Virus record (IMG/VR): IMGVR_UViG_3300017759_003727
Coordinates: 18,911-82,910 of that record
Reading direction: 5' to 3' (one strand)
DNA: 64,000 bases
Origin: a virus
A program made the translations under genes and the position numbers. The notes under the pieces were generated by a model. That model worked only from the letters and a program-made list of their open reading frames with translations. It was not told the origin of the DNA and made no database searches. This document shows, piece after piece, positions 1 to 64,000 of this stretch. How positions within the stretch are numbered: the first letter of the stretch is position 1; every line of letters begins with the position of its first letter.

Positions 1-205
1 CTAATCCACCGTTATTGTGCGCGCTTAATTGATAAAGGTTTGGATCAAAGCGAATAGCATCAAAACCATTCAAACAATACATTAATTCTTTGTCGTCCAT
101 TAATTTAGAAAAATTGATTTTTATGCAATTTTTTAAGCTTTGTTTATTATATGTCTTGGACAGCTGATATATTTGATTATCTACTTTTATTTTAGTGTAA
201 TACAT
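1..205 (-). CDS. Partial hypothetical protein, N-terminal 68 codons
   Basis: An open frame on the - strand runs from an ATG at 205 (MYYTKIKVDNQ...) off the left edge of the window. A second ATG lies at 100 (MDDKELMYCLNG). Codon use resembles the neighbouring AT-rich genes, and the only competing + frame is an 18-codon fragment ending at 57. The start lies back to back with tail gene L at 209, with no room for a leader on either side. No family is recognised. It could be another tail gene, given the context. The visible part is short, so it may be spurious. Confidence 0.5.
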   Translation of the reverse strand, partial: MYYTKIKVDNQIYQLSKTYNKQSLKNCIKINFSKLMDDKELMYCLNGFDAIRFDPNLYQLSAHNNGGL

Positions 206-208
206 ATT
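195..208 (+). promoter_or_regulatory. Late-type promoter GTGTAA-N8-ATG (tail L)
   Basis: GTGTAA at 195-200 is followed by exactly 8 bases and then the ATG at 209. The same geometry recurs at seven other starts in this window. No -35 box is visible, and no Shine-Dalgarno sequence precedes the ATG, which suggests a leaderless transcript. Confidence 0.6.
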
Positions 209-1195
209 ATGGCTCAAGGTTTGAACAGAAAAAATGTAGGATCTGTAATGGATTTAAATCCCGATGATTTATTGGAATTTTATTTAATTTATTATAATTT
301 TCCTAGAGACAATTTCAACTATTTAGCCATATGCCCATCATTTAACCGAACCGACTTGAGTAAGGGGACAACAGATGGGAACGCCATAACATCTGCGCCC
401 CATGTTCAGCAACTAATATGGCAAAAACAACAATACATATCCGTGGCTATGGAGGGCAATGGTTTTACTGTACAGGGGGATGAAGAATTACCTAGGCCTA
501 ATATAAAATTATCTAATAAAGATTTCTTTATGTCCAAATATCTTGCTACCTATGGTGATATGGTAGGGGCCAAGATCGTAAGAAAGAGAGTTTTTTCTAA
601 ATTTTTGGATGATGTTAATTTTTTACCCCACGCAAATCCTTATGGAACAGCTGATGAAGATGCTGGTTTTCCAGATGAGGTTTACTATATAAATAGAAAA
701 TTAACAGAAAATAAATCCTTTATTGAATTTGAACTAGCGACATCTTTAGAGTTAGAAAATATAAAAATTCCAAATAGAGTGGGTTTGTGTAGATATTGTT
801 ATTGGAATTATAGAGGTTATGGGTGTCAGTATAAAGGAGAACCTAAAACAGACTCAACTGGAGGAGCTTTGAATCCAACAGGAAATAAAGATTTGTGGCA
901 AGGTACTGGTGTCGCATACAACACTGGAGATTACGTATTTTTATCAAATGAAACATATTCCATAAGAGATGAAGATGAAATAGATATAATTAACGGCCCA
1001 TCTATACAGCCATTAAAAACTTATTATGTTTGCACCGATTACCACATATCAACAGAAAACGATAGACCATCTGAATCTAGCAAATGGACAGAAGATGTTT
1101 GTCAAAAATCACTTAAAGGGTGTAACATAAGATACGGAAATGATTTGCCGTTTGGAGGATTCCCAGGAACTTATGAATACAATGCACAAATCTAA
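209..1195 (+). CDS. Minor tail protein L-like, tail-tip iron-sulfur protein
   Basis: A 328-residue homologue of lambda gpL, which closes the distal tail tube and docks the J protein. The family segment PRPNIKLSN, followed by VGAKIVRKRVFSKFLD, is present. The C-terminal part keeps the cysteine pattern C194, C197, C206, C298 and C305, and ends with LPFGGFPG; in lambda, four such cysteines bind a 4Fe-4S cluster. It is longer than lambda gpL (about 230 residues) because of an insert between the cysteine pairs. A TTG at 140 would add a hydrophobic 23-residue extension, but the ATG at 209 sits at the fixed distance from GTGTAA and is preferred. It overlaps K by 23 bases. Confidence 0.85.
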   Translation: MAQGLNRKNVGSVMDLNPDDLLEFYLIYYNFPRDNFNYLAICPSFNRTDLSKGTTDGNAITSAPHVQQLIWQKQQYISVAMEGNGFTVQGDEELPRPNIKLSNKDFFMSKYLATYGDMVGAKIVRKRVFSKFLDDVNFLPHANPYGTADEDAGFPDEVYYINRKLTENKSFIEFELATSLELENIKIPNRVGLCRYCYWNYRGYGCQYKGEPKTDSTGGALNPTGNKDLWQGTGVAYNTGDYVFLSNETYSIRDEDEIDIINGPSIQPLKTYYVCTDYHISTENDRPSESSKWTEDVCQKSLKGCNIRYGNDLPFGGFPGTYEYNAQI

Positions 1196-1562
1196 ATTTT
1201 TAAAAAATTTAAAAAACTTTTCAGAATCCTCTCCAGTAAAAGAGGTTTGTGGATTTGTCGTATATGATGAAGAATTTGATATTTTGCAAAGTAAAAACTA
1301 TTCTCCACTTCCAGAAATGTTTGAAATACACCCAGCAGATTTTTTAAAGATAAAAAAAACTGGCAAACTGGTTGCTATATTTCATACACATGTGAGTGGT
1401 GATGCCAAATTATCTGAATTTGATTTTAAAAACGCAAGACAAGCTAGAATTCCATATTTAATATATTCATTAGACACAAATAAGTTTGAATTATTTTATG
1501 AATCTAATTTTGAAATAAAAGAAGATGTAATAGAAAAATTGAAAGGAATAATAAATGGTTAA
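1173..1562 (+). CDS. Tail assembly protein K-like, JAMM/MPN peptidase domain only
   Basis: A tail-tip assembly protein of the lambda gpK type. A JAMM metal site is visible: a glutamate before CGFVVY, then HTH and SEFD in the order HxH...SxxD, consistent with a zinc isopeptidase fold. Lambda gpK also carries an NlpC/P60 cell-wall hydrolase domain, which is absent here (129 residues against about 200). The start is taken at ATG 1173, with AGGA just upstream inside gene L; ATG 1182 is possible. It overlaps L upstream and I downstream, typical of a translationally coupled tail-tip operon. Confidence 0.8.
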   Translation: MNTMHKSKFLKNLKNFSESSPVKEVCGFVVYDEEFDILQSKNYSPLPEMFEIHPADFLKIKKTGKLVAIFHTHVSGDAKLSEFDFKNARQARIPYLIYSLDTNKFELFYESNFEIKEDVIEKLKGIING

Positions 1563-2136
1563 AGTTATTCTACACGGTGATCTGTGTGAAGATTTTGGTT
1601 ACTCCGAACTTCAACTCAAGGTAAAAACAAAAAAAGAAGTAATGAAAGCTTTGTGCGCAAACTTTCCAGGTTTTAGAACTAAATTACAGAGAAAAGCTCA
1701 AGACGGTTTATTTTACAGGATGGTTGATGAAGAAGGAAATATTTGCGAAGAAATTAAAGACTACGATACAAAGTGCCCCGAAGAAATTCATTTAGTACCA
1801 AGTATAATTGGTAGTGGGCCAGTTGGTTTGATTTTAGCGGGTGGTGGCCTAAGTTATTTTGGCGGTTATACCGCTCTTGCTGGAAGTTTTTTGGGTAAAA
1901 TGTTATTCAACATTGGTGTGTCTTTATTGATTCAAGGTATACAGCTTTTGTTAGCTGGAGAACAACAAGGTCCCACACAAGAAGTAGCCGTAGAAACACA
2001 GAGTTTTATATTTCAAAATACTAACAATACAGTGGTTCAAGGTTTTGGTATACCAATTATCTATGGACAAATAAGACTTGGAAGCAAAGTGATTTCCACA
2101 AACCTAGAATCAGTAGACATAAGTGTAGAAGCATGA
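1555..2136 (+). CDS. Tail assembly protein I-like
   Basis: A 193-residue protein matching the lambda tail assembly protein I family by position and architecture. The N-terminal half looks like a ubiquitin-type beta-grasp domain (VKVILHGDLCEDFG...). A glycine-rich hydrophobic stretch (VGLILAGGGLSYFGGYTALAG) follows, and the C-terminus has VQGFGIPIIYGQIRLGSKVIS, the conserved end of the family. An AAAGGA Shine-Dalgarno sequence precedes the ATG. It overlaps K by 8 bases and J by 4 (ATGA). It acts in tail-tip assembly and, in lambda, is not retained in the mature virion. Confidence 0.8.
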   Translation: MVKVILHGDLCEDFGYSELQLKVKTKKEVMKALCANFPGFRTKLQRKAQDGLFYRMVDEEGNICEEIKDYDTKCPEEIHLVPSIIGSGPVGLILAGGGLSYFGGYTALAGSFLGKMLFNIGVSLLIQGIQLLLAGEQQGPTQEVAVETQSFIFQNTNNTVVQGFGIPIIYGQIRLGSKVISTNLESVDISVEA

Positions 2137-5100
2137 GTAATTATAAAAAATATTTTTCAAAAACTAATCAGAAATTAAAAATTGCTGGTGCTGGTAGTAA
2201 AGCTGAACCTAGTAATTTAATACCTAATAAACGTGCTTTCGTAAAAGAAAGTTATAGTCTGTCAAGTACAGTTGATTTGGTTTCTGAAGGGCCAATAGGT
2301 GGTTTAGTTGATGTAGATGGAAGATATTTGGCAGGAGATGAAAACGATATAATAGAAACAGTTCCATCTGAAGATAATGTTTTAAGTTCTAAGGAAGGTT
2401 TTATATTAAAAGGTTTTCCAGATAAATTTTTAAATCAAACTTACTTACCAAAGGTTTCAAATATCCCAGGAAGTTATAAAAAGCTTAGGTCTAAAAAATC
2501 CTACAGAACTATAATTATAGTTGATTTAAGTTCGAACTCTGAAAGACATTTAGATGCGATAAAAGAAAAAGTACAAACAGTAATTGAGTCAACCAACTTA
2601 ATGAAAGCGGCTGGATATCAAATAGACTTTACATTAGTTGGGTTAGGAGATCAAGGGCAAGTAATACGGCAAGAATTGGTTGGTTTTGGTCATTATACGT
2701 CACTTATTCCAGTATTTGGAAGCTTCCAATATTTAGATGATATATCTAGAACAACTAATCCAGAAAAGATTTATAACTCAATAAGTAACGCTACAACCCT
2801 AGTAGAAGGAGATGGCAAAAGTAGAACGTCATATACTGAAGCGATAGCGAATATATTAGATGAACAAGGAGACAGAGGGTATTATCCAAATGCCTTTATT
2901 GTTATTGGGGCTAATCCAGATACTACTACCAACAAATCGGTTGCACTAGAAAGAATAGAAGAATTAGCGCAAACAGCAGCGGTTAAGAATGCGACTAATC
3001 GAGGCATAGTAAATGTGTCAGATCCGACGCAGGGGAACACAATTCTTACATTTGGATTTAGGCTTCATGTTTTGACAATTGACATTGGTAATGGAGAGAT
3101 GGAAAGATCTCTAAGGGCTGTAAAAAATGCTTCGCTTAATATTGAAACAAAAGAATTTCAGTCAGATAAGACTGTATTAGATGTTTTTAAATATATACAA
3201 CCAAACTTATTAGGCACTTCGTCATCTAAAGTATATAGAGGTTTTGAGGGAGCTAAAAATCAGTTACATCCAAAAGATGTTCCACAACTAGCTTTTGACG
3301 GATCAAATTGGGCTATAACAAATCTTGAGGGTAGTGTTATATATTATACTTGTCCAGAGGACCGTTTTTCATATAATCTTTTTTATGGGTTCGACATACC
3401 TTGGACAGCATCTGAACAAGCTGCTGGACCAGCTGGGGAAACATATTTGTTAAATGGTTTAACGCTCGACAAAGGTGTTTATTTTGACGAATTACAATTA
3501 AAAACTGATAGAGGCAAACAATTCGCAAAATACAAAATAGAACAAAAGCTAGGAAGCGAAAACCAAACCGCATCAAAAATAGTGCCTAAAGCTGTAAGAT
3601 TACACACTAAGAATTTTAAATTATTGGGGCCTTACGATAGGGACATTAATGGAGCTAGAGCGGGAACGGGAAGCGCTGATATAAGAAAATTTAATAGTGA
3701 TACTGCAGGAGGTAGCAGAAACTTCACCGATTGGCAATCATTTGATCCAGCGCAAACAGATCCAAGTATTTTTTATCATGAAGTGACAGATGAAGACGTA
3801 GATTCTTTGGATCTTGAAATACAAATATCTCAATTATCAGATACTCAAAGTTTTTCTTCAAAGGGTGATAATAAAAGTGGAAGAGCAACAATGGGTAGAA
3901 ATCTAGCTACCACAATAAAATACTCTATTACTTTAGAACTTGTTTTTAGAGATGGAACAACTGAAAATAGATTATTAAATTTAAAAATACCACTTAGCGA
4001 TAAAAAAGGTTTTCAAACCGTTAATACCGAATCAGCTAGTATAATTTCCGTAAAGGGAATTATAACAGCACCTTATTCTTTCACCATAAAAGATATTGTA
4101 TTACCAGAAAAAACAGATGATATTGTGAAAAGAGTACTTAAGGTTGAAAAACTAACTTATGAAACTAATTCGAACCTTATAAATAGATTGACTCACATAA
4201 GTTCTGTTGCAGAAAGAAGTAAATATAGTTTTAATTACCCTTATTCAGCTAGTATTGTAACATCTTTAGACGCAAGAGCTTTTGACGATATGCCCAATAG
4301 AACTTTTAAACTTAAGGGCAAAAAAATATTAATACCTTCAAATTATTTTCCAACTGATGAAGCTGGATTGGATAGAAGATTTTCTGAAGATTCGTCTACT
4401 GCTGGAAATCTTATATATGATGGGTTATGGGATGGAACTTTCAGATATGATTGGTCAGACAATCCAGCTTGGATTTTATTTGATTTATTAAATAACTTTA
4501 GATATGGAACCGCTTTATACAATAGAGATTTAGAAAATATAGATATATGGTCTTTGTATGAAATAGGAAGATACTGCGACGCTGTGGACGATTATGGGAA
4601 GTTTGAGGGCTTGACTGATGGTTTCGGAGGTTTGGAACCAAGGTTTTCATACAACCATAAAATAGATGGAGATAATGAAGCATTTACGATTATAAAAGAC
4701 ATCGCTAAATTCATGCGTTGCTTAGTATACTATAAAGATTCTCAAGTACAATTCAAAATAGATAAGCCAGAACAAGCATCTATGCTATTCAATAATTTAA
4801 ATGTAGTAGATGGATTGTTTAATTATGCAGACGTTGTAAAAAACTCTAGAACAAGCTCTGTAGATGTAAGTTTTTTAGATAAGAAAAATAATTATAGACC
4901 AAGAACAGAATATGCAGAAGATCGAGACGCCATAGAAAGATATGGTTACTTAAAGCAATATATTGATGGCTTTGGACATACTTCAAGAGCTTCAGCTCAA
5001 AGGAGTGCAAGAAATATAATTTTTGACTCAACTCATGCAACTGAGACTGTTTCTTTTGCTGCTGGATTTGAAGCTGCTTTATTAGCTCCAGGAGATATAA

Positions 5101-8100
5101 TAAAAATTGATGATGAGATGAAATCTTTGGAAAAGAATTACGGTATGTTTTTAACACAAACAGGAGCTAATTCTGAAACTCATAAATACCCCAATGGAGC
5201 TTATGGGCCAACTGGACTTATAGTCGATCATCAAATAGGCAGTCAAACTGGATTAATTCCAACTGGAGAAAACAATGAAAGCTATATATATCTTTATAAC
5301 GCGTCGAACTCTACAAGTTTAAGAGAACTTTATGCCAAAAAAGATAATGCAAGGGTCACTTATACCGATGAAGAAATTTCTGGATTAAAAAAACCTAAAA
5401 TAAGTAAATTACAAATTGATACTGGCGCGCATCCTTTCCAAAATTTAGGAGACGATAGTATATTAATTAAATTAAACCCTAATCAAAACTTTCCACAAGA
5501 TGCTGGGTATTTTCCATCAATGACCCCATATTCGGTTGACATAACTGGAAGAGCGGAAAAACAATATAGGGTATTAAGTGTTAAAGAAAATGAGGACTCT
5601 ACATATGCAGTTGGGGCCATCATTTATCATAGCGGTAAATATGATGTAATTGAAAAAAATGTAAACTTTGACCCCACTCAAGACAATTTTGATGTATCAT
5701 TGCAAAGCAATGTATCTACTTTACCCCAAATACCCGCTTCAATAACCGCCAGAACAGATCTTAGTGGAGTGAATAAATTTGGAGCGATTGATCATTTTTT
5801 TGATATTGTAAATAGCGACCCAGTTCAAGCAGATCAATATAAAATATTTTTAACTTATCCAAGCAATAGAAGTATAGTTTTACCTAGATTACTAAGAACT
5901 GGCTTAGGAACTAATGAAGGAAATACATCAGATAATGGAAAAACACAACTTGCTATTACTGGAGAACTTATTAATCAATTTGGAACTTATGAATTAGAAA
6001 TTTTCTCTGAGTTTACTAAATACTACACCAAGAGATCTACTAATTCTAGATCTGTAGAATTTACTGTTACAGCGGACGATCTAGGATTAGGAAATTTTGG
6101 TAAGGTTGTAACTTTCGATGGCATTACCAGCAAAAATCAAGATGATGTCTTTACTGAAAATTTCGCCAAACAATTAACGGGGACTTCTTTAGTTGGAGAA
6201 TCAGATAGCCAAGGTTCAAGATTAACGAGAAATGATAATGATGATAGTTTTTTAGATTTGTCACTGCAATACGTAGATTTTGTTGGAAATAATGCATTAG
6301 ACCAAGGATACAACTTGGCTTCTGAATTTCATTTTTATGACAGTAATCCTGGATCTGGCATGTTCAACGCAGTAGAATTAGCTTTTACTGGAAAAATTGG
6401 TATGGATAAATTTGTTGTTAATAAAAGCAACAATCATGAAAGCCTTCAAGTTTCTGTTACTGGATTAAAGAGTGGTTTTGATTTTGAAGAAGCAAATTCT
6501 ACATGTCTGAATAATAAATTTGGCATACAGACAAGTGGTTTCAGTGGTGCAAGAGGTGCGGATCGCTATGGTACTGGATACCATGTTAAATTTGCAGAAC
6601 AATTTAAAGGTTCACCAGTTGTGTTTATACAACAGGTGATGAAAAGCGGTATATCTTTTACTGATTATGATAATTTAGATACTTATAATATAACACCTTC
6701 TGTTGTCCGCGCAAATACCACGGGATTTATTCATAATACTATGTCAAATGACGTGTCATTTTTTAATTATTTTGCTTTTGAAACTGGAGATTTTAGAATA
6801 AACAATCAAAGATTTAAGGTAAGGAGGGTAGAAAAATCAGATTACGCTGATTTACAAGTGGATTTTGCGGATTCATTTACAGGTCAAAGAAATGAAAATG
6901 TTGTAAACAAAAAAAATCCAATAGTATTCGTACAAAAACAAGCAAATCAAAATGAAATTAGTTTTGTTGGAGGGACAATTGCACAAGTTTTGAATGGGAC
7001 TAACAGCGGCTTTAGTCTTAGGGCAACAAATATTTATGGTTGTTCAGATACTGGTGATTATGGATACTTAGCTATAGAACAAACAAATGATAATGTAAAC
7101 GAATTCAATTTCCAAGTAATTGATGATGACAAAACACAGTTCACTGGAGGAGACATATTTTTAACTGATGGATTGCTTTCTCCTTATAACTCTGGCATAG
7201 AAAATATAAATTATACAGATTTTGGAAGTGGAACATTCAATTATAGGGCATCGCATTTTTATCAAGATGGTTCTCAAAAAATATCTCAACCTGGAGATAA
7301 ATTTGATTACTATCAAGTTGATTTTTTAGCCCAAAATGATGGTTTTGTTGGTGACACTTCTACACACACTCGATTTGAAACTCAAGCTGCTGTTGTAGAT
7401 GGCGGAAACAAAACATCTGGTAATTGGGTAAGATATAGTGATGTTGGGGCATATAATAATACTGGAATTTTTGCAACTGGTTTGGATGCTGAGGGAGATA
7501 ATGTTAAAATTCACTTTAATCAAAACACCTTACATAGTAGCGGAAATTTAAATATAGGGAAAAAAGGATTTTCTGTTTTAGGCTGGTTCCAATTTAAAGA
7601 AGATTCAGATCAATGGGCTACTTTAATAGATAATTGGCATGGCACTGGATTTGTTTGGAGACAAAGTGGTGGATACAACCAAATATTTGCAGGTACAGGA
7701 AACAGTCAATCTAATGTTGTTAATGTAGCAGAAAATTTAAATGACGGGAAAACCCACTCAATTTTTGTAAGCGTTGGTAATAATGGAGCTGTCACTTCTT
7801 GGGTAGATGGTGAGAGAACGACAGGTACTAGTGTTGACCCTTGGTCAGAGACACCAAGTGGATTAAATAATTTAGGTGTTTGTAGCTTTTTGGGGTCTCA
7901 AGGTAATGGAGGAAACGCTGGATGCCCGTTAACTGGACAAAGCTTGAGTAGTGGATTTGCCCAAAATTTCATGTTCATAAAAGATGGAATAATGGACGAT
8001 AACTCTGCGAAGCTTTATTCTGTAAATCCATATAAGGCATATATTGCAACTGACAATTGGGCAATTCTAGACTTTCACTTTGGCACAGGTGCGCTTGCTA

Positions 8101-9560
8101 CCGATAAAGGAGGTCTGAATGTTGTACCGACCTATGGTTATAGTATTTCTGGAGGAATAACAGGCAACGTGATTAAAACTTTACCCATCAACGATGGAAA
8201 CACAGTAAATCAAAATATAAACTACACAACAGGCGTTAGGGATTATAATGTATTTATGATCGGAGGAGTTTCTGGAGATGTCAATTTCTCAACTAATCAT
8301 AACGGCATAAGTGGAAACAAATATACGGAAGATTTAATTTTAAATATGAGTCCTTTTAGAGATGGTATTGGGTTTGATGCTTTTGTATCAGATATTGATA
8401 ACTTTGCTGATTTTGAAAGTGGAGAACATAGAGAGGAGATAATCATACCAGAAGGAAAAATTAGTGGTGTTCCTCTTTATAGTGGATTCAATGCGGGACT
8501 TGAGTTTGGTGAAGAATTTGAAAACGAATCTGTCGTAACAATAGATTTTCAACATTCTAATCCTTTAATTTATAGATATCCAACGGGAATAATCTTTACA
8601 GGGTTCAGTCATTACACAGGTGTAGATAGTAACGGTAACTTTATTGATGGAGAAACTGGTTGGTACCTTACTAATTCTGGAGGAAATGTAGATGACCCAA
8701 CGGATTATGGAAATGTAGCGATTACTACTTTGGGAGAAACCACAGCAACTACTAGCTCTACTACAATGGAAGGATTTTTTAGTGGACACCAAAATATAGT
8801 CTCAGTAAAATTCTTTACTGGTAGTCAAAGTGGTTTTACTTTTAATCCTTATTCTGATGATTTCGCATTTGAAAGAGATGTTAATTTAAGAATTGAAACT
8901 GGTTTTTCTGGAGGAAATGGCGGGCTTGGAATATATCAAAGAGAATTTATATTTACTAACAACGATATTGATTCGAACACTGGAATGATTTTTTATTCAG
9001 CTATACCATATTCACAATTAGGGCCGATTCTTAATATGCAAACTGGACAACTAGCTTCTCATAAAAATTTAAATAATCCATTTGGAAGCTTTAGGTTGGA
9101 CGAACATGTATTTAGTGGTAGAATGTTTACTGGATTTCCAGATTTTAATGATGACCACCCAAATGTAGAACCAACTAATTCAAAAACATCTGCATTAGTT
9201 AGTCAAGGTAATTTAAAACTTACTGGAGAATGTCATATTTATATTTCAAGAGAATCTGGATTATCTGATTTGCAATTTAATGATGAAACATTTGTTGTCT
9301 CACATACTGCTGGTGAAGTAGAATTCAGAATAGATACTGGAATAGCAGATGGAATAGGTATGGATGACGAATGGTCAATGACAATTGATCAAAGAACAAG
9401 TAGCTCTGTAAGGGTAAGAGACGCTCAAAATAATGCTACAGTAGCTACTGCTGCAACATCAGCAGGTGCGGTTAGTAAAAGTAATAGCAATGAAGCTATG
9501 ATAACTGTAACTTACGACAAGACTTCGAACAAAATTTTATTTAGAGAATTTAGTTCTTAA
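2133..9560 (+). CDS. Giant host-specificity protein J with an N-terminal vWA-like domain and lectin-like repeats
   Basis: The central tail-tip and receptor-binding protein, 2475 residues against about 1130 in lambda. J signatures are SEGPIGGLVD near residue 50, NPAWILFDLL near 776 and DGFGGLEPRF near 828. Between them, residues about 120-316 read as a von Willebrand A-like domain: a hydrophobic strand ending in DLSSNS (near-MIDAS), then SYTEAIANIL, AFIVIG and a final VLTIDIG strand. The C-terminal half holds two H-type-lectin-like repeats (about 1486-1650) and a LamG/concanavalin-like domain (about 1805-1950). It is rich in SGF/TGF turns. It overlaps the convergent acetyltransferase by 11 bases. 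Confidence 0.85.
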   Translation: MSNYKKYFSKTNQKLKIAGAGSKAEPSNLIPNKRAFVKESYSLSSTVDLVSEGPIGGLVDVDGRYLAGDENDIIETVPSEDNVLSSKEGFILKGFPDKFLNQTYLPKVSNIPGSYKKLRSKKSYRTIIIVDLSSNSERHLDAIKEKVQTVIESTNLMKAAGYQIDFTLVGLGDQGQVIRQELVGFGHYTSLIPVFGSFQYLDDISRTTNPEKIYNSISNATTLVEGDGKSRTSYTEAIANILDEQGDRGYYPNAFIVIGANPDTTTNKSVALERIEELAQTAAVKNATNRGIVNVSDPTQGNTILTFGFRLHVLTIDIGNGEMERSLRAVKNASLNIETKEFQSDKTVLDVFKYIQPNLLGTSSSKVYRGFEGAKNQLHPKDVPQLAFDGSNWAITNLEGSVIYYTCPEDRFSYNLFYGFDIPWTASEQAAGPAGETYLLNGLTLDKGVYFDELQLKTDRGKQFAKYKIEQKLGSENQTASKIVPKAVRLHTKNFKLLGPYDRDINGARAGTGSADIRKFNSDTAGGSRNFTDWQSFDPAQTDPSIFYHEVTDEDVDSLDLEIQISQLSDTQSFSSKGDNKSGRATMGRNLATTIKYSITLELVFRDGTTENRLLNLKIPLSDKKGFQTVNTESASIISVKGIITAPYSFTIKDIVLPEKTDDIVKRVLKVEKLTYETNSNLINRLTHISSVAERSKYSFNYPYSASIVTSLDARAFDDMPNRTFKLKGKKILIPSNYFPTDEAGLDRRFSEDSSTAGNLIYDGLWDGTFRYDWSDNPAWILFDLLNNFRYGTALYNRDLENIDIWSLYEIGRYCDAVDDYGKFEGLTDGFGGLEPRFSYNHKIDGDNEAFTIIKDIAKFMRCLVYYKDSQVQFKIDKPEQASMLFNNLNVVDGLFNYADVVKNSRTSSVDVSFLDKKNNYRPRTEYAEDRDAIERYGYLKQYIDGFGHTSRASAQRSARNIIFDSTHATETVSFAAGFEAALLAPGDIIKIDDEMKSLEKNYGMFLTQTGANSETHKYPNGAYGPTGLIVDHQIGSQTGLIPTGENNESYIYLYNASNSTSLRELYAKKDNARVTYTDEEISGLKKPKISKLQIDTGAHPFQNLGDDSILIKLNPNQNFPQDAGYFPSMTPYSVDITGRAEKQYRVLSVKENEDSTYAVGAIIYHSGKYDVIEKNVNFDPTQDNFDVSLQSNVSTLPQIPASITARTDLSGVNKFGAIDHFFDIVNSDPVQADQYKIFLTYPSNRSIVLPRLLRTGLGTNEGNTSDNGKTQLAITGELINQFGTYELEIFSEFTKYYTKRSTNSRSVEFTVTADDLGLGNFGKVVTFDGITSKNQDDVFTENFAKQLTGTSLVGESDSQGSRLTRNDNDDSFLDLSLQYVDFVGNNALDQGYNLASEFHFYDSNPGSGMFNAVELAFTGKIGMDKFVVNKSNNHESLQVSVTGLKSGFDFEEANSTCLNNKFGIQTSGFSGARGADRYGTGYHVKFAEQFKGSPVVFIQQVMKSGISFTDYDNLDTYNITPSVVRANTTGFIHNTMSNDVSFFNYFAFETGDFRINNQRFKVRRVEKSDYADLQVDFADSFTGQRNENVVNKKNPIVFVQKQANQNEISFVGGTIAQVLNGTNSGFSLRATNIYGCSDTGDYGYLAIEQTNDNVNEFNFQVIDDDKTQFTGGDIFLTDGLLSPYNSGIENINYTDFGSGTFNYRASHFYQDGSQKISQPGDKFDYYQVDFLAQNDGFVGDTSTHTRFETQAAVVDGGNKTSGNWVRYSDVGAYNNTGIFATGLDAEGDNVKIHFNQNTLHSSGNLNIGKKGFSVLGWFQFKEDSDQWATLIDNWHGTGFVWRQSGGYNQIFAGTGNSQSNVVNVAENLNDGKTHSIFVSVGNNGAVTSWVDGERTTGTSVDPWSETPSGLNNLGVCSFLGSQGNGGNAGCPLTGQSLSSGFAQNFMFIKDGIMDDNSAKLYSVNPYKAYIATDNWAILDFHFGTGALATDKGGLNVVPTYGYSISGGITGNVIKTLPINDGNTVNQNINYTTGVRDYNVFMIGGVSGDVNFSTNHNGISGNKYTEDLILNMSPFRDGIGFDAFVSDIDNFADFESGEHREEIIIPEGKISGVPLYSGFNAGLEFGEEFENESVVTIDFQHSNPLIYRYPTGIIFTGFSHYTGVDSNGNFIDGETGWYLTNSGGNVDDPTDYGNVAITTLGETTATTSSTTMEGFFSGHQNIVSVKFFTGSQSGFTFNPYSDDFAFERDVNLRIETGFSGGNGGLGIYQREFIFTNNDIDSNTGMIFYSAIPYSQLGPILNMQTGQLASHKNLNNPFGSFRLDEHVFSGRMFTGFPDFNDDHPNVEPTNSKTSALVSQGNLKLTGECHIYISRESGLSDLQFNDETFVVSHTAGEVEFRIDTGIADGIGMDDEWSMTIDQRTSSSVRVRDAQNNATVATAATSAGAVSKSNSNEAMITVTYDKTSNKILFREFSS

Positions 9561-10017
9561 GGATTTTATATCTATATTCCGTAGCTAAATTAAACCCATT
9601 TTTTTTATAAAATTTTTTTAATTTTGGATCGTCGTTAATATTTCCTACATTAATAATATCAAAATTATTAGCTTTTGCATATTTAATGCTTTCTTTAAAT
9701 AATTTTATAGATATTTTTGGATTATTTGAAAACCAAACATACTCCGTAAATGTTCTTTTGTTTATTTTTTCATCTAACCCCATAATCCACCAAATAAAAC
9801 CATCTAAAACATCATCTGTTTTATGTATCAAGGCATAACAAGAGTTCCAATGATATTGATTAGACCAAAAAGACTGCAAACAATTCACATCAAAAGGTAG
9901 TCCAAATTTAGAAAACTTATTTTCAGAATGAAATTTATCGTTCCATTCTTTTTGATTGATTGCCCAATTATCAAAGCACTCTTGTACTTCTGAAATATGC
10001 TGTACTCTTTTTATCAT
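9550..10017 (-). CDS. GNAT-family N-acetyltransferase
   Basis: A 155-residue acetyl-CoA-dependent acyltransferase. The C-terminal half carries the GNAT pattern of a beta strand (NNFDIINVGN) followed by KLKKFYKKNGF, typical of the acetyl-CoA-binding end of the family. The substrate cannot be read. The ATG at 10017 follows the stop of the upstream gene by one base; a start at 10050 would overlap that gene and is less likely. Its 3' end runs convergently into the last codons of J. It could modify a tail protein or a sugar, as other GNAT domains in the window may. Confidence 0.7.
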   Translation of the reverse strand: MIKRVQHISEVQECFDNWAINQKEWNDKFHSENKFSKFGLPFDVNCLQSFWSNQYHWNSCYALIHKTDDVLDGFIWWIMGLDEKINKRTFTEYVWFSNNPKISIKLFKESIKYAKANNFDIINVGNINDDPKLKKFYKKNGFNLATEYRYKILKN

Positions 10018-10018
10018 T

Positions 10019-10303
10019 TTACCAAAAACCACAGGCTCTACCAAATCCAAACATATTTACAAAACAAAAATAAATAGTAAGCAACATTGGGAAAGCTACT
10101 TTACGTTCATAATGAGCCAAGGTTGACGCTAGAGCTGCTATAAAAAATATTGGATACACAAGCTCCATTGTTGGATTGTCCGCAGTTATAGCTAAGTATA
10201 AAGAAGCAGAAACAGCAAACACAAAACTAACAACTTCTAGGTAAAAAGCCTTCCGATTTGACAGAAAGCTTTCTACCCAAAAACCCTTTACTTTAGAAAT
10301 CAT
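10019..10303 (-). CDS. Small integral membrane protein
   Basis: A 94-residue protein with three predicted membrane helices: roughly residues 20-40 (YLEVVSFVFAVSASLYLAI), 47-65 (LVYPIFFIAALASTLA) and 68-88 (AFPMLLTIYFCFVNMFGF). The loops are short and there is no recognisable catalytic motif. It starts 4 bases inside the end of the upstream gene (ATGA overlap), so it is probably co-transcribed and coupled. A role in the host inner membrane (lysis, exclusion or transport) is possible but nothing in the sequence decides it. Confidence 0.65.
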   Translation of the reverse strand: MISKVKGFWVESFLSNRKAFYLEVVSFVFAVSASLYLAITADNPTMELVYPIFFIAALASTLAHYERKVAFPMLLTIYFCFVNMFGFGRACGFW

Positions 10304-11022
10304 AATAACTTCAATAGTTTACGACACTCTTTGGCAGGAATATCTTTATATTCTTCCCAAGATTTAATAATTTCTGGATCGTTTGTATAATCTTCACTCT
10401 TATAAAGCTCTCTAAGTTTGTTTTTGAAGTCTACAAAGGTAAGACCTGCTTTTTCTCTTAAAATGCCTTGTGGGCTAATATCTTTAGCTGTAGAAGGCGA
10501 ATTTGTTTGAATTGGAGCTTTGTCTTTAGAAGAATCTATCTCATCAGCGCCAACAATGTGAATATTTAAAAAATTACGGACACAACGTACAAAAGCACGA
10601 TTTTCAGCAATACATTCTAAGAATTTTGCAGCGAAACCGTTTGTGTTATTTGTTGTAGCATTTGCAATAGAAGCAAAAGTTTGTGTGCCATTGCTTTCGT
10701 AATTTTCAATCCAACTAATCATACACTGAGTAACAACACGTTCATCTGAGGATTCTGCAATATCATATGTAACATTGTGGAAACCACGTAGTCTAGCTAA
10801 CTCTTTGATACCGCTTAACTTAATAAGTAATTGGCTATCGTCTAAACCATCTACTGATTTGGGAACAGGCATCTTACGAAATTCGAAATAATCCTTATTA
10901 GGATATAAATGATCTGATTTAATCATAGCTCTCCAATTGACAGAGCCGTCTTCATTAAAAACATAATCAACTGATTCTAGTAGACCATGTTCGTTTCTTT
11001 TGTATTTTTCTGGATTACTCAT
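10300..11022 (-). CDS. Hypothetical protein, possibly Rad52-like annealing protein
   Basis: A soluble 240-residue protein. Residues about 85-160 contain a pattern ending in AENRAFVRCVRNFLNI, which resembles the helix of phage single-strand annealing proteins where a run of substrates is followed by RAFVRAVR. A Ser/Lys-rich linker and a C-terminal helix (FVDFKNKLRELYKSEDY) follow. The annealing assignment is tentative. It overlaps the upstream gene by 8 bases. No Shine-Dalgarno sequence is visible before ATG 11022. A profile search against Rad52/Sak families would settle it. Confidence 0.6.
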   Translation of the reverse strand: MSNPEKYKRNEHGLLESVDYVFNEDGSVNWRAMIKSDHLYPNKDYFEFRKMPVPKSVDGLDDSQLLIKLSGIKELARLRGFHNVTYDIAESSDERVVTQCMISWIENYESNGTQTFASIANATTNNTNGFAAKFLECIAENRAFVRCVRNFLNIHIVGADEIDSSKDKAPIQTNSPSTAKDISPQGILREKAGLTFVDFKNKLRELYKSEDYTNDPEIIKSWEEYKDIPAKECRKLLKLL

Positions 11023-12151
11023 ATAAATATAAACTTTCTAATTCTTGTTTTGAAGTATCATTTAATACAAACTTTTCACTATTGTCAAGCGAATTCGCAG
11101 ATAAACGAGAATTAAACACCTTTCCTTGAGAAATAAAACGTTTTTTGCAGAAAAATTTTGTTTTATCAGATATTTCTGACACTTCTTGACCTTGAATTTC
11201 TAAATCAACAAGATAATCAAAGTATTTTAGTCTTAAATCTTTGAGGTCTTCTTCTTTTTTAGCTAAAACTACAAGTTCTATTTTGTTTTTTTTAATTTTT
11301 TTAAAAAAATCAGAGTAATCTTTATTCAAATCTTTTATTTTAAAAGTTATTCTTTTTGTGGTTTGTTTGATAGCATTTAAATGTTCATCCATTAGTTCTT
11401 CGTCAATAACTAAATGAGATAAACACATTCTGCACCAGTTAATAATATTGTTTAAATCAAAATGTAGGTCACCTCTAATATTTACTGGACGATTATGCAG
11501 TTCTTTTGAATAAGCAAAAAAGTTTGGGACAATCTCTACAAGAGGAGCGTTATATAAAGCACCCGCTCTTACTGTTTTGAATGGAATTTTAAAATCAATA
11601 TTTAGTTTATCTAAAACCGCTTGGGCTAAAGATTCTGGTTTCACCTCATTAATTCTTTTTACTGGCTCTTGGTCAGCAAAAGATGGTTTAATTTCTTCAA
11701 AATTTGGAGATAGTAATGAAACCTTTTCTGGATCACTCCAATATGGATAACAGGTTTCTTTGTATGTGTGAGAATAAAGAGAAACGATAGGTATACCAAA
11801 AGCACTTGCAATATGAACTGGTAAACTATCTATGCCTAAATGTAATTTTGATTTACTAATAATATAATTTGTTTGTCTGTAGGTGCATCGATTAAATAAC
11901 TCGTCAACACCTTGAATAGGTTCAGCCTTGGGGCCTCCTACTTGAATTATCTTATAACCTAACTCTTTTAATTTAGGGCCTAATAGACCAAGACAAACAT
12001 CCCAATAATCATATTGTTTGGGTTGAACATCTGTATCCATGTGGAAAGTAATATATTTTTCATGTATTACTGGATAATAATGTTTTTGAATTTTTGGTTT
12101 GCCAACCTTAACTCCTAAATCTTTTGCGTAAACTTCTACTAAGTGACTCAT
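11015..12151 (-). CDS. C-terminal half of a GT9 heptosyltransferase-like enzyme, plus an extra domain
   Basis: The first 190 residues match the second Rossmann domain of glycosyltransferase family 9 (ADP-heptose:LPS heptosyltransferases). The pattern KLHLGIDSLPVHIASAFGIPIVSLY is the nucleotide-sugar-binding signature of that domain. The first Rossmann domain is not here but at the end of the gene just upstream (12148-13830), with a 4-base ATGA overlap. The N-terminus, MSHLVEVYAKDLG, reads as the natural continuation of that domain. Residues about 200-378 form an unidentified region beginning near NIRGDLHFDLNNIINWCRMC. The substrate is presumably ADP-heptose, which the cassette at 28597-41936 could supply (inference). 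Confidence 0.75.
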   Translation of the reverse strand: MSHLVEVYAKDLGVKVGKPKIQKHYYPVIHEKYITFHMDTDVQPKQYDYWDVCLGLLGPKLKELGYKIIQVGGPKAEPIQGVDELFNRCTYRQTNYIISKSKLHLGIDSLPVHIASAFGIPIVSLYSHTYKETCYPYWSDPEKVSLLSPNFEEIKPSFADQEPVKRINEVKPESLAQAVLDKLNIDFKIPFKTVRAGALYNAPLVEIVPNFFAYSKELHNRPVNIRGDLHFDLNNIINWCRMCLSHLVIDEELMDEHLNAIKQTTKRITFKIKDLNKDYSDFFKKIKKNKIELVVLAKKEEDLKDLRLKYFDYLVDLEIQGQEVSEISDKTKFFCKKRFISQGKVFNSRLSANSLDNSEKFVLNDTSKQELESLYLYE

Positions 12152-13830
12152 AATTTAAATTGTAATCTATCTTTCCCGTTGTGGTGATAATTGTGTTCTT
12201 TTTGTGTCCCAATATGGGGCAAAAAAGCTATATCAAAAAAACCTTTGTGACTACCTCTGCCTTCCAAAAAATGCAAGTTATCTATTTCTGAGGAAAAGGG
12301 TAAAACTTTATGCACTGCTGGATGATCCTCTAAATAAGAAAAATACTGAGGCATTGTAAATGTATAAATATCATATTCTGGATATAATTCTTTCAAGTTG
12401 TCTAAAAGGCTATTTAAGAGTAGCACATCTCCAGCAGACTGTGGCAGTACGATAGCTATCCTTTTACCCTCATCTAACAAGTCTTCAAATTTAATTTTAC
12501 CTTTATTAGATTCTTCTTCCCAATTAAAATCATAGTCTATATCTGGCATATTATCTATAATTGATTCTAGCTTTTTGCCCACAGCTTCTATGGAATAATT
12601 TTTAATTGTAAAATCTCTGCCCTTACGACCAATTTCTAATCTTTTGCTAGGTTTCATTTGCCAAACTTTTTTCAATTGTTTTGCAATACTAGAAGCGTAT
12701 GTAGAAGCTTTAATAAACTGAGTTCCTGGTTCTCTATACTCAGCCCAATCAAGAGGCATGCCACCGCTTTCTGACGTACAAGAATCCTCGCCACAAGAAT
12801 AACTAGTAACCAATGTTATTAATTCTGTTAGTTTAGCTTCAAAAATTGGAATTTCCATACCGCCACTTGTAAAAGGATGGCAGTACACATCTAGTAAATT
12901 ATATATTTCGTTTAATTGTTCTTCATCAACCCCTGCACCTACATTAGTTGTATTTACTGATTTCTCAGAGCCACAGTATTTGCAATTTTGCTCTTGACCA
13001 CAAAAAGGTTTTATCTCATACTCTCCGCAAGATTTACAAAAGTAAGTTGTAAGAATATCTTGTGGATCAATATTTTTTTCTTTTAAAAGCCTAGGAATAT
13101 CCCAACCTTCAGACCAATGAGTATGTAAAAGAAGTTTTGCTTTAGCACAATCTTTTTTAAATATCTTAAATCCATCCAACATATTTGGCACACTTTTTCT
13201 TAGTTGATTTCTGAAAACAAATCCAATAATGAATTCATCAGTGAGGCCAAACTTTTGTCTTAAATTTTTTCTTTCTGTATTTGAAAGTCTATGAAAATCA
13301 TCCGTGTTTACAGTTCCATGCAATGTACCAACATGTTCTTCACCCATGTTTTTTAAATCTCTTTCAGCAAAGGAAGACCATACATAAAAGTTTTTTGTTT
13401 TAGGTGCGGCCTCTAATGCTTGAGGTAAAATTGGTTGGCTGTCTAAAGTAGTCCAAATCATATGATTTATTTTATTCCACCAAGGCTTGTCCCAAAATTT
13501 ATCGAAAGCCCAAATATCTTCTACTCCAATATAAACATCTGGTTTGTATTCTTTGATTGCTGAGTCAATCATCATGCCTCCGTATCCAGCAACTCTTCCT
13601 TTATGTGGGTCAGAATTAGCTTGTTGAATTAAAGCTGGGTTATTTGGTAAAGAACCTTGGCAAATCCAAGGTTTTGTTTTAACTGATGGGTGACCCCATT
13701 GAGAGCCATTACAAAACTCAACAATTTTATACTTGCCAGTTTTTTGCAAGTATTTTAAAATGTTTTTACAATTTTTACCAAAACCAGTAAAAGCTTTGGA
13801 GTTATTAGAGTGGAATAAAACTGTTTTCAT
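12148..13830 (-). CDS. GT4-type glycosyltransferase fused to the N-terminal half of a GT9 heptosyltransferase
   Basis: A 560-residue protein. Residues about 1-420 form a GT-B glycosyltransferase of the GT4 type, with IGFVFRNQLRKSVPNMLDGF before the second domain and GGMEIPIFEAKLTE at the donor site. Inserted near 270-296 is a zinc-ribbon-like element with CKSCG and CKYCG. Residues about 445-560 (RIAIVLPQSAGDVLLLNSLL...) are the first Rossmann domain of GT9 and stop where the second domain begins in the next gene. Two active sites would therefore be shared over two polypeptides, or one indel separates a single 930-residue enzyme. It overlaps the upstream gene through TAATG. Confidence 0.8.
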   Translation of the reverse strand: MKTVLFHSNNSKAFTGFGKNCKNILKYLQKTGKYKIVEFCNGSQWGHPSVKTKPWICQGSLPNNPALIQQANSDPHKGRVAGYGGMMIDSAIKEYKPDVYIGVEDIWAFDKFWDKPWWNKINHMIWTTLDSQPILPQALEAAPKTKNFYVWSSFAERDLKNMGEEHVGTLHGTVNTDDFHRLSNTERKNLRQKFGLTDEFIIGFVFRNQLRKSVPNMLDGFKIFKKDCAKAKLLLHTHWSEGWDIPRLLKEKNIDPQDILTTYFCKSCGEYEIKPFCGQEQNCKYCGSEKSVNTTNVGAGVDEEQLNEIYNLLDVYCHPFTSGGMEIPIFEAKLTELITLVTSYSCGEDSCTSESGGMPLDWAEYREPGTQFIKASTYASSIAKQLKKVWQMKPSKRLEIGRKGRDFTIKNYSIEAVGKKLESIIDNMPDIDYDFNWEEESNKGKIKFEDLLDEGKRIAIVLPQSAGDVLLLNSLLDNLKELYPEYDIYTFTMPQYFSYLEDHPAVHKVLPFSSEIDNLHFLEGRGSHKGFFDIAFLPHIGTQKEHNYHHNGKDRLQFKL

Positions 13831-14288
13831 TAAAACTCAAACAACTTTCTTAGGTACATTTCTAATAAAACTTTTAAAGCTCTCGCTTCGCCAAGCTCGA
13901 TGCCAATGCCAAATTTTAAAGTAGAGTTTTTAATTACTCCAAGAGAAAAAGCTTTTGTGCCATTAGTTTTTTCGTAAGGCTTAAATGAAATGGTTGTTTT
14001 GTCTTCGTTATATGTGTGAAAAGCTGAAAATTCTGTATATCTTTCAATTGAATTTATGATAGCTCCTACTTCATTCTCATTGATTTTGCAGTAAATGTTT
14101 TTTTCTGGATTTTTAGCATTATCACTAAATGATCCTGTTCTTTTTTGAGCATTCCATCCTGCTTGCTTAATAGATTGAATTAAGAATGTAGGTTTAACTG
14201 AATTACCTTCTTTGTCTTGATCGATTATCTTGAAAGAGAAAGCACATCCAGTGTTTTTTGAATTAGGTTTGTAAAGATTATATTGCAT
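13830..14288 (-). CDS. Hypothetical protein, possibly a Whirly/PC4-like ssDNA-binding protein
   Basis: A 152-residue soluble protein. The N-terminal part alternates short strands (CAFSFKI, FLIQSIKQAGWN). The C-terminus is one amphipathic helix (GEARALKVLLEMYLRKL). This sheet-then-helix order recalls Whirly/PC4-type single-strand DNA-binding proteins, but I see no decisive motif. The ATG at 14288 lies 8 bases after a perfect TATAAT on the - strand (14297-14302), so this gene probably has its own promoter and leads the leftward group down to 9550. The assignment is speculative; the gene itself is well supported. Confidence 0.6.
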   Translation of the reverse strand: MQYNLYKPNSKNTGCAFSFKIIDQDKEGNSVKPTFLIQSIKQAGWNAQKRTGSFSDNAKNPEKNIYCKINENEVGAIINSIERYTEFSAFHTYNEDKTTISFKPYEKTNGTKAFSLGVIKNSTLKFGIGIELGEARALKVLLEMYLRKLFEF

Positions 14289-14296
14289 ATTGGATG

Positions 14297-14302
14297 ATTA
14301 TA
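14297..14302 (-). promoter_or_regulatory. -10 box TATAAT, 8 bases before the ATG at 14288
   Basis: A perfect TATAAT on the - strand ends 8 bases before the start codon at 14288. No good -35 is visible at 16-18 bases. It lies back to back with the late-type motif for the + gene at 14326, giving a 37-base divergent control region. Confidence 0.45.
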
Positions 14303-14311
14303 AGATAAAAA

Positions 14312-14325
14312 GTGTAAAATTCTAT
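14312..14325 (+). promoter_or_regulatory. Late-type promoter GTGTAA-N8-ATG
   Basis: GTGTAA at 14312-14317 is followed by exactly 8 bases and then ATG 14326. The AAAAAGTGTAA context and the ATGCC start are shared with the copy at 62117. It decides the start: an in-frame TTG at 14290 would place the motif inside the coding region. Confidence 0.6.
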
Positions 14326-14961
14326 ATGCCAAGGAATATTAATTTACCCAAAACTAGGGTTTTTATAAGGAAAGATATGTGGGGTGGTTCTGAGAAAGAA
14401 TTTGAACCAGCATGGTTAGTTTCAGTTAGGGCATTAAGAGGTAGACCTTTTTGTTTTCAAGTATGGGTTGATGGCTTTTGCGCTTGTTACGATAAGGTTA
14501 GATTAGACTGCTTATACTGGAAAACACCAGAAAAAGATCACGAAAAACTAGATTTAGTTGACGTGCAAATGTGGGAATGTTTATCAAATGATATAGAATT
14601 ATTTCACAAAGCACAATTAGCAGACGTTCCTATGTTGGTCAACATGGGAGATGGTGATTTTCAAGAAGGGAATTACTGGTTTACTATAGACTGCATACCA
14701 GAAAAACAATCTTTGGGGTACTTAGATGTTGGCGATTCTGATTTGCTTGATGAACACAAAGAAATGAATGTAATTAAGTTGAAGAATGGTCAAGTAGCTA
14801 TTTATCCAAATAATAGATTAAAATGGATTCCAGAATCATTGAGTAGTATTGAAGCTATCAAAAATATCCCGAAATGGGAAGTTGCAGAAAACGCAATATG
14901 GGATAAAGAATGGTTGGAGCAACCTTATGAATTATTTGGAGATTCAGATTGGAGCTATTAA
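14326..14961 (+). CDS. Conserved-looking hypothetical protein, late-expressed
   Basis: A soluble 211-residue protein rich in Trp and acidic residues, with no signal peptide, membrane segment or motif that I recognise. It reads MPRNINLPKTRVFIRKD at the start and ends in GDSDWSY. The isolated + strand position among - strand genes and the GTGTAA motif 8 bases before the ATG suggest individual late expression, so a virion or morphogenesis role is possible (inference). Its last 4 bases overlap the end of the convergent kinase-like gene. Confidence 0.7.
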   Translation: MPRNINLPKTRVFIRKDMWGGSEKEFEPAWLVSVRALRGRPFCFQVWVDGFCACYDKVRLDCLYWKTPEKDHEKLDLVDVQMWECLSNDIELFHKAQLADVPMLVNMGDGDFQEGNYWFTIDCIPEKQSLGYLDVGDSDLLDEHKEMNVIKLKNGQVAIYPNNRLKWIPESLSSIEAIKNIPKWEVAENAIWDKEWLEQPYELFGDSDWSY

Positions 14962-16100
14962 GCCTCTTCTATTTCTTCATATTGTCGTTCCTTTTCAACA
15001 TAATTTGGGAACATATACATAAACATCTGCTGAAAAGATTCAGTATGTTCTGGATGCATTTCTAACAGAAATGGCTTTACTTGTTTGTATATTTCGTAAT
15101 TTTGATAAAATTTTTCTAAATCCGAAAGCCCCTCTGTTGCAATTAAAAACAAATGCCTACTAATTAAATCATTGGCTATAATTAGTGCGTTTACTTTTTC
15201 TTTTTCAAAATACTTAGCTATAAAAGTTTTTTCATTAAAAGAAGAAACAATGTCAGAAGATTTAAAATATTTTTTTAAAAAATTTATTAAATAGTTTTTT
15301 GCGTAATTAAAATTAAGATTATATGCCGTTTTTTGTAAACTAGTAAATAAATCCAAGCAATAAGAATTTTCAAAGTTAATAATTTTTATCATATCGTCTC
15401 TATATAGAATAGAAGATTTTTTAATATCAAAATGACTAAAAACATTAGTGCTTACTGTATAGTTCTGATCTATAAATTCTTTGTTTTTCTTAAGTATATT
15501 CTCTATATCAAAAGCGCTAAATCCAAAATATGTAACCATATTCGATTCAATATCAATATCTTCTTCGATAAAGCCAACAACTGATGCATGAATATCATGC
15601 ATATCTGATAAAGTTGGCAAATTATCAACACTTGATTCATGTATTGTATCTAAGGTATTACAAAAAGTGCCTAGGTTATAATTTAAATCATCACTATCAA
15701 AATCTTCAAAAGAATAACCATTTTCAAATGTTGTACAAAGATAATGAGGTAATTCTCCTGTGTTTGATGATATAACTGTTGGGGAAACCAATGAAAGACC
15801 ACTAACTCCTGTTGGCAAATTGCTTATTGCAATTTTTTCCATTCCAATGCTATCGGTACCAGTAATATAGCTAATTTTGATCATTTTTCTGCTATTTTCA
15901 AAATCTAAAGCGAAGGTATCATAAAAAAAGCTTTGATGAACTTGTTTCATATTTAATATTTCACCAAAACCACTTATTAAAGGATCTTCTGTATGTATTG
16001 TTTGAAGAAGTCCAGATTCTATAGAATCAACAGCCACAAAGTCTTTTTTCACTCCTGCTGATATTAGAGGCGAGTTGTACGCAATTTCCTTAAAGTCCAT
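14958..16100 (-). CDS. APH/choline-kinase-like protein with degenerate catalytic motifs
   Basis: A 380-residue protein whose middle resembles aminoglycoside phosphotransferase/choline-kinase folds: LGTFCNTLDTIHE, then FSHFDIKKSSIL, then KIINFENSYCLDL. These occupy the places of the family's HxDxxxxN loop and the metal-binding (I)DFE. The catalytic-loop Asn is replaced by Ser and the metal-binding Asp by Asn. The protein may therefore be a pseudokinase or bind a ligand without catalysis. It starts 8 bases after a GTGTAA motif that itself follows a terminator, so it is a single late transcription unit. It could alternatively be a structural protein with chance resemblance. Confidence 0.65.
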   Translation of the reverse strand: MDFKEIAYNSPLISAGVKKDFVAVDSIESGLLQTIHTEDPLISGFGEILNMKQVHQSFFYDTFALDFENSRKMIKISYITGTDSIGMEKIAISNLPTGVSGLSLVSPTVISSNTGELPHYLCTTFENGYSFEDFDSDDLNYNLGTFCNTLDTIHESSVDNLPTLSDMHDIHASVVGFIEEDIDIESNMVTYFGFSAFDIENILKKNKEFIDQNYTVSTNVFSHFDIKKSSILYRDDMIKIINFENSYCLDLFTSLQKTAYNLNFNYAKNYLINFLKKYFKSSDIVSSFNEKTFIAKYFEKEKVNALIIANDLISRHLFLIATEGLSDLEKFYQNYEIYKQVKPFLLEMHPEHTESFQQMFMYMFPNYVEKERQYEEIEEA

Positions 16101-16114
16101 AGAATATATTACAC
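16101..16114 (-). promoter_or_regulatory. Late-type promoter GTGTAA-N8-ATG
   Basis: On the - strand, GTGTAA (16109-16114) is followed by 8 bases and then ATG 16100. It abuts the T-tract of the terminator at 16115-16140, so transcription must restart here, which supports a promoter rather than a translation signal. Confidence 0.65.
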
Positions 16115-16140
16115 AAAAAAGGCGGTATTTCTACCGCCTT
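16115..16140 (-). terminator. Rho-independent terminator after the 69-residue gene
   Basis: A perfect 9-bp stem, AAGGCGGTA/TACCGCCTT, with a 4-base loop is followed on the - strand by six T. It ends the leftward replication transcript just before a late-type promoter. Confidence 0.85.
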
Positions 16141-16145
16141 GATAT

Positions 16146-16355
16146 TTAGATACGAATTTCACCCATATTCAAACCAGAAAGACTGGTTTTAGCAAATTTT
16201 CGTTGCTGTTGGGCGTTTCGATCATGGATAACCACATAATTGGGAGTCTCCTTAACGAATTGAGCATTATAGCTGTTTCCGCTTTTGGTCCGAAGGCCGA
16301 AGAATCGACCCCCGCTTTTTTTCATTGTATTTACTATACGGTTTACTTTTCTCAT
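16146..16355 (-). CDS. Small basic hypothetical protein
   Basis: A 69-residue, strongly basic protein (MRKVNRIVNTMKKSGGRFFG...). The middle, RFFGLRTKSGNSYNAQFV, is compatible with a small beta-rich nucleic-acid-binding or accessory fold, but no family is recognised. It lies 2 bases downstream of the Clp-like gene with an AGGA 8 bases before its ATG, and is the last gene before the terminator at 16115-16140, so it belongs to the replication operon. Confidence 0.65.
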   Translation of the reverse strand: MRKVNRIVNTMKKSGGRFFGLRTKSGNSYNAQFVKETPNYVVIHDRNAQQQRKFAKTSLSGLNMGEIRI

Positions 16356-16357
16356 AA

Positions 16358-17734
16358 TTAAAATCCTATTTTTCCAGGGATGTGTATATCTTTGCTTTTG
16401 ATCTTTTCTATTGTTGTGTTGAATTTAGATGCAAATATATCATATATAATCGATTTGTCAATACTTAAAGCTGATTTGTTTTCATCATTTTCCATTTTCC
16501 CTTTAACTCCAGCTTCATCAATTATATCAAAAGCTTTGTCTGGAAACTTTTTGTCAGTTTGGAATTCAGAGCATAGGTCTACTATAATTTTTAAAATTTC
16601 TTTTTTAAATTTTACATTGTGAAATTTTTCATAAGACACTTTAGCTTTCTGTAAAAGCTCTAATGTTTGTTCTTTTGTTGGTTCTAGTATTTCTATTTTC
16701 TCAAAACGGCGATTTAAAGCAGAATCTCCTTTAAAGTATTTGTTGTATTCATCGTTTGTTGTAGCTCCTATACAGGAAACATCTCCACGAGAAAGGGCAG
16801 GCTTAAGTATATTTGCTAAATCCAAGCTACCTTCAGAACTGCCTGCTCCAATGATGGTATGAATCTCATCAATAAAGAGAATACAATGCTCGTCTTCAGA
16901 AGCTGTTTCAATAATAGCTTTAACTTTTTCCTCCATCTGACCTCTGTACATTGTGCCAGCTAATAGGGAAGTCATATCTAAGGAATAAACTTTTTTATTT
17001 TTCAATGACTTTGGACATTTTGACTGCAAAATTCTTTCTACAAGACCCTCAACAATCGCTGTTTTACCAACTCCAGCTTCTCCAACTAAAACGACATTTG
17101 ATTTATTCTTTTTTAACAAGATTTCAAAGGCTCTTTGAGTTTCTGAATCTCTGCCAAAAATTTCAAAAGTGCCTCTATCTTTTATTCTTTCATTTATGTT
17201 TTCGCAGGACTCTTCCAAGGTCTTAGATATTGATTTTTTATTAGATATTGATTGAGCTGGTTGAGTAGGAATTGGCTCTATAAAAGAAACTCCTTCTTTC
17301 ATTGACAATGAAAGCATTGCAATAAATGCAGCTAAATCAACTCCAAGAGCAGATATAAAAGTTGATATCTCATCTCTAGTTTCGAGTATAGATAAAAGGA
17401 TATGATCTATACCAATATACTCATCCTTACTTTTTTTAGAAATTTTTTGAGCATAATCTAAAATTTCATAAATTTCTGGAGCAAAGATTCTATGTTTTCT
17501 TTTGGGCTCTGTGTATTCAGAGATAATCAAATCCATGGCTTTACAGAAGCCCTCTTTGATTAATGCACTTGAATCAAAACAATAATCAATTGTTTTGTGT
17601 TCTACTTGTAGAATCGCCCAAAGTAGATGGAAGTCTACGACTTTTAATTGACGGCTATCGTCCGCTTTTTTTCTAGCTTTTTTTAAAGCGTTTTTCGCTG
17701 ATGGTGTTAGGTTATATTTTTTAAAATTGCTCAT
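16358..17734 (-). CDS. ClpA/ClpC-like AAA+ unfoldase with a single ATPase module
   Basis: A 458-residue Clp/Hsp100-type protein. Residues about 1-145 form a double Clp N-domain (LKKARKKADDSRQL..., YIGIDHILLSIL). A D1 AAA+ module follows, with Walker A GEAGVGKT near 218, Walker B CILFIDEIH near 285, and the sensor/arginine-finger segment SALNRRFEKIEI. Cellular ClpA/B/C have a second AAA domain (D2); here the protein ends with the D1 helical lid, so D2 and any ClpP-binding loop are missing. It is coupled by an ATGA overlap to the polymerase gene, suggesting a role in remodelling replication or assembly complexes rather than classic proteolysis (inference). Confidence 0.85.
   Translation of the reverse strand: MSNFKKYNLTPSAKNALKKARKKADDSRQLKVVDFHLLWAILQVEHKTIDYCFDSSALIKEGFCKAMDLIISEYTEPKRKHRIFAPEIYEILDYAQKISKKSKDEYIGIDHILLSILETRDEISTFISALGVDLAAFIAMLSLSMKEGVSFIEPIPTQPAQSISNKKSISKTLEESCENINERIKDRGTFEIFGRDSETQRAFEILLKKNKSNVVLVGEAGVGKTAIVEGLVERILQSKCPKSLKNKKVYSLDMTSLLAGTMYRGQMEEKVKAIIETASEDEHCILFIDEIHTIIGAGSSEGSLDLANILKPALSRGDVSCIGATTNDEYNKYFKGDSALNRRFEKIEILEPTKEQTLELLQKAKVSYEKFHNVKFKKEILKIIVDLCSEFQTDKKFPDKAFDIIDEAGVKGKMENDENKSALSIDKSIIYDIFASKFNTTIEKIKSKDIHIPGKIGF
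16434..16461 (-). promoter_or_regulatory. Possible intragenic sigma-70 promoter
   Basis: On the - strand TTGACA (16456-16461), 16 bases, then TATATT (16434-16439) lie inside the 3' end of the Clp-like gene. It could give extra transcripts of the 69-residue gene at 16355. Unlike the other early promoters, no ATG lies 7 bases downstream. Confidence 0.3.
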
Positions 17735-20307
17735 TTAATTTCTGATAATCTTGTGTAAATTTTTTCGTCAAGAATTGTAATTTTATCACCAAAGATTATG
17801 TCTTCACCTTTAGCTCCGTAAACAAAGACAATTTGTTCTTCTTTGGGTTTTTTGCCTCCATTGTTTAAATACTCTGAAAGAGTCGCTGATCTACGATTAT
17901 CCATAAGCATAAAATTAACCGTGCCGTAATCATCTTGTATTTCAATTCTCATGTATTTATTGCCAGCACGACTTGTTCTAGATACACAGTCTTTAACTAC
18001 TCCTACGAATTTAACTTTGTCATTTTGTGGTATTGATTTTAATTCTAAACTGTCAACTAGATTGTCTGTGTCTTGAAACACATCTTTGATATCGCTAGAA
18101 TGACTATACCCTAAATATTTTCTTTCAAAGAACCAGTTGGCAAAAACTAAATGATTTTTATTTTTGTCATAAATAGATTTGTATCCGTCATACTTTTTCT
18201 TAAAAGTTTGGAATCTAGATTCCTTCATTAAAGGCTTCCCGTCATCAGCAGGTAAAGACTCTTTTTTAACATAAGCGATAGAATTTAAAATATCATAATT
18301 AAACTTCTCACCTAATGCTATAAAGTTGCGTTTTTCTCTTTCTGTAAGAATGTTGAATGCTTGAGCTTCTAAAACTAATCGACAGCGATTTGGTATTCTG
18401 TTTTGTGAATCACAAAATGTATCAACCATTCCACCTTGAATCAAACCAGACAAAACGCCAATGTTGATCCCAGACTGTTTAGCTGATATAAAGATGTCGT
18501 ATTTGGTTTGCTCAATCAATTCTGATTTTCTAAAATCTACTACATTCTCTAATGTTTTTTCAGAAACACCTTTGATACTATTGATGCCGTAACGGATGTT
18601 TTTACCTTCGATTGAAAACTCTACATCTGATTTTGAGAGGTCGGGTGGCAAAAGCTTCATATCAAAAAGACATAACTCTTGATTTATTAGAGCAATTTCT
18701 GAGTGAGAATCTGGCTCATGCTTAGTCATCTTTAATAAACTTAAAAAGAACTCTTTAGGGTGATTAAATTTAAGGTAAGTCGTAATTGCAGCTAGTGTGG
18801 CATAACTAATTGAGTGCGACTTATTAAATGAATAGTTGGCTGAATCTTCAGCGACCTTCCAAAGAACATCTCCGACTTGTTTACTTAAATTATTTTCTTC
18901 AATCTTTTTCTCAATCTTAGCTTTCCATATAGGCATTTGATCTACTTTTTTCTTACCGACAATACGCCTAAGTTGTTCCGCTTCATCAAGAGTGAAACCA
19001 ACCTTAACAGCCATTTTCATTAACTGTTCTTGATAGAGAGGGATACCGCCAGTATAACTGAGGATATCATCATAATACTCATTAACGGACTGAAAGACAC
19101 TAGTTTTAATATAAGATGCATAGGTATCCAGATAATCCAAAGCTCCAGGCCTAGCAATAGCCACAACAGAAGAAAGCTCGTCCAGATTTCTTGGAGAGAC
19201 TTTTTTGCAGACTTTAAAATTTGTGTCCGCTTCAATTTGGAAGAGACCTTTCGGTGCCTCAATGAATTTGAAGTTTTCATATATGCTTGGTGATTCAACA
19301 TCTATATCATTCATATCCAAACCTAACTGTTGGCAAGTATCATGCACAACAGAAAGTGTTCTTAGACCTAAGATGTCAAATTTTACCATCAACGAAGCGA
19401 CGTCATTCATATCATAACCCGATACATAATTTCCGTCATTTGTTTTTTGCATTGGCATAACCTCTTCAATATTGTAGAAGCTAATAGCAATGCCCGATGG
19501 GTGAACGCCAGTGTTCTTATTTAATCCTTCTAGTTTTCTGGCAATTTCAAAAATCCTTGGATTGTCGTCACAAAACTTTTTTAGTTTTTCGCTTTCGTCA
19601 TAAGCTTTATCAAGCTTAAACACCTTTCCGAACTGTTTAGGTATTGAGGCGCTAATATCATTAACTTCTTCCTCTGACATTGAACCGACAATTTTACCGC
19701 ACTCTTTTACACATAATTTACTACTTAATGTATTTAAAGTTAAAATTTTACAAGTTCTACCTTTATGCTGATCCTCAATATATTTAATAACTTCTTGTCT
19801 ACGATCATAGCTAATATCGTTATCGACATCAGCAAGTAATGAACCATCTAGGTATGTAATACCGTCAACAATAGTTTTCTTAGCACGACTTTTGGATACG
19901 AATCTCTCAAAGAATAAATCATATTTAATTGGATCGATATTGGTGACTTTAAGTAAATAAAGAACTAAAGAGCCAGCAGCCGAACCACGACCTGGGCCAG
20001 TAGGTATTTCGTTTTCATGGCAATAATTAAGAATATCCCAATTTAAAAGAATATAGTCAATAAACCCCAGTTCTTTCAAAATAGAAAGCTCCATTTTGAC
20101 TCGATCGTAATATTCTTTTTTATTTTCTAATTTATCAATACCTCTTTGCTCGACGCCACGAAGGCATAATGCCCTCAGAAGGTCGAAGTTGGAAGATTGA
20201 GGGTCGAGGTCTAATTCAGAATAAACTCGTCTTTTAACCTCAATTTCGGGCAATCTAACACCAACAGGCATTGGTTGTTTAAATGATTCTAAATTTCTAA
20301 TTCCCAT
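17731..20307 (-). CDS. dnaE: DNA polymerase III alpha subunit, polymerase core without PHP domain
   Basis: The replicative C-family DNA polymerase, 858 residues. The nucleotidyltransferase core begins almost at once: GPGRGSAAGSLVLYLL near residue 104 and the catalytic aspartates in ADVDND near 158. Finger and helix-hairpin regions follow (QEQLMKMAVKVGF, DSANYSFNKSHSISYA). An OB domain (TSRAGNKYMRIEIQDDYG) lies near the C-terminus. Cellular DnaE is about 1160 residues because an N-terminal PHP domain precedes the core; that domain is encoded separately at 20927-21604, with the DnaQ exonuclease gene in between. The start overlaps dnaQ by 19 bases. Confidence 0.92.
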   Translation of the reverse strand: MGIRNLESFKQPMPVGVRLPEIEVKRRVYSELDLDPQSSNFDLLRALCLRGVEQRGIDKLENKKEYYDRVKMELSILKELGFIDYILLNWDILNYCHENEIPTGPGRGSAAGSLVLYLLKVTNIDPIKYDLFFERFVSKSRAKKTIVDGITYLDGSLLADVDNDISYDRRQEVIKYIEDQHKGRTCKILTLNTLSSKLCVKECGKIVGSMSEEEVNDISASIPKQFGKVFKLDKAYDESEKLKKFCDDNPRIFEIARKLEGLNKNTGVHPSGIAISFYNIEEVMPMQKTNDGNYVSGYDMNDVASLMVKFDILGLRTLSVVHDTCQQLGLDMNDIDVESPSIYENFKFIEAPKGLFQIEADTNFKVCKKVSPRNLDELSSVVAIARPGALDYLDTYASYIKTSVFQSVNEYYDDILSYTGGIPLYQEQLMKMAVKVGFTLDEAEQLRRIVGKKKVDQMPIWKAKIEKKIEENNLSKQVGDVLWKVAEDSANYSFNKSHSISYATLAAITTYLKFNHPKEFFLSLLKMTKHEPDSHSEIALINQELCLFDMKLLPPDLSKSDVEFSIEGKNIRYGINSIKGVSEKTLENVVDFRKSELIEQTKYDIFISAKQSGINIGVLSGLIQGGMVDTFCDSQNRIPNRCRLVLEAQAFNILTEREKRNFIALGEKFNYDILNSIAYVKKESLPADDGKPLMKESRFQTFKKKYDGYKSIYDKNKNHLVFANWFFERKYLGYSHSSDIKDVFQDTDNLVDSLELKSIPQNDKVKFVGVVKDCVSRTSRAGNKYMRIEIQDDYGTVNFMLMDNRRSATLSEYLNNGGKKPKEEQIVFVYGAKGEDIIFGDKITILDEKIYTRLSEIK

Positions 20308-20924
20308 AATTGTTTTTGAAATATTTCAAAGTTCTTTTCTATATCGTATAAAGCATCATGCAGTTTCTTTTCATCAAAGTCAATATTATAATGCTCTAAT
20401 AAATATTTTTGATTAGTTTTTAATCCTCGCTCTCTGTAATTTAAATATTTTAACTGCCAAGCAATCAAATCTTCTTTATCTGGATTTTTATTGCCTTTAG
20501 CAATTGCCATAGCCATAGCTTTTGTATCAAAGCAACGATTGATGTAATTTTCATGGCTTATTTTTATGCCTATTTTTTTAAGCCAAACATTTAATATATA
20601 AATGTCATAACCAAGAATATTTTGACCAACTATGATAGTATCATCATCATAAAGAACTTTTTCAAAATCTTTCCAAACATCTGATGGATCTTCGGCAACT
20701 GATTCATAATGCTCACGATTAAATCCAGTGACTCGTGCTGCCTCTGGAGAAACATTTAGATTATCCCATTTGATAAAGCGATTATGTTTTTTGATAATTT
20801 TATTACCTTCACATTCAATCCAAGCTATCTGCCAAGGCTTAGAGGTAATTAAGTTTAAACCTTCTGTTTCTGTATCGAATACAACATATTTTTGTTTAAA
20901 ATTAAATCTTAATAAGTCTTCCAT
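20289..20924 (-). CDS. dnaQ: DnaQ-like 3'-5' exonuclease (DEDDh)
   Basis: A 211-residue proofreading exonuclease. Exo I is VVFDTETEGL, Exo II is VGQNILGYDIYIL (DNA-binding Asp), and Exo III is HDALYDIEKNF with the His and Asp of the DEDDh class. It should excise mismatched nucleotides for the polymerase encoded directly downstream. It has the clearest Shine-Dalgarno sequence in the region (AAGGAGG about 10 bases before ATG 20924). The gene sits between the PHP and polymerase ORFs, the same domain order as in the single-chain Gram-positive PolC. Confidence 0.9.
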   Translation of the reverse strand: MEDLLRFNFKQKYVVFDTETEGLNLITSKPWQIAWIECEGNKIIKKHNRFIKWDNLNVSPEAARVTGFNREHYESVAEDPSDVWKDFEKVLYDDDTIIVGQNILGYDIYILNVWLKKIGIKISHENYINRCFDTKAMAMAIAKGNKNPDKEDLIAWQLKYLNYRERGLKTNQKYLLEHYNIDFDEKKLHDALYDIEKNFEIFQKQLWELEI

Positions 20925-20926
20925 AA

Positions 20927-21604
20927 TTATTTATCCTCCTTCCAAGCTTCCACACAAAAACGATTACTACCAAAATGATCTAGTCCTGGATTAGACAAAT
21001 CAAAACTTCTCCCTGGCCTACGATTACAAATCATTTTGTAGGTTTGAAATGCTTCAACATCCTCTTTGTTTTCGTAATAAATAGATTTAGCAGTAATAGT
21101 GTCATTTTTGTTATTTTGACAATACGATAAAATCTTGTCCTTAATTAGAGAATCAAAAGGAAGATTGTTGTCTTCCAATAAGAAATGAATATCAGACGGC
21201 AAATCAACAATACAATTAGAAAAGCTTGTTAAATTTTTATGTATAAAAGAATCGTAAAAAGGCACAACATACTTTAATTCCTTTGTTGAATCCCAAGGTC
21301 TTGTGATTTTTGAATCAAACTGCTGAGTAAACAAAGAATACATTTCTTTGGCGCCTGCATCACCGTTAGCGAAAGCAATCATTTTGCTTTCTGATTCTTC
21401 GCTGTGATCATTGTTGTATATAGAAAATCTTAAACCAAACCTAAGTTTTGATCCTAGTTTTCTGAAGGCTTCTGGGAAGCATGTCATTGAATCTTCTACA
21501 ATAAAAACTTGTTCAAGTTTTTCATTCTCTGAGATTCTTAATATGTCATCAATACGCAGTATGCTTTTTCCGATTGATGAATGAGTTTTAAATAATGGAA
21601 TCAT
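20927..21604 (-). CDS. Stand-alone, degenerate PHP domain of DNA polymerase III
   Basis: A 225-residue protein whose two ends match the PHP domain of DnaE. The start, MIPLFKTHSSIG, replaces the family's FVHLHTHSxYS. VEDSMTCFPEAFRKLGSKL replaces the TDHGNxxG block, and the C-terminus has a typical ENKEDVEAFQTYKMIC. Most metal-binding His and Asp residues are lost, so phosphoesterase activity is unlikely; a structural or docking role with the polymerase core is inferred. ATG 21604 is preferred over ATG 21610 because it lies 7 bases after the -10 box, as at other early starts. It is first in the leftward operon. Confidence 0.75.
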   Translation of the reverse strand: MIPLFKTHSSIGKSILRIDDILRISENEKLEQVFIVEDSMTCFPEAFRKLGSKLRFGLRFSIYNNDHSEESESKMIAFANGDAGAKEMYSLFTQQFDSKITRPWDSTKELKYVVPFYDSFIHKNLTSFSNCIVDLPSDIHFLLEDNNLPFDSLIKDKILSYCQNNKNDTITAKSIYYENKEDVEAFQTYKMICNRRPGRSFDLSNPGLDHFGSNRFCVEAWKEDK

Positions 21605-21611
21605 ACACATA

Positions 21612-21639
21612 AATATAGACCGTGTATGAGATTTGTCAA
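21612..21639 (-). promoter_or_regulatory. Early sigma-70 promoter for the polymerase operon
   Basis: On the - strand TTGACA (21634-21639), 16-base spacer, TATATT (21612-21617), then 7 bases to ATG 21604. This geometry predicts a leaderless transcript. It lies in the short gap before the PHP gene. Confidence 0.75.
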
Positions 21640-21642
21640 GCT

Positions 21643-22119
21643 CTATATTAACAAATCTTTAATTAAAATGTTATAACAGTCGGATTTAAATTTCCATTTG
21701 CCGTTCCCCTTAGGATCTATCTGACCTTTCTTGCCGAAAGTAGCTTTATCATAGAAGTCTTTCTTTTTCATAAAGCCATAAACGTACACTATAGTGTTTG
21801 ATTCATTAACACCAACAAAGCAATAAGCATCACATTTTTGTTTTGTATTGTAGTCGGAAACATTTAAATTCCAATTTTCATTGGGGGCAAATTGATCGGA
21901 GAATTTTTTTGTTTTTATATCTATTTTATAATCTTTAATTATTGTGTCATAATCATAAGTATTTTCTCCGCTTCCTTTGTATGCGTCTTTTACTATGATC
22001 TCACCAACAGCGCCTGCTAAATTACCTTCTCCTTTGGTAATGCTGTTATTCAACTCTTTAAAATCAAAAAGCTTTTTAGCTCTTTCTAGTTGCGATTCTG
22101 TAACTAAGAATTTTTTCAT
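21643..22119 (-). CDS. PD-(D/E)XK-like nuclease, restriction-endonuclease fold
   Basis: A 158-residue protein. An N-terminal helix with GEGNLAGAVGEIIVKDAY supplies the Glu often seen before this fold. TYDYDTII then gives the first acidic residue and KIDIKTKK the D-x-K pair, followed by strands and a WNLNVSDY segment. This is the core of small restriction-like nucleases; the target is unknown. It overlaps the upstream nuclease gene by 4 bases (ATGA) and ends 38 bases before the PHP gene, where the next promoter begins. A non-catalytic DNA-binding role is possible. Confidence 0.7.
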   Translation of the reverse strand: MKKFLVTESQLERAKKLFDFKELNNSITKGEGNLAGAVGEIIVKDAYKGSGENTYDYDTIIKDYKIDIKTKKFSDQFAPNENWNLNVSDYNTKQKCDAYCFVGVNESNTIVYVYGFMKKKDFYDKATFGKKGQIDPKGNGKWKFKSDCYNILIKDLLI

Positions 22120-23105
22120 TTATGTTTGGGGCATCCTCCGTAATGTTTGATTGAATGACTACCTCCTTCGGGAACCATATTTTTTTCAAATTCGTCTTGG
22201 AAGCATGATGAATGAAACTCCCCTTCTTCGTTTAAAATTGTCACATACCAAAAATCAAATTTATATGGACAGTGCCACATTAGTGAACCATCTTTTTTAA
22301 GTTGACCTTTTTCTTTGGCAAATCCACATTGTAACTTACCCCCAAAAGAACCGTCATCTGGAAAACCTTTATCCGCTGCGAAATTAGATTTAGCATCTCG
22401 TTCATTAAAATTTTCTAAATATTCTTGTATTGAAGCTAACTGCATTTCAAAACCTTCTAAGTCATCATCGTCAATTGGCTTCATTTTCATTAATCCGTTT
22501 TTCTTTAAATCAAATTTTAAAAACATAAACTCTGATGTTCGATTAACATATTCTGGAAATAAATGACTAACAGCTAAACAATACATATAATCTTGAAGAT
22601 TGTCTTCTTTCTCTTTCCCTTCAAACATTTTTTTACTAGTTTTATAGTCTCGTATAATTGCAATCTTTTTATCTTTATACAAAAACAACTGGTCTATAAA
22701 TCCTCTTATATGATAACCATTTTTTTCTATATCAAAATCTAACTCTGCGTGAGCTTCATCTGGTATACCTAAATCTTCTCCATGAAAGTTGCAACTCAAA
22801 CCATTGAGAATCATTTGTTTGATAAGTGTCATATTATCTTCATCTGTAACACCAAGCTCTGTGGCGTCAGACATAATTAATTCTTCTACTGATTTAGAGG
22901 CAAAAGGGTCTTTGGCTTTTACTATCTTATTGAACTGAGTTTTGGTTTTTTGTTTTGACAAAAATTCAAAAACATTATGACAAACAGTACCACGACGAGC
23001 GCCATCATTATTAGTATCTGGTAATTTTTGTTTGTATTTGTTCCAGTATATCCAACTGCAGGATTGCGCTGTCTTAATACGACTTGCTGATAGTTTAACT
23101 TCCAT
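22116..23105 (-). CDS. RecB/Cas4-type PD-(D/E)XK exonuclease
   Basis: A 329-residue nuclease of the RecB/Cas4 superfamily (PDDEXK_1). The N-terminal ASRIKTAQSCSWIYW with Cys17, RRGTVCHNVFEFL, the acidic pair in GFIDQLF, RDYKTSK (D-x-K) and the QxxxY motif of LQDYMYCLAV are all in family order. Three more cysteines (CPYKF, SCFQDE, GGCPKHK) follow at the C-terminus and could bind an iron-sulfur cluster with the N-terminal Cys, as in AddB and Cas4 (inference). It overlaps the primase gene by 11 bases. A likely role is end resection for the RecA-like recombinase. Confidence 0.8.
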   Translation of the reverse strand: MEVKLSASRIKTAQSCSWIYWNKYKQKLPDTNNDGARRGTVCHNVFEFLSKQKTKTQFNKIVKAKDPFASKSVEELIMSDATELGVTDEDNMTLIKQMILNGLSCNFHGEDLGIPDEAHAELDFDIEKNGYHIRGFIDQLFLYKDKKIAIIRDYKTSKKMFEGKEKEDNLQDYMYCLAVSHLFPEYVNRTSEFMFLKFDLKKNGLMKMKPIDDDDLEGFEMQLASIQEYLENFNERDAKSNFAADKGFPDDGSFGGKLQCGFAKEKGQLKKDGSLMWHCPYKFDFWYVTILNEEGEFHSSCFQDEFEKNMVPEGGSHSIKHYGGCPKHK

Positions 23106-24141
23106 TTTTTAAAATTTTTATTAATTTTTTGCAGTGTGTATTTTTTTTGAGTTGGTCATTTTGGTTTATTTGTTTGAGTATATATTCTTGAAATTTTTGA
23201 TCGCCCATGCACCACTTATCTTTTCGTTCATACCACTGACCAAACGAATTATTTAATCCTGTATCATGTTGAAGCATATCTCCAAAATCATTATCCAATG
23301 GTGGATTAATTTTAATTAAAGAAAGATCAAAAACCGTAGCGAGTTTAGCTGCATTTTTTATTGAAGCCATAGCACCAGAGTTTAACTCTTTGCTATTATC
23401 GTTGTTTGTGGCGATAATAATTCTTTCTAAATTAAAAGAATTCAAATAAGAAATTAATTTTGTTGAGGCATCCAATCCCGCCAACATCAAAACATTTTTA
23501 AAACCAGCTTCGTGCAAAGCCATACAATCACCAATACTCTCTACCAATATAACTTCGCTAGTTTCGTCTATAGTTTTGTAGGCAAGATGGTGTGGGTATA
23601 CCCAATTATTTTTACGACCCATGTGTTTCCATTTAGGAATATTATCTGCTTCAACAACTGTTCTGCCAGAAAACCCGTGTTTCTGATTGTCTAAATTGTA
23701 AATAGGAAAAACTACCCTCCGATACATTTTGCCTCCACCAGCATAACCACATTTAAACAACTTTTGTGTTTCTTGTGAGATGCCTTTTTTCTCATAGAAA
23801 TTATACATTGGTAAAAGCTTACTTAGTTGTGATTCGGGGTATACTTTTTCCATTTCTATTTTTTCTTGCTTTGGTTCGTTTGGTTTGTATTCTGTAGGGC
23901 TGTCTACCAAATACTCTTTAAGAATATTAAAGTCTTCTGTCTTGAGAGTTTCCTTAACTAAAGCGTTGAATGGCTTGGCTTGATTGTCGCCACCAAAGTC
24001 TTTCCATACTCCAGTATCTTTATATATAATAACAGAAGTTTGAGTTTTTCCATTTCTATATATAGCACGAGTTCTCCAATGATTTCCGCAGTCTTGAAGA
24101 TTATACCCAAGTTTTTCTAATTTATCTCTATAGGTCATCAA
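23095..24141 (-). CDS. Toprim DNA primase, DnaG-like
   Basis: A 348-residue protein. The N-terminus ends in TGVWKDFGGD, reminiscent of the beta-sheet part of DnaG zinc-binding domains but without the zinc ligands. A Toprim domain follows, with VILVESIGDCMALHEAG supplying the catalytic Glu strand, VLMLAGLDAS, and ATNNDNS in place of the usual DxD. The length fits a phage primase without a C-terminal helicase-binding domain. It overlaps the DnaB gene by 14 bases, so helicase and primase are translationally linked. It should lay primers for the split polymerase III. Confidence 0.85.
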   Translation of the reverse strand: MMTYRDKLEKLGYNLQDCGNHWRTRAIYRNGKTQTSVIIYKDTGVWKDFGGDNQAKPFNALVKETLKTEDFNILKEYLVDSPTEYKPNEPKQEKIEMEKVYPESQLSKLLPMYNFYEKKGISQETQKLFKCGYAGGGKMYRRVVFPIYNLDNQKHGFSGRTVVEADNIPKWKHMGRKNNWVYPHHLAYKTIDETSEVILVESIGDCMALHEAGFKNVLMLAGLDASTKLISYLNSFNLERIIIATNNDNSKELNSGAMASIKNAAKLATVFDLSLIKINPPLDNDFGDMLQHDTGLNNSFGQWYERKDKWCMGDQKFQEYILKQINQNDQLKKNTHCKKLIKILKNGS

Positions 24142-25648
24142 ATGAAGGTAGGTCGTTTTGTTCTGTACTAATTAACTCTCCACCGCTATCTCGGAAAGCA
24201 ACAATATCCCTAAGATCTCCGCACTCAGTTATATTAAAATTCTTAAACTCTAAATTTAAAAAATTCTTTCTTAAGTTGTCTCCAACTTGTACGGGTTCAC
24301 AAGCACCTGCAATATCTTTACCTAAGTGTCGAGCTTTTACGTTTACTAACTTATGAGTCCCAAAGTGCGAACCTTCATCAGCCATCTCGTCATGGGTTTT
24401 TTGACGCAAAATAAACATATGGGAACAAAATTGTGTGATTCGGTCTGATAGAGAAACAATAGATTCATCGTCTACAATATTTTGAGCATTACGATTTGTG
24501 GTAATACCACTACGATTAGATTGAACCGAAGTAATCATTGGGATAACAGGAGCGCCATCTTCTAGTATTTCTTTTTGAATACATTTTTTAAATTTGTCTA
24601 CCATTTCACCAACGAGTTGCCATTCATTTTTGTTTCCGCTGATTCCGTCTGATGACGTCTTAATATAATCAAAAGAGAAAACCATATTGTTGCCACGACC
24701 TACTTGAGAATAATAAAATCTTTTTAAGGTATTTATCATAGAATCAACATCCATTCCACCGACATTATAGTAATAAAATTTAAGCTTTTTGATTTTATTC
24801 CATACAGAGCGAACTTTATTCACGGTATCTTCTCCCGCTTGTCGCCACTTACCACTCTCTAATAAATGAGATGGAACTCCAGACATCGCGGCACATTGAC
24901 GGATAATAAGTTCCTCTTTACTCATCTCTCCGTTATCAAAATGCAAAACAGGAACATCATATTTTTCCGCTACTCTGGTTGCATAGTGCATACAGAACTG
25001 TGTTTTACCAACGCCAGAGCGAGCCACAATAACTGTAATATTTCCTGGACGTAATAAGGAGCCATATATCTCGTTTGTCTTTGGGTGTGGACCCATCATG
25101 CCAAACTCTTCAATAGGATTGTTACCACGCTCCTCGATAAAATCCTCCATCTCTTCGTAAATATTTAGTGGTACATCATCACCCACTTCAAATAAGTTTA
25201 TCTTCTCATTGTAAATTTCATCTGCTGTTTCAATAATTTTCAGATAGGGTACGTCCGTATTAATAGACTTCATCTGTTCTGATAACTTTTCTGCCGTGCT
25301 GGATATTTCTCTACGGACAGTAAGTTTTTTAAGTTCTTGTACTGAGGATTTTAATTTAGCCTCAGAATGTATCTTTCGCATTGATAGCGACTTGACGTAA
25401 TCAAGAATATTTATATCTTCTTCAAACTTAATTCCTAAGTCTTTGATTCTCTGCACTAAAACAACCTCATCAATGCTTTCGTTTTTTTCAGAAGCATTCC
25501 GTAGAATAATAAATAATGTTTTGTGCAATAGGGATCTTTTGTCGTAAAAGTCTTTTTCGTTAATCACCGAAAGGAAATCTACAAAAGCTTGAGGCTTTTG
25601 TATAAATGCGGCTAAGACTTGTTTTTCAATTTCGTAGCTATAAATCAT
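24128..25648 (-). CDS. dnaB: DnaB-like replicative helicase
   Basis: A 506-residue hexameric 5'-3' helicase. The N-terminal helical domain (EIEKQVLAAFIQKPQAF...) resembles DnaB-N. The RecA-like motor has Walker A VARSGVGKT near residue 209, followed by VLHFDNGEMSKEELIIRQ (motif H1a), and FSFDYIKTSS as Walker B. Motif LSDRITQFCSHMFILR and the C-terminal GACEPVQVGDN complete the fold. It lies in the order helicase, primase, nuclease. A possible promoter overlaps the end of the upstream gene, with its -10 6 bases before ATG 25648. Confidence 0.92.
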   Translation of the reverse strand: MIYSYEIEKQVLAAFIQKPQAFVDFLSVINEKDFYDKRSLLHKTLFIILRNASEKNESIDEVVLVQRIKDLGIKFEEDINILDYVKSLSMRKIHSEAKLKSSVQELKKLTVRREISSTAEKLSEQMKSINTDVPYLKIIETADEIYNEKINLFEVGDDVPLNIYEEMEDFIEERGNNPIEEFGMMGPHPKTNEIYGSLLRPGNITVIVARSGVGKTQFCMHYATRVAEKYDVPVLHFDNGEMSKEELIIRQCAAMSGVPSHLLESGKWRQAGEDTVNKVRSVWNKIKKLKFYYYNVGGMDVDSMINTLKRFYYSQVGRGNNMVFSFDYIKTSSDGISGNKNEWQLVGEMVDKFKKCIQKEILEDGAPVIPMITSVQSNRSGITTNRNAQNIVDDESIVSLSDRITQFCSHMFILRQKTHDEMADEGSHFGTHKLVNVKARHLGKDIAGACEPVQVGDNLRKNFLNLEFKNFNITECGDLRDIVAFRDSGGELISTEQNDLPSFDDL

Positions 25649-25654
25649 ATGACC

Positions 25655-25683
25655 TATAGTGCATAAAATATTTAAAATGTCAA
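25655..25683 (-). promoter_or_regulatory. Possible early promoter for dnaB
   Basis: On the - strand TTGACA (25678-25683), 17 bases, then ACTATA (25655-25660, weak -10), 6 bases before ATG 25648. The TGA of the -35 is the stop codon of the upstream gene. Confidence 0.4.
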
Positions 25684-25943
25684 CCGTTTTCTTCTAAATC
25701 TTCGTTTATTTCGTAGGGTTCGCCTTCTGCTTCTGTTAAATAAGTCTCTAACGCTTTAGCTAAAGCATATTCTGTGACCTGTGTGTCGCATTTTGTGTAT
25801 ACAATAGGGTCTCCATTTTCTGTAGAATAAGCTATTATAAAACCCTTATACGCTTCTGATGCTCCAGATAGCTCATATAATTTATCCAAAACTTTTTTAG
25901 GTAATTCAAAATCTTTGAATCTCGGATCGTTCTTCATACTCAT
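25680..25943 (-). CDS. Small hypothetical protein with its own late-type promoter
   Basis: An 87-residue acidic protein (MSMKNDPRFKDF...). It has an N-terminal helix pair, YKGFIIAYSTENGDPIVYTK as a possible beta hairpin, a further helix (EYALAKALETYL) and an acidic tail. No family is recognised. The 15-base gap before it contains little more than the GTGTAA motif, exactly 8 bases before ATG 25943; this supports that start over the in-frame ATG at 25937. It lies inside the early replication block but appears to be expressed late. Confidence 0.65.
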   Translation of the reverse strand: MSMKNDPRFKDFELPKKVLDKLYELSGASEAYKGFIIAYSTENGDPIVYTKCDTQVTEYALAKALETYLTEAEGEPYEINEDLEENG

Positions 25944-25957
25944 ATCTATATTTACAC
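25944..25957 (-). promoter_or_regulatory. Late-type promoter GTGTAA-N8-ATG
   Basis: On the - strand GTGTAA (25952-25957) followed by 8 bases and ATG 25943. It fills nearly all of the 15-base gap after the upstream nuclease gene. Confidence 0.65.
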
Positions 25958-25958
25958 T

Positions 25959-26360
25959 TTAGCCTAAAAGCTTTGAAAAATATTCTTCAGATAGTTCATC
26001 ATCTGGGTATATAAGCAGGAGTTCTATGTTATTTAGCTCACAAAAGTCCATTTTTTTATCATCTCTGCGTAATTGTCTAACAAAATTAGCCCTAGTTTTG
26101 TGAAAATGCTTAACAAACTTTAAATGTTGAGCTCCTTGTACTTCTATAGCTATTTTTCTACTATGATTATAAAAATCTAAAGAAAGTTGTGTGCCAGCTA
26201 CTTTAAACTCTTCATATACAGCATCATATCTCCAATGTTTATATAAGTATTTTCTTACTTCTGCTTGAAATTTGCTACGACATTTACCGTTCCACTTGAT
26301 TTTGTACCTATGTGGATTTCTAATTGGTTTTTCTTTGCCGTATAGAGTAATAAATTTCAT
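25959..26360 (-). CDS. Small PD-(D/E)XK endonuclease, DUF559/Vsr-like
   Basis: A 133-residue protein. KFQAEVRKYLYKHW is the leading helix with Glu, LSLDFYNHSRKIAIEVQG supplies the Asp and the E-x-Q of the catalytic centre, and QHLKFVKHFHKT, then NIELLLIYPDD, finish the fold. This order is that of DUF559/Vsr-like nucleases, where Q may replace the catalytic K. Its role could be DNA repair, Holliday junction or host DNA cleavage; the sequence does not decide. It follows the bidirectional terminator at 26364-26403 and has no obvious promoter of its own. Confidence 0.7.
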   Translation of the reverse strand: MKFITLYGKEKPIRNPHRYKIKWNGKCRSKFQAEVRKYLYKHWRYDAVYEEFKVAGTQLSLDFYNHSRKIAIEVQGAQHLKFVKHFHKTRANFVRQLRRDDKKMDFCELNNIELLLIYPDDELSEEYFSKLLG

Positions 26361-26363
26361 AAT

Positions 26364-26403
26364 AAAAAAGCCCTCACTTATAATAGAGAGGGCTTTGTTT
26401 TTT
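26364..26403 (-). terminator. Bidirectional rho-independent terminator
   Basis: A perfect 9-bp stem AAAGCCCTC/GAGGGCTTT with a 12-base loop. Runs of A on the left and T on the right give T-tracts in both directions. It ends the outer membrane protein transcript. Confidence 0.8.
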
Positions 26404-26417
26404 TCAAGTTAATTAAC

Positions 26418-27128
26418 TTAAAAGTTGAGGGCTACGCCAAAATCAGCTGTTTCTTCCCAATCACCATTAGTGCCTTGAGCTGTATTTAAATCATTATTAA
26501 GATAATTTAAATTAGCAAATACAGTCAAATGGTCTATTGTTGTTTGCACGCCAATTGTAGCTAATGTATAAGTATAATCTACATCATATTGAAATGATTG
26601 ACCATACTCTAAGCTAACTGCAACTAAAAAGTGCTCAGTAATGTCTAGGTCTGTTCCTACTGCGATATCTGCTGTATATTGACCTTCTTCTTCTGTTGTG
26701 ACAGAAAGAATAGAATCAATACCAAACAAATCAACAGCATAAGAACTTACTAGCTCGTAAGCATTTTCTCCATCAATAGAAGTAATTAACAGTTCCGTGC
26801 CGATATCACCAATGAAAGTAGAAAAAACAGTACCAACAGTACCATATAACTCTTCTTCATCAGCTTTTACTTGCTCGATTGAACTAACAAGCGATAAGCC
26901 ACCAATTACTCCTAATTCTGAAGACGCTTTAACATAATCAGCGTCTGCAGATCCGTAAAGCCCGCCATCAATACGTTTTTCGTAGTTACCTACTTCAACG
27001 TCGATATCCCATGACTTTACCGTTTCAGTGATTTCTTGCGCTTCAGCTTTTCCTCCGAAAAGGAAGAAAGCCGCGATAGCCGCGACAACAAGTCCCACTT
27101 TAATTTTATTTTTCTTTAGTATTTCCAT
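26418..27128 (-). CDS. Secreted beta-barrel-like outer membrane protein
   Basis: A 236-residue protein with a classic Sec signal peptide: MEILKKNKIKVG, a hydrophobic core VVAAIAAFFLFGG, and a KAEA cleavage site before QEITE. The mature part alternates polar and hydrophobic residues in short strands (FLVAVSLEYGQSF, TVFANLNYLN) and ends in ADFGVALNF, with the terminal Phe that BAM recognises in outer membrane porins. Phage-borne porins are known to change host receptors; exclusion or permeability are possible roles (inference). ATG 27128 with AGGAGG 12 bases upstream is chosen over a start at 27182. It lies between recA and a terminator. Confidence 0.75.
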   Translation of the reverse strand: MEILKKNKIKVGLVVAAIAAFFLFGGKAEAQEITETVKSWDIDVEVGNYEKRIDGGLYGSADADYVKASSELGVIGGLSLVSSIEQVKADEEELYGTVGTVFSTFIGDIGTELLITSIDGENAYELVSSYAVDLFGIDSILSVTTEEEGQYTADIAVGTDLDITEHFLVAVSLEYGQSFQYDVDYTYTLATIGVQTTIDHLTVFANLNYLNNDLNTAQGTNGDWEETADFGVALNF

Positions 27129-27165
27129 AACTTTTATTAACCTCCTACTGAGAGATTGAATATAA

Positions 27166-28278
27166 TTACACAAGTTCTCCAATATTGGATTTAAAATAAT
27201 TTATTAAAAATTTAGAAAGCTCTTCATTTTCTTCTACCATTTTAAACAAATTAGCTTCTCCTTGAACTTTCTCTGGTAGCTCTGAAGCTACTTCCGCTAC
27301 AAGTTCTTTAAATTCTTCTCCAATAGTAATCCAAGCACCTTTTTTGGTGACAAATTCCCACATATACAATAAGTCAACAAGCTCTTTCTCTACCCAAATA
27401 GACTTACCGCCAACTCTACCATATCTGATTGGATACATAATAGTGTTATTAGTTTTTTCGTTTGGAGATTTTTTAATAGTAACTTTAGCCCAATGACCAA
27501 TAATTGGATTGGTTTTGGGGTCTGGTTGTTTTTTGGTTGGATCTTGTAGAATCATATCTGACTTAAATCTAGGCTCAAACTCCATAATGTAATTAGCAAA
27601 GTGTAATAATGCATTACCGCCTGTTGCTGACGTTTGACGTATCGGAGCTTTGGAGTATGGGTCTAGTTTGATGTCTGCCCTCACTTGACTGATGAAAATG
27701 GCCATATGGCCCCTTTTTGCAAGAGATATTGACATTCTCTTCATAAAATTAGCTGCAATAACTGCTCCACCAGCTACTTTATTTGAATCATAGAAGGATT
27801 TATCTATATCTACTTGCGATATTAAGCCATCAACAGAGTCTAAAACAAAACAGTATTTAAATTTATCTTCATTTTGCTCTACTAGAGTCTTAATGCCGTC
27901 AACAACCACTTCATAAATATTACTTTCAAATACGAAACAAGTACCAGCAACCCATTGTTTTGCGTCATATACAAACTTAATGCCAGATCTAGCTACCATT
28001 TCATTGGATAAACGACCTTCAGCTTTGATATAAAAGCCTTTTGCATCTTTTTGTGTATTTAGCATGTTCTTCATGACCTCTAATGCTGCTGATGTTTTAC
28101 CACCTTCATTCATTCCGACAAACCTGTGTAACCCTGGCCCGAATCCGCCATTTAGGTTTAAATCAAGCTGAAGCGATCCGCTTGATGCTTTATAATCAAC
28201 TGATTCCTCAAAGTTGTAATGTTGTCCCTTTTTATCTTTTAGGAACTTGTCTAGTATTTCTGAATCTTTATCACTCAT
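27166..28278 (-). CDS. RecA/UvsX-like recombinase
   Basis: A 370-residue strand-exchange ATPase. Walker A is GMNEGGKT near residue 54, altered from the bacterial GPESSGKT. Walker B is CFVLDSVDGL near 144. The L1/L2 DNA-binding region includes FISQVRADIKLD and RQTSATGGNALLHFANY. The C-terminal segment has SPNEKTNNTIMYPIRYGRVGG. This is closer to phage UvsX-type proteins than to cellular RecA (inference from the motifs). It starts inside the end of the upstream small gene (ATGA overlap). It would pair with the RecB/Cas4-type nuclease in recombination-dependent replication. Confidence 0.88.
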   Translation of the reverse strand: MSDKDSEILDKFLKDKKGQHYNFEESVDYKASSGSLQLDLNLNGGFGPGLHRFVGMNEGGKTSAALEVMKNMLNTQKDAKGFYIKAEGRLSNEMVARSGIKFVYDAKQWVAGTCFVFESNIYEVVVDGIKTLVEQNEDKFKYCFVLDSVDGLISQVDIDKSFYDSNKVAGGAVIAANFMKRMSISLAKRGHMAIFISQVRADIKLDPYSKAPIRQTSATGGNALLHFANYIMEFEPRFKSDMILQDPTKKQPDPKTNPIIGHWAKVTIKKSPNEKTNNTIMYPIRYGRVGGKSIWVEKELVDLLYMWEFVTKKGAWITIGEEFKELVAEVASELPEKVQGEANLFKMVEENEELSKFLINYFKSNIGELV

Positions 28279-28622
28279 TTAAATAAATCTTTTGTATTTT
28301 TGGGTTTATTATCACTGGAAACATAATCTTTTCCACTTTTATTTCCTATATCATAGGTGTCATATTTAGAAAAGTCAACTTTAAAGTTAAAATTTCTCCA
28401 CTTTTTATCCATTGTTTCTTTAAGGGCGTCTGATACTAAGTAAGCAAGGCTATCATATTTCTTCGGAAAAGTCACAATTTGTAAGAATTCTAAAGAATAC
28501 CTTTCTTCTAGTTTTTTTAAGAACATCATTTCTCTAGACCAAAAAGCTCTTTTGCCATTTTGAGGTATTTCTACTAATCTGCCTAGTATTTCTTTTTTAG
28601 ACGTCTGACTTCCTATTTTCAT
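28275..28622 (-). CDS. Hypothetical protein leading the recombination operon
   Basis: A 115-residue protein, MKIGSQTSKKEILGRLVEIP..., with a helical middle (SREMMFLKKLEERYSLEFLQIV) and a Lys/Asp-rich tail. No family is recognised. ATG 28622 lies 7 bases after a good -10 box, so the longer form from 28643 is rejected. Its first 26 bases overlap the end of the glycosyltransferase gene upstream, which means its early promoter is embedded in that gene. It is coupled to the recombinase gene by ATGA and may be an accessory recombination factor. Confidence 0.65.
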   Translation of the reverse strand: MKIGSQTSKKEILGRLVEIPQNGKRAFWSREMMFLKKLEERYSLEFLQIVTFPKKYDSLAYLVSDALKETMDKKWRNFNFKVDFSKYDTYDIGNKSGKDYVSSDNKPKNTKDLFK

Positions 28623-29547
28623 AATCCCAATTATGGTATACATTCAAATTTTTGTCAAGCCTGTTTTGTAAATAATTTTTACGAAAATCGTCTTTTATTT
28701 CCCATTTACCGTGATTTCTATCATGATTGTATTTCAAGGAAGCTTTTGAGTGATTTTGCAATCTATGCATTAATAAAGATTGTGTATACAAACGAACATT
28801 ATATTTTTCAGATAAAGCTCTGTGCAAAAGCTCAAAATCTTCTCCTATAATAATATCCTCTCTGAACTTGCAGTTAACAAATCTATTTACATCAACAACA
28901 ATTTGACCATAACAAACATTAACACCTGCTTCTTTAAAATATCTATAAATACAGTCGTTTTTACCTATTAGGGCTCCTTTTACTCTATTATCCTTTTCTT
29001 CAAAGCGTAGGGTTTCTATTTCTAGGCAAGAGGGTTGAGAGGTTCTATTATTACTACATAGCAACGAAAATTTGGCAAAGTTAGTAAAAGCTAAACCAGC
29101 GTTTCGCCAAGTGTTTTGTTTTTTCACTTCATAAAGGTGTCCGTTTGGCAAAGCAACGTGTTGTCCATGACAAAAAATATCTAAGTTGTATTTTTTAATA
29201 CATTTTTTAGCAACCTCCAGTCTTGTGGGATAAGATGCGTCGTCAATATCGCAAAACATAATATATTTTGTGTTACAATGTCTGGCAGCATAATTTCTAG
29301 AGAAACCAGGATTTTTTCTGTCTTTTACAGATATATATTTTATAGGTATTTCTTTTGCCCGAACTCTTATTTTTTTTGGTTTATCATCAAAATAATTTTT
29401 AGGTAAACCATTGGCAGAAACTATTAAATGATCAAAAGTTTCAGTTTGAAACGATAAAACATCTAAAGCCCAATTAAGATAATGAACATCTCTATCGCAA
29501 CAAGTTATCGCTACCGTATAAGATTCATTATAGTTGTTCAATGTCAT
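28597..29547 (-). CDS. GT2-family glycosyltransferase
   Basis: A 316-residue GT-A glycosyltransferase, the last gene of the glycan cassette. YTVAITCCDRDVHYLNWAL is the N-terminal strand-loop of the family. GFSRNYAARHC precedes the metal-binding FCDIDDASYPTRL, where DIDD takes the place of DxD. Later ligands include GEDFELLHRAL, the E-D acceptor motif of GT2. The donor is unknown; one of the nucleotide sugars made by the upstream genes is likely. It overlaps the dehydratase gene by 20 bases, consistent with one long polycistronic mRNA. Confidence 0.8.
   Translation of the reverse strand: MTLNNYNESYTVAITCCDRDVHYLNWALDVLSFQTETFDHLIVSANGLPKNYFDDKPKKIRVRAKEIPIKYISVKDRKNPGFSRNYAARHCNTKYIMFCDIDDASYPTRLEVAKKCIKKYNLDIFCHGQHVALPNGHLYEVKKQNTWRNAGLAFTNFAKFSLLCSNNRTSQPSCLEIETLRFEEKDNRVKGALIGKNDCIYRYFKEAGVNVCYGQIVVDVNRFVNCKFREDIIIGEDFELLHRALSEKYNVRLYTQSLLMHRLQNHSKASLKYNHDRNHGKWEIKDDFRKNYLQNRLDKNLNVYHNWDYENRKSDV
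28630..28658 (-). promoter_or_regulatory. Early sigma-70 promoter for the recombination genes
   Basis: On the - strand TTGACA (28653-28658), 17 bases, CATAAT (28630-28635), then 7 bases to ATG 28622. It lies inside the 3' end of the upstream glycosyltransferase gene and separates the glycan cassette from the recombination genes. Confidence 0.7.
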
Positions 29548-30559
29548 TTGTGATCATCCTGCGCACTAAAGAATCAAAGGACACAGATTTTTCCCAATTT
29601 AAATCTTTTTGAGCTTCCGATGGATCGCCTAATAAAAGCTCTACCTCTGCTGGTCTATAAAACTTAGGATTTACTTTAACAACTGGTTTGTCTTTAAAAT
29701 ACAAAACTTCTTCTTCTCCAGAACCAGTCCAGTGATATTCTGCTTCTTTAATTTCTGCATACTTAAAAGCGAGGTCGACAAATTCTTTTACGGAATGTGT
29801 TTCACCAGAAGCGAGAAGATAGTCTTTAGGTTTATCTTCTTTAAGCATTAACCAAACAGCTCTAACAAAATCTTCTGCATGACTCCAATCTCTTTGTGCT
29901 TCTAGGTTACCTAACTCAATTGGCTCAAAACCATTTCCAGATTCTATCGCTTGTTTAATTTTAGCAATGCCTTTTGTAATTTTTCTTGTTACGAATTCTT
30001 CTCCACGACGCTCTGATTCGTGATTAAAAAGATAACCTTGAACGGCAAACAAATCATATGAATCTCTCCATACTTTCACAATCTGTCTTGCGGCCACCTT
30101 AGATGCACCATAAGGACTACGTGGTCTAGATGGATGTTCCAGATCTTGTGGGCTATAAATTACATCACCAAACTCTTCTGAAGATCCAGCGTTATAATAA
30201 CGACATTTGGGGCAGTGTTTTCTAATAGATTCTAATTGATGCAAAACTCCCATTGTGTTATTTTGAAAATGATTGACTGGCATCTTCCAACTCAAACCAA
30301 CAAAAGAATTAGCTGCAAAGTTAATAAAGTAATCTGGTTTAATTTCTTCGATGCAAGCGTTAATACTGTGTTCATCACCTAAATCCATTTCAACTAAATG
30401 AAATTTAGGATTAGATTTTAAATGTTCTATATGTTGGTGATTTGGGACACTTAATCTTCGAATAGCTCCATAAACTTCTACGTTTGTAAATTTAAGTAAA
30501 AACTCGACCATATAAGAGCCGACTTGACCAGTAACACCTGTAACTATAGCTTTTTTCAT
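29528..30559 (-). CDS. gmd: GDP-mannose 4,6-dehydratase-like enzyme
   Basis: A 343-residue short-chain dehydrogenase of the Gmd type. Motifs are TGVTGQVGSYMVEFLL (NAD(P) binding), the catalytic GSSEEFG, YGASK with the Tyr and Lys, NHESERRGEEFVTRKI and QRDWSHAEDFVRAVWLML, all diagnostic of Gmd. It should convert GDP-mannose to GDP-4-keto-6-deoxymannose. Because heptose genes lie in the same cassette, a GDP-heptose substrate as in the related DmhA enzymes is an alternative (inference). It starts inside the end of the epimerase gene (ATGA). Confidence 0.88.
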   Translation of the reverse strand: MKKAIVTGVTGQVGSYMVEFLLKFTNVEVYGAIRRLSVPNHQHIEHLKSNPKFHLVEMDLGDEHSINACIEEIKPDYFINFAANSFVGLSWKMPVNHFQNNTMGVLHQLESIRKHCPKCRYYNAGSSEEFGDVIYSPQDLEHPSRPRSPYGASKVAARQIVKVWRDSYDLFAVQGYLFNHESERRGEEFVTRKITKGIAKIKQAIESGNGFEPIELGNLEAQRDWSHAEDFVRAVWLMLKEDKPKDYLLASGETHSVKEFVDLAFKYAEIKEAEYHWTGSGEEEVLYFKDKPVVKVNPKFYRPAEVELLLGDPSEAQKDLNWEKSVSFDSLVRRMITNDIEQL

Positions 30560-31410
30560 TTTTTTATAAATTTTTTAATATAATTATCTAAATTTTCTTT
30601 AGGAGACCAATCTAAAATTTCTTTTGCTTTAGGGTCAGAACATAAAGTTGAATCATATTCACCGTCTCTCTGTGGTATATTAATCTTTGGGTAACTTTTT
30701 CCAAATAAATTTGCAATTTCATTAATAGAAAAATTATTGCCCCTACCCAATTCAAATATCTCTGCTTTAAAATTGTGCCCAATACATCTAACTAAACCAT
30801 CTACTATATCGTTTATGTGAGTAAAGTCTCTTTTCTGTTCTCCTGTGCCTACAATAGTCAAAGGTTTATTATTCGTGAACTGGTCTTCAAAAATCCCTAT
30901 TACTGTTGCATATTCTCCAGTTTTCAAGTGATGTGGCCCGTACACATTATAAAATCTACAAATAGTGGTATTTAAATTATATACAGAACTATAAAGTTTG
31001 CACAACTCTTCTCCTCCATATTTAGACCAAGCATAAGGACTTCCGTATAACCCGTGATGTTTTGAACTAGAACCAGAGTAAATTACTTGAATATTGTGTT
31101 TTCTAGCGTATTCTAAAACGCTCAAAGTACCCATAAAATTATTTTTAATAAAAAGTTCTGGTTGGGTTAATGATGGTTGTATTCTTGCTAAAGCGGCCAA
31201 ATGATATATCAAATCTACCTTACCGAAAGTTTTATCAAAATCTATTTGATTTATTTCTCCTTCGATATATTCGCATCCAGGTTGATGATTTGCTTTGTAA
31301 CCAGTTGAATAATTATCTAAAGATATAACTTCGTGGTTTTCTTTTAATAGTCGTTTTATTAAATTTGTGCCCACAAAACCTGCACCACCTGTAACTAAAA
31401 TTCTTTTCAT
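30556..31410 (-). CDS. NAD-dependent sugar-nucleotide epimerase (GalE/WbpP-like)
   Basis: A 284-residue short-chain dehydrogenase. It has the Rossmann TGGAGFVGTNLIKRLL, a Ser-rich SGSSSKHHG, YAWSK with the catalytic Tyr and Lys, RFYNVYGPHH, and KRDFTHINDIVDGLV, the usual order of UDP-sugar 4-epimerases. The exact sugar cannot be told. It sits between the cytidylyltransferase and Gmd genes with 4-base overlaps on both sides. It likely contributes one activated sugar to the surface glycan made by the cassette. Confidence 0.82.
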   Translation of the reverse strand: MKRILVTGGAGFVGTNLIKRLLKENHEVISLDNYSTGYKANHQPGCEYIEGEINQIDFDKTFGKVDLIYHLAALARIQPSLTQPELFIKNNFMGTLSVLEYARKHNIQVIYSGSSSKHHGLYGSPYAWSKYGGEELCKLYSSVYNLNTTICRFYNVYGPHHLKTGEYATVIGIFEDQFTNNKPLTIVGTGEQKRDFTHINDIVDGLVRCIGHNFKAEIFELGRGNNFSINEIANLFGKSYPKINIPQRDGEYDSTLCSDPKAKEILDWSPKENLDNYIKKFIKK

Positions 31411-32060
31411 GAATTATTATATAAGAATTCAGCAAATTTAAACTCTAAAGGTGTATCTATATCTACAGACTCTTTTTCATCCAGTTTAACAAAATATGGA
31501 TTCTTTCCAATGGCGTTTTTGTTTTCAATCATTAATTTTTTACTAATGATAGACACTCCATAGTGTACGCCTAGTATATCTGGTAAATCTTGGCTATTAG
31601 GAGCGTTTTGTGGATCATAATTAATTGGTTGCCCGTCTAACCACATGTGATGTTTCACATCAAACGCTGTCATTACGCTATCTTTTTCTTCTAAATTTTG
31701 ATATATTTTAATACATTTTTCAAAAGTCTCTTTACTTACGAAAGGACAAGTAACAGGTGCATACATAATATGCTCTGACGGTGTGATTTCAGCTATATGT
31801 TTAAAGTATTCACTGTTGTTAATTATGGAGCTGGCGAAATACTCATCTCTTTTATATGTTTCTACTCCACGCTGAGAAGCTATATAAAGCATTGTATCGC
31901 AATCGCTATTCACAATTATTTTATCAATACCTTTTGCTTGTTTTAAGGTATCTATTTTTAATTGTAATAGATTTGTATTTCCAAAAGGTTTTATGTTTTT
32001 GTTTTTAACCCTTTCCGAACCTTTTCTTACAGGAATTACTGCTGTAATTTTTTTATCCAT
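31407..32060 (-). CDS. CMP-sugar synthetase (acylneuraminate/KDO cytidylyltransferase family)
   Basis: A 217-residue nucleotidyltransferase of the NeuA/KdsB family. The N-terminal IPVRKGSERVKNKNIKPF is the CTP-binding signature. IIVNSDCDTMLYIA and HIMYAPVTCPFV follow in family order, and DIDTPLEFKFAE closes the fold. It would activate a nonulosonic acid-like sugar with CTP. No sialate or pseudaminate synthase is seen in the window, so the precursor may come from the host. It overlaps both neighbours by a few bases. Confidence 0.8.
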   Translation of the reverse strand: MDKKITAVIPVRKGSERVKNKNIKPFGNTNLLQLKIDTLKQAKGIDKIIVNSDCDTMLYIASQRGVETYKRDEYFASSIINNSEYFKHIAEITPSEHIMYAPVTCPFVSKETFEKCIKIYQNLEEKDSVMTAFDVKHHMWLDGQPINYDPQNAPNSQDLPDILGVHYGVSIISKKLMIENKNAIGKNPYFVKLDEKESVDIDTPLEFKFAEFLYNNS

Positions 32061-32442
32061 TTATTTTTTCTAGAGTTTTGTCCCAAGATTTAAATTCTAT
32101 AGCCTTATCATCTATATAGTAACAAGCTCTAGGTTTTTCACAAGTAATTTCTGATATAAATTTTTTCAAATCATGCTTTTTTAACCAATCTTCCACTAAC
32201 TCAAGACCAGTTTTGCCATTTACCAAAGGTCTATCTTTTTTAATCTTTGCAGTGAAAATAATCAAATTATAACTTTTAGACAAAGACTCTAGTGCTGAAT
32301 AAACACCTTTGATTGGCTCTCCATAACAAGTGCCGTCATGAAAGCCTTTATCAAAAGTATGTATAACGCCATCAAAATCTATAGCCAAGTTATTATCTTG
32401 GCTTTCTAGACCTGGTGGCACATGTTTTATTTCACCTTGCAT
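32053..32442 (-). CDS. HAD-superfamily phosphatase-like protein
   Basis: A 129-residue HAD-fold protein: IDFDGVIHTF supplies the catalytic D-x-D, IIFTAKI the motif II Ser/Thr region, and CYYIDDKAI the acidic motif IV. It has no cap domain. In the ADP-heptose pathway a HAD enzyme (GmhB) removes the 7-phosphate of heptose 1,7-bisphosphate; this or the HAD protein at 39645 could do that, although GmhB's zinc cysteines are absent in both. It overlaps the SIS-domain gene by 16 bases. Confidence 0.72.
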   Translation of the reverse strand: MQGEIKHVPPGLESQDNNLAIDFDGVIHTFDKGFHDGTCYGEPIKGVYSALESLSKSYNLIIFTAKIKKDRPLVNGKTGLELVEDWLKKHDLKKFISEITCEKPRACYYIDDKAIEFKSWDKTLEKING

Positions 32443-32999
32443 TTTTTTAGGATAGATGGGCAGTCAAACCCAGCACCATGTACAAGTTGATAAGTGAGCA
32501 TTAGTGACAAAATTTCAGACGTATGATAAAACTCAACATCTTGAACAACTTTAATAATATTTGGATTGCCACATGGATTGTATTGGGCTGAAATCATTGC
32601 TGTGTCAATATTATTTTCGTCAGCCCAATTTAAAGCATTTACAATACAATTTGCTGATGCATTATTAAGAGAGCAAGAAAAGCCGACGGCTAAACATTTT
32701 GACGGATCTAAGCCAATGCTTCTTGTTTCCATCCAATTTGTCATCCAGCTATCGAAATCCGTATCTGCTATGAGAGAAGTAGCTGTAATGGCACTACCTG
32801 GAGCTATAATATTTTTATTTGTTAATCTTGAAGAATCTATAGCCCCGTGATCTGCGACAGCCATATTTCCTCCGTGACCAAAAAAGAAAATGTTTGTTGC
32901 ATTATTGTATGCAGTTTGTAGTTTGTCCCACTCTTTGCTTTTAATAATTTTATTAAACTTTTCTTCGATATTTTCTAATTGTATTTTATTTTCCTTCAT
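32427..32999 (-). CDS. gmhA: SIS-domain sugar isomerase, GmhA-like
   Basis: A 190-residue SIS protein, the size of sedoheptulose-7-phosphate isomerase. FFFGHGGNMAVADHGAI matches the GmhA phosphate loop (CGNGGSxxxAxH), and FSCSLNNASANCIVNAL matches the STSGNSxNV segment. Two GmhA catalytic positions look changed: the Glu after the loop appears as Asp, and the C-terminal His of the QEIH motif is not evident in TSEILSLML. It may therefore act on a related sugar. ATG 32999 is chosen over 33053 because the longer form overlaps the methyltransferase gene by 68 bases. Confidence 0.65.
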   Translation of the reverse strand: MKENKIQLENIEEKFNKIIKSKEWDKLQTAYNNATNIFFFGHGGNMAVADHGAIDSSRLTNKNIIAPGSAITATSLIADTDFDSWMTNWMETRSIGLDPSKCLAVGFSCSLNNASANCIVNALNWADENNIDTAMISAQYNPCGNPNIIKVVQDVEFYHTSEILSLMLTYQLVHGAGFDCPSILKKCKVK

Positions 33000-33783
33000 G
33001 AATTGTAATTTTAAATAGTAAAAAGATTCCACATTGATTATCAAATATTTCAACTGGATTCCACGCTGAATCAGTTTTCTGAGTTACTGCGGTTTGTTGT
33101 GTTATTGGGAATTGAATTGGTTTATGATCTTCGTCTTCGTCGTATTTTTTTTGATAGTTAAAACTTTCATCCCACAAAATTGGAACATAATCTATTTTAG
33201 AATCAGTGTCATCTGCAAATATTTTTAAATTATTTAAAAAATGAGATAGCTTATCTGCTTGCTGAGGAACTCCTAAATATATATTAGTTTCCTTATTGAT
33301 GTTTTCATACAAATGTTTAAGTATAAAAATATCTTCGTCGTAAAAAGTCCAAGAATGAATTAAATCTATATTTGAAAAATCTGTTATCTCCTTAACATCG
33401 CCATAAACAGAATTTCTTTTGCATTTAAAGTCTCTTTTTAATTCAGATGTATATGTTGGTTCATGGCGCTCTACAGATGTTAATTCTTTAGCGTAGTAAG
33501 AAATACCTTGGCAAATTTCTCCAAATCTTGAACCTACATGCATTACATGTTTATCCTTTAAGTCTTCTTTTATATAGTATGGAGTCATGATAGGATAACG
33601 AAAATTAACATGCTCTTCTGAATCTATTTCTTTCTGGAGAATAAATTTATCGCTTTCGTCATAAATCTCTTTTAACTTAGAATGAGTTTGTTTTCTAAAT
33701 TCATCAAAAGAAATATCTTGACTTTCCAAAAGAGGAAAAAATTGAAATAACAAATGTGAGTTTGGTAATTTTATTTTTTTCAT
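32986..33783 (-). CDS. Class I SAM-dependent methyltransferase-like protein
   Basis: A 265-residue protein with a Rossmann-type methyltransferase core. HVMHVGSRFGEICQGISYY holds motif I, ELTSVERHEP ends strand 2 with the acidic ribose ligand, and NIDLIHSWTFYDED fits motif IV. The glycine-rich loop is less canonical than usual (GSRFGE). The target is unknown; a sugar O-methylation in the glycan cassette is likely from context. It lies 2 bases downstream of the DUF115-like gene and overlaps the SIS gene. Confidence 0.65.
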   Translation of the reverse strand: MKKIKLPNSHLLFQFFPLLESQDISFDEFRKQTHSKLKEIYDESDKFILQKEIDSEEHVNFRYPIMTPYYIKEDLKDKHVMHVGSRFGEICQGISYYAKELTSVERHEPTYTSELKRDFKCKRNSVYGDVKEITDFSNIDLIHSWTFYDEDIFILKHLYENINKETNIYLGVPQQADKLSHFLNNLKIFADDTDSKIDYVPILWDESFNYQKKYDEDEDHKPIQFPITQQTAVTQKTDSAWNPVEIFDNQCGIFLLFKITIHEGK

Positions 33784-33785
33784 AA

Positions 33786-34430
33786 TTAAATTTCTTCGAA
33801 CATTCCCTTTAAACCTATCGGATTCACTGAAATTATCTTAGTGTTTAAGTTGTTTTTTTCTATAAAATTTTTGGCACTTATCCATCCAGCTTTATATGCA
33901 TCATAAGTACCATTACCGCTATTAATAATTTCTCTACCGTCAAAACACTGTCTTTGACTACAGTCACAACCTACGATATATATTTTACAAACACCAACCC
34001 AAAACAAAAAGTTTAAAGCATGAAAGATGACTGATTGCCCATGCGTGGGGTTTTCGGAAATATCTAAACTAAATGCAGGGTTGTCATTATTAACGGACAT
34101 TGGTGAGGCTCCCAAGGAAATAACTTCTTCGTCCGAATAGTGTAATGGATGAGGTTGGCCATTAACTTCTGAAGCTCCGAATTTTTCCTCTTTAACTTTA
34201 AAGAATTTATTCATTGACCTGCCTCTATCTCCAAAAAAATAATAATCTAACATTTCATAAGAAGGCTGTCTTTGGTTAAAGAGAGGTAAATCGCCAATAA
34301 AATTGCATCCTACGTTTATGTCAACACCTTCTATTGGCTTATATTCGTTTGCTGTTGGGCCAGACCCAAACAACACTGCGGTTTCTCCCTTATGTTTATT
34401 TTTGAACCTTTTGAATATAAAATTTTTCAT
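33786..34430 (-). CDS. DUF115/Maf-like protein (glycan-modification associated)
   Basis: A 214-residue protein. AVLFGSGPTANEY is the nucleotide-binding-like GxGPS loop of the DUF115/Maf glycosyltransferase-like family. DINVGCNFIGDLPLF and YYFFGDRG follow, and KIYIVGCDCS forms the last strand of the Rossmann-like core. Cellular members act in flagellin glycosylation with nonulosonic acids; the CMP-sugar synthetase of this cassette makes a similar role possible. It overlaps the deacetylase gene by 4 bases. Confidence 0.7.
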   Translation of the reverse strand: MKNFIFKRFKNKHKGETAVLFGSGPTANEYKPIEGVDINVGCNFIGDLPLFNQRQPSYEMLDYYFFGDRGRSMNKFFKVKEEKFGASEVNGQPHPLHYSDEEVISLGASPMSVNNDNPAFSLDISENPTHGQSVIFHALNFLFWVGVCKIYIVGCDCSQRQCFDGREIINSGNGTYDAYKAGWISAKNFIEKNNLNTKIISVNPIGLKGMFEEI

Positions 34431-35149
34431 TGTAAATCTCTAAAGTTTATTGTTTCTATACTACTGTTTTTAGATAAGAAGTCAACTATTTTTTTAAAAT
34501 CTTCTTTAAGTCTTGTTTCTTTTAATCCATGAAAAACAAAAACTGCAGATTCATCGTCTTCCATATTTTCTACATCTTGTTTAAATTCTTCAAATCGATA
34601 AACATGGTTTAGTATTCCTTTAGGTTTGATTAAAAATTTTGACTCAGAATCTTGCGGGTATTTTATTTTAGGTCTAGGTTGATCTGGTTTTTTATCTATC
34701 TCCCATTGAGTCCAACCCACATCTTGATAAGTATAGCCTGTTCTTGCATGAGTAAAGCCTAAGTTTTCAATAACTTTAGCTACTCTTGAATCAGTCCAGT
34801 AACCTGGGTAGCAAAAAGTATTAATATTCTTAACTCCCATAGCTAAAAGCATTTTGGAGGCAGCGCTTATTTCTTGTACGATTTGTTCATCGCTTAAAGT
34901 AGTTAAATTAATGTGGCTAAAAGTATGATTACCTATTTCAAAACCATCTTCTTCGAACTCTTTAAGGTGTTTAAAATCAAAAGCTCGCTCTGCCATATTT
35001 TTAGAAAACATTAACATGTTAGATGTCCAAAGACTTTTTTCACAAGTTATAAAAAATGTGCCTTTAAGGTTGTGTTTTTTTAATAAAGGTTTTGCTACTG
35101 TGTAGTGACTTTCTAAGCCATCGTCAAATGTTAGGCATATTTTTTTCAT
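34427..35149 (-). CDS. Polysaccharide deacetylase (NodB/CE4 fold)
   Basis: A 240-residue carbohydrate esterase family 4 enzyme. LTFDDGLESHY supplies the catalytic base and metal Asp; NHTFSHINL gives the two metal-binding His; FCYPGYWTD follows as motif 3. No signal peptide is seen, so it would act in the cytoplasm on sugar intermediates unless attached to the virion. It removes N- or O-acetyl groups from sugars. It is coupled to the GT90 gene by an ATGA overlap. Confidence 0.85.
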   Translation of the reverse strand: MKKICLTFDDGLESHYTVAKPLLKKHNLKGTFFITCEKSLWTSNMLMFSKNMAERAFDFKHLKEFEEDGFEIGNHTFSHINLTTLSDEQIVQEISAASKMLLAMGVKNINTFCYPGYWTDSRVAKVIENLGFTHARTGYTYQDVGWTQWEIDKKPDQPRPKIKYPQDSESKFLIKPKGILNHVYRFEEFKQDVENMEDDESAVFVFHGLKETRLKEDFKKIVDFLSKNSSIETINFRDLQ

Positions 35150-36102
35150 TTACTATTAAAAGCTGTGTTGTATGCATTCAAAATGTGCACCAAGTAAACT
35201 AAATGGCAATTTTCTGTGCACAATTCTCTGCCTATGATTTTTTGTTTCTCATTTAATTCGTTGGCATAACCAGGATTCATGTTTAAATAATTAATGAATG
35301 GCTCCCAGTTATTTTCATCTACAGTAACAAGTGGATTGGAAGTATCAAAAAACTGATAATACCAAGACATTTGTTCTGTTTGATTTGGTTTTGGTCTTAC
35401 GCTAATAGCTAAAGAGTTTGAAGCTAAAATCCACAACAACCTATCCCAGCAAGTCGTGTTACCGCTAATGTTAAAAATGTATTTATATTTTAGTTGTTCT
35501 TCTGGTGTGATAAAACCTTTTTCTACGGATTTGTAATCATACCCTTCTAATGTCTCTTTCTTGATTTGAAGGAAGTTTGTTATTGAAAAATTACCTAGAC
35601 TGGAATTTCTATTATTGTAGCAGAATTGGAATCTTTGATTTTTGTCCGCGACATTGTATAAGCCCGTATCTGTTCCCGCAAAAACTCCTTTGTTTTTCTT
35701 TGAAAGAAATATAGTATCAATTGAAGAGTTATTTTGGGCTATAGAGGAAGCATTTGGAAAATGAGCATCGGGTATTAGAATATTGTTATGAGACAACCTT
35801 CTAGACATAGCTAACCTAGGAGCATTTTCATTAAAATCCTCTACTTCGTCACAAAGATTAACTATACATTCAAAGTTCCAATTAAATTGACCAATAGCTT
35901 TTAAGCAATTTACAAAAAAACCAAACCTAGATTTAGCGCCATTATCTAGTTTTTCTGACTCTCTTACCACTTCTACTTTGCCAGGAGTAAATTTTAGGTG
36001 ATACTCTGACTGTTTTAATTCGCAAGTTTGTATTTCTGAGAAATTTACATATTTAAAATTTTCAGATTCTTTAAGAGCTGATATTTCTATTAATTTACTC
36101 AT
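35146..36102 (-). CDS. GT90-family glycosyltransferase (Cap10/POGLUT-like)
   Basis: A 318-residue protein resembling Glyco_transf_90: PRLAMSRRLSHNNILIPDAHF in the first half, GVFAGTDTGLYN, then KYKYIFNISGNTTCWDRLLWIL followed by ASNSLAISV. The last group is the donor-binding signature of the family. Bacterial members modify LPS or capsule; known members transfer xylose or glucose. The acceptor here is unknown. It overlaps the aminotransferase gene by 8 bases. Confidence 0.75.
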   Translation of the reverse strand: MSKLIEISALKESENFKYVNFSEIQTCELKQSEYHLKFTPGKVEVVRESEKLDNGAKSRFGFFVNCLKAIGQFNWNFECIVNLCDEVEDFNENAPRLAMSRRLSHNNILIPDAHFPNASSIAQNNSSIDTIFLSKKNKGVFAGTDTGLYNVADKNQRFQFCYNNRNSSLGNFSITNFLQIKKETLEGYDYKSVEKGFITPEEQLKYKYIFNISGNTTCWDRLLWILASNSLAISVRPKPNQTEQMSWYYQFFDTSNPLVTVDENNWEPFINYLNMNPGYANELNEKQKIIGRELCTENCHLVYLVHILNAYNTAFNSK

Positions 36103-37183
36103 AATTGTTTACTACTTTTACTATGTGATTTACTTCTTCTTTTGTAAGCCACCATCCTACTGGTATGTTGACCAATTGATTGTCAAAAATTGTTAAGTTG
36201 GTGTCTTGTTTTTTAAAATTTTTAAAAACAGAGTAGGTGTCATTTCTGACATGAACTCTGTCTGCGCTTATTCCGTTTTTGTTCATATACTTTATGAATT
36301 TTTTTCTATCCTTAACTAACATAGAGTAAATCCAACTAGCAGAAAAGGTTTCAAAGGGTTTGTCCATTTTTTTAACATATTGATTATTAATGTTACTATC
36401 GTAGTAATCTGAGTTGACTACATGTTGATGGATTATATGATTTATTACTTCTAGATTTTTTAGGCCTATAGAAGCGTTTATATTATTCATGTGGTATTTA
36501 TATCCAGACTCTTTAATATCTTGATCCCATCTGCTCTTTCCTTTAAATTTTCTATCTAAGCCAAACCATCTAATCTTTTTAATTCTATCTACGTCTTTTT
36601 TTCTTTTGCAGGCTATAGCGCCTCCGTCTCCACATGTTAGATGTTTAATAGCTTGAAAAGAAAAGCATACAAAATCAGAATGGTTTCCTATTTTTTTACC
36701 TTTATACACAGAGCCTAAGGCATGTGCGGCATCTTCAATTACTTTTAATTTATGTTTTTTTGCAATTTTATTAATAGTTTTAATATCACAAGGTTGTCCA
36801 GCCCAATGAACGATTACTATGGCTTTTGTTTTAGGTGTAATTAAATTTTCTATTGATTTTGGACATATGTTACCCGTTTCTAATTCAACGTCCGCAAAAA
36901 CTAAATTAAGACCCATATTATAGAAAGGCTCGTTTGTGGCCATACAGGTCATTGCAGTAGTGATTACTTCGTCACCTGGTTTTAGGTCGCAAGCAATTGC
37001 TGCTAAATGTAAAGCTGAAGTGCAACTATTTGTAAGAGATATATTTTTATTACCAATAAATTTTGAAAACTTTTTTTCAAATAAATCTGAATAATATCCT
37101 TCTGTAAGTTGCCCACTTTCTAATACTTCTTGCACTAATTGACCACAACTTTTATGTATGTAGGGTTTAAATAATGGTATCAT
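36095..37183 (-). CDS. DegT/DnrJ/EryC1-family sugar aminotransferase
   Basis: A 362-residue PLP-dependent aminotransferase for nucleotide-activated keto-sugars. LTNSCTSALHLAAIACDLKP binds the cofactor phosphate, VIEDAAHALGS has the PLP-pairing Asp, and SFQAIKHLTCGDGG carries the Schiff-base Lys. It should aminate the 4-keto or 3-keto sugar produced by the RmlB-like dehydratase encoded just upstream. ATG 37183 gives an ATGA overlap with that gene and starts at the family's natural N-terminus (MIPLFKPYI); a 12-residue longer form is unlikely. Confidence 0.88.
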   Translation of the reverse strand: MIPLFKPYIHKSCGQLVQEVLESGQLTEGYYSDLFEKKFSKFIGNKNISLTNSCTSALHLAAIACDLKPGDEVITTAMTCMATNEPFYNMGLNLVFADVELETGNICPKSIENLITPKTKAIVIVHWAGQPCDIKTINKIAKKHKLKVIEDAAHALGSVYKGKKIGNHSDFVCFSFQAIKHLTCGDGGAIACKRKKDVDRIKKIRWFGLDRKFKGKSRWDQDIKESGYKYHMNNINASIGLKNLEVINHIIHQHVVNSDYYDSNINNQYVKKMDKPFETFSASWIYSMLVKDRKKFIKYMNKNGISADRVHVRNDTYSVFKNFKKQDTNLTIFDNQLVNIPVGWWLTKEEVNHIVKVVNNYE

Positions 37184-38196
37184 AATTCTTCTAACCAATG
37201 TTTGTTTTTTAGGTTCCATAAAACAGTCTTTTTTAAACTGTTTGCAAAATCAATTGGGGGTTTCCAACCTAATTTTTCTAATTTACTTCCATCTAAGGAA
37301 TATCTTAAATCATGGCCAGGCCTATCTGAATGAAAATCTACCATTTCATATTTTGGTTTAATATTCATAGAGTCTCCGATCATTTTTACTATATCTAAAT
37401 TTGAAACTTCTTTTGTCCCTACAATGTTGTATTTACCTAAAGAAGCGTCCTTCCCGTCTAAAAACTCAGTTGCGTTTTCTAGTATAAATATAAAAGCATC
37501 TGAAACATTTCTTGCGTGAATATAATAACGACTGCCAGATTTTTTCTTATCTGGATAACTGTGAACCATAATTGTTTCTTCTTTTAAAATAGAACCTATA
37601 ACTTTAGGTACAAATTTTTCAGAGTGTTGCCTTTCTCCAATAATATTCATTGTATTCGTGATTATAATCGGAAGCCTATATGTATTTGCGTAAGATTGAC
37701 ATATGCACTCTGCTGCAGCTTTACTCGCAGAGTATGGATTGCCACAATTGTACCTATCTCCTTCTTTGTAAGCTACCCCTTCTGGCGCATAACCGAAAAC
37801 CTCATCAGTTGAAAAATAAATAAACTTTTTTAAATTTTTAGCATGAGTTCTGCAAAATTCTAAAAGATTTACTGTAGATGAGACATTGTTTTGAATAAAA
37901 GTTGATGGGTCGGAAATAGAATTATCAACATGTGACTCTGCCGCTATGTGAAGTATGTAGTCAACATCTTTAATTTCTTCTGCTAAACCTAATGGAATTT
38001 TTGAACATAAATCGAAAGAAAAGAAATTTACTCTTGGATTTGTTATAGCCGCGGTTTCCCTCAATCTTTTTAAACCAAAACTAGAATAACTTAATTGATC
38101 TATACAGTATATTTCCCAATCTGTATTTCTTAATATATGGTCTAAGACGTGATGCCCCACGAAACCGTTTGAACCTGTTAAAATAACTTTTTTCAT
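37180..38196 (-). CDS. RmlB-like NDP-sugar 4,6-dehydratase
   Basis: A 338-residue short-chain dehydrogenase. It has TGSNGFVGHHVLDHIL (NAD binding), HIAAESHVDNSI, the catalytic FSTDEVFG, NPYSASKAAAE with Tyr and Lys, and RPGHDLRYSLD, the diagnostic end of dTDP-glucose 4,6-dehydratase and close relatives. Neither RmlA, RmlC nor RmlD is encoded here, so the product is probably passed to the DegT aminotransferase next door rather than to rhamnose (inference). Confidence 0.87.
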   Translation of the reverse strand: MKKVILTGSNGFVGHHVLDHILRNTDWEIYCIDQLSYSSFGLKRLRETAAITNPRVNFFSFDLCSKIPLGLAEEIKDVDYILHIAAESHVDNSISDPSTFIQNNVSSTVNLLEFCRTHAKNLKKFIYFSTDEVFGYAPEGVAYKEGDRYNCGNPYSASKAAAECICQSYANTYRLPIIITNTMNIIGERQHSEKFVPKVIGSILKEETIMVHSYPDKKKSGSRYYIHARNVSDAFIFILENATEFLDGKDASLGKYNIVGTKEVSNLDIVKMIGDSMNIKPKYEMVDFHSDRPGHDLRYSLDGSKLEKLGWKPPIDFANSLKKTVLWNLKNKHWLEEL

Positions 38197-39308
38197 TTTA
38201 ATTTTTTATGCATTAGAAAGCTTTCTGTATCTATAGTAAAACCTTCTATCTCCTTTTCAATAAAGCCTATATCTTTATATAGATTGATTGCTGTTTTGTT
38301 TTGTTTTTTTACTAGAAGGTATATATCATCTTCCTCAATCATTTCAAAAAAATCATAGTATAGTTGTTTTGCTAGTCCTAAACCTCTTTTGCTTTTATGT
38401 AAATCCATACCAACGAAGAATAAATTATTTTCATTTGAAGTTCTAAAATAACCTATTTTTTCATCATTCATCTTTATAGTATAAAAATTTGGATTTGTTT
38501 CTTTAAACCATTTTATTGATTCTTCTTTTGTATACTTAGATGTATTGTGTAGCATTTGCCTGCAATCATTTCTTACCTCATTATAGAAAGGGACATCTTC
38601 TAGAATCATTTTTTTTATAGAGAAATCATTAAATATATAATTGTAATACTTTCTCCTGTGGTTTTTTTGTTTTTCATTAAACAACTTTTCGATTTCATGC
38701 ATGCCGAAACTTGTGTATAATTTAGATTGATCTGGAGAATGATGCTCTGTTGAAAAATTTGAACAAGTATTTATATCTGCGTATTTAAAGCCTTCAAATA
38801 CTAAAGCTTGATTAAAGGAAAAAGATGTTATTAAGTCTTCAGCCTCTTCAGAAAAAAGAGATTCGTGTTTTTCGTATAATTGAGAAACTCTTTTGCAAAA
38901 ATTATAAGACCTAAGGGAAAATCCCCCATTCCCGCAGTATAAAAAACCTTGATGATGCATTGGTGCTCCGATATAATCAAAATTTAAAAAACTGTCATCC
39001 CAAGCAGAGGGGTTTCTTATAAAGCCATCGGTATGAAAATTTATCATATACTTTGTGGCAAATAATTTAAAATAATTTTTTAATACATACTTGGTGAAGT
39101 TTTCGTATGGTATTTCTTTGATTATTTCTATTTCAAAATCACCGACATCTATAGTTGGTTCTTCTATTGTGTATATAATTTTCTTACCGAAGTTTATATG
39201 TCTAGAAGTCTTTTGACCTATTTTTAGAATAGAATCTATGTCAGAATACGGTTTATCTGTCTTATTGCCTACTATTGATAGATAAGTAATTTCTGGAAGA
39301 TTTAACAT
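38193..39308 (-). CDS. Fusion of a DUF5672-like glycosyltransferase and a GNAT acetyltransferase
   Basis: A 371-residue two-domain protein. Residues about 1-215 resemble the DUF5672 family (YMINFHTDGFIRNPSAW, FDYIGAPMHHQ, GNGGFSLRS), thought to be glycosyltransferases. Residues about 225-371 are a GNAT domain: FFVGMDLHKSKRGLGLAKQLY with the RGxGL-type acetyl-CoA loop, then NKTAINLYKDIGFIEKE. A plausible job is acetylation of an amino sugar and its transfer by one chain. It is coupled to both neighbours by 1-4 base overlaps. Confidence 0.8.
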   Translation of the reverse strand: MLNLPEITYLSIVGNKTDKPYSDIDSILKIGQKTSRHINFGKKIIYTIEEPTIDVGDFEIEIIKEIPYENFTKYVLKNYFKLFATKYMINFHTDGFIRNPSAWDDSFLNFDYIGAPMHHQGFLYCGNGGFSLRSYNFCKRVSQLYEKHESLFSEEAEDLITSFSFNQALVFEGFKYADINTCSNFSTEHHSPDQSKLYTSFGMHEIEKLFNEKQKNHRRKYYNYIFNDFSIKKMILEDVPFYNEVRNDCRQMLHNTSKYTKEESIKWFKETNPNFYTIKMNDEKIGYFRTSNENNLFFVGMDLHKSKRGLGLAKQLYYDFFEMIEEDDIYLLVKKQNKTAINLYKDIGFIEKEIEGFTIDTESFLMHKKLK

Positions 39309-39667
39309 TAATCTCCTTTCGTTACTCTATAACTATCTTCATCAAAATGTTGCGTAGAAAACTCGAACATTTCTGTGTCCTCTAAGGCTTGCATTTGATG
39401 TACTAAGCCAGTGTGTACCCAAAAATTATCTCCAGGTTCTAGTATAACTTCTTTTGCTTTTTCGATTTCGTGATGGTATCCATATCTAACTAAAAGTTTA
39501 CCTGTTCTAATATAGAACACTTCATCTTTTAATTCGTGATAATGCCAAGAGCATTTTTTGCCTTTAGCAAACCATAAAATTTTTCCACAGTATTCGTGTT
39601 TGTTTACGATCCATTTTTCGTAACCCCAACCTTTGGGAACAAACTTAATCTCTGAAAAATTCTTCAT
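39308..39667 (-). CDS. Cupin-fold sugar-processing protein
   Basis: A 119-residue single cupin. CSWHYHELKDEVFYIRTG is the first cupin motif with the His pair and Glu. EPGDNFWVHTGLVHQMQAL is the second, with its His. The closest functional analogues are mannose-6-phosphate isomerase C-terminal domains and sugar isomerase/epimerase cupins. It overlaps the HAD gene by 23 bases. Its role in the cassette could be isomerisation of a phosphorylated or nucleotide sugar. Confidence 0.78.
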   Translation of the reverse strand: MKNFSEIKFVPKGWGYEKWIVNKHEYCGKILWFAKGKKCSWHYHELKDEVFYIRTGKLLVRYGYHHEIEKAKEVILEPGDNFWVHTGLVHQMQALEDTEMFEFSTQHFDEDSYRVTKGD

Positions 39668-39959
39668 CTTTTATTGCTTTATCGTCTATATAAAAATCAC
39701 CAGCTGGCTTACCCATGAATAACTTATGATACTTTGCTCCCCAATTTTTCAACTGTTTTTCTGTTAATTTTTTGAAAAGGTTTGGATTGTTATTATTTGA
39801 ACGACCCATACCTCTGGCTGTTAGAAAATGGATTGTATGTCCTTCGTCGTATAGTTTGTTTATTTTTTTTATTCTATCTTTTTTGGGTATTGAGTTTTTG
39901 TAATCACCACCCTGTATTTGATAACAAATAGTTCCGTCTATATCAATTACGTACGTCAT
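39645..39959 (-). CDS. Small HAD-superfamily phosphatase
   Basis: A 104-residue HAD-like protein: YVIDIDGTICY with the D-x-D, IHFLTARGMGR as motif II, and KPAGDFYIDDKAI with the lysine and acidic motif. This small type is found near capsule and LPS genes. Lying directly between the hldD-like gene and the cupin, it is the better positional candidate for the heptose bisphosphate phosphatase step, though it lacks GmhB's zinc site. It overlaps hldD by 17 bases. Confidence 0.75.
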   Translation of the reverse strand: MTYVIDIDGTICYQIQGGDYKNSIPKKDRIKKINKLYDEGHTIHFLTARGMGRSNNNNPNLFKKLTEKQLKNWGAKYHKLFMGKPAGDFYIDDKAIKDEEFFRD

Positions 39960-40734
39960 CTAAATATTTTTTATATTCTACTAACCCTTTATCTATGGTA
40001 TACTTAGGTTTCCAATTTGGCATCCATTTTTCAGAATTAGACCTTGTATAAAATTGATACCATTTTGGTATCTCCCTAAGGTGATGATATTTACGGCGAA
40101 CACCCATTATGCTTAAAACATCTTCAAATGTTCTGGCTTCTCCGCTTCCAACTTCATAAACTCCTTTTGGGGCTTCTATAGCATGGATATTTGCGTCAAC
40201 AACATCTTGTATATAAACAAAATCTCTTTTGGGTTCTTTTTGAAAAATTCTAAATTGACCTTTTTTATGAGCTTGGTTAGCAACTGATGCCATTTTACCT
40301 TTGTGGCATTCCCCAGGACCGTAAACATTAAAATATCTTAAAGCTACAAAATTATCGCATTTTGCCATACCGTAATCTTCTGCAACAAGTTTAGACCAGC
40401 CATAAATATTTAAAGGAGTTTGATCATCGACTCCATCTCCATAGCAAGCAGCAGAAGACGAGTATACGACTTTCTTATTCATGGATTGACATAGATTAAA
40501 TAAAGTTTTACTAAATGTATAATTAAAAGTCATCATCTCCGCTTCGTCTTGAAGGGATGTATCTGATATAGCTCCAACATGAAACACTATGTCTGACTCT
40601 GTCAAAGCAGCTACAAGTTCTGGAGACCAACAGTCTTCGATATCAAAACAATATACCACATCGTATATTTCTTGAAGTTTTTTTTCTAAGGCTTTTCCTA
40701 TAAATCCTTTATATCCTGTCAATAATGCTTTCAT
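39943..40734 (-). CDS. hldD: ADP-L-glycero-D-manno-heptose 6-epimerase (HldD-like)
   Basis: A 263-residue short-chain dehydrogenase with HldD-specific segments: SSAACYGDG, LNIYGWSKLVAEDYG with the catalytic Tyr and Lys, and LRYFNVYGPGECHKGKMAS, in which the heptose-binding HKGxMAS is diagnostic. KRDFVYIQDVVDANI follows. It converts ADP-D,D-heptose to ADP-L,D-heptose, the donor for LPS inner-core heptosyltransferases. The protein is shorter than the cellular enzyme (about 310 residues). It overlaps the kinase gene by 26 bases. Confidence 0.88.
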   Translation of the reverse strand: MKALLTGYKGFIGKALEKKLQEIYDVVYCFDIEDCWSPELVAALTESDIVFHVGAISDTSLQDEAEMMTFNYTFSKTLFNLCQSMNKKVVYSSSAACYGDGVDDQTPLNIYGWSKLVAEDYGMAKCDNFVALRYFNVYGPGECHKGKMASVANQAHKKGQFRIFQKEPKRDFVYIQDVVDANIHAIEAPKGVYEVGSGEARTFEDVLSIMGVRRKYHHLREIPKWYQFYTRSNSEKWMPNWKPKYTIDKGLVEYKKYLDDVRN

Positions 40735-41482
40735 AATCTTCTTTTTCTAAAACGTATGTTCCTGTTTTTGAGACCGACAGACTTGCTAATTTATTACCTA
40801 GCTTAATTGCCTTCTCAATATTATTGTAATACAAGTAACCGAAAATTAAAGAGGAAAGAAAAACATCTCCTGCCCCACATACATCAAATACTTCAGTTTT
40901 GTCCGTTGGATATATTTTGTTTTTATATAAAGCCCCCTTTGAGCCTAACGTAACAATTGTTTCTGCGCTAGGGTCTATTGATTTTGATTCATTAAATTCT
41001 TTTTCATTTATTTTTAAATAACAATTAGTAAAGCACGATAAATCTTTCTTTTTGGAATCTACAAAAATTGTTTTATTTTTAAATGTTTTGCAAAGTCTTC
41101 TAGCGAATTCGGGATCTATCAACCCTTTATTATAATCACTTATAACAAGTATATCAAAATCATGAAAATGATCAGCTAATTGTTTAACTTTATCAGATTC
41201 ACCCACATCGTATCTAGCAACGTGGCAATTAAACCTTGTGTCTATTAACCTATGTTTTTCAAGTTTTTCTTCATTTGTTAAATGTCGAACATCTAAACAA
41301 AATGAATCTAAGTTTAGTTTTACATTTGCAGCCATACCTTTTTTTATTTCGGTATGGGTTTCTTTTAGTACTGGTACTGGTGCCTCTGGATTTAATCTGT
41401 CACAAGTTCCATAGTGATAGATATCATCGCAAGATTCACCTATCAGTAAGATTCTGTAAGGTTGAGGTTGTGGAGTATCCAT
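40709..41482 (-). CDS. hldA: D-glycero-D-manno-heptose-7-phosphate kinase (HldE N-domain/HldA-like)
   Basis: A 257-residue PfkB/ribokinase-fold kinase. Diagnostic pieces are LNPEAPVPVLK near the N-terminus, VISDYNKGLI, and the anion-hole motif DVCGAGDVFLSSL with the catalytic Asp. It phosphorylates heptose 7-phosphate at C1. In enterobacteria this domain is fused to the nucleotidyltransferase as HldE; here the two are separate, and the transferase gene comes first in transcription order. It is shorter than the usual 310-320 residues. It overlaps the upstream gene by 47 bases. Confidence 0.85.
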   Translation of the reverse strand: MDTPQPQPYRILLIGESCDDIYHYGTCDRLNPEAPVPVLKETHTEIKKGMAANVKLNLDSFCLDVRHLTNEEKLEKHRLIDTRFNCHVARYDVGESDKVKQLADHFHDFDILVISDYNKGLIDPEFARRLCKTFKNKTIFVDSKKKDLSCFTNCYLKINEKEFNESKSIDPSAETIVTLGSKGALYKNKIYPTDKTEVFDVCGAGDVFLSSLIFGYLYYNNIEKAIKLGNKLASLSVSKTGTYVLEKEDYESIIDRI

Positions 41483-41936
41483 TTACTTTTTTAAAAAATT
41501 TTAATTCTTTAGTGTGCTCTGAGCCGATTACTTTTTTATTTTTGTATTCTTCACCAACTACCATAGTTTCTGGATTACATTGGTATACAAGTTCTTCTAA
41601 TTCATCGTCGTTATCAAAAACAACAACTGTATCTACGTATTTTAGAGATAGTAACATTTCTTTTCTGTCCTCTTCTGTGTTGATAGGTCTAGATTCTCCT
41701 TTGAGTTTTTTAACTCGAGAATCTGAATCTATACCAACAACTAGGTGTGGTGCAAAGCTTTTAGCATATTTAAAAAGTCTAATATGACCAATATGCAATA
41801 CATCAAAACATCCGTTTACAAAAACTTTACTTTGATCATAATAGTTAACAGGGATTCGCGGATTACCCCCATATTTGGTTTTTTCCGCTTCGACAAAAGC
41901 TTTTTCTGTATGCGAAAACTGTCTTTTCTTTCTCAT
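41436..41936 (-). CDS. hldC: Heptose-1-phosphate adenylyltransferase (HldE C-domain/HldC-like)
   Basis: A 166-residue cytidylyltransferase-fold enzyme. KVFVNGCFDVLHIGHIRLF carries the HxGH nucleotide-binding motif. VVGIDSDSRVKKLKG and RPINTEEDRKEMLLSL match the RfaE domain II signature. GYSTTSTLQ corresponds to the YSTT loop. It forms ADP-D,D-heptose from heptose 1-phosphate and ATP. It is the first gene of the 18-gene glycan cassette, with a weak promoter candidate in the 44-base gap upstream. Confidence 0.88.
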   Translation of the reverse strand: MRKKRQFSHTEKAFVEAEKTKYGGNPRIPVNYYDQSKVFVNGCFDVLHIGHIRLFKYAKSFAPHLVVGIDSDSRVKKLKGESRPINTEEDRKEMLLSLKYVDTVVVFDNDDELEELVYQCNPETMVVGEEYKNKKVIGSEHTKELKFFKKVNGYSTTSTLQNLTDR

Positions 41937-41942
41937 TTATAC

Positions 41943-41973
41943 GCAATACTAATGCATATAACTAAAAAGTCAA
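41943..41973 (-). promoter_or_regulatory. Weak promoter candidate for the glycan cassette
   Basis: On the - strand TTGACT (41968-41973), 19 bases, TATTGC (41943-41948), 6 bases before ATG 41936. The spacing and -10 are poor, but the -10-to-ATG distance matches the near-leaderless pattern elsewhere. Confidence 0.3.
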
Positions 41974-41980
41974 TCTATTT

Positions 41981-42166
41981 TTAAGTCTTTCTGTGCTCTC
42001 TCCAGTCTTTTCTATGTAATCTGACCCATGTTAATAAAGCTTTTTCAAAACCTATATCTTCTTGGGCTTTTTGTGATTCTATCCACTTAAGTTTTAATAT
42101 TTCTTCTCTTTCCGCTAAGAACTCTTGATAAAGAGTAGATCCTGTGGCGAAATGACTAGACATCAA
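41981..42166 (-). CDS. Small hypothetical protein
   Basis: A 61-residue basic protein (MMSSHFATGSTLYQEF...), predicted mostly helical, ending in LTWVRLHRKDWREHRKT. No family is recognised. It starts 4 bases inside the end of the upstream structural-like gene, so it is translated from the same late mRNA. It could be a small virion or assembly accessory. Confidence 0.6.
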   Translation of the reverse strand: MMSSHFATGSTLYQEFLAEREEILKLKWIESQKAQEDIGFEKALLTWVRLHRKDWREHRKT

Positions 42167-43152
42167 TAACCTTCTTCTTCGATAACTTGAGCTTCGGAAA
42201 GTTGGGGATAAATATCAAGAAGTGAAGCATCTGATGATAATTCTGCTTCTACTTTTTTGCCAGCTCTCCATTGTTTGCAAGACCAATATCTGGCTTTGTA
42301 TTTGGGGCCAGGATTTGTATCGCATTTGTGTCTAGCTCTAAATGATTTACGACGTTCTGGATCATCTCTTTTGATTTCCATATTTGGGTCACCAAAAGTA
42401 ACTTTAACTACATTACCTTTATCGTTTTTTACATAAACACCAAATTTTTTCTTAGACCCCTTAGGTAATCTAAATGGTTTATTTAAAGTTTTAGCTTCAG
42501 CGCTATCTATATCAAATATTGATATACCTTCTTCTTCTAAAATTTCAGAAACAGTTGAGCCTATGGAAAGTAAATCTATTTTTGCTAGTGCAAATTCTAT
42601 TTTTGAAATATCTTTATTTTCTTGAAAATCTCCAGGACTCCATGTTTCTGCCTGTAATTCAATGAAAGGAAGTTCTTCTTCTGAAGCTCTAGCAACATCT
42701 TGGTCAGCTTTACGATATGATTCCTTAACTTTGCCGCCTCTCATCATTTTGAGAAACATATTAACTCTAGCCATGGCCCAGGCAGCTCTAGACTGACCTG
42801 GCCTATGTGATGAAGAAAATGCACCAAGACCCCTTCTGTAGACCTTCTTAAGCATACCTAGAGTCACTTTTCTAGAATGTTTTTCATTGTGCTCTTTAAC
42901 CTTGTTTTTAAGGGAGGTGGTGACTTTTTCACTGAAAGTTATTTTACCCTTGGCTTCTTTAACCAAGTCTTTTTCGTCCTGTCTCTTTAGGATTTTTTTT
43001 GATTTTTGTTTGGAGTCTGGAGAAGTGCCAGCGGAGCCAGGCTCATTCTTAGAAGAGCCTTTCTTTTTTTCTTCTGGTTTTGCTGGTGTTTGTGCAGAAC
43101 TTTTCGGTCCTGGTCTACCTGCTACAATCTCATTTGTAAAATCTAACTCCAT
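42163..43152 (-). CDS. Late protein with a charged N-terminus and a conserved basic C-terminal domain
   Basis: A 329-residue protein. Residues about 1-70 are low-complexity, Lys/Ser/Pro/Glu-rich. A helical basic middle follows (GMLKKVYRRGLGAFSSSH). The C-terminal domain (KFGVYVKND, FGDPNMEIKRDDPERRK, RARHKCD, KARYWSCKQW) resembles a module I associate with structural or scaffold-type proteins of marine phages; its exact function is not known to me. It has the GTGTAA motif 8 bases before ATG 43152, where the motif's TAA is the stop codon of the methyltransferase gene upstream. Confidence 0.7.
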   Translation of the reverse strand: MELDFTNEIVAGRPGPKSSAQTPAKPEEKKKGSSKNEPGSAGTSPDSKQKSKKILKRQDEKDLVKEAKGKITFSEKVTTSLKNKVKEHNEKHSRKVTLGMLKKVYRRGLGAFSSSHRPGQSRAAWAMARVNMFLKMMRGGKVKESYRKADQDVARASEEELPFIELQAETWSPGDFQENKDISKIEFALAKIDLLSIGSTVSEILEEEGISIFDIDSAEAKTLNKPFRLPKGSKKKFGVYVKNDKGNVVKVTFGDPNMEIKRDDPERRKSFRARHKCDTNPGPKYKARYWSCKQWRAGKKVEAELSSDASLLDIYPQLSEAQVIEEEGY

Positions 43153-43166
43153 GGTATTATTTACAC
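43153..43166 (-). promoter_or_regulatory. Late-type promoter GTGTAA-N8-ATG
   Basis: On the - strand GTGTAA (43161-43166), then 8 bases and ATG 43152. The motif overlaps the last codon and stop of the upstream gene (GTG TAA). Confidence 0.65.
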
Positions 43167-43751
43167 ATTTTTAAGTTTAAATATATATTTTAATTGATTA
43201 TTTGGTGAAATTTCTTCTGCAAAGAGAAAATATGGAGACAGAATACTAAAAAGAACCTCAAATTCTATTTTTTTACTTATTCCTAATTTATTGAATTGAG
43301 CTTTTATTTCTATTTCTTTTATTTTAGTTTTATTAAAATTTATACCTTTTATAACCTCAGATTCATAACCTTCAACATTTAAATACAGTTTTTCTATTTC
43401 TAGTATGTTTATTTCTTCTAGTATTGCTTGCAGTGTAGATGCTGAACATTTATGTTTTTTAGCAGAATGTATTTCTATTTGTTCGCTTACAAAATCTTCT
43501 TTTACATCTAAAACGCTACATTGCTCTAGGGAATGTTTTTCGTTTAAAATTATATAATTATCTTTATACTCTGAAGAAACTAACGCTTTGTTGATTAAAA
43601 TATTTTTCTCTGTTCTGTTTTGTTTTAATCTATCAAATGAATATGGGTGGGGTTCGATCAGTATACAACATATGTCTTCATAACTATCACACCAAGAAGT
43701 GACGCCTTGAAACAAGCCATCCTGGGCACCAGCTTCTATTACATAATGCAT
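43161..43751 (-). CDS. FkbM-family methyltransferase-like protein
   Basis: A 196-residue protein of the Methyltransf_21 (FkbM) type. YVIEAGAQDGLFQGVTSW is motif I, CILIEPHPYSFDRLKQ the ribose-binding strand, and LYLNVEGYESEVIKGI a typical FkbM motif near the C-terminus (usual form: KIDVEGxE). It probably O-methylates a sugar, or possibly a virion component. ATG 43751 overlaps the upstream stop as TAATG and is preferred to ATG 43760. It is co-transcribed with the coiled-coil membrane protein gene from a late-type promoter. Confidence 0.75.
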   Translation of the reverse strand: MHYVIEAGAQDGLFQGVTSWCDSYEDICCILIEPHPYSFDRLKQNRTEKNILINKALVSSEYKDNYIILNEKHSLEQCSVLDVKEDFVSEQIEIHSAKKHKCSASTLQAILEEINILEIEKLYLNVEGYESEVIKGINFNKTKIKEIEIKAQFNKLGISKKIEFEVLFSILSPYFLFAEEISPNNQLKYIFKLKNV

Positions 43752-44038
43752 TAGCCCCAAAGATTATAAGCTATAATACCTGCAATTGCAGTAAGCAAAC
43801 CGCTAATAAAAATCCAAGATAGTTTATTAAATGTAGTCATGAAAGCCTTTGTTTCTCCAACAGTTCTTTCCATTTCCATCATTCTTGAATTCATATCATC
43901 TATTTTTTTGAACAATACATCTGTAAGTGTGCCTAATTGAATTAGTTTTTCTTCAGCTCTAGCGATTGAAATAACAGCATCAGATAGTTTGTCTATCTTC
44001 TCCTCCATTCTCGTTAATCTATCTTCATTTTCGGACAT
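43751..44038 (-). CDS. XhlA-like coiled-coil protein with a C-terminal membrane anchor
   Basis: A 95-residue protein. Residues about 1-68 form a heptad-rich coiled coil (LTRMEEKIDKLSDAVISIA...). Residues about 72-92 form one membrane helix (LSWIFISGLLTAIAGIIAY). This architecture resembles XhlA/hemolysin-associated phage proteins, which cooperate with holins. No endolysin is seen next to it. The late-type motif in the 18-base gap after nrdA supports late expression, as expected for lysis or virion genes. Confidence 0.68.
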   Translation of the reverse strand: MSENEDRLTRMEEKIDKLSDAVISIARAEEKLIQLGTLTDVLFKKIDDMNSRMMEMERTVGETKAFMTTFNKLSWIFISGLLTAIAGIIAYNLWG

Positions 44039-44053
44039 TAAAATGTTTTACAC
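44039..44053 (-). promoter_or_regulatory. Late-type promoter GTGTAA-N9-ATG
   Basis: On the - strand GTGTAA (44048-44053), 9 bases, then ATG 44038. It lies between the stop of the ribonucleotide reductase gene and the XhlA-like gene, marking a change from early to late expression on the same strand. Confidence 0.6.
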
Positions 44054-44056
44054 TTA

Positions 44057-45727
44057 TTAACCCTCGCATGATGAACATTCTAATAAATTTCTACTTAATT
44101 CTTGAGATGGATTTGTTCCTCTTTGATAGTACAAAGTTTTAACACCCTGTTCCCATGCAAAGATCATAAGTTGACTCACGTCTTTAGGGGAAGATTTTGG
44201 ATGCACCATGATATTCAAGCTCTGAGATTGGTCAATAAACTTTTGACGTTGTGCGGCTTGAATTATAACTTCTTTTTGGCTAATTTCACCAAAAGTTTTA
44301 TATACAGCTTTTTCTTCATCCGTTAAAAAATCTAAATGTTGTACTGATCCACCTTTTACTAGAATTGATTTCCATATTTGTGGAGTATTTTTTTCTTTTT
44401 CTTCTAATAAAGACTCCAAATAAGGGTTCTTATATGTGAATTTTCCTTTAGCTAAGTCTTTAACAAAGTAATTAGAATTTAAGGGCTCGATACTTGGAGA
44501 AACTTGACCTAAAATAAAAGAGCTTGAAGTTGTTGGAGCAATAGCCATTGTGGTTACATTTCTAACACCATATCCTTTTAATAAAGAAGGTTCGCCATAA
44601 ACTTTAGCGAGTTCTTTTGTCGCATATTGAGTTTTTTCTTGAATTGTTTTATGAATTTCTGAATTTAATAATTTAGCTTCAAAAGATTCAAAGGCAATTG
44701 ATTTTGATTGTAATAAAGAATGCCAACCTAGCACGCCTATTCCTAAAGCTCTTTGATTTTTAGCAAAGTTTCTAGGGGCTTCCATAAATGGTAAATTTTT
44801 ACATTTATCTATAAATTCTGTCATAACTGCATCTAGAAAATATGTTAATATTTCTGGTGCGTCTGTATCTTTCCAGTCGTCATAATGAAGTAAATTCATT
44901 GAAGATAGATTACAAACAAAAGACTCATCCTTGTTTGAATGCAAAGCTATTTCAGAACAAAGATTACTAGCATATATTTCTAAGCCTTTATCTTGATATA
45001 CTGGAGGCGCATTTCTGTTCATGGCATTTTTAAAGAAGACGTAAGGATAACCGCTTTCAAATCTTTTTTTGATTATCGATCCCCAAATTTTTCTTTTATC
45101 TTTATCTCCAGCAAGCATTTCTTTCATCCATGTATCGCTAATGGTTACCCCGATAGAAAGATTTTGAATAGCGTTACCGTCACTTCTTATCTGTAAAAAT
45201 TCTAATATATCTGGATGTTCTACTGGTAAATAAGCAGCGAAACTACCTCTGCGGACATTGCTTTGAGAGACGACATTTGCCACCGTTTCAAAAATTTCCA
45301 GAAAATGAACTGGGCCATTTGATTTACCACCACTACTTATTTCGGCACCTCTTTCTCGAAGCTCTCCAAAATATCCAGAAGTGCCTCCACCGTTTTTAGT
45401 CATCATACCTACTTCAGTGCTTTTCTTTAATATTTCTTCCATTTTATCTTCCACAAAGGAACCAAAGCAAGAAATAGGGAGACCTCTGTCTTTACCAAAA
45501 TTAGCCCAAATTGGAGATGATAAAGAATACCACCCCTTGGCCATATAGCTTTGAAACTTTTCAGAAAACCCAGGAATAGATAAAAGGCTTTGTGCTTTGT
45601 CAGCAATAACTTTTATTCTTTCTTCTGGAGTCTCTCCTTCTTCTAGGTAACCTCTTTTTAGGAAAGTTCTAGAATCTTTGTTTAACCAATAAAAATCTTT
45701 CATATTAAAATAAATCGTCTTCGTCAA
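44057..45727 (-). CDS. nrdA: Class I ribonucleotide reductase large subunit, compact
   Basis: A 556-residue catalytic subunit reducing NDPs to dNDPs. LPISCFGSF and NLCSEI carry the redox-active and active-site cysteines; CNLSSMNLL, MAIAPTTSSSFILG (phosphate binding) and the tyrosines in TLYYQRGTN follow in family order. The C-terminus ends in ECSSCEG, the CxxC shuttle for thioredoxin/glutaredoxin. The N-terminal ATP-cone (allosteric activity site) is missing, so the enzyme may escape dATP inhibition (established for other cone-less enzymes). It overlaps nrdB by 23 bases. Confidence 0.92.
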   Translation of the reverse strand: MTKTIYFNMKDFYWLNKDSRTFLKRGYLEEGETPEERIKVIADKAQSLLSIPGFSEKFQSYMAKGWYSLSSPIWANFGKDRGLPISCFGSFVEDKMEEILKKSTEVGMMTKNGGGTSGYFGELRERGAEISSGGKSNGPVHFLEIFETVANVVSQSNVRRGSFAAYLPVEHPDILEFLQIRSDGNAIQNLSIGVTISDTWMKEMLAGDKDKRKIWGSIIKKRFESGYPYVFFKNAMNRNAPPVYQDKGLEIYASNLCSEIALHSNKDESFVCNLSSMNLLHYDDWKDTDAPEILTYFLDAVMTEFIDKCKNLPFMEAPRNFAKNQRALGIGVLGWHSLLQSKSIAFESFEAKLLNSEIHKTIQEKTQYATKELAKVYGEPSLLKGYGVRNVTTMAIAPTTSSSFILGQVSPSIEPLNSNYFVKDLAKGKFTYKNPYLESLLEEKEKNTPQIWKSILVKGGSVQHLDFLTDEEKAVYKTFGEISQKEVIIQAAQRQKFIDQSQSLNIMVHPKSSPKDVSQLMIFAWEQGVKTLYYQRGTNPSQELSRNLLECSSCEG

Positions 45728-46676
45728 ATGATTTGTCTTTTTTAGAATATTCGACAGGACGCTTGAAGAAAAAGTCAGTGGCGGAATTGCCTAAAACATC
45801 TTCATCAAACCACATAGTAAGGTTTATTTTATCTTTGTCAACATCAAAAACCTTATCAAAGCCAATTTGTTCTAAAGATTCATTTAATCTATTTTTTATA
45901 AATTCTTTTAATATATCAGCATTTAATCCCTCTCTATCGTAATCGCCAATAATCCAATCGATAATATTAGACTCTGCCTCAAATGCACATTGAGCTTCTT
46001 CCTTAAGTCTATCTGGTAAGTCGGCGTTGAATAATTCTGGATATTCTTCTCTTAATGTATTGAGAATTTTTGTCCCAACCAGACCGTGAATATTTTCCTC
46101 GCGACTTGTATAAGCTACTTGTTGAGCTGTATCTTTTAGCACATTATCGAATCTGTTAAACCAATTAATGATATAGAACTGGCTAAATAGCGATACATTT
46201 TCTACAAAAAGAGTAAACAAAATCATAGAATATATATATTGTTTTTTGTCATCCTTGTAGCATTTTTCTAGGTATTTTTTTAAGTAGTCAATACGACCCT
46301 TAATAATTGGTAATTTTAGGTTTTCCTCAAAAACATCCTCTAGCTCTAGAACACTCAAAAGGCGCTCATAAGCATTATTATGTATAACCTCAATATTGGC
46401 CATTACATAGCCAAGGTCAGTAATACCTGGATGGGGTAAATGATTCCCGAGATTTGCCCAAAATTTCTTTACAGAAACCTCTACTTGACCAATAGCAGAT
46501 AGAGTCCTTTTGACTATTTCTCTCTCTTGATCATTGAGATTTACCTTAAAATCCTGCACGTCAGATTGGAAATTAAATTCCTTGTCAGTCCAGAAGCCAT
46601 TATGCATGGCGTTTACAAATTCATCCGTCCACGGGTAGAGATTTGGTTTTCTTGATACTTGTTCCTCGAATAGCAT
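45705..46676 (-). CDS. nrdB: Class I ribonucleotide reductase small subunit
   Basis: A 323-residue di-metal radical subunit. Metal ligands appear in GQVEVSVKKFW (first Glu), MANIEVIHNNAYERLL (Glu and His with the nearby Tyr), FVENVSLFSQF (Glu) and SREENIHGLVG (Glu, His). The acidic C-terminal tail should bind the large subunit. It is first in the leftward operon and starts 10 bases after a sigma-70 -10 box, a near-leaderless arrangement. Together with the dNMP kinase on the other side of the divergent region, it supplies dNTPs for the phage replisome. Confidence 0.92.
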   Translation of the reverse strand: MLFEEQVSRKPNLYPWTDEFVNAMHNGFWTDKEFNFQSDVQDFKVNLNDQEREIVKRTLSAIGQVEVSVKKFWANLGNHLPHPGITDLGYVMANIEVIHNNAYERLLSVLELEDVFEENLKLPIIKGRIDYLKKYLEKCYKDDKKQYIYSMILFTLFVENVSLFSQFYIINWFNRFDNVLKDTAQQVAYTSREENIHGLVGTKILNTLREEYPELFNADLPDRLKEEAQCAFEAESNIIDWIIGDYDREGLNADILKEFIKNRLNESLEQIGFDKVFDVDKDKINLTMWFDEDVLGNSATDFFFKRPVEYSKKDKSFDEDDLF

Positions 46677-46686
46677 ATGTAATAAG

Positions 46687-46714
46687 AATTTACACCGTGA
46701 TTTGAATTAGTCAA
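46687..46714 (-). promoter_or_regulatory. Early sigma-70 promoter for nrdBA
   Basis: On the - strand TTGACT (46709-46714), 16 bases, TAAATT (46687-46692), 10 bases to ATG 46676. A GTGTAA (46690-46695) overlaps the -10 but is 13 bases from the ATG, so it may be incidental or give late read-through. Confidence 0.6.
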
Positions 46715-46750
46715 GCTTTTTAGGTAAAAAATAAAAAATATTTTTTTTAC

Positions 46751-46778
46751 TTGATTTTTGTAAGTTTCGATGTATAAT
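46751..46778 (+). promoter_or_regulatory. Upstream sigma-70 promoter P1 of the divergent region
   Basis: TTGATT (46751-46756), 16 bases, then a perfect TATAAT (46773-46778). The resulting leader of about 120 bases would contain a GC-rich island (46791-46813) and a long AT-rich tract before ATG 46905. Confidence 0.55.
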
Positions 46779-46790
46779 AAGTTCTATATT

Positions 46791-46868
46791 GAGCGAGACC
46801 GAAGGGGGAGCGAAATATATATTAGTATTTATATATATATAAATTATATAAAATATATAAAAAAAGTA
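46791..46868. other. GC-rich island and AT-rich tract in the largest intergenic gap
   Basis: The 228-base gap 46677-46904 is the largest in the window. A purine-rich GC island at 46791-46813, beginning GAGCGAGACC, is followed by about 50 bases made almost only of A and T (TATATATATATAAATTATA and similar). This could be a DNA-unwinding element or a regulatory leader. No stable RNA fold was convincing by eye. Confidence 0.35.
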
Positions 46869-46897
46869 TTGACATTCTTTCAGAAGTGTCATACATT
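46869..46897 (+). promoter_or_regulatory. Early sigma-70 promoter P2 for the + operon
   Basis: TTGACA (46869-46874), 17 bases, TACATT (46892-46897), then exactly 7 bases to ATG 46905, the same distance as at 21604 and 28622. It predicts a leaderless mRNA. Confidence 0.7.
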
Positions 46898-46904
46898 AAT
46901 TTTT

Positions 46905-47198
46905 ATGTTAATTAAATTAGATGGAGAAGACTTAAATTTCTACTTATGCAGCAGTTCCGATTGGAGTATAGTTGTCTTAGCAGAAGATGAGAGAACTGCA
47001 GCTTCAGTATCTTTAAAGAAGATTATATCTGAACTGGAATTAGATGCAAATGTTTCAGCAGCTATTAGAGTAAAGAAAATAGATGAAAGACTTGAAAATT
47101 CAGATTTTCTAATTAGAATGGATGAAACGCTTTCCGACATAGGAATGCATAAGGAATCAAAAGCATTAAGAGAGATATTAGATAATGATAGGTATTAG
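46905..47198 (+). CDS. Hypothetical early protein
   Basis: A 97-residue acidic protein (MLIKLDGEDLNFYLC...), alternating strand and helix (VSLKKIISELELDANVS, then KALREILDNDRY). No family is recognised. ATG 46905 is chosen because it lies 7 bases after P2; the longer frame from 46770 would translate the AT-rich leader into an improbable Tyr/Ile-rich peptide. It overlaps the dNMP kinase gene by 14 bases and leads the early + operon. Confidence 0.7.
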   Translation: MLIKLDGEDLNFYLCSSSDWSIVVLAEDERTAASVSLKKIISELELDANVSAAIRVKKIDERLENSDFLIRMDETLSDIGMHKESKALREILDNDRY

Positions 47199-47751
47199 TG
47201 GAATAGCCAGGTCTGGAAAAGACACATTAGCAAAAAGCTTTAAAAGAATAATTGAGCAAAAATTAGAACTTGATGTAGAAATCATATCACTAGCTAATCA
47301 GCTCAAAGAAGACTTAGATGATTTAATTATTAAAAATTTTGGATTTTCTGCTTTTTCGGATAATACGAAAGAAAAGAATCTAATAAGGCCTATTCTTGTT
47401 TCTTATGGAGAGTGTATGAAAGAAAAATTCGGAAACCATGTTTGGGTTGAAAAATTAATGGACAAAAGAGATAAAGATAAGTTTACAATTGTACCAGATA
47501 TTAGATTTGATTTTGAAGCTATATTTTTTGCAGAAAAATTAAACGCAGAAATAATTCATATTTCTTTAGAGGGCAATGATTATGTTAACGATATAGAGAA
47601 GGTGAATGATCCACTTGTTCAAGAATTATCAAATATAAAACATACTTGGCCAGTCTTACACCCAGATCAAGTTGAATTATGTGATGCTCATGCAGATATA
47701 TTATTACAAATGATGCCAGATTATAAAATAGAAAAATGGAAGACGATATAA
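47185..47751 (+). CDS. Deoxynucleoside monophosphate kinase-like protein
   Basis: A 188-residue P-loop kinase. The N-terminal IGISGIARSGKDTLAKSF is the Walker A of the phage dNMP kinase family (T4 gp1 type). TIVPDIRFDFEAIFFAE carries the conserved D-x-R of the substrate-binding region, and IIHISLEGND follows. It converts dNMPs, recycled from host DNA or made de novo, to dNDPs. It lies in one operon with the sigma factor and SSB and opposite nrdBA, forming a nucleotide-supply group. Confidence 0.85.
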   Translation: MIGISGIARSGKDTLAKSFKRIIEQKLELDVEIISLANQLKEDLDDLIIKNFGFSAFSDNTKEKNLIRPILVSYGECMKEKFGNHVWVEKLMDKRDKDKFTIVPDIRFDFEAIFFAEKLNAEIIHISLEGNDYVNDIEKVNDPLVQELSNIKHTWPVLHPDQVELCDAHADILLQMMPDYKIEKWKTI

Positions 47752-48317
47752 ATTTAATAAATCAAGTAAAATCTAAAAAAGATAACGATTCCCTAAGGGA
47801 ATTAATCAATAGACATTCTGGTATATATGTTGATATGGTCAACAAGTACATGCCAGAATCTATTGAAGGTAATCATAGGCAAGATATATTAGATGAAAAA
47901 AATTATTCAATATACGATGCTGTTATAAAATTTGATGAATCAAAAAACGCTAAACTAAGTACATATGTAGGCAACATAGCAAAATGGAAGTGTTTAAATA
48001 TTTATAATAAAAATAAAAAATTTCCACATAACTCTTTATTTAATGATGATAAACCTTCTGATAGAATTGATCACGAAAACTTCATCGTTCAACCAGACAT
48101 AAGTAAAATAGAAAACACAGAAAATTTAAACAAAATATATAAATTTGTAAGTAAAGCAAAAGACCCAAGAGTTAAAAAGATATTTAAAATGCGTTATTCT
48201 AAAGGCAATAAAACAACACCTTGGAAAAAAATTGCGAAAAAGCTTGACTTATCAATTCAAGGATGTATAAATATACACAATAACTATTTAAAGGAGATCA
48301 AAAAATATGTTCAATAA
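47736..48317 (+). CDS. Phage-encoded RNA polymerase sigma factor
   Basis: A 193-residue small sigma factor. Region 2 spans about residues 12-105: LRELINRHSGIYVDMVNKY, then YSIYDAVIKFDESKNAKLSTYVG followed by NIAKWKCLN. The latter is the typical F-D-x-(S/K)-x-(A)-x-(F/L)-S-T-Y core of region 2.2-2.4. Region 4, about 145-190, has RVKKIFKMRYSKG and the helix-turn-helix TTPWKKIAKKLDLSIQGCIN. There is no region 1.1 or 3, as in group 4-like and phage late sigma factors. It probably redirects host RNA polymerase to the GTGTAA promoters (inference). It overlaps the kinase and ssb genes. Confidence 0.8.
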   Translation: MEDDINLINQVKSKKDNDSLRELINRHSGIYVDMVNKYMPESIEGNHRQDILDEKNYSIYDAVIKFDESKNAKLSTYVGNIAKWKCLNIYNKNKKFPHNSLFNDDKPSDRIDHENFIVQPDISKIENTENLNKIYKFVSKAKDPRVKKIFKMRYSKGNKTTPWKKIAKKLDLSIQGCINIHNNYLKEIKKYVQ

Positions 48318-48669
48318 ATCAATAATCATGGGTAATCTCGCAAGAGATCCAGACAATAAGAAGGTTGGAGACAACCAAGTGACACGGTTAGTAGTAGCCG
48401 TTAATGATGTAGTGAAGAAAGATAAAGCTCATTACATTGATGTAGAAACGTGGAACAAGACCGCTGAAAACTGCGCTAAATACTTAGCGAAGGGGCGTAA
48501 GGTTCTAGTAGAGGGTCGTTTATTCCAAGATATTTGGGAAAAAGACGGTAAGAAAAATTCTAAAATTTACATTAAGGCTGACAATGTTCAGTTTCTTGGT
48601 GGAAAACAAGATGGTGAGGCAAAGCAGCAAGCTGCGCCAGTTGGAGCGGATGAAGATATTCCATTCTAA
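48307..48669 (+). CDS. ssb: Single-stranded DNA-binding protein
   Basis: A 120-residue OB-fold SSB. NKSIIMGNLARDPDNKK is the family N-terminus. HYIDVETWNKTAENCAKYLAKG is the second conserved block, with Trp for base stacking, and VLVEGRLF follows. The C-terminal acidic tip DEDIPF recruits replication partners, as in bacterial SSB. AAGGAG about 8 bases before ATG 48307 gives one of the better ribosome-binding sites of the window. It overlaps the sigma gene by 11 bases. Confidence 0.93.
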   Translation: MFNKSIIMGNLARDPDNKKVGDNQVTRLVVAVNDVVKKDKAHYIDVETWNKTAENCAKYLAKGRKVLVEGRLFQDIWEKDGKKNSKIYIKADNVQFLGGKQDGEAKQQAAPVGADEDIPF

Positions 48670-49752
48670 ATGAATTTAGAAGCTCCAATTAATTCACTTT
48701 CCTTCGGGAATGTTACCTATAACATCCTCCGCCAATTCTGGCGGAAGGGTGTTAACCTTTCTTTATTTCCTATAGGTGGAAATTTAGACATTACTGCCTA
48801 TAAAGATACTATTGATTTAGAATTTGGCAAATGGATCAGCGAAAGCGCGAACAACGCTAATATAAATTTAGATCCAGATGCACCTGCCTTTAAACTATGG
48901 CATTTAAATGGTTCTCAATCAAGAATCGGAAAAAAACAATTATTGTATACATTTTATGAATTAGATGAACCTACAGAATCTGAAGTAAATCTAGCAAAAT
49001 TCCAAACAAAAACTATTTTTTCATCAAAATATGCATCCGATCAATTTAAAAAATTTGGAGTTGATTGTGACCATATTCCAATTGGATTTGATGAAGATTT
49101 CCATAAAACAGATAAAAAATATCTTGACCCAGAAATTATACATTTTGGTTTAATGGGCAAATTTGAAAAACGTAAACACACAGAACGAATCATAAAGCTT
49201 TGGTTATCAAAGTATGGCAATAATAGAAAATACCAATTAAGTATTTGTGTTACTAATCCATTTATAAACAATGAAGAAATGAACAATATACTTTCAAATA
49301 TTTTCCAAGGTAAAGGTTATTGTAATGTTAATGTACTGCCTTATCTTAAGACAAATTCAGAGGTTAATGATTTTTTAAATGCAATTGATATTGATTTAAC
49401 TGGACTTAGCGGTGCAGAAGGTTGGAATCTTCCAGCTTTTAATGCTACATGTCTTGGTAAATGGAGTCTTGTTTTAAATGAAACATCCCACAAAGATTGG
49501 GCTAACGAAGATAATTCAATTTTAATTAATTCATCTGGGAAAGAACCTTGTTATGATGGTCATTTTTTTACTCAAGGTTCCGCCTATAATCAAGGAAATA
49601 TATATACATGGAACAGCGACATTGTGTCTCAAGCTATGGACAAAGCTGTCTCTAAAAAGGGACAAATTAACACAGCTGGAGAGTCCTTAAAGGACAAATT
49701 TTCTTACGAAAAAACCGCAACCCGCTTACTTACTGAGCTAGAAGCTATTTAG
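48670..49752 (+). CDS. GT4-like glycosyltransferase
   Basis: A 360-residue GT-B enzyme. GLMGKFEKRKHTERIIKLWL opens the second Rossmann domain. LTGLSGAEGWNLPAFNATCLG holds the donor-binding E-x7-E region in modified form. SYEKTATRLLTELE is a typical C-terminal helix. The start directly follows the ssb stop (TAAATG). A GC-rich hairpin lies in codons 18-28 of the gene. It is not part of the main glycan cassette and is encoded with early genes, so it may act on host targets or DNA rather than virions (speculative). Confidence 0.78.
   Translation: MNLEAPINSLSFGNVTYNILRQFWRKGVNLSLFPIGGNLDITAYKDTIDLEFGKWISESANNANINLDPDAPAFKLWHLNGSQSRIGKKQLLYTFYELDEPTESEVNLAKFQTKTIFSSKYASDQFKKFGVDCDHIPIGFDEDFHKTDKKYLDPEIIHFGLMGKFEKRKHTERIIKLWLSKYGNNRKYQLSICVTNPFINNEEMNNILSNIFQGKGYCNVNVLPYLKTNSEVNDFLNAIDIDLTGLSGAEGWNLPAFNATCLGKWSLVLNETSHKDWANEDNSILINSSGKEPCYDGHFFTQGSAYNQGNIYTWNSDIVSQAMDKAVSKKGQINTAGESLKDKFSYEKTATRLLTELEAI
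48720..48754 (+). other. GC-rich stem-loop inside the 5' end of the glycosyltransferase gene
   Basis: The arms 48721-48733 and 48740-48753 pair over 13 bp (one G-T pair, one bulged A) around the loop AATTCT; an outer T-A pair extends the stem. A pyrimidine-rich stretch follows (AACCTTTCTTTATTTCC). It is unusually GC-rich for the region and could attenuate transcription or protect the ssb mRNA end. Confidence 0.5.
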
Positions 49753-49787
49753 CATTATTGGCACAGCAATTGCAAATAAATAAGCCT

Positions 49788-50120
49788 ATGTATAATTCAT
49801 TATTTAACACTATATTTAACGACTCGTATGATTCATTTGGAAGTTTTAAAACTGACAGTGTAAAGTCTGCGGGTGATGTGTATCAAGTTAATCTAATTTT
49901 ACCAGGTATTAAAAGAAAAGACTTGTCCTTAAAAGCTACCGAAAAACATTTATCTATCTTCCTTAAACAAGAAGATGATAAAGAGCAGTTATATAGGAAA
50001 GTAACACTTGGTGGTTTAGTTGATACAAAAACAATCTCCTCAAAGCTTGAAGATGGGATACTTGAAATTACTCTTCCAAAAAAAGAAGTTCAAGACTCTA
50101 TTCAAATTGAGGTCAAATAA
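49788..50120 (+). CDS. Hsp20-family small heat shock protein
   Basis: A 110-residue alpha-crystallin-domain chaperone. VYQVNLILPGIKRKDLSLKA opens the domain, and LEDGILEITLPKK is the strand pair with the conserved G-x-L signature. The N-terminal arm (MYNSLFNTIFNDSYDSFG) is short. Small heat shock proteins are known from marine myoviruses and may hold virion or host proteins. ATG 49788 is chosen; an in-frame TTG at 49758 would add 10 residues. A strong terminator follows. Confidence 0.85.
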   Translation: MYNSLFNTIFNDSYDSFGSFKTDSVKSAGDVYQVNLILPGIKRKDLSLKATEKHLSIFLKQEDDKEQLYRKVTLGGLVDTKTISSKLEDGILEITLPKKEVQDSIQIEVK

Positions 50121-50127
50121 ACGGCTT

Positions 50128-50168
50128 GGCCCTCTGTATGTGTAAAAACATATAGGGGGTCATTTTTT
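50128..50168 (+). terminator. Rho-independent terminator after hsp20
   Basis: A 14-bp stem (50128-50141 with 50148-50161, a few G-T pairs) and a 6-base loop are followed by six T. It ends the early + operon. Confidence 0.85.
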
Positions 50169-50188
50169 AAAAAAATTAAAATAAATTT

Positions 50189-50602
50189 ATGCCATTATAC
50201 TTATACGAAAACAAAGAAACCGAAGAGGTTGTAGAGATCCTACAGAGCATGTCTGAGGTTCACGAGTATCATGGCATAGATGGAACAGAGAAAGGCCTCT
50301 GGAGGCGTGTTTTTGTCAATCCTAACGTATCTGTAGATACAAAAGTTGATCCGTTTAACAAACAATCCTTTATTCAATCAACTGTTGGAAAAAATGACAC
50401 TTATGGGGATTTACAAAATAGAGCAGCAGAAGCATCGCAAGCTAGAGCTCAAAGATATGATGGTAAAGACCCAGTAAAAGAATCGTATTACAAAGATTAC
50501 CACAAGAAAACAAATGGTAAATTACACCCACATCAACAAAAAGAGCGATTCAATAAAGCTAAAGAAAAAGCAAATAAAGCTGGTATAAATATAGAGTTAT
50601 AA
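50189..50602 (+). CDS. FmdB-like small protein without zinc cysteines
   Basis: A 137-residue protein. The start, MPLYLYENKETEEVVEILQSMSEVHEY, imitates FmdB-type zinc-ribbon proteins (MPxYxYxCxxC...), but the metal-binding cysteines are gone. The rest is polar, with a Lys/Ala-rich helical tail (KERFNKAKEKANKAG). A virion-associated or assembly role is possible; no function is certain. It follows the terminator and lacks a recognisable promoter, so its expression is unclear. Confidence 0.62.
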   Translation: MPLYLYENKETEEVVEILQSMSEVHEYHGIDGTEKGLWRRVFVNPNVSVDTKVDPFNKQSFIQSTVGKNDTYGDLQNRAAEASQARAQRYDGKDPVKESYYKDYHKKTNGKLHPHQQKERFNKAKEKANKAGINIEL

Positions 50603-50613
50603 AAAAACTCTAT
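50591..50613. terminator. Possible bidirectional terminator between convergent genes
   Basis: An 8-bp AT-rich stem ATAGAGTT/AACTCTAT with an A-rich loop lies between the converging ends at 50602 and 50610. It is weak because the stem has few G-C pairs. Confidence 0.35.
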
Positions 50614-53600
50614 TGAATACCTCCATTCCAATAATTTAAGGTATTTGCATATATGCTATATGCTTCGGTAAGATCTGTATTACCCAAGTCGGCTATATTT
50701 TGATTGTCTTCTTTTTCTGTAAAAAAATTACCAGAACTCATCAATAGTTCTGATATCGCAAACCTGCCAAAATATCTTTGGGAATTATTTATCTTTGCCG
50801 CACCTAATGCATCGAAACCCTGTACACTGTCTTGTTTATAAGAGTTAAGGTGCATTTGTAGAGTTCCTGTTGAAAAAAAGAAATTAGCATCATAATGCCC
50901 ACTATTTGTTCCGTCTTGCGAGCATTCCAGCCCATTTATGTAATAACGCCCAGTTTCTCTTTTTCCCACATTTCCATCTGCTGATATTTGATAAGCACTT
51001 CTGTCGTGAGAGAAAAATATATAAGAAGAAGATTCTTGATTTAACTGCCCTAAAATTGTATTGACATCATTAGTTGATTGACTTTGGTTAATAATTCTAA
51101 TAGCATAGTTCTGTTCTTTTGTTTGTATATTTTCCGAAAACTTCATATATGTGCCAGTTGAATCTGGTTGTCCGCCGTGTCTTGCTGTATCAAAACTTAT
51201 ACCACTTTGCATAAATGAACCTCCGCTATGTAATATTGGGAAATAAAGTGGATCTATTCCTGTTGTTATTAAATTAACACCACCAAATTGATCATACCAC
51301 GTTTCAACTTGTATTGCTGTCGAAACAGGATATAACTGACTAAATTTATTTATTTCAGAACGTGGCTCTTGTTCAATTCTAGAATCATCACTAATTTTAC
51401 CACTTACATCATAGAACACATTAGCTTCTATACCTAAATCTGTTCTTACTTTCATTGCTGGCCCATTATAAAAAGGATTTACCTTCCTAAGTGAGTATCC
51501 ATGAGAAATACCACTTGTGCTAATTGGATTTAATCCAGAAGGTATAGAGACGTCTGTAATATCAAAAGAAAACTGCATTTCAGACCCTGCTTGATTTCCT
51601 ATTGATGAACTCAAATTAACAGACTCTAAAACAGCATTGGAAATAACCTTGTTCCAGTCATTGTTAAAAGTTATATTTAAATCATAATTTTCTCCCTGTG
51701 TGACATATTGATTAGTGGAGCTATTAACCCCTTCATTATGTATATCCGAAACCTTTGTATTTACCGTTAAATTACCTCTTGTTGGTAAAATGCTTTTTCT
51801 ATCTACAGGGTACGTTTTTCCTATTCCTCCTATCTTCTGTCTTCCCACAGGTATATTTATGTCAAAACTTTGAATTAAATCTGGCTTTACAAAAAATACT
51901 CCCGTATCATTACCTCTACCTCTGATTGTTAAGGAAGTATTTCTAGCCGTGTAAATTTCACCAGAGTTGTAAACTTCGTAATTTGTTGGATATTTATCAA
52001 ATATTCCAGTTGTGTTTTTTAGCTGATTACTTCCTGTAATATCTATAGCTGGTGTGTCAAATCTAATATCAGACATTTTCTTCACAGATAAGTCATGAAT
52101 AAAAACAGACCCACGAGTTTTTGAACTATTTGGAATTTCATTGGAAACTGCGTTATTTCCAACAGTTATACTTGCCGAACTAGATCTGTGAAAAAGTATT
52201 CTTTCATCATCGCCAACAAAACCACTACCACTAAATGGCAACACTCCAGTTTGAGCACCACTATAAAACATAGGTGTATAATTAAATCTTGTACCACTTT
52301 CATTAATATCTCGACGAGGCGATGATGTCATAATGGTATTTATATTGAAATTAATAGGAGATTGACTGCAAAAATGCGAATGAGCGAAGCTACCAATGTC
52401 TCCAGTAAATCCAGTAAAAGCAAAGCCACTTATATTAGCAACTAAATTAGGAAAACTTTCATTTGTTGGAGCATTTGTACTTCCCCATCGACACAACCAA
52501 GGGTGAGTAGCCCTGTCTAAAGAATATTGAGTAGGGTCGAAATCACTGTCTGCAAAATACCAATAAGATTGAAATCCAGTTTTTAATTGGGCTGAAGTTG
52601 GAGTTACTCCATCAGTAGTAAATACAGCGAATTGTAAATCATGAGTAGGGGCATCAAAAGCCATACTTTGATATTTAACACTATGAGTCTCTCCAGGAGT
52701 TCCAGAATATTTTCCAGATAAATTTTGATCAGTATCTCCACCTCCACCTACTGGATTATTTCCATCAATAAAAATATTATCACTACCACCACCATAAGGC
52801 GTGATACTAAATCCAGTTACTTTTTCAGCTAAGTTTTGTGTGCCCGTAATCGAATATGTTCCACTAACCATATAAACTCCGCCACCACTAAATCCACTCA
52901 AACCTATCGAAAAAAGATCTCCCGCATCATTTATTTCAAGTGCTTTATCACCATCTACATCGCTTATAAAAAGTTTACCGCCTGCAAATTCCGAGGCTAG
53001 TAAATAACCAGTTCCTTCTGTTCCGTTAATGACTCCATTAACATTGTCGTTATTATGTATAGTACTAGCACTAACAGTAAGATCTTCAAAGTCATGAAAA
53101 TATACTAAATTCTCACTATCGGTTATATCAGTATTAACCTGTATGGGATTTTGAGCTTCAAGATTAGAGCCAACAAAACTATATTGTGAGGTTAGTAAAC
53201 CATTAACAGATTGAGACATTGAAATATTTGTTAAAAACATATTTCCAAAACCTATCATATCTAAGCCTGTTATGTCTTTGAATTTGTTAAAAGCAATTTT
53301 ATTAGTATAAGCTGATACGCTTGGCGTTAATTCGGTTCCCAATTTATTATTTAACAAAACATAAAAATTACAATCTGCATCAATGTGTTTTTTTTCAAAC
53401 ATTCTAGCGTCTAAAAAGGTTTTCCACATATCGCCAAAATCTTCAATCGTATTTACTGTTAAATTAACATCTGGCGATTTTATTTTTTGATTCAAAATAG
53501 ATCTTTGACTTGAAATAGACTGAGTTGTTTCAGACCCTACATCTATTGAAAAATTTATACCTTGAACTTTTTGTATAAACTTTAAATTATCTCCAGCATT

Positions 53601-53681
53601 AGAACCAGACACATAAGCGCCTGTATTGCTTTTAAACAAAGCTACATCTTGATATTGTACTGTTGGTCTATTTTGTCTCAT
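50610..53681 (-). CDS. Large tail protein with a C-terminal lectin-like domain
   Basis: A 1023-residue protein downstream of the tape-measure gene. The N-terminal 190 residues (VQYQDVALFKSNTGAYVSG, GSETTQSISSQRSIL) look like a tail-tube-type beta domain. The central part is Gly/Ser/Phe-rich, with SGF turns as in J. The last 250 residues contain VETWYDQFGGVNLI, FDTARHGGQPDS and GRFAISELLMSSGNF, the pattern of concanavalin/LamG-like domains in phage adhesins. It is probably a baseplate or tail-side fibre component binding surface sugars. It starts one base after the upstream stop. Confidence 0.72.
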   Translation of the reverse strand: MRQNRPTVQYQDVALFKSNTGAYVSGSNAGDNLKFIQKVQGINFSIDVGSETTQSISSQRSILNQKIKSPDVNLTVNTIEDFGDMWKTFLDARMFEKKHIDADCNFYVLLNNKLGTELTPSVSAYTNKIAFNKFKDITGLDMIGFGNMFLTNISMSQSVNGLLTSQYSFVGSNLEAQNPIQVNTDITDSENLVYFHDFEDLTVSASTIHNNDNVNGVINGTEGTGYLLASEFAGGKLFISDVDGDKALEINDAGDLFSIGLSGFSGGGVYMVSGTYSITGTQNLAEKVTGFSITPYGGGSDNIFIDGNNPVGGGGDTDQNLSGKYSGTPGETHSVKYQSMAFDAPTHDLQFAVFTTDGVTPTSAQLKTGFQSYWYFADSDFDPTQYSLDRATHPWLCRWGSTNAPTNESFPNLVANISGFAFTGFTGDIGSFAHSHFCSQSPINFNINTIMTSSPRRDINESGTRFNYTPMFYSGAQTGVLPFSGSGFVGDDERILFHRSSSASITVGNNAVSNEIPNSSKTRGSVFIHDLSVKKMSDIRFDTPAIDITGSNQLKNTTGIFDKYPTNYEVYNSGEIYTARNTSLTIRGRGNDTGVFFVKPDLIQSFDINIPVGRQKIGGIGKTYPVDRKSILPTRGNLTVNTKVSDIHNEGVNSSTNQYVTQGENYDLNITFNNDWNKVISNAVLESVNLSSSIGNQAGSEMQFSFDITDVSIPSGLNPISTSGISHGYSLRKVNPFYNGPAMKVRTDLGIEANVFYDVSGKISDDSRIEQEPRSEINKFSQLYPVSTAIQVETWYDQFGGVNLITTGIDPLYFPILHSGGSFMQSGISFDTARHGGQPDSTGTYMKFSENIQTKEQNYAIRIINQSQSTNDVNTILGQLNQESSSYIFFSHDRSAYQISADGNVGKRETGRYYINGLECSQDGTNSGHYDANFFFSTGTLQMHLNSYKQDSVQGFDALGAAKINNSQRYFGRFAISELLMSSGNFFTEKEDNQNIADLGNTDLTEAYSIYANTLNYWNGGIQ

Positions 53682-53682
53682 T

Positions 53683-55674
53683 TTAATAAGTGTAATAAAA
53701 AATCTTTCCAGTTGTGTCTACATCTGCGTATTGTGGAAATATATCTGCGTCTCTTTGGAAATTGGACGTATTTCCCCAGAGATCAAAATAACCAGTATGA
53801 CTGCTTACTAAAAAATTTCCAGTTTTTACGCTTAAAACATATTCGACTCCACTATATCTACTAATAATGTTTGTGTTACCTAGAAATGAATCCGTTCCCA
53901 CAGCAAAGGTAGACCAATATTGATAAGTTTGATTACTGCCGTCTTGCCCTACTTCAAGTTGTTTTTCATCAAAAACATTTTCCCACCCAATTTTATTCCA
54001 TAAAACAGGATAAAAAGTATAAGTTCCACTAGGTGGTTGATTTTGATAAAACAAAGTTTCAGTTCCTCTTTGAAATGTGCCCGAAGCTACACCAGATTGA
54101 TACAAACCAATATCATCAAAACCTCTACCAGGGTGAAAATCAAAAGTTGATAAAGTATTAACATTATGATAGTTCCCAGAGGGATCAATAACATATAAAT
54201 CAAGATCTGGCCCTCCATCGGTCTGAAAAGGGAATCTTCTACCGTCTTCTCCAGTTTTACTAAGATTAGTCCACTTTAATTCAAAAGCCAAATTTCCAGT
54301 CGTTGTTTTTTCAAAATTTTCATTAAACTGAATACCAGAAGGCTCTCTAACAGGTAAATCTCTTTCTAAACTTATTTTATCAGACTTATGAATAATATCT
54401 ATTGTTCCTGGGTTTCCCTCTGGCAAGGTATATTGCCCAGTCCAACGTTCTGTTATTAACACATTACCGTCTTCCGTAATTAATCTTAACTCAGACCTAT
54501 CGTGTATAAAATTTCTATACTGTACAACTTCTTTTAAGTTAACAGATATTCTGTTGTTGTTTTTGTATACAAATTCATGAATGAAAGAGTTTACTACAAA
54601 ATATTTATCCTTCTTATATAGTTGCGGTAAATTTATTTTAAAAGGTTGTTTGTTCCCCTTTTTTTCTAAAAAATGTATCAATGCTATAGTTTCTTTGTCT
54701 GATCTATTTGAGAAATTTAAATTAAAATCTTCTAAAATATTTTTATTACTGTCTAAGTTTTGACTCTCTAAAATAGAATTGGCAAATTTAAGATTATTCA
54801 TCTTGTCACTTTGTGAAAAAGTCACTTGATCGTCTGGAGTAAATATAGTAGAAAAATCCTGGCTCCAAAGTAATCCAGACATAGTTTCTGGATTAGTGTC
54901 AGTAGCAAAGGGATGTGCAGTTGGACTATCATCAATGTCATTTTGAGCAAAAGAAGTTCCTGCTGCATAATCTCTACGAGCATACCAAAAATTATTAAAT
55001 TCATTTTCGTCTTCTAAATCTTCATTATACAATTTTCCTGTCCAATGTACGATATCAAACCTTTTAGGAAATTTGACCTGCAATCCAAAAGCACTAAATA
55101 ACCAAGTTGGAGCTAACTGAGATGGTACTACTGAATTTCCTACCTCAGATAATATAGAAGACCCAGACCAATTAGTAAAAGGAACTTCCCTGTTGCTTTT
55201 TAAATTTAAATTAAAATCAAACAAGCCTTCGTGCTCTCTTATATCATAGTTCATAACAGAAAGACCAGAAAATTGTTTATATATTCCAGTTGGAAATTTT
55301 ATAGATGCAGTTCCAGGTGGCCCTAAACCATCACCCGAAGGCCTGTATCCATCTGTGAAATTTAAAAGGTATTTTTGCTCTCCACTAAATAGAGGACCTT
55401 CATTAAGGCCAGTACTGATGCCCGTACTTATTGATTCAATTATCCCTAAAAAAGCGTTTGCCTCTCTTTCGCTTCTATTTGTGAAATTTAAACTAAAATC
55501 TATGTTAAAATTGTTTAAGTTTTTATTAACTCTTCTCCTATAATAGTCCGCAGTATATACATCATTCCCTTCAAAATTAAAAGTCACCATTGTCCCATAT
55601 TCTGGAATCAGAGTATCAGTAAATATTACTGGACTGTGGCTTGCATCTCTATTATATAAAGCTAAATCCTTCAT
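53683..55674 (-). CDS. Minor tail protein with two M-like domains
   Basis: A 663-residue protein. Two segments resemble lambda minor tail protein M: residues about 45-180 (NIDFSLNFTNRSEREANAFLG ... DFNLNLKSNREVPF) and about 305-380 (EDFNLNFSNRSDKETIALIHF, then KQPFKINLPQL). The repeated F-x-N-R-S-(E/D)-(R/K)-E motif links them. The C-terminus (about 440-600) is a Gly/Pro-rich beta region with PDLDLYVIDPSGNYH. In lambda, M lies directly after the tape-measure gene, as here, and caps the tube near L. It overlaps the tape-measure gene by 4 bases. Confidence 0.72.
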   Translation of the reverse strand: MKDLALYNRDASHSPVIFTDTLIPEYGTMVTFNFEGNDVYTADYYRRRVNKNLNNFNIDFSLNFTNRSEREANAFLGIIESISTGISTGLNEGPLFSGEQKYLLNFTDGYRPSGDGLGPPGTASIKFPTGIYKQFSGLSVMNYDIREHEGLFDFNLNLKSNREVPFTNWSGSSILSEVGNSVVPSQLAPTWLFSAFGLQVKFPKRFDIVHWTGKLYNEDLEDENEFNNFWYARRDYAAGTSFAQNDIDDSPTAHPFATDTNPETMSGLLWSQDFSTIFTPDDQVTFSQSDKMNNLKFANSILESQNLDSNKNILEDFNLNFSNRSDKETIALIHFLEKKGNKQPFKINLPQLYKKDKYFVVNSFIHEFVYKNNNRISVNLKEVVQYRNFIHDRSELRLITEDGNVLITERWTGQYTLPEGNPGTIDIIHKSDKISLERDLPVREPSGIQFNENFEKTTTGNLAFELKWTNLSKTGEDGRRFPFQTDGGPDLDLYVIDPSGNYHNVNTLSTFDFHPGRGFDDIGLYQSGVASGTFQRGTETLFYQNQPPSGTYTFYPVLWNKIGWENVFDEKQLEVGQDGSNQTYQYWSTFAVGTDSFLGNTNIISRYSGVEYVLSVKTGNFLVSSHTGYFDLWGNTSNFQRDADIFPQYADVDTTGKIFYYTY

Positions 55675-58600
55675 CGAGTATACAATCCTCCACCTGGTCT
55701 AGATTCTTCACCAACAATAGTTACAACAGCTTGCCTTATTCTTTTTGTGAAATTAGTTTCTGAATCTCCTTTACCAGATGTTCTAGTAGATGATTCGCCA
55801 CCATCTCCTCCACCACTTGATGATATATTAAATGAAAGATTTATATTGTTTTGAACTCCGCCACTAGAACTACTTGAACTTACTGAAGAACCAGAACTTA
55901 CAGACCCACTATTTATTTTTTCCATTGTGCCTCTTCCATATTTTTCGACAGCAGATCTTCTCATGACAAACTCACCTCCTGTTAGAAGTGCTGGGACATC
56001 ATCTATCATACCTCCACCTCCAGAAACCGCACCACCTACTGAATATCTTCTTGGAATAAATCCGCCTAAATTTGCTGTGTTTACGCCTCCATCACCTCCA
56101 CCAAGCGCGCCAAAGGCAGAATTTAATATAGTATCTGTAAGATTATTTGCGGCTCTTTGAATAAATGCTTTTTGAATTGTTTGCAAGAAATCATTTGCTA
56201 TACTTTTAAGGGAATCCCCCAAGTCTTTACTCCCATCTAGCGCCTGCATGAATGCATCTGTTAATCCATCAGAAAGTTGAGCTGGTAACGATTTTCCTAA
56301 ATTTTCCATTATTAATTCAGAGTCTTTTCTCATCTCTTTCATAGACTCTCTTGCGCCTGCCATTATTTGTTGTAAATCACTTTGTTTACCCATAACAGGT
56401 ACTGAAGCTATTGAACCTGGACTACCTATATCTTTAGCAAACGTATTGATGCCCTTAAGCATGTTTGATTGTATTTTTGTTTTTTCTTCTTTAGTAATAC
56501 CATCTGTTGCAAAAGCCTTCGCTGCAGCAGATAAACCATCTGTTAACACCTGGTTTATCTCGTTAGTTATTTTTGTTTTAAATTCGGTAGATTTGTTTTC
56601 GTCTGATCTAATATTTTGTGTAGCATATTGTTCAAAAATTTGTTGAACAGAAGGTAAAGCTTCAATTATTTTAAGAAATGGTTCTAAATCCTTTTCTGTT
56701 ATTGATATTACTTCTTCTTTTGTTCTTGTAACATTAGATTTAACTAACGACGATGGCATCATACCAGGCCCACCTGCAGATCCGAACATTATTTGTTGCG
56801 CAACCTTGTTATCGTCTATTGTCCCAACAGCAAGTGTTCTTGTTATATTTTTTTGCAATTCAGCGAAAGAAGGTATATCAAATCCTTTTGTTCTTCCTAA
56901 TGCTATTTGACCTCCAGTTTTTGCTGATACATTCTCGGCAGATGAAATTTGCTCACCCAACATCTGTAATTCATATTGTTGCGAGAACTGAGCTAAATCA
57001 CCTCCTCTTAATGATTCAGTTAAACTTGTGTTTATTTTTATTTGTTTATTTAAATCACTTACGTTTCCAAATAAAGTAGCCACAATTCCCTTACCGTTGT
57101 TAAATGTCTTCATTAACCCATCTGCGGCACCAGTTAAACCTACTAATACACCAACCGCTATACCAACTGGCCCAGTAAATGCCATCATTACAAAAGCAGC
57201 ACTCATTAAACCATTAAGCATTGATGTCAAACCTTGAGCTACATTTTGAGCGGGTCCTTCAACTTCAGTAAGTGCAGCGGAAACTCCATAAGCTACTGTT
57301 TGAACGGCCATTATCGCTGCGAAAGCTCCGCCTCCACTCATGTTACTTGCTGCAGATTTTGAGGGTGCGCTTGAAGAACTAGGCGCGCGATTTGTTGCTG
57401 TATTAAAGCCCATACTTCTTGCTTTAGCAGTAGCCGCTCCACCATGTAATGTTTTTCCACTATCCAACATACTAAACGAACCTGCTGCTCCTCTTGCTAT
57501 ATAGCCATTAGCTCCTCTTCTGTTAAATTCTAAATTTACAGCTCCTCTAAGCCCTCCTTTAAATCTACCTGGAGGTTGTTTGATTTTACCTCCCATCAAC
57601 TCCCCTCTAGCGAATTTGGATATGCTTTTGTTTCCAGCGCCATATTTTTCCATTTTATTCGCCATGCTGTTAAATATTTTAGTATTGCCTCCTATCTTGG
57701 CTTCTATAAATCTAGCATTAGGTGAAATCGATGGATATAGTTCTGATATATTTCTTCTAGCTTTCGTTCCAACAAAATCAAAAGTAGATGTTTGGCCCAT
57801 GTCATATTGAGGGCTTTTTAACAATCCAGAAACCGCAGCTTCAAAAATAACACCTGCCAGTGAAGCCACAGATCCAGCATTTCCTAATTTTGATATTTTT
57901 CCAGATACTGGAGAACCTCCAGAAATTACCTTTGATTGCTGTCTCGCTAAACCAACACCAAATTTTTCTACATTTGATTTTAAAGCGTTATCGTTTTTAG
58001 CTTTGGCTGAACTTTTTCCTGCTTGATTAAATCCAAATAAAGGGAAAGAATAAGATTTACCAGAAGCAGACTTTCCTGTTCCCATATTACCCGCGTTTGA
58101 AGCAGGCGTTATCATTGCAAATCTATCGTCAAAAATAGGACTTTTCGAAGTTCCTGTTCCCTTATAACCTTTTGCAGCTCTTAATTTCATAGCTCCAGCA
58201 GGTAATCCGCCAGAAGCTTGATTTTTGTTAAATATAGCGTCTCCTCCGCCAAAGTTAGGAACAAAATATTCACTAGTATTAGCGATCATTGTTCCCTTTT
58301 TACCGCCTCCAAAATTAAAATTAGGAATAGATACAACTTTTGAGCTAGGAGATGCACCTCCAACTCCTCTAGAGACGTCTCTCTGCTCTGCAGCAACGAA
58401 GCCATCGGCTCCCCTGCCAGTTCTTCCAACACCACCAGCACCTCCTCTAAATCCAGCAGCAAAAATAGCTGGAGAAACTTTTTGAGATATGGCTGCAATC
58501 CTAGCCATCGCATTCGCTTGTTCGTTGTAAACTCTTAATAAAACTTGTTCTTGAGCGGTTTTATTGCCTTCTAATCTAATCAACTCTCTTTGAAGAGCTT

Positions 58601-60050
58601 CGTTTTGTAAAAGTGTTTGAAGTACAGATTGCTGTAAGGCTTTTTGTTGTTGTGTTGCAGAATTTATACCTAGCAATGATTTTAAAGACTGAACACCAAA
58701 TTTTGCTAAGTCTGTAAATAATTTTATAAATATAGCCCCAACTAAAGCAACACCAGGTCCAGTTAATATCGCACCAACACCTTTTACAAATCCTTTTGCA
58801 AACTTAGACCCAATACCATCTCCTTGCAACAAATCGGTAATTGAATTTACAATAGAAGAAAATAGTTTTAATAAATTTTTTGCTGCATCAGTAAATCCAG
58901 TCTCCCCCAATACTGCTGCTAATTTTTGACCACCAACAACTAAGTTGTTAATCATAGCTTCTAAAGTATCATTTAAGACTGCATTTTTTCTATCTAAAGC
59001 ACCGACAGCTCCAGCTGAAACATTAACAGCATTTTTAAATTGACTTTGGGAGGCTGTCATGTCTTCCATCAAAGCAATTAATATGTCTCTTTGCCTAACT
59101 CCAGCGACACTCTGAATAACTTTGGCGGCCTCCTTACTTCTGATTCCTATAGCGTCTAATTTAACAGCCAATTCTTGAAATAAAGGAATTGCACCTCTTA
59201 AGTTTCCTTGTTGATCTTCTATAGAAATACCTAATCTTTTTAAAGTGTTTAATGTATCCTGTCTTGAAAGTCTAGCAAAAATTGTTTTAAACGCATTACC
59301 AATAACAGCACCGCCACGTTGAGTTCTTTCTTGTACTGTTGTTACAACGCTCAATAATTCATCAAAAGAAACTCCAGCCACACGAGCTGATGCGGAAGCT
59401 CTCTCAAGTCCATTAATTAAATCTTCAGTAGAAACAGCAAACTTGGTATCAACCTCAGCCAACTTGTCAGCTATCGTAGCTACAGTTAAACCACTACCAG
59501 CAAAACCTTTTACCGCTGCAGTTAAACCAGCTACTGCTTCTTTTGAGTCAACTCCAGCAACACGTACTAATTTTAAGGCAGTTTCTACTCTCGATAATGT
59601 TTCTTGAACTGAAAGACCTTGACGAGCTAATTCTAAAGCGCCCTCTGCTACTTCGTCAAAAGAAGTTGCTGTTTTTTGAGCAACTCTAAAAATTCCATCC
59701 CCAAATTTTTCAATTTCTTGTCTTGTCCCACCAAGGATTACGTTTATTTTGGCAAAACTAGCTTCAACTTTCACAGTGTTAGTTACAAGTGCTCCAAAAG
59801 CTTGAGACAACTTATTGATAACTACAACAGAAGCTCCAAAAGCTAAAACACGAGCATTGGAAGCTTCTAGTGATTTTTGAAACTCATCAGCTTGACCAGT
59901 TATTTTACCCAATGGTCTAGATAATTTGTTAAGCGACCTAGCTCCACCGCCGAAATCGACACCCTTTGCTGCGGATTGTATTCTTGCAATCGCTGCGTCT
60001 ACTTTCCTTGTGTCAACTGGGTTGAGTATTACTGGTACCTTAACTGCCAT
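55671..60050 (-). CDS. Tape-measure protein (TP901-type)
   Basis: A 1459-residue protein that sets tail length. Residues about 80-330 form the TP901 tape-measure core (KINVILGGTRQEIEKFG, TSFDEVAEGALELARQG, GVRQRDILIALMEDM). Hydrophobic helices lie near 430-450 and 910-990 (VALVGAIFIKLFT, SAAFVMMAFTGPVGIAVG). The C-terminal GGFIPRRYSVGGAV and GGEFVMRRSAVEKYG are common in phage tape measures. At about 1.5 angstrom per residue (family rule), the tail would be near 220 nm. The late-type motif lies 9 bases before ATG 60050. Confidence 0.92.
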   Translation of the reverse strand: MAVKVPVILNPVDTRKVDAAIARIQSAAKGVDFGGGARSLNKLSRPLGKITGQADEFQKSLEASNARVLAFGASVVVINKLSQAFGALVTNTVKVEASFAKINVILGGTRQEIEKFGDGIFRVAQKTATSFDEVAEGALELARQGLSVQETLSRVETALKLVRVAGVDSKEAVAGLTAAVKGFAGSGLTVATIADKLAEVDTKFAVSTEDLINGLERASASARVAGVSFDELLSVVTTVQERTQRGGAVIGNAFKTIFARLSRQDTLNTLKRLGISIEDQQGNLRGAIPLFQELAVKLDAIGIRSKEAAKVIQSVAGVRQRDILIALMEDMTASQSQFKNAVNVSAGAVGALDRKNAVLNDTLEAMINNLVVGGQKLAAVLGETGFTDAAKNLLKLFSSIVNSITDLLQGDGIGSKFAKGFVKGVGAILTGPGVALVGAIFIKLFTDLAKFGVQSLKSLLGINSATQQQKALQQSVLQTLLQNEALQRELIRLEGNKTAQEQVLLRVYNEQANAMARIAAISQKVSPAIFAAGFRGGAGGVGRTGRGADGFVAAEQRDVSRGVGGASPSSKVVSIPNFNFGGGKKGTMIANTSEYFVPNFGGGDAIFNKNQASGGLPAGAMKLRAAKGYKGTGTSKSPIFDDRFAMITPASNAGNMGTGKSASGKSYSFPLFGFNQAGKSSAKAKNDNALKSNVEKFGVGLARQQSKVISGGSPVSGKISKLGNAGSVASLAGVIFEAAVSGLLKSPQYDMGQTSTFDFVGTKARRNISELYPSISPNARFIEAKIGGNTKIFNSMANKMEKYGAGNKSISKFARGELMGGKIKQPPGRFKGGLRGAVNLEFNRRGANGYIARGAAGSFSMLDSGKTLHGGAATAKARSMGFNTATNRAPSSSSAPSKSAASNMSGGGAFAAIMAVQTVAYGVSAALTEVEGPAQNVAQGLTSMLNGLMSAAFVMMAFTGPVGIAVGVLVGLTGAADGLMKTFNNGKGIVATLFGNVSDLNKQIKINTSLTESLRGGDLAQFSQQYELQMLGEQISSAENVSAKTGGQIALGRTKGFDIPSFAELQKNITRTLAVGTIDDNKVAQQIMFGSAGGPGMMPSSLVKSNVTRTKEEVISITEKDLEPFLKIIEALPSVQQIFEQYATQNIRSDENKSTEFKTKITNEINQVLTDGLSAAAKAFATDGITKEEKTKIQSNMLKGINTFAKDIGSPGSIASVPVMGKQSDLQQIMAGARESMKEMRKDSELIMENLGKSLPAQLSDGLTDAFMQALDGSKDLGDSLKSIANDFLQTIQKAFIQRAANNLTDTILNSAFGALGGGDGGVNTANLGGFIPRRYSVGGAVSGGGGMIDDVPALLTGGEFVMRRSAVEKYGRGTMEKINSGSVSSGSSVSSSSSSGGVQNNINLSFNISSSGGGDGGESSTRTSGKGDSETNFTKRIRQAVVTIVGEESRPGGGLYTR

Positions 60051-60065
60051 ATATGATTATTACAC
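60051..60065 (-). promoter_or_regulatory. Late-type promoter GTGTAA-N9-ATG (tape measure)
   Basis: On the - strand GTGTAA (60060-60065), 9 bases, then ATG 60050. The motif fills most of the 15-base gap after the upstream gene. Confidence 0.62.
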
Positions 60066-61049
60066 TTAAATACCGTGCAATTTCATCATTTGTTTCATAT
60101 CTAATTTACCTCCTTCTTTTTTCAACTCCTTGTTTAAACTCACAACTTTTTCGTCCTCAGAAGATAATGCTGTCAAATCGTCTTTTGTTGCGCCAAAGTA
60201 TGTTGTTCCCCCAGAGCCAGTTGATCCAGCACCCTTATTACTTTCGTTTTTGGAAGCTTCATAAAAACTCATTAACAATTCTGGATCTTTTGCTACGTGA
60301 TTAGGTATATCTTTTGTGCAGTTTTTAAATATATTTAAAAAAGATCTTCCATAAGTTACCATTCTTATTTGAAATGTCGTTAAATCTTTCATTGGTTTCC
60401 CAAATAAATCTAAAATATTTTCAGAATAAGGAAGGTACGGGGTAAAAAATGGTGATAAAACAGATTTTGATATATTTCTATCATCAAATTTCTTAAAAAA
60501 ATTTTGCTGTATATCTTGAACCTCTTGTTGACCAACAAAATCTAAAGAGTCTATAGAATCACTAACGCATTTTGTGCATTCTTTATCTAAAAAAGCTATT
60601 GAATTAAAAAAATCTTTTTGTATTTTTCTTTCTGCATATATTTCTGCAGTTATACCCATTAAGGATAATTTTTCTTTCAGCATGAAACCTATTTCACCCT
60701 GTAGTTTTTTTATTCTTTCTGCCTCTAGATTTTTTTTAGATGGTAATTTTATAGAGGATATAGAATCTTGAATCTCTTGGGCTTTAATTCTTTTCTGCTC
60801 CATTTCTTTTTCTAGATCTTCGGACCAAATATCATCTTTAATCAAATCTTCTAAAACTTCTTTTTCTTTTCTTACTCCTTTTTTTTCAGCTTCAGAAATA
60901 TACTTGTTTGTTTTAGAAAATATTCTACGCATTTCAAGTTGCTTAAAATGCTTAAGATGTATAGTCCCAAAGGAACTTTCTACTTCAGATACTTCATCAA
61001 AAATTTCTGATATTAAATCAGCAAGATATTCATCATCCTGTATGGGCAT
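60066..61049 (-). CDS. Hypothetical protein between tail genes, possible tail assembly factor
   Basis: A 327-residue protein with long charged helices (about 60-150, SEDLEKEMEQKRIKAQEIQD) and a Gly/Ser-rich linker near 275-290. It ends in KLDMKQMMKLHGI. It occupies the place of lambda GT, just before the tape measure, and overlaps the preceding gene by 17 bases in another frame. It has its own ATG and no clear slippery sequence at the overlap, so a programmed frameshift is not supported. A tape-measure chaperone role is inferred from position only. Confidence 0.65.
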   Translation of the reverse strand: MPIQDDEYLADLISEIFDEVSEVESSFGTIHLKHFKQLEMRRIFSKTNKYISEAEKKGVRKEKEVLEDLIKDDIWSEDLEKEMEQKRIKAQEIQDSISSIKLPSKKNLEAERIKKLQGEIGFMLKEKLSLMGITAEIYAERKIQKDFFNSIAFLDKECTKCVSDSIDSLDFVGQQEVQDIQQNFFKKFDDRNISKSVLSPFFTPYLPYSENILDLFGKPMKDLTTFQIRMVTYGRSFLNIFKNCTKDIPNHVAKDPELLMSFYEASKNESNKGAGSTGSGGTTYFGATKDDLTALSSEDEKVVSLNKELKKEGGKLDMKQMMKLHGI

Positions 61050-61794
61050 CTTTTAAGCCTTCTTCTTTTTCTAGTTTTTCTTGAGATTGAATGAATTTTT
61101 TAATATCTTCCTCGGAAGCTCCTTGAGAATAAAACCAATAACCAATAGTCTTTAAAATGATTCCTAAAGTTTCTGTATGATACTCGTCTTCTGATTCATC
61201 TTTTTCATACAAATCTTCTAATCTTTGATCATAATCCATACCTTCAAAATATGGTTCAAAATCTCCATCTTTATTCTTGCAAGAAGTTAAGTTTACTGCA
61301 TACCATAACAAAGTTTGTCTTTCTGCTCTAGCGTCTGCTGTATGTTGATAAACTCCCTGCACTGATGACTCTAGTTCTATTAAATCTTTTTTAAGTTTTA
61401 GAATTTCAGACTCTAATTCTGACGTATCTGAATTTCCAGATGCCTTTTCGTGCATGAGTTTATTTTCTAAATCATGAATCTTCTTTAAAGAGCGCATTAA
61501 TTCTTTTGTCTCTTCTTCTGTTAAAGCTCCTCCGTTATCGGAGTATTTTTTTACAAGCATTGCTTTTGTTAGTAAACCTAACTTAATTGCTTTACTAAGT
61601 TCTACGGCGTAATGAATTTCAGCTTCTTCAGCTATTCTTCTACTAGGTCTCTTTATAACAAATTCAACTGGAGTCTTTACAGTTTTGTTTGTAATTATAA
61701 TTTCATCTTCACCATCTTTATTTTTTTTAGTGGTTTCGACTTTTTTCTTAATTTTTTTATTAACCTTAAATGAGTAAATGTTACCTTTTTCCAT
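61033..61794 (-). CDS. Probable tail assembly chaperone-like protein
   Basis: A 253-residue protein, acidic at its C-terminus. The N-terminal strand region (MEKGNIYSFKVNKKIKKKVE, PVEFVIKRPSRRIAEEA) is followed by helices, including a coiled-coil-like segment (about 105-145, LMRSLKKIHDLENKLMHE). Its position two genes before the tape measure matches lambda G, the chaperone that coats the tape measure. No direct family signature is visible. It lies one base after the upstream 96-residue gene, with an AAGG-like site weak or absent. Confidence 0.62.
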   Translation of the reverse strand: MEKGNIYSFKVNKKIKKKVETTKKNKDGEDEIIITNKTVKTPVEFVIKRPSRRIAEEAEIHYAVELSKAIKLGLLTKAMLVKKYSDNGGALTEEETKELMRSLKKIHDLENKLMHEKASGNSDTSELESEILKLKKDLIELESSVQGVYQHTADARAERQTLLWYAVNLTSCKNKDGDFEPYFEGMDYDQRLEDLYEKDESEDEYHTETLGIILKTIGYWFYSQGASEEDIKKFIQSQEKLEKEEGLKDAHTG

Positions 61795-61795
61795 A

Positions 61796-62086
61796 TTATT
61801 TTTTAAATCTGAATTCTACAGTTAGACCTTCTAACTCACTATTATAATCTCGCAAAACAGAATTTCCAATATCAAGTATCTTTTTTCTATAGTTATTATA
61901 ATAGTCTTCGTCTAAATAATCAGCCATCGATATTAAATTGTGATGCTCCTCTGGGATAGCGTCATACAACTTTTCGAAGTTGATTTCGTGGTGTTTCTTT
62001 AAATCTTCCATCATACTTAGAAACGATTTAAAAAGAAACCTAATGTGATGATCCGAACGATCATTTAAAAAATCTTGTGCATCCAT
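61796..62086 (-). CDS. Hypothetical small late protein
   Basis: A 96-residue helical, acidic protein (MDAQDFLNDRSDHHIRFLF...), rich in His, Asp and Tyr. No family is recognised. It leads the leftward tail transcript toward the tape measure. Its ATG is preceded by AGGAATAAGG, a usable ribosome-binding site, and lies 19 bases after the left arm of a palindromic GTGTAA pair. It is therefore probably transcribed with a short leader, unlike the divergent gene at 62131. Confidence 0.65.
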   Translation of the reverse strand: MDAQDFLNDRSDHHIRFLFKSFLSMMEDLKKHHEINFEKLYDAIPEEHHNLISMADYLDEDYYNNYRKKILDIGNSVLRDYNSELEGLTVEFRFKK

Positions 62087-62105
62087 ACCTTATTCCTAGT
62101 AATCT

Positions 62106-62122
62106 TTACACAAAAAGTGTAA
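62106..62122. promoter_or_regulatory. Divergent late-type promoter, palindrome TTACAC-N5-GTGTAA
   Basis: Two GTGTAA motifs face outward in one 17-base palindrome. The right arm (62117-62122) is 8 bases before ATG 62131 on the + strand. The left arm (62106-62111, read on the - strand) is 19 bases before ATG 62086. It decides the + start and rejects an upstream in-frame ATG at 62077. Confidence 0.65.
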
Positions 62123-62130
62123 AAATATAC

Positions 62131-62589
62131 ATGCCAACATCATTAATATCAGATACACAAAAAAATACCATCAAAGCTATCATTGATGATATACATGAAA
62201 CATTCGCTAGAAACATAACAGTTTTCGAAGAAGGTGAAAGAGTTTTGATAGCAGCAAGCTCAGAATACAATGGAATATATGGCAAAACTGGAGGAGGCAC
62301 TACTAGCGTTAGTCGTACTGTGGTTAGCCATACTATAAAAGCCAGAATAAAATATATTGATGCTAAAGACTCAACTTTATCAGACGGTTCAATAGATTCA
62401 CAATTAGACATCGATTTAATCGATGGTTCAGTAAAAATTACCGTTTCGTTAGCTGATTCTGCAATTCTGAAAGAAGCAAAAAGATGTGAGTTTGAAGGAA
62501 GAAAATACGAAATCAACAGTAAAGGTAATCCAACTGGTATATTTGGACCTCAGTACGTACATTTCTACCTAAAACCCTTAGATGAATAA
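62131..62589 (+). CDS. Late structural-type protein, possible connector or neck protein
   Basis: A 152-residue, mostly beta protein: an N-terminal helix (KNTIKAIIDDIHETFARN), then strands including ITVFEEGERVLIAAS and VKITVSLADSAILK, ending VHFYLKPLDE. Size, fold impression and position before the next two genes fit a head-tail connector or neck protein (inference). No diagnostic motif is visible. The start at ATG 62131 follows GTGTAA by 8 bases. It is coupled to the next gene by TAATG. Confidence 0.65.
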   Translation: MPTSLISDTQKNTIKAIIDDIHETFARNITVFEEGERVLIAASSEYNGIYGKTGGGTTSVSRTVVSHTIKARIKYIDAKDSTLSDGSIDSQLDIDLIDGSVKITVSLADSAILKEAKRCEFEGRKYEINSKGNPTGIFGPQYVHFYLKPLDE

Positions 62590-63170
62590 TGTCTTTTGCG
62601 CAACAAGCTAGAGCAGAACTAGATAGACAATTAGCCAAAGAAGCTAAATCTCAAGTTAGGCTGGAATTTTCTAGATCATTTGAAGTTATAAAAAGCAAAA
62701 TGATAAAAGAATTTCTTTCTCATCCAGTTACAGTAGAAATAAAGGATGGCATTGATGCGAAAAACAGTAGCGGTACATTAGGCGGAATTACAAATTTATT
62801 CTCCTTTATAGGGTTTAATGCTGGAGATGATCCTACAAAATCAATTGAAAATTTACTTCAGTCTACAAATTTTAGATTCGAGGGTACAGGAATAAGAACA
62901 ATAAAATTTAAAGTAGAATTACCTACGGCAAGAGATATATTTGATGCTACACCCATGCCTTGGGCTGCAGGTAGAAGCTGGGCTAGAGGAATTGAATCTG
63001 GTATATCTGGATTAGGCTACTATTTAAAGGTTAGTAAAAATAGTAGATCTGGATTAGGAATACAATCACCGAAAAAAGTGCGCAAAAAAGGTGTAAAGTT
63101 TAAAAACACTAAGTATATTTCTGATTTGATCAAAAGATACGAAATAGAATTTTCTAATATTAAAATATGA
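62589..63170 (+). CDS. Late protein, possibly tail-completion (gp10-like)
   Basis: A 193-residue basic protein. The N-terminal helix (AQQARAELDRQLAKEAKSQV), then FSRSFEVIKSKMIKEFLSHPVTVEI, resembles the helix-then-sheet build of HK97 gp10-like tail-completion proteins, but this is not certain. The C-terminus is Lys-rich (SPKKVRKKGVKFKN). ATG lies in the TAATG overlap with the upstream stop, and the gene overlaps the next by 4 bases (ATGA), so the three + genes at the right edge are one transcript. Confidence 0.62.
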   Translation: MSFAQQARAELDRQLAKEAKSQVRLEFSRSFEVIKSKMIKEFLSHPVTVEIKDGIDAKNSSGTLGGITNLFSFIGFNAGDDPTKSIENLLQSTNFRFEGTGIRTIKFKVELPTARDIFDATPMPWAAGRSWARGIESGISGLGYYLKVSKNSRSGLGIQSPKKVRKKGVKFKNTKYISDLIKRYEIEFSNIKI

Positions 63171-64000
63171 AACCACAATATCAACATCAAGTAATGACAA
63201 GTTTTCTCTTATGGTTCGATCATGAATTACTAACGGAAGGGCAAGCTTATTCAAATAAAACAGGTACGTTGCATTACTTTGACGATAGTAGGTTACCAAG
63301 TCACCATAAAGTTTATGCGAGCCCTTACAAACAATGGGTAACAGACTCATCGGTTGCTGGAGATGTTGCCCCCATAATACCTACAAGCTTCATGGGCAGT
63401 GGAAGAAGTGACAAAATTATTTTTGATTTTGAAAATGGAAGAATCATAGAAACTGGAAGTCAATTTAATACAAATGAAACGATAACAGGAACTTTTGCTG
63501 TTAAAGATTTTAATATTTATTTAACAAATGATACTGAAGAAGATTTAATATTAGAAAGTAAATTTGTAAACAATAGTAGGTATTCTGATTCTGAAACAGG
63601 AATTAAACCTTATGATCAAGCAACTCCAGCAATTTTTCTTAATAACGAAATAACCCAAAATGTACCTTTTGCATTTGGAGGTGAAGATGAAACTCAAATG
63701 ACAATTAAAGCAGTTGTTTTAGCAGAAAATCAGTATCAATTAGATGGTGTTCTTTCTATTTTTGCAGACTCGATTCAAAAAAGCATTTCAATGATAAACT
63801 TTACAGGTCACCCATCAACAGAATATGGAGACCTAAAAGAAGGAGAGTATTATTATACTGGAACTATAGATGGTATAACAGAAAAATTATACATCAATGA
63901 TGTTGTTGTTTCTAAACTTTCTGATAGCGCTAAAAAACAAGCAATTGGAGATTTAAAAGTTGGCTTTATTGATTTTGACGTTCATCAGCATAGATATCCA
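63167..64000 (+). CDS. Partial late protein running off the window
   Basis: An open frame from ATG 63167 (MKPQYQHQVMTSFLLWFDH...) to the right edge, at least 278 residues with no stop. It is mostly beta, with many Asn/Thr/Asp turns. No cysteine cluster or catalytic motif is seen. It overlaps the upstream gene by ATGA and belongs to the same late transcript. A tail-tube or tail-terminator-associated role is possible from position only. Codon use matches its neighbours. Confidence 0.72.
   Translation, partial: MKPQYQHQVMTSFLLWFDHELLTEGQAYSNKTGTLHYFDDSRLPSHHKVYASPYKQWVTDSSVAGDVAPIIPTSFMGSGRSDKIIFDFENGRIIETGSQFNTNETITGTFAVKDFNIYLTNDTEEDLILESKFVNNSRYSDSETGIKPYDQATPAIFLNNEITQNVPFAFGGEDETQMTIKAVVLAENQYQLDGVLSIFADSIQKSISMINFTGHPSTEYGDLKEGEYYYTGTIDGITEKLYINDVVVSKLSDSAKKQAIGDLKVGFIDFDVHQHRYP

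What the first reader, a model, noticed from the sequence alone, without database searches (positions are those of the whole stretch)
17731..21604. DNA polymerase III split into PHP, proofreading and polymerase ORFs
The leftward order is a degenerate PHP domain, DnaQ exonuclease and a polymerase core that begins just before the GPGRGS motif. Cellular DnaE carries PHP in the same chain. The ORF order mirrors the PHP-exonuclease-polymerase arrangement of PolC, where the exonuclease is inserted in PHP. The PHP piece has lost most metal ligands, so a structural, complex-forming role is likely.
Basis: partly seen in the sequence, partly recalled or inferred. Interest (0 to 1): 0.75.

Follow-up and report, generated by a model that had tools for sequence, protein, structure and literature searches.

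The report
Phage polymerase III with detached PHP subunit
A large group of uncultured aquatic phages encodes the bacterial-type replicative DNA polymerase as three adjacent genes, with the PHP domain, normally built into the polymerase chain, made as a separate and apparently catalytically dead protein next to the proofreading nuclease and the polymerase core.

Summary
On the minus strand lie PHP (20927-21604, 225 aa), a DEDDh exonuclease (20289-20924) and a DnaE-type polymerase core (17731-20307). The PHP fold is confirmed by structure prediction: VIA Z 18.4 to E. coli Pol III alpha residues 4-247. One viral contig (L068) carries both parts fused in one 1138-aa chain. The split is not an error: PHP is a separate ORF in every other relative whose upstream sequence is held (about 200 contigs, 67 PHP clusters), under purifying selection, and other genes sometimes separate the three ORFs. 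The metal ligands are lost family-wide, already in fused L068. Exonuclease and polymerase active-site residues are invariant. The likeness to PolC is superficial: the core is DnaE-type, the exonuclease is not inside PHP, and L068 keeps the exonuclease upstream of fused PHP-polymerase. No intein or intron fits the junctions. Most likely PHP is a trans-acting structural subunit that stabilises the polymerase and docks the exonuclease; binding was not shown. Where a strong promoter is recognisable it usually sits 5-9 nt before the PHP start, suggesting a leaderless mRNA. New variant of a known kind.

The parts
21612..21639 (-). Promoter-like site TTGACA-16-TATATT, 7 nt before the PHP start codon at 21604 (predicted leaderless start)
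   Evidence: in relatives 88 of 125 distinct upstream regions score >=10/12 and in 81 of these the -10 ends 5-9 nt before the start; no Shine-Dalgarno in 111 of 125
20927..21604 (-). Stand-alone PHP subunit, 225 aa, metal site lost
   Evidence: median dN/dS 0.09 over 25 pairs of relatives
20289..20924 (-). DEDDh 3'-5' exonuclease (DnaQ-type), 211 aa, no epsilon-like C-terminal tail; Shine-Dalgarno AGGAGG at 20940-20935
   Evidence: D17, E19, D107, H189, D194 invariant in 207 of 207 sequences
17731..20307 (-). DnaE-type polymerase core lacking PHP (palm, fingers, HhH, OB), 858 aa; overlaps the EXO gene by 19 nt
   Evidence: D401, D403, D555 equivalents present in 48 of 48 representatives
16358..17734 (-). 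ClpA/B-like AAA+ gene (N domain + D1 only), overlaps the POL stop by 4 nt; conserved downstream neighbour, role unknown

Best explanation
This is a C-family (DnaE-type) replicative polymerase of an uncultured aquatic phage group in which the N-terminal PHP domain has been detached at the PHP/palm boundary and is made as its own protein. Shown by sequence: three separate, closely linked genes, PHP fold, lost metal site, intact exonuclease and polymerase active sites, conservation across a large clade, and a fused relative. Inferred: the PHP protein folds alone, docks non-covalently on the core as the fused domain does in DnaE, stabilises it, and holds the separate exonuclease near the primer end, so that the three chains form one proofreading polymerase. 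The split most likely arose once, by gene fission in a phage with a fused PHP-polymerase and a separate exonuclease, with the exonuclease gene ending up between the two halves.
For: PHP fold and best match to DnaE PHP. Fused homologue L068, 1138 aa, whose PHP part matches other fused phage polymerases and passes Pfam PHP (E 6e-11). PHP is present in every POL locus whose upstream sequence is held; every POL-only contig of the family starts within 600 nt upstream of POL. Order PHP-EXO-POL in 199 of 225 contigs, with overlaps of -1 to -55 nt (PHP/EXO) and -4 or -19 nt (EXO/POL) in most. Purifying selection on PHP (median dN/dS 0.09). Ligand loss shared with fused L068, so inactivation predates the split; K, R, K stand at ligand positions 12, 69 and 83, the kind of positive replacement described for variant PHP domains (PMC3666897). 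In E. coli the variant PHP is structural and its mutation lowers Pol III stability and activity (PMC3666897); residues 1-270 alone are well behaved and bind the exonuclease fully (PMC3642679). Analogue: split PolB 43A/43B of phage 25 co-purify and are active (PMC2988022).
Against: No physical interaction is shown; complex prediction of separate chains was not possible. The fused L068 model does not fix the domain arrangement (pTM 0.60; superposes on DnaE with rmsd 11-13 A). The exonuclease lacks the epsilon tail that binds PHP in E. coli, so its docking mode is unknown. In E. coli a truncation at residue 255 was insoluble (PMC3642679), and this PHP ends near residue 247. The sister position of L068 to all split sequences has moderate support (95/68), and alternatives are mostly not rejected (AU p 0.49, 0.07, 0.12, 0.025), so re-fusion in L068 is possible.
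Confidence: 0.75

Rival explanations
1. The detached PHP is no longer part of the polymerase; it has become an adaptor or regulator (for example of the exonuclease or of another replication protein) and the core works without it.
For: PHP is the fastest evolving of the three (median dN/dS 0.09 against 0.06 for POL); it has its own conserved promoter; other genes can sit between it and the rest.
Against: Strict co-occurrence and near-fixed order with POL; fold matches the DnaE PHP, which in E. coli unfolds as one cooperative unit with the polymerase (PMC3666897).
Confidence: 0.13
2. PHP and polymerase are rejoined after transcription or translation (split intein, intron, trans-splicing, programmed frameshift).
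For: In the same family POL itself is split by a split intein in L180, L182, L193 and L211.
Against: At the PHP/POL junction there is no intein sequence: PHP ends at the PHP boundary, POL starts at the palm, and overlapping or adjoining stop/start codons leave no room for an intron or intein. Spacing and intervening genes vary, which speaks against a conserved frameshift.
Confidence: 0.02
3. The arrangement descends from PolC, whose chain was broken on both sides of its inserted exonuclease.
For: Gene order PHP-EXO-POL; the exonuclease scores best with the PolC model region and the closest solved sequence is a PolC exonuclease domain, but weakly.
Against: Core is DnaE-type by a wide margin; PHP is contiguous and complete; the weak OB match lies C-terminal as in DnaE; PHP model fits DnaE (Z 18) better than PolC (Z 15); L068 has EXO upstream of fused PHP-POL.
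Confidence: 0.03
4. Assembly or sequencing artefact of a normally fused gene.
For: None beyond the metagenomic origin of the sequences.
Against: The same split in about 200 contigs from many samples, with variable intervening genes and low dN/dS.
Confidence: 0.01

Closest known systems
Bacterial DnaE (Pol III alpha) with variant PHP plus separate DnaQ/epsilon, as in E. coli
   Same: DnaE-type core with all catalytic residues; metal-less PHP; separate DEDDh exonuclease
   Different: PHP is a separate gene product; exonuclease lacks the epsilon C-terminal tail; chain ends after the OB region, without a part matching the last residues of E. coli alpha
PolC
   Same: PHP, exonuclease and polymerase parts in that linear order
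   Different: One chain, exonuclease inside PHP, core of a different type, OB N-terminal
Split minimal Pol III alpha of group 2.2 jumbo phages (Iyer et al. 2021, PMC7824862)
   Same: Phage C-family polymerase made from separate genes
   Different: There the catalytic module itself is split between distantly located genes, other Pol III domains are absent and a PolB enzyme is present; here the core is whole and the PHP is retained next to it
Split gp43A/gp43B PolB of Aeromonas T4-like phages (PMC2988022)
   Same: Phage replicative polymerase encoded as two chains that reassemble
   Different: Family B enzyme; insertion-type splits in a few phages, not a clade-wide fission at a domain boundary
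Fused phage DnaE polymerases (Pbunavirus, Wifcevirus, Gordonia, Mycobacterium, Bacillus phages)
   Same: DnaE-type core; in Pbunavirus LMA2 a DnaQ gene lies directly upstream
   Different: PHP in the same chain in all nine examined by Pfam scan

Membership tests
C-family DNA polymerase, DnaE type | Sequence match above the curated DnaE-type cut-off and not PolC | tested here: met
   TIGR00594 437.5-441 bits against cut-off 434.35; TIGR01405 at most 17.9 bits on the core
C-family DNA polymerase, DnaE type | Catalytic aspartates (E. coli D401, D403, D555) | tested here: met
   Present in the window and in 48 of 48 representatives
C-family DNA polymerase, DnaE type | PHP domain in the same polypeptide | tested here: not met
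   PHP is a separate ORF in the window and in all relatives examined but L068
C-family DNA polymerase, DnaE type | E. coli-type internal clamp-binding motif (QADMF, 920-924) | tested here: inconclusive
   Aligned residues are NYDIL in the window and mostly (D/N/E)-Y-D-L-(L/V/I) in relatives; whether this binds a clamp is unknown
PolC | Exonuclease inserted inside the PHP domain | tested here: not met
   PHP model is contiguous over E. coli alpha 4-247; EXO is a separate ORF after it
PolC | Core scoring with the PolC model | tested here: not met
PHP domain | PHP fold | tested here: met
   VIA Z 18.4, 218 residues, 3.3 A to E. coli Pol III alpha
Active metal-binding PHP | Nine ligands HHDHEH[C/H]DH | tested here: not met
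   Window reads -KD-RK-SY in the sequence alignment; the D at position 19 is uncertain; similar patterns in 67 clusters
DnaQ / DEDDh exonuclease | DEDDh active-site residues | tested here: met
   D17, E19, D107, H189, D194 invariant in 207 of 207
E. coli-type epsilon subunit | C-terminal tail that binds PHP | tested here: not met
   EXO ends 17 residues after the last active-site Asp
Split-intein DnaE (cyanobacterial type) | IntN/IntC sequences at the break | tested here: not met
   None at the PHP/POL break; a split intein occurs elsewhere in POL of L180, L182, L193 and L211, as a positive contrast
Multi-subunit polymerase holoenzyme | Physical association of PHP, EXO and POL | not testable with these tools

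The most novel reading that the evidence does not exclude
The PHP protein is a separately expressed, exchangeable subunit: its own leaderless promoter sets how much PHP-exonuclease module is available, so that the phage polymerase can exist with or without its proofreading scaffold and tune stability or fidelity during infection.
Probability: 0.12. Interest if true: 0.8.

Novelty: new variant of a known kind. Interest (0 to 1): 0.6.

Why it matters
The PHP domain has been described as strictly conserved in bacterial replicative polymerases, and E. coli Pol III unfolds cooperatively with it (PMC3666897). Its non-catalytic role is hard to study because disturbing it destabilises the enzyme. A natural polymerase with the PHP supplied in trans would let PHP be added, omitted or mutated separately, making its structural and exonuclease-docking roles directly testable. 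It also adds a replisome architecture, common in aquatic viral contigs, that has no PHP match in the 50,697-record phage collection.

Tried and rejected
PolC origin: rejected by model scores, contiguous PHP and the L068 gene order. Artefact: rejected by about 200 contigs. Intein, intron or frameshift at the PHP/POL junction: rejected by overlapping or adjoining codons and lack of motifs. The PHP protein gave no match in 50,697 phage records even at E 1, none by phmmer in PDB sequences, and none in PHROGs or NCBIfam. The genome-collection scan for PHP found only 8 contigs in metagenome-assembled genomes of unrelated phyla, probably co-binned phage contigs, so no host could be named. The L068 query found no second fused relative. 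AU tests on 54 rows did not finish; the 20-row test left L068 placement open. The structure of the fused L068 chain was too uncertain to read an interface. Literature searches found no description of a PHP-detached DnaE in the open library held; subscription papers were not searched.

Full report
OBSERVATION. The window lies in an 82,910-base IMG/VR virus record. On its minus strand three ORFs lie in a row: 20927-21610 (227 aa), 20289-20924 (211 aa) and 17731-20307 (858 aa). The second is a DEDDh exonuclease and the third a Pol III alpha core. The first shows only a sub-threshold PHP match in Pfam (E 0.058). Its assignment rests on stronger tests: a family profile hits the PHP of Taq Pol III and of PolC (E about 1e-3); its AlphaFold model (pLDDT 83.6, pTM 0.82) finds DnaE PHP domains first by Foldseek (E 2e-8) and by VIA-align (Z 18.4, 218 residues, 3.3 A, E. 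coli alpha 4-247); and BLAST links it to the N-terminus of a fused polymerase (below).

FAMILY. Scans of viral contigs with these proteins brought in about 220 contigs. The order PHP-EXO-POL is found in 199 of 225, often in a block helicase-primase-nuclease-PHP-EXO-POL-Clp. Contig counts include some overlapping records; non-redundant sets have 67 PHP (70% identity) and 48 POL (75% identity) clusters. All POL contigs of the family without PHP begin at or within 600 nt upstream of POL, so no true absence was seen. The genes usually overlap or nearly touch (PHP/EXO -1, -31, -55 nt; EXO/POL -19 or -4 nt), but in many contigs other sequence stands between PHP and EXO (often 430-540 nt) or EXO and POL (190-1230 nt). 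They are therefore independent proteins. Selection is purifying on all three (median dN/dS PHP 0.09, EXO 0.08, POL 0.06; 25 pairs, a simple Nei-Gojobori estimate with high dS in many pairs).

THE FUSED RELATIVE. One 208-kb contig, L068, encodes PHP and POL in one 1138-aa chain. Its residues 7-250 match the window PHP (30%, E 2e-29) and its residues from about 260 on match the window POL (37% identity). The window junction loses almost no sequence: PHP ends at ...FCVEAWKEDK, corresponding to L068 ...FSFESAQEI, and POL resumes about ten residues later. The L068 PHP also matches N-termini of other fused phage polymerases (E down to 2e-11) and passes Pfam PHP (E 6e-11). In L068 the exonuclease gene lies upstream of the fused gene with three ORFs between. 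On the POL tree rooted with DnaE polymerases, L068 is sister to all 47 split sequences (support 95/68), which favours one fission after its divergence. A smaller tree does not resolve this (AU p 0.49, 0.07, 0.12 and 0.025 for alternatives), so re-fusion is not excluded.

ACTIVE SITES. Polymerase: the residues equal to E. coli D401, D403 and D555 are invariant. Exonuclease: D17, E19, D107, H189 and D194 are invariant in 207 of 207. PHP: of the nine ligands listed by Barros et al. (PMC3666897), none is kept with confidence. In 67 clusters position 12 is K (60), position 69 is R (59), position 83 is K (65), position 201 is S/T, position 203 is mostly Y/F, and positions 10, 44 and 134 fall in gaps; position 19 is variable and its alignment uncertain. 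L068 shows the same loss, so activity was lost before the split. Positive residues in place of metals match the replacement trend described for variant PHP domains.

WHY NOT POLC. In PolC the exonuclease is inserted into PHP and the OB domain is N-terminal (PMC3919608). Here PHP is uninterrupted, the weak OB match is C-terminal, the core scores 437.5 bits with TIGR00594 and at most 17.9 with TIGR01405, and the PHP model fits DnaE better than PolC. The exonuclease is slightly closer to PolC-type than to E. coli-type profiles (46.9 against 33.6 bits), too little to decide its origin.

WHY NOT INTEIN OR INTRON. In the window PHP stop and EXO start lie 2 nt apart and EXO overlaps POL by 19 nt, leaving no room. 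As a contrast, four contigs of this family do have POL broken by a split intein in the motif NYSFNK/SHS, two of them with an endonuclease-like ORF in the gap, and L173 has a contiguous intein-like insert. The PHP/POL break looks nothing like these.

PROMOTER. In 88 of 125 distinct upstream regions a TTGACA/TATAAT-like site scores at least 10 of 12, and in 81 of these the -10 box ends 5-9 nt before the PHP start codon, even where the start codon moves relative to the conserved protein; 111 of 125 have no Shine-Dalgarno. Random 90-base stretches reach 10 or more in 30 of 678; regions before EXO and POL in 3 of 150 and 6 of 148. This suggests that the operon transcript begins at the PHP start codon (leaderless mRNA). 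The same spacing occurs before some other ORFs of these phages (46 of 78 with a site of 11 or more). Transcript ends were not measured.

MECHANISM. Established knowledge: in E. coli the PHP is catalytically dead, supports Pol III stability and activity (PMC3666897) and binds the exonuclease; residues 1-270 alone are well behaved and bind it fully, whereas 1-255 was insoluble (PMC3642679). Inference: the phage PHP is the same module supplied in trans, bridging core and exonuclease. The step not shown is binding. The exonuclease ends soon after its last active-site residue, so the E. coli tail contact is missing and another contact must serve.

NOVELTY. Known split phage polymerases are different: 43A/43B of T4-like phages (PolB; PMC2988022) and a minimal Pol III alpha of jumbo phages split within the catalytic module and lacking the other Pol III domains (PMC7824862). 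Nine cultured-phage DnaEs examined all have PHP in the chain. I found no description of a PHP-detached DnaE in the papers held. I rate it a new variant of a known kind.

Noticed in passing
L180 7372-10576, L182 7372-10576, L193 7372-11250, L211 7718-11614: POL is additionally split by a split intein at NYSFNK/SHS, close to the cyanobacterial DnaE intein site (from memory); L193 and L211 carry a roughly 315-aa endonuclease-like ORF in the gap (fractured-gene arrangement).
   Followed up: partly
L173 7926-11714: POL of 1262 aa with a contiguous intein-like insert of about 400 residues after LRR, before CVGKKK.
   Followed up: partly
Upstream of PHP in relatives; window 21612-21639: Conserved strong sigma-70-type promoter 5-9 nt before the start codon and no Shine-Dalgarno: predicted leaderless mRNA; the same spacing is seen before some other ORFs of these phages (46 of 78).
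   Followed up: partly
window 16358-17734: ClpA/B-like gene overlapping the POL stop; only N domain and D1 (458-502 aa) in the window's clade, 807-842 aa in other relatives; no second-half ORF found in the window.
   Followed up: partly
window 29528-40734: Four separate ORFs match the nucleotide-sugar epimerase family phrog_540, near aminotransferase and acetyltransferase genes: possibly a phage glycan-synthesis cluster.
   Followed up: no
window 16434-16461: Second copy of TTGACA-16-TATATT, the only other 11-of-12 promoter match in 16000-26500.
   Followed up: no
L070 (Bacillus phage KLEB27-3) 4909-9279; L237 (Rossellomorea phage phiT1) 3110-6392: Cultured phages whose DnaE is broken inside the polymerase part by an HNH endonuclease gene or a small ORF; a different position from the PHP break.
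   Followed up: partly
window 2133-9560: 2475-aa tail protein related to the lambda J central tail fibre, which suggests a siphovirus-like particle.
   Followed up: no

Follow-up and report, generated by a model that had tools for sequence, protein, structure and literature searches.

Our comparative analysis makes it probable that a phage-encoded late sigma factor, acting together with the host core RNA polymerase, reads the hexamer GTGTAA as a single-element and mostly leaderless late promoter. The window, that is, the whole stretch of DNA analysed, comprises 64,000 bases (positions 18911-82910) of an 82,910-base viral record, here called G000. In the mechanism that we propose, the sigma would be made from an early promoter of the host sigma70 type and would join the host core RNA polymerase, which would then be led to the promoter [A/T]GTGTAA[A/T], a single element located between about 14 and 9 bp upstream of the start site. 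The sigma would contact GTGTAA directly, no -35 element would be needed, and the genes for the virus particle would in this way be switched on after the early ones.

The proposed late sigma is encoded by a gene of the window whose open reading frame was confirmed and begins with ATG:

47736-48317, plus strand: sigma70-superfamily protein, 193 aa

Its identity as a sigma factor is established by the agreement of HMM matches, profile matches to PDB chains and an AlphaFold2 model. In a single-sequence Pfam scan, the match to Sigma70_r2 is weak or borderline when taken alone (E 0.019), and the protein matches the sigma factor family phrog_351 at 3.8e-8. Within a family set of 12, consisting of the query and 11 of the 12 relatives found in viral contigs, which are 38-65% identical, phrog_351 is matched by all 12 members, Sigma70_r2 by eight and Sigma70_r4 by one, and the family profile matches SigA/RpoD chains from the PDB with an E of 7e-6. 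The AlphaFold2 model has a mean pLDDT of 77, with a linker at residues 98-126 below 50, and a Foldseek search with this model matched sigma32, SigH and others at 1e-4. Residues ~1-100 of the model align to region 2 of sigmaE/RpoD (Z 9-10, ~2.5-3 Å) and residues ~130-191 to domain 4 of SigA (Z 8.7, 1.9 Å), and the model contains no region 1 or region 3 domain. The product is a two-domain sigma70-superfamily protein composed of region 2 and region 4, just as the original prediction had described it: a 193-residue sigma with regions 2 and 4 only.

The sigma is carried by a large group of uncultivated water phages, and it gave 301 matches in one collection. The relatives on contigs L329-L333 were placed in Flavobacteriaceae, Verrucomicrobiales and Halobacteriovorax MAG bins, which disagree on the host. 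In one genome (G041, 43154-43234), the sigma gene is directly followed by a second, short stretch that is similar to the end of region 4 and has an internal stop codon.

The sigma gene belongs to a plus-strand operon in which a first (head) gene is followed by genes for dNMP kinase, sigma, SSB, a glycosyltransferase and a small protein of heat-shock type, an identity that we assume from reading the sequence by eye, and then by a terminator-like hairpin. The features that define this operon are:

46869-46897, plus strand: sigma70-type promoter of the operon (TTGACA-17-TACATT), near-leaderless, with the ATG of the first gene 7 nt downstream
46905-47198, plus strand: first gene of the operon, function unassigned, start corrected from 46770
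47185-47751, plus strand: deoxynucleotide monophosphate kinase (dNMP kinase), with a 16-nt overlap with the sigma start
48307-48669, plus strand: single-strand DNA-binding protein (SSB), overlapping the sigma end
50127-50162, plus strand: terminator-like hairpin after the operon genes

Both of the neighbours originally assigned to the sigma gene, dNMP kinase and SSB, were confirmed. The ATG of the first gene lies approximately where the RNA from the TTGACA-17-TACATT promoter is expected to start, and TTGAC[AT] is found 27-33 nt before this gene in 12 of 12 family members. From promoter class only, we infer that the operon is early. The hairpin that follows contains a GTGTAA, which is 43 nt away from the next gene downstream (50189), and a GTGTAA at 42-43 nt is also found in G001, G002, G003 and G005.

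The motif itself has to be considered by its placement. The bare hexamer, proposed earlier as a motif of this phage, occurs in the window at chance (27 versus 30.5 expected) and its count was rejected as evidence; it is not enriched overall, and what stands is its occurrence at a fixed distance before start codons. In the window, eight sites are followed 8-9 nt later by the ATG of an ORF that is 60 aa or longer, while the 89 other arrangements of the same letters give a mean of 0.21 and a maximum of 4 at this distance. These eight sites, with two others at greater distance, are:

195-200, plus strand: GTGTAA, 8 nt before the ATG of the gene for a tail L-type minor tail protein (209-1195)
14312-14317, plus strand: GTGTAA, 8 nt before the ATG of a ferredoxin-family (phrog_3704) gene (14326-14961)
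16109-16114, minus strand: GTGTAA, 8 nt before the ATG of gene 14958-16100
25952-25957, minus strand: GTGTAA, 8 nt before the ATG of gene 25680-25943, conserved in 5 genomes
43161-43166, minus strand: GTGTAA, 8 nt before the ATG of gene 42163-43152 (DUF5824), conserved in 5 genomes
44048-44053, minus strand: GTGTAA, 9 nt before the ATG of gene 43751-44038, conserved in 4 genomes
46690-46695, minus strand: GTGTAA, 13 nt before nrdB (45705-46676)
60060-60065, minus strand: GTGTAA, 9 nt before the ATG of the tail tape measure gene (55671-60050)
62106-62111, minus strand: divergent GTGTAA, 19 nt before the ATG of gene 61796-62086
62117-62122, plus strand: GTGTAA, 8 nt before the ATG of gene 62131-62589, with the element shared by 13 of 14 genomes

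Gene 61796-62086 has a real leader with AAGG near its start. Upstream of nrdB (46676-46715, minus strand), TTGACT and GTGTAA overlap, which may make this gene a target of the early as well as the late polymerase. The window also holds a long sugar-nucleotide/glycan-type cassette (28597-41936, minus strand) with epimerase-, nucleotidyltransferase- and aminotransferase-like genes as judged by eye, for which close relatives have, for the most part, no counterpart or a poor match.

The same placement recurs well beyond the window. In 13 sigma-bearing records, GTGTAA precedes the ATG by exactly 8 nt in 35 cases and by 9 nt in 17, with 0.12 expected for each, and no other 6-mer gives a stronger signal at any of the distances tested. 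A further 71 loci, which carry sigma relatives at 40-61% identity, have the motif at 8-11 nt before 52 of 791 genes, where ~0.5 would be expected. Together, the 13 records and 71 loci favour the sigma as the likely reader of GTGTAA, as first proposed. Across 19 genomes, 144 genes carry GTGTAA 7-11 nt before the ATG, compared with three for the reversed word and one for the opposite-strand word (TTACAC). The logo of 57 dereplicated sites has A/T-rich flanks and no -35, and no conserved positions were found 10-40 bp upstream of GTGTAA in these 57 sites. A late-promoter system of this kind was not found described in the literature, where the word GTGTAA gave chance text matches only.

The genes behind the two promoter types fall into largely separate classes. 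In a set of 1,482 genes, the late element precedes 149 and TTGAC[AT] at the early position precedes 148, with six genes carrying both. The late-element genes include those for the tail L-type protein, tape measure, a tail-fibre-assembly-like protein, PhoH and a ClpA-like protein; GTGTAA precedes tail, head-side and tape-measure genes, and in G002 the gene directly after the terminase has GTGTAA at 21 nt. For the DnaB-type helicase, an early-type promoter is present in 9 of 9 cases, and GTGTAA was never found before the helicase, polymerase, primase, SSB and dNMP kinase families in the genomes compared, nor before the sigma gene in 18 genomes. The nrdB family has eight late and seven early promoters among 16 genes; both classes occur, and they overlap in some genomes. 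A sigma70-type promoter before the sigma operon, and GTGTAA before structural genes and never before the sigma gene, support the predicted switch from an early sigma to a late promoter. One phage with lambda-like tail-tip genes also carries RIIA- and RIIB-like genes (L014, 5657-9531).

The association between sigma and motif was tested among 50 long records. The 36 sigma-bearing records contain 364 motif-ATG patterns versus 64 of the reversed pattern, and six sigma-less relatives found through nrdB, which are few and from other lineages, contain 17 versus 17 (Fisher p 6e-6). GTGTAA-ATG is not enriched in four cultured phages that carry other sigmas (17 versus 12). The absence of the motif signal from related and other-sigma phages that lack this sigma lends support to the pairing. 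Eight no-sigma records found via other genes of this phage group contain 47 versus 3 patterns. The largest of these, G059, is motif-rich, and no sigma was found in it; it lacks the whole block homologous to 28.9-69.0 kb of G000, where the sigma lies, and is probably a fragment. As an apparent fragment, it was set aside as a counterexample to the pairing. The other seven, which are smaller no-sigma fragments, also show GTGTAA. The association holds by phage lineage, and another, co-inherited factor could be the reader. Covariation of sigma and motif was not detectable, GTGTAA being invariant among the relatives sampled. Three gene families are common to all 18 sigma-bearing genomes compared: the sigma, a glycosyltransferase and a small protein with no clear Pfam match. 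Of these, only the sigma is a recognised transcription factor.

A fixed spacing of 8-9 nt to the ATG resembles that of a ribosome site, and Shine-Dalgarno words are few in these phages, so GTGTAA might be imagined as a signal for translation (for ribosome binding or as an enhancer) in SD-poor hosts, with the sigma serving something else. We regard this as quite improbable. GTGTAA is well above its control at 12-51 nt, with 80 sites versus 16 for the reversed word in 19 genomes (some of the sites being orthologous), and because it sometimes lies this far upstream we interpret it as a promoter element and not a ribosome site. Its spacing varies within a single gene family, the tape-measure gene having it at 9 nt in some genomes and at 16-17 nt in others, and two copies stand back to back before the divergent genes at 62106-62122, one at 8 nt and the other at 19 nt. 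The most conserved early genes have no GTGTAA yet must be translated. SD-like words precede 23 of the 63 genes that have longer leaders and 2 of the 144 that have a close GTGTAA, the latter a low figure that is partly built in, as GTGTAA fills part of the 15-nt stretch scanned. The sequence pattern points to transcripts from the GTGTAA promoter that mostly start at or next to the ATG. Given that the ATG comes 8-9 nt after GTGTAA, the first transcribed base would lie at or within ~2 bases of the start codon, and most late mRNAs would consequently be leaderless. The sigma70-type genes look leaderless too, because TTGACA stands 29 nt before the ATG (49 versus 2 for the reversed word) and a TANNNT-like signal occupies the -10 position of this class; in these promoters, the distance between the -10 and the ATG differs by no more than a few bases from that between GTGTAA and the ATG, which further disfavours a translation signal.

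If GTGTAA is a late promoter, it could still be read by the host sigma70 holoenzyme together with an activator from the phage, or by some other phage factor, while this sigma drives another class. The lineage-bound nature of the sigma-GTGTAA association would allow this, as would the presence of both promoter classes, with overlapping positions, before nrdB in some genomes. We consider it unlikely, however, given that GTGTAA sites have no -35 element, that the sigma-less nrdB relatives give 17 versus 17, and that no other recognised transcription factor is among the families present in all 18 sigma-bearing genomes. A half-site of a repressor or activator operator is the least probable reading and one to which we give almost no weight. 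It is suggested by TTACAC-N5-GTGTAA, which looks like an inverted repeat and occurs as an inverted pair at 62106-62122 and in several relatives, but nearly all other GTGTAA sites occur singly, with a set orientation and position with respect to the ATG, and at 7-11 nt the opposite orientation is seen once against 144.

The proposed recognition of GTGTAA by the phage sigma can also be considered at the level of residues. In the register of the family HMM, region 2.4 has N80, C86, L87 and N88 invariant and W84 nearly so, and this invariance is not a search-seed effect. We take N80, C86, L87 and N88 to correspond to W433, I439, T440 and R441 of E. coli sigma70, and W84 to Q437. In E. coli sigma70, W433, Q437, I439, T440 and R441 make up the -10/-12 reading and melting surface. 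In region 4.2, I174, G176, I178 and N179 replace R584, R586, R588 and Q589 of sigma70, which face the -35, and these replacements fit the missing -35. Region 4 is nevertheless highly conserved though no -35 is visible at GTGTAA sites, which counts against the late-sigma reading; the invariance of its helix (QGCINIH) is due in part to sampling, as this peptide was used as a search seed.

Several described sigmas offer parallels to this system. In phage phiEco32, gp36, which is reported to be without region 4, uses a single element (tAATGTAtA) with no -35 and a start 6-8 bp downstream, and it drives middle and late genes while early genes use the host sigma70 (PMC8948821). The system here is similar in its phage-encoded sigma, its one conserved element and its lack of a -35, and differs in that region 4 is present and that GTGTAA is placed for putatively leaderless late mRNAs. 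The late sigma gp47 of Salmonella phage 7-11 has regions 2 and 4, as does the sigma described here, and its promoter is bipartite, GTAAtg-16-aCTA (PMC8948821), unlike GTGTAA. The T4 late promoters, TATAAATA, have an 8-bp TATA-type element, no -35 and an A/T-rich downstream sequence (PMC2988020, PMC7892883). The GTGTAA sites resemble these gp55 promoters as a single -10-type element about one turn upstream, without a -35, before late genes; if the ATG is +1, TGTAAAW aligns with TATAAAT (-13 to -7). In T4, the tail of gp55 binds the clamp and a separate protein, gp33, takes the flap-binding role, whereas here a single chain holds both domains. Neither a gp45-type nor a DnaN-type clamp (PF02767, PF02916) was found in 12 records, which are possibly incomplete and in which a divergent clamp could escape detection. 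A DnaE-type polymerase III alpha is encoded at 17731-20307 (minus strand), in a group without a phage clamp found in those 12 records.

These parallels do not extend to the sequence. A profile comparison with known phage late sigmas, suggested earlier as a check, gave no match to gp55, gp36 or 7-11 gp47. The family of phiEco32 gp36 and the 7-11 late sigma was rejected, both being phrog_1740 and the protein here phrog_351, and so was the gp55 family (phrog_234), with an hhalign probability of 0.5% against a 7-member gp55 alignment. T4 gp55 (7d7c) was not among the best matches listed by Foldseek and VIA, which is uninformative either way. The nearest cultured relatives found are the sigmas gp142 and gp152 of Synechococcus phage S-CBWM1 (family profile E 1.3e-8 and 1.2e-7), which are phrog_351, and a protein of gp142 length was the best BFVD structure match. 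S-CBWM1 is a contractile-tailed cyanophage in which GTGTAA-ATG is not enriched (1 versus 1 for the control). The protein is also like ECF sigma factors in combining region 2 and region 4 without region 3, and unlike them in that no conserved -35 element accompanies its putative promoter (57 sites).

The broader reading is that a large uncultivated group possesses a late system of a distinct sigma family, in which the sole element is locked to the start codon, early and late mRNAs are mostly leaderless, and region 4, no longer reading a -35, must serve another role; this combination we judge to have an even chance of being correct as a whole. The collection searched contains no close cultured relative of the environmental phage genomes in this group. 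For many such genomes, the promoter assignments would provide a promoter vocabulary and an early/late division of genes. The proposed late sigma would also add to the phage sigmas that operate from one -10-type element, and it raises the role of region 4 in a sigma without a -35, as well as the prospect of a phage programme run on leaderless mRNAs.

Follow-up and report, generated by a model that had tools for sequence, protein, structure and literature searches.

Placement of GTGTAA upstream of genes

The window, the whole 64,000-nucleotide stretch analysed here, runs from base 18911 to base 82910 of an uncultured virus record 82,910 bases long and carries the word GTGTAA shortly upstream of several start codons, which raises the question of whether this word is a promoter and, if so, what reads it. 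The original prediction had listed eight such sites, each 8-9 bases before an ATG, and direct reading of the sequence found all eight exactly where they had been placed (Table 1). The word itself is not over-represented in the window (27 copies vs. 30.5 expected from shuffles), and the claim therefore depends on position. For eight of the 27 copies, an ATG that begins a reading frame of at least 80 codons follows at a distance of 8-9 bases; in 20,000 circular shifts, the mean number was 0.14 and the highest 3. When every 6-mer was scored at each spacing from 0 to 39 before the called starts (163,840 cells), GTGTAA at a distance of 8 ranked first in the 82.9-kb record (before 7 of the 80 called starts, where 0.016 would be expected), in seven close contigs including that record (26 vs. 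0.07) and in five more distant contigs (15 vs. 0.06). The enrichment at 8-9 bases expected of a genome-wide comparison with shuffled or shifted sequence was thus found, and its top rank in the record and in two sets of relatives upholds the claim of a functional site. Chance or an annotation artefact, with which the unelevated overall count would agree, is already refuted by these comparative counts (Poisson p about 5e-17 in the phage's own record and 1e-56 in the close group, with an independent peak in the distant groups), and we give it practically no weight.

Forty-four related viral contigs were gathered through their DnaE-type polymerase; a search for relatives with the tape measure found none. 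Related phages had been expected to share the motif, and the box followed by ATG was present in 17 of 17 and 25 of 25 contigs, whereas the reversed control gave few. The box is kept in 5 of 7 orthologues of the tail L gene, 5 of 6 of the 380-aa gene at 16100 and 3 of 4 of the tape measure gene, and is also found in 2 of 4 orthologues, from relatives, of the 152-aa gene at 62131. The flanks of orthologous boxes are about 50% identical while the box is kept, the identity of the hexamer in this comparison resulting from how the pairs were selected. Box-bearing contigs number in the dozens, come from different metagenomes and range in GC content from 33 to 43%. For the first 25 kb of the window, no DNA match was found among 50,697 cultured-phage records.

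The minus-strand box of the leftward tail operon, which stands back-to-back with the plus-strand box at 62117-62122, had been overlooked in the original prediction, as had another GTGTAA copy 14 bases ahead of the ATG at 1140. The tail module contains a 2,475-aa open reading frame at 2133-9560.

Table 1. Positions of GTGTAA boxes, promoters and related features in the window and in one relative
Feature	Position	Strand	Bases to ATG	ATG	Gene or remark
GTGTAA box	195..200	+	8	209	Minor tail protein L-like
GTGTAA box	14312..14317	+	8	14326	PHROG 'ferredoxin' family, 211 aa
GTGTAA box	16109..16114	-	8	16100	380 aa, function unknown
Intrinsic-terminator-like hairpin GGCGGTAGAAATACCGCC plus TTTTTT	16115..16138	-			Abuts box 16109..16114; arrangement recurs in relatives
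GTGTAA box	25952..25957	-	8	25943	87 aa
GTGTAA box	43161..43166	-	8	43152	329 aa, DUF5824
GTGTAA box	44048..44053	-	9	44038	95 aa
NrdB promoter region	46677-46720	-	13 (box)		TTGACT-16-TAAATT overlapping GTGTAA 46690..46695
Sigma70-type promoter	46869..46897	+	7	46905	TTGACA-17-TACATT; first gene of sigma A operon
Sigma A operon	46905..48669	+			97-aa gene, dNMP kinase, sigma A, SSB
Sigma A	47736-48317	+			193-aa sigma70-family protein; candidate reader of the box
GTGTAA box	60060..60065	-	9	60050	Tape measure; fills 15-base gap to upstream gene
Second GTGTAA box	62106..62111	-	19	62086	Leftward tail operon
GTGTAA box	62117..62122	+	8	62131	152 aa
Sigma B operon (relative)	L324:9254-14782				Probably GTGTAA-driven; GAF-domain protein, sigma B, ERCC4-type nuclease, terminase large subunit

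Anatomy of the box

In a census of 1,446 non-redundant starts from 19 contigs, the box was found 81, 42, 14 and 18 times at distances of 8, 9, 10 and 11 bases, respectively, and only 6 times at 0-7 bases; the reversed control word had no peak at 8-9. Such a hard edge at 8 bases fits a -10 element with the RNA start at or beside the ATG, because a -10 element closer than the start-site offset of about 7-8 bases would put the start inside the gene. From this spacing we infer that the transcript begins at, or adjoining, the ATG. The consensus of 154 non-redundant sites is W-rich, followed by GTGTA[A/T/c] and then an A/T-rich stretch up to the ATG. No -35 element was detectable in these 154 aligned sites (at most 0.07 bits in the columns upstream of the -10), and a Shine-Dalgarno-like word preceded 2 of 72 box genes vs. 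4 of 72 in a control stretch, in agreement with the original prediction, which had noted that both elements were missing. The variants GTGTAT (11 vs. 0.19 expected) and GTGTAC (4 vs. 0.05 expected) are tolerated, and ATGTAA and GTATAA at distances of 8-9 were absent.

Divergent starts carry the box in 48 of 153 cases and same-strand starts in 105 of 1,283, giving an odds ratio of 5.1 (p 4e-14); the box is rare at abutting or overlapping genes. Same-strand gaps at box genes cluster at 14-30 bases, as expected from the earlier remark that several gaps are just long enough to hold the box. Several boxes come straight after a G+C-rich hairpin with a T-run, and relatives have analogous sites with other hairpins. 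Upstream of boxes, the reverse-complement word TACAC occurs 17 times where 3.3 would be expected.

The fixed distance to the start codon would also suit a translation signal in the mRNA, either an unusual ribosome-binding site or a GTG-TAA start-stop element. However, ATGTAA is missing at the equivalent spacing, the distance distribution is one-sided with a tail, and there is no anti-Shine-Dalgarno match; the excess at divergent starts, the scarcity at abutting or overlapping genes, the terminators directly upstream and the back-to-back boxes in divergent gaps likewise speak against it. Letter specificity and one-sided spacing led us to reject this interpretation, which we regard as very improbable. 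The reading as a single-box promoter is much the strongest: it is backed by the spacing edge, the divergent excess, the terminators, the conservation and the missing -35 element. Judging from these sequence features, GTGTAA is very probably a promoter. A conserved box in a fixed position with no -35 element is the pattern of single-box, -35-less phage late promoters, lateness here being deduced from gene function.

That deduction had been drawn from the tail L and tape measure genes downstream, which do support late expression. Some of the box genes are of unknown function, however, and 'middle/late' is therefore the safer label. The box precedes the terminase operon in relatives; sigma70-type promoters are found instead at DnaB and at the gene that opens the sigma A operon.

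A second class of promoters

Promoters resembling TTGACA-16/18-TATAAT were found before 84 of 742 starts vs. about 23 in shuffled upstream sequences, and in most of them 6-10 bases separate the -10 element of the promoter from the ATG. Since these sigma70-type promoters also hug the starts, both classes look nearly leaderless. They precede a gene set distinct from the box genes, and it is this split that underlies the putative assignment of the two classes to early and later expression. The DnaB helicase has a sigma70-type promoter in 8 of 11 orthologues, as does the opening gene of the sigma A operon in 4 of 5. In one relative, a sigma70-type promoter lies immediately ahead of the ATG of an rIIA-like gene (L053:7390-9531, minus strand).

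NrdB is the main gene in which the two classes are mixed. In the window, its sigma70-type promoter overlaps a GTGTAA box (Table 1), making NrdB a candidate for dual control. This box had also escaped the original prediction.

Candidate sigma factors

A single-subunit RNA polymerase (PF00940) was not found in 22 viral records, nor were the beta and beta-prime subunits (PF00562, PF00623) in 18 records, all of these being fragments. In the records searched, again fragments, there is thus no sign of the phage-encoded RNA polymerase that goes with late promoters of the T7 or phiKZ type.

Small proteins of the sigma70 family are, however, encoded by large relatives. The candidate reader of the box is a protein encoded in the window, here called sigma A, that by the sequence of its region 2 is assigned to the sigma70 family. 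Sigma70_r2 was matched above cut-off in the copy of the relative G013 and weakly in the window copy. A profile of 56 sigma A sequences matched the solved structures of FliA, SigA and RpoD at about 1e-4, with FliA the best (E 8e-5), and the predicted model (pLDDT 81.7) had a SigH model (6e-5) and sigma32 (1e-4) near the top of its fold matches; global TM-scores were low, for which uncertainty in how the two domains are placed relative to each other is at least partly responsible. The C-terminus has an HTH-like motif and a fold alignment spanning whole sigma chains, with Pfam Sigma70_r4 unmatched. The most conserved stretch of the protein is this sigma4-type C-terminal helix, QGCIN[IL]H, even though the promoters have no detectable -35 element. 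Sigma A was found in 23 of 24 contigs, a sample subject to ascertainment bias.

The relatives encode a second sigma-like family, sigma B (212-275 aa), with a Cys-rich insert. Profile comparison detected no homology between sigma A and sigma B, and neither sigma gene had a good match among the 50,697 cultured-phage records. The 82.9-kb record, a fragment, yielded no sigma B. Its absence from some contigs is probably due to fragmentation, because the contigs lacking it also miss its gene block; for the same reason, co-occurrence does not separate sigma A from sigma B. The remaining starts contained no strong residual motif that could be a third promoter type for sigma B. A relative of sigma B (40% identity) is encoded by a metagenome-assembled contig, L281, binned as Flavobacteriaceae, the sole hint to the host and untrustworthy alone.

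Together, these data are compatible with the following scheme. Early in infection, the host's RNA polymerase, carrying the housekeeping sigma, would transcribe early genes from the TTGACA-17-TATAAT promoters situated 6-10 bases from the ATG, and one of these promoters would drive the operon of the 97-aa gene, dNMP kinase, sigma A and SSB. Sigma A would then bind the host core enzyme, guide it to AGTGTAAW and melt the A/T-rich stretch past the box, with RNA starting at, or about 1-3 bases from, the A of the ATG. The products would be mRNAs with no leader or almost none, covering virion, packaging and other later genes; the sigma B operon would be among these. We put the probability of this model as a whole, in which GTGTAA is the -10 element of a -35-less middle/late promoter read by sigma A, at roughly 64%.

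Sigma A is favoured because its own operon appears to be sigma70-driven and sigma B lies behind a GTGTAA promoter. Sigma B might nevertheless read the box, alone or with sigma A, in a self-reinforcing loop. It is conserved, has weak similarity to sigma regions 2 and 4, yields a model for which ECF sigma factors rank first, and is encoded in an operon that opens with a box promoter in several relatives. That very position, however, means that the cascade would need another starter; the model is of low confidence (mean pLDDT 74.5, pTM 0.37), and the gene is missing from the fragmentary record of the phage, so that we consider sigma B an unlikely reader, with perhaps a fifth of the weight. An alternative sigma factor of the host may also be proposed as the reader. 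Recurrence of the same box across dozens of contigs from various metagenomes, over a wide GC range and together with phage sigma genes, makes a shared host regulon less likely, and we rate this possibility lower than sigma B. Returning to sigma A, a fuller but doubtful extension of the scheme would be a two-sigma cascade, sigma A acting early and sigma B then being produced from promoters that sigma A serves, in which most promoters, of host or phage type, sit on the start codon. The result would be a largely leaderless programme with a -35-less sigma that nonetheless keeps its strongly conserved sigma4-like helix.

Comparison with known phage promoters

The T4 late box is TATAAATA, a sequence different from GTGTAA. 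T4 late transcription also needs gp33 and the gp45 clamp; here, a search limited to the bacterial-type beta clamp did not find its domain 3 above the family cut-off in 18 contigs. Sigma A and T4 gp55 have no detectable homology (hhalign probability 0.9 percent, E 0.059), and sigma A differs from gp55 in carrying a sigma4-like region. The GTGTAA and T4 late promoters are alike in having one box and no -35 element, the T4 gp55 promoters consisting of a single 8-bp box, with recognition confined to the downstream site as in extended -10 promoters (PMC2988020).

A further parallel is the phage-made gp36 sigma of phiEco32, which directs the host core enzyme to TAATGTATA promoters and is also described for phage 7-11 (PMC4331800). 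Both systems have a short -10-like box containing TGTA and sigma70 early promoters, and in the phiEco32 record (L327:12888-14811), as here, a dNMP kinase gene is close to the sigma gene, at two genes' distance from gp36. However, the gp36 consensus differs from GTGTAA, box copies are fewer than here, and leaderless placement is not mentioned in the available text of PMC4331800. No homology between sigma A and gp36 was detectable (hhalign probability 0.1, E 0.43). The GTGTAA arrangement thus appears to work like the T4 late and phiEco32 gp36 promoters and, as far as sequence can tell, is not a member of either family.

Host-type leaderless sigma70 promoters, which have the -10 a few bases before the ATG, are represented here by the second class; the GTGTAA class differs from them in lacking a -35 and in its -10 sequence. 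Short late-promoter motifs are also known from the large phages AR9 and phiKZ, which have a phage multisubunit RNA polymerase (PMC5312081), and AR9 transcripts have leaders of 26-491 nt. These phages differ from ours in that RNA polymerase large-subunit genes were not found in the records searched here.

A full-text literature search found no published GTGTAA phage late promoter. New here would be the box itself, the family of sigma factors, and the fact that promoters of either class are consistently placed on the start codon. In a family of large, uncultured bacterial viruses, the start of many later genes is probably marked by a six-letter box just upstream, whose reader the virus probably makes itself. 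Sequence alone may in this way reveal an entire layer of gene control in an unstudied group of viruses, and with it the transcription programme of large uncultured phages having no close relative among the cultured-phage records searched; a probable master regulator can be named, and temporal classes are suggested for many genes of unknown function. An apparently leaderless, -35-less class served by a compact new sigma also bears on how little DNA information sigma factors need.

Rfam and tRNA scans of the window gave no matches. Two relatives of approximately 205-211 kb each have a complete tmRNA (L075:15016-15391, minus strand; L100:9776-10138, plus strand), with long tags ending in EELALAA. 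In the G026 contig (L284), GTGTATTAAAAAGTGGAATG is repeated three times at 72-base spacing at 43935-44098.
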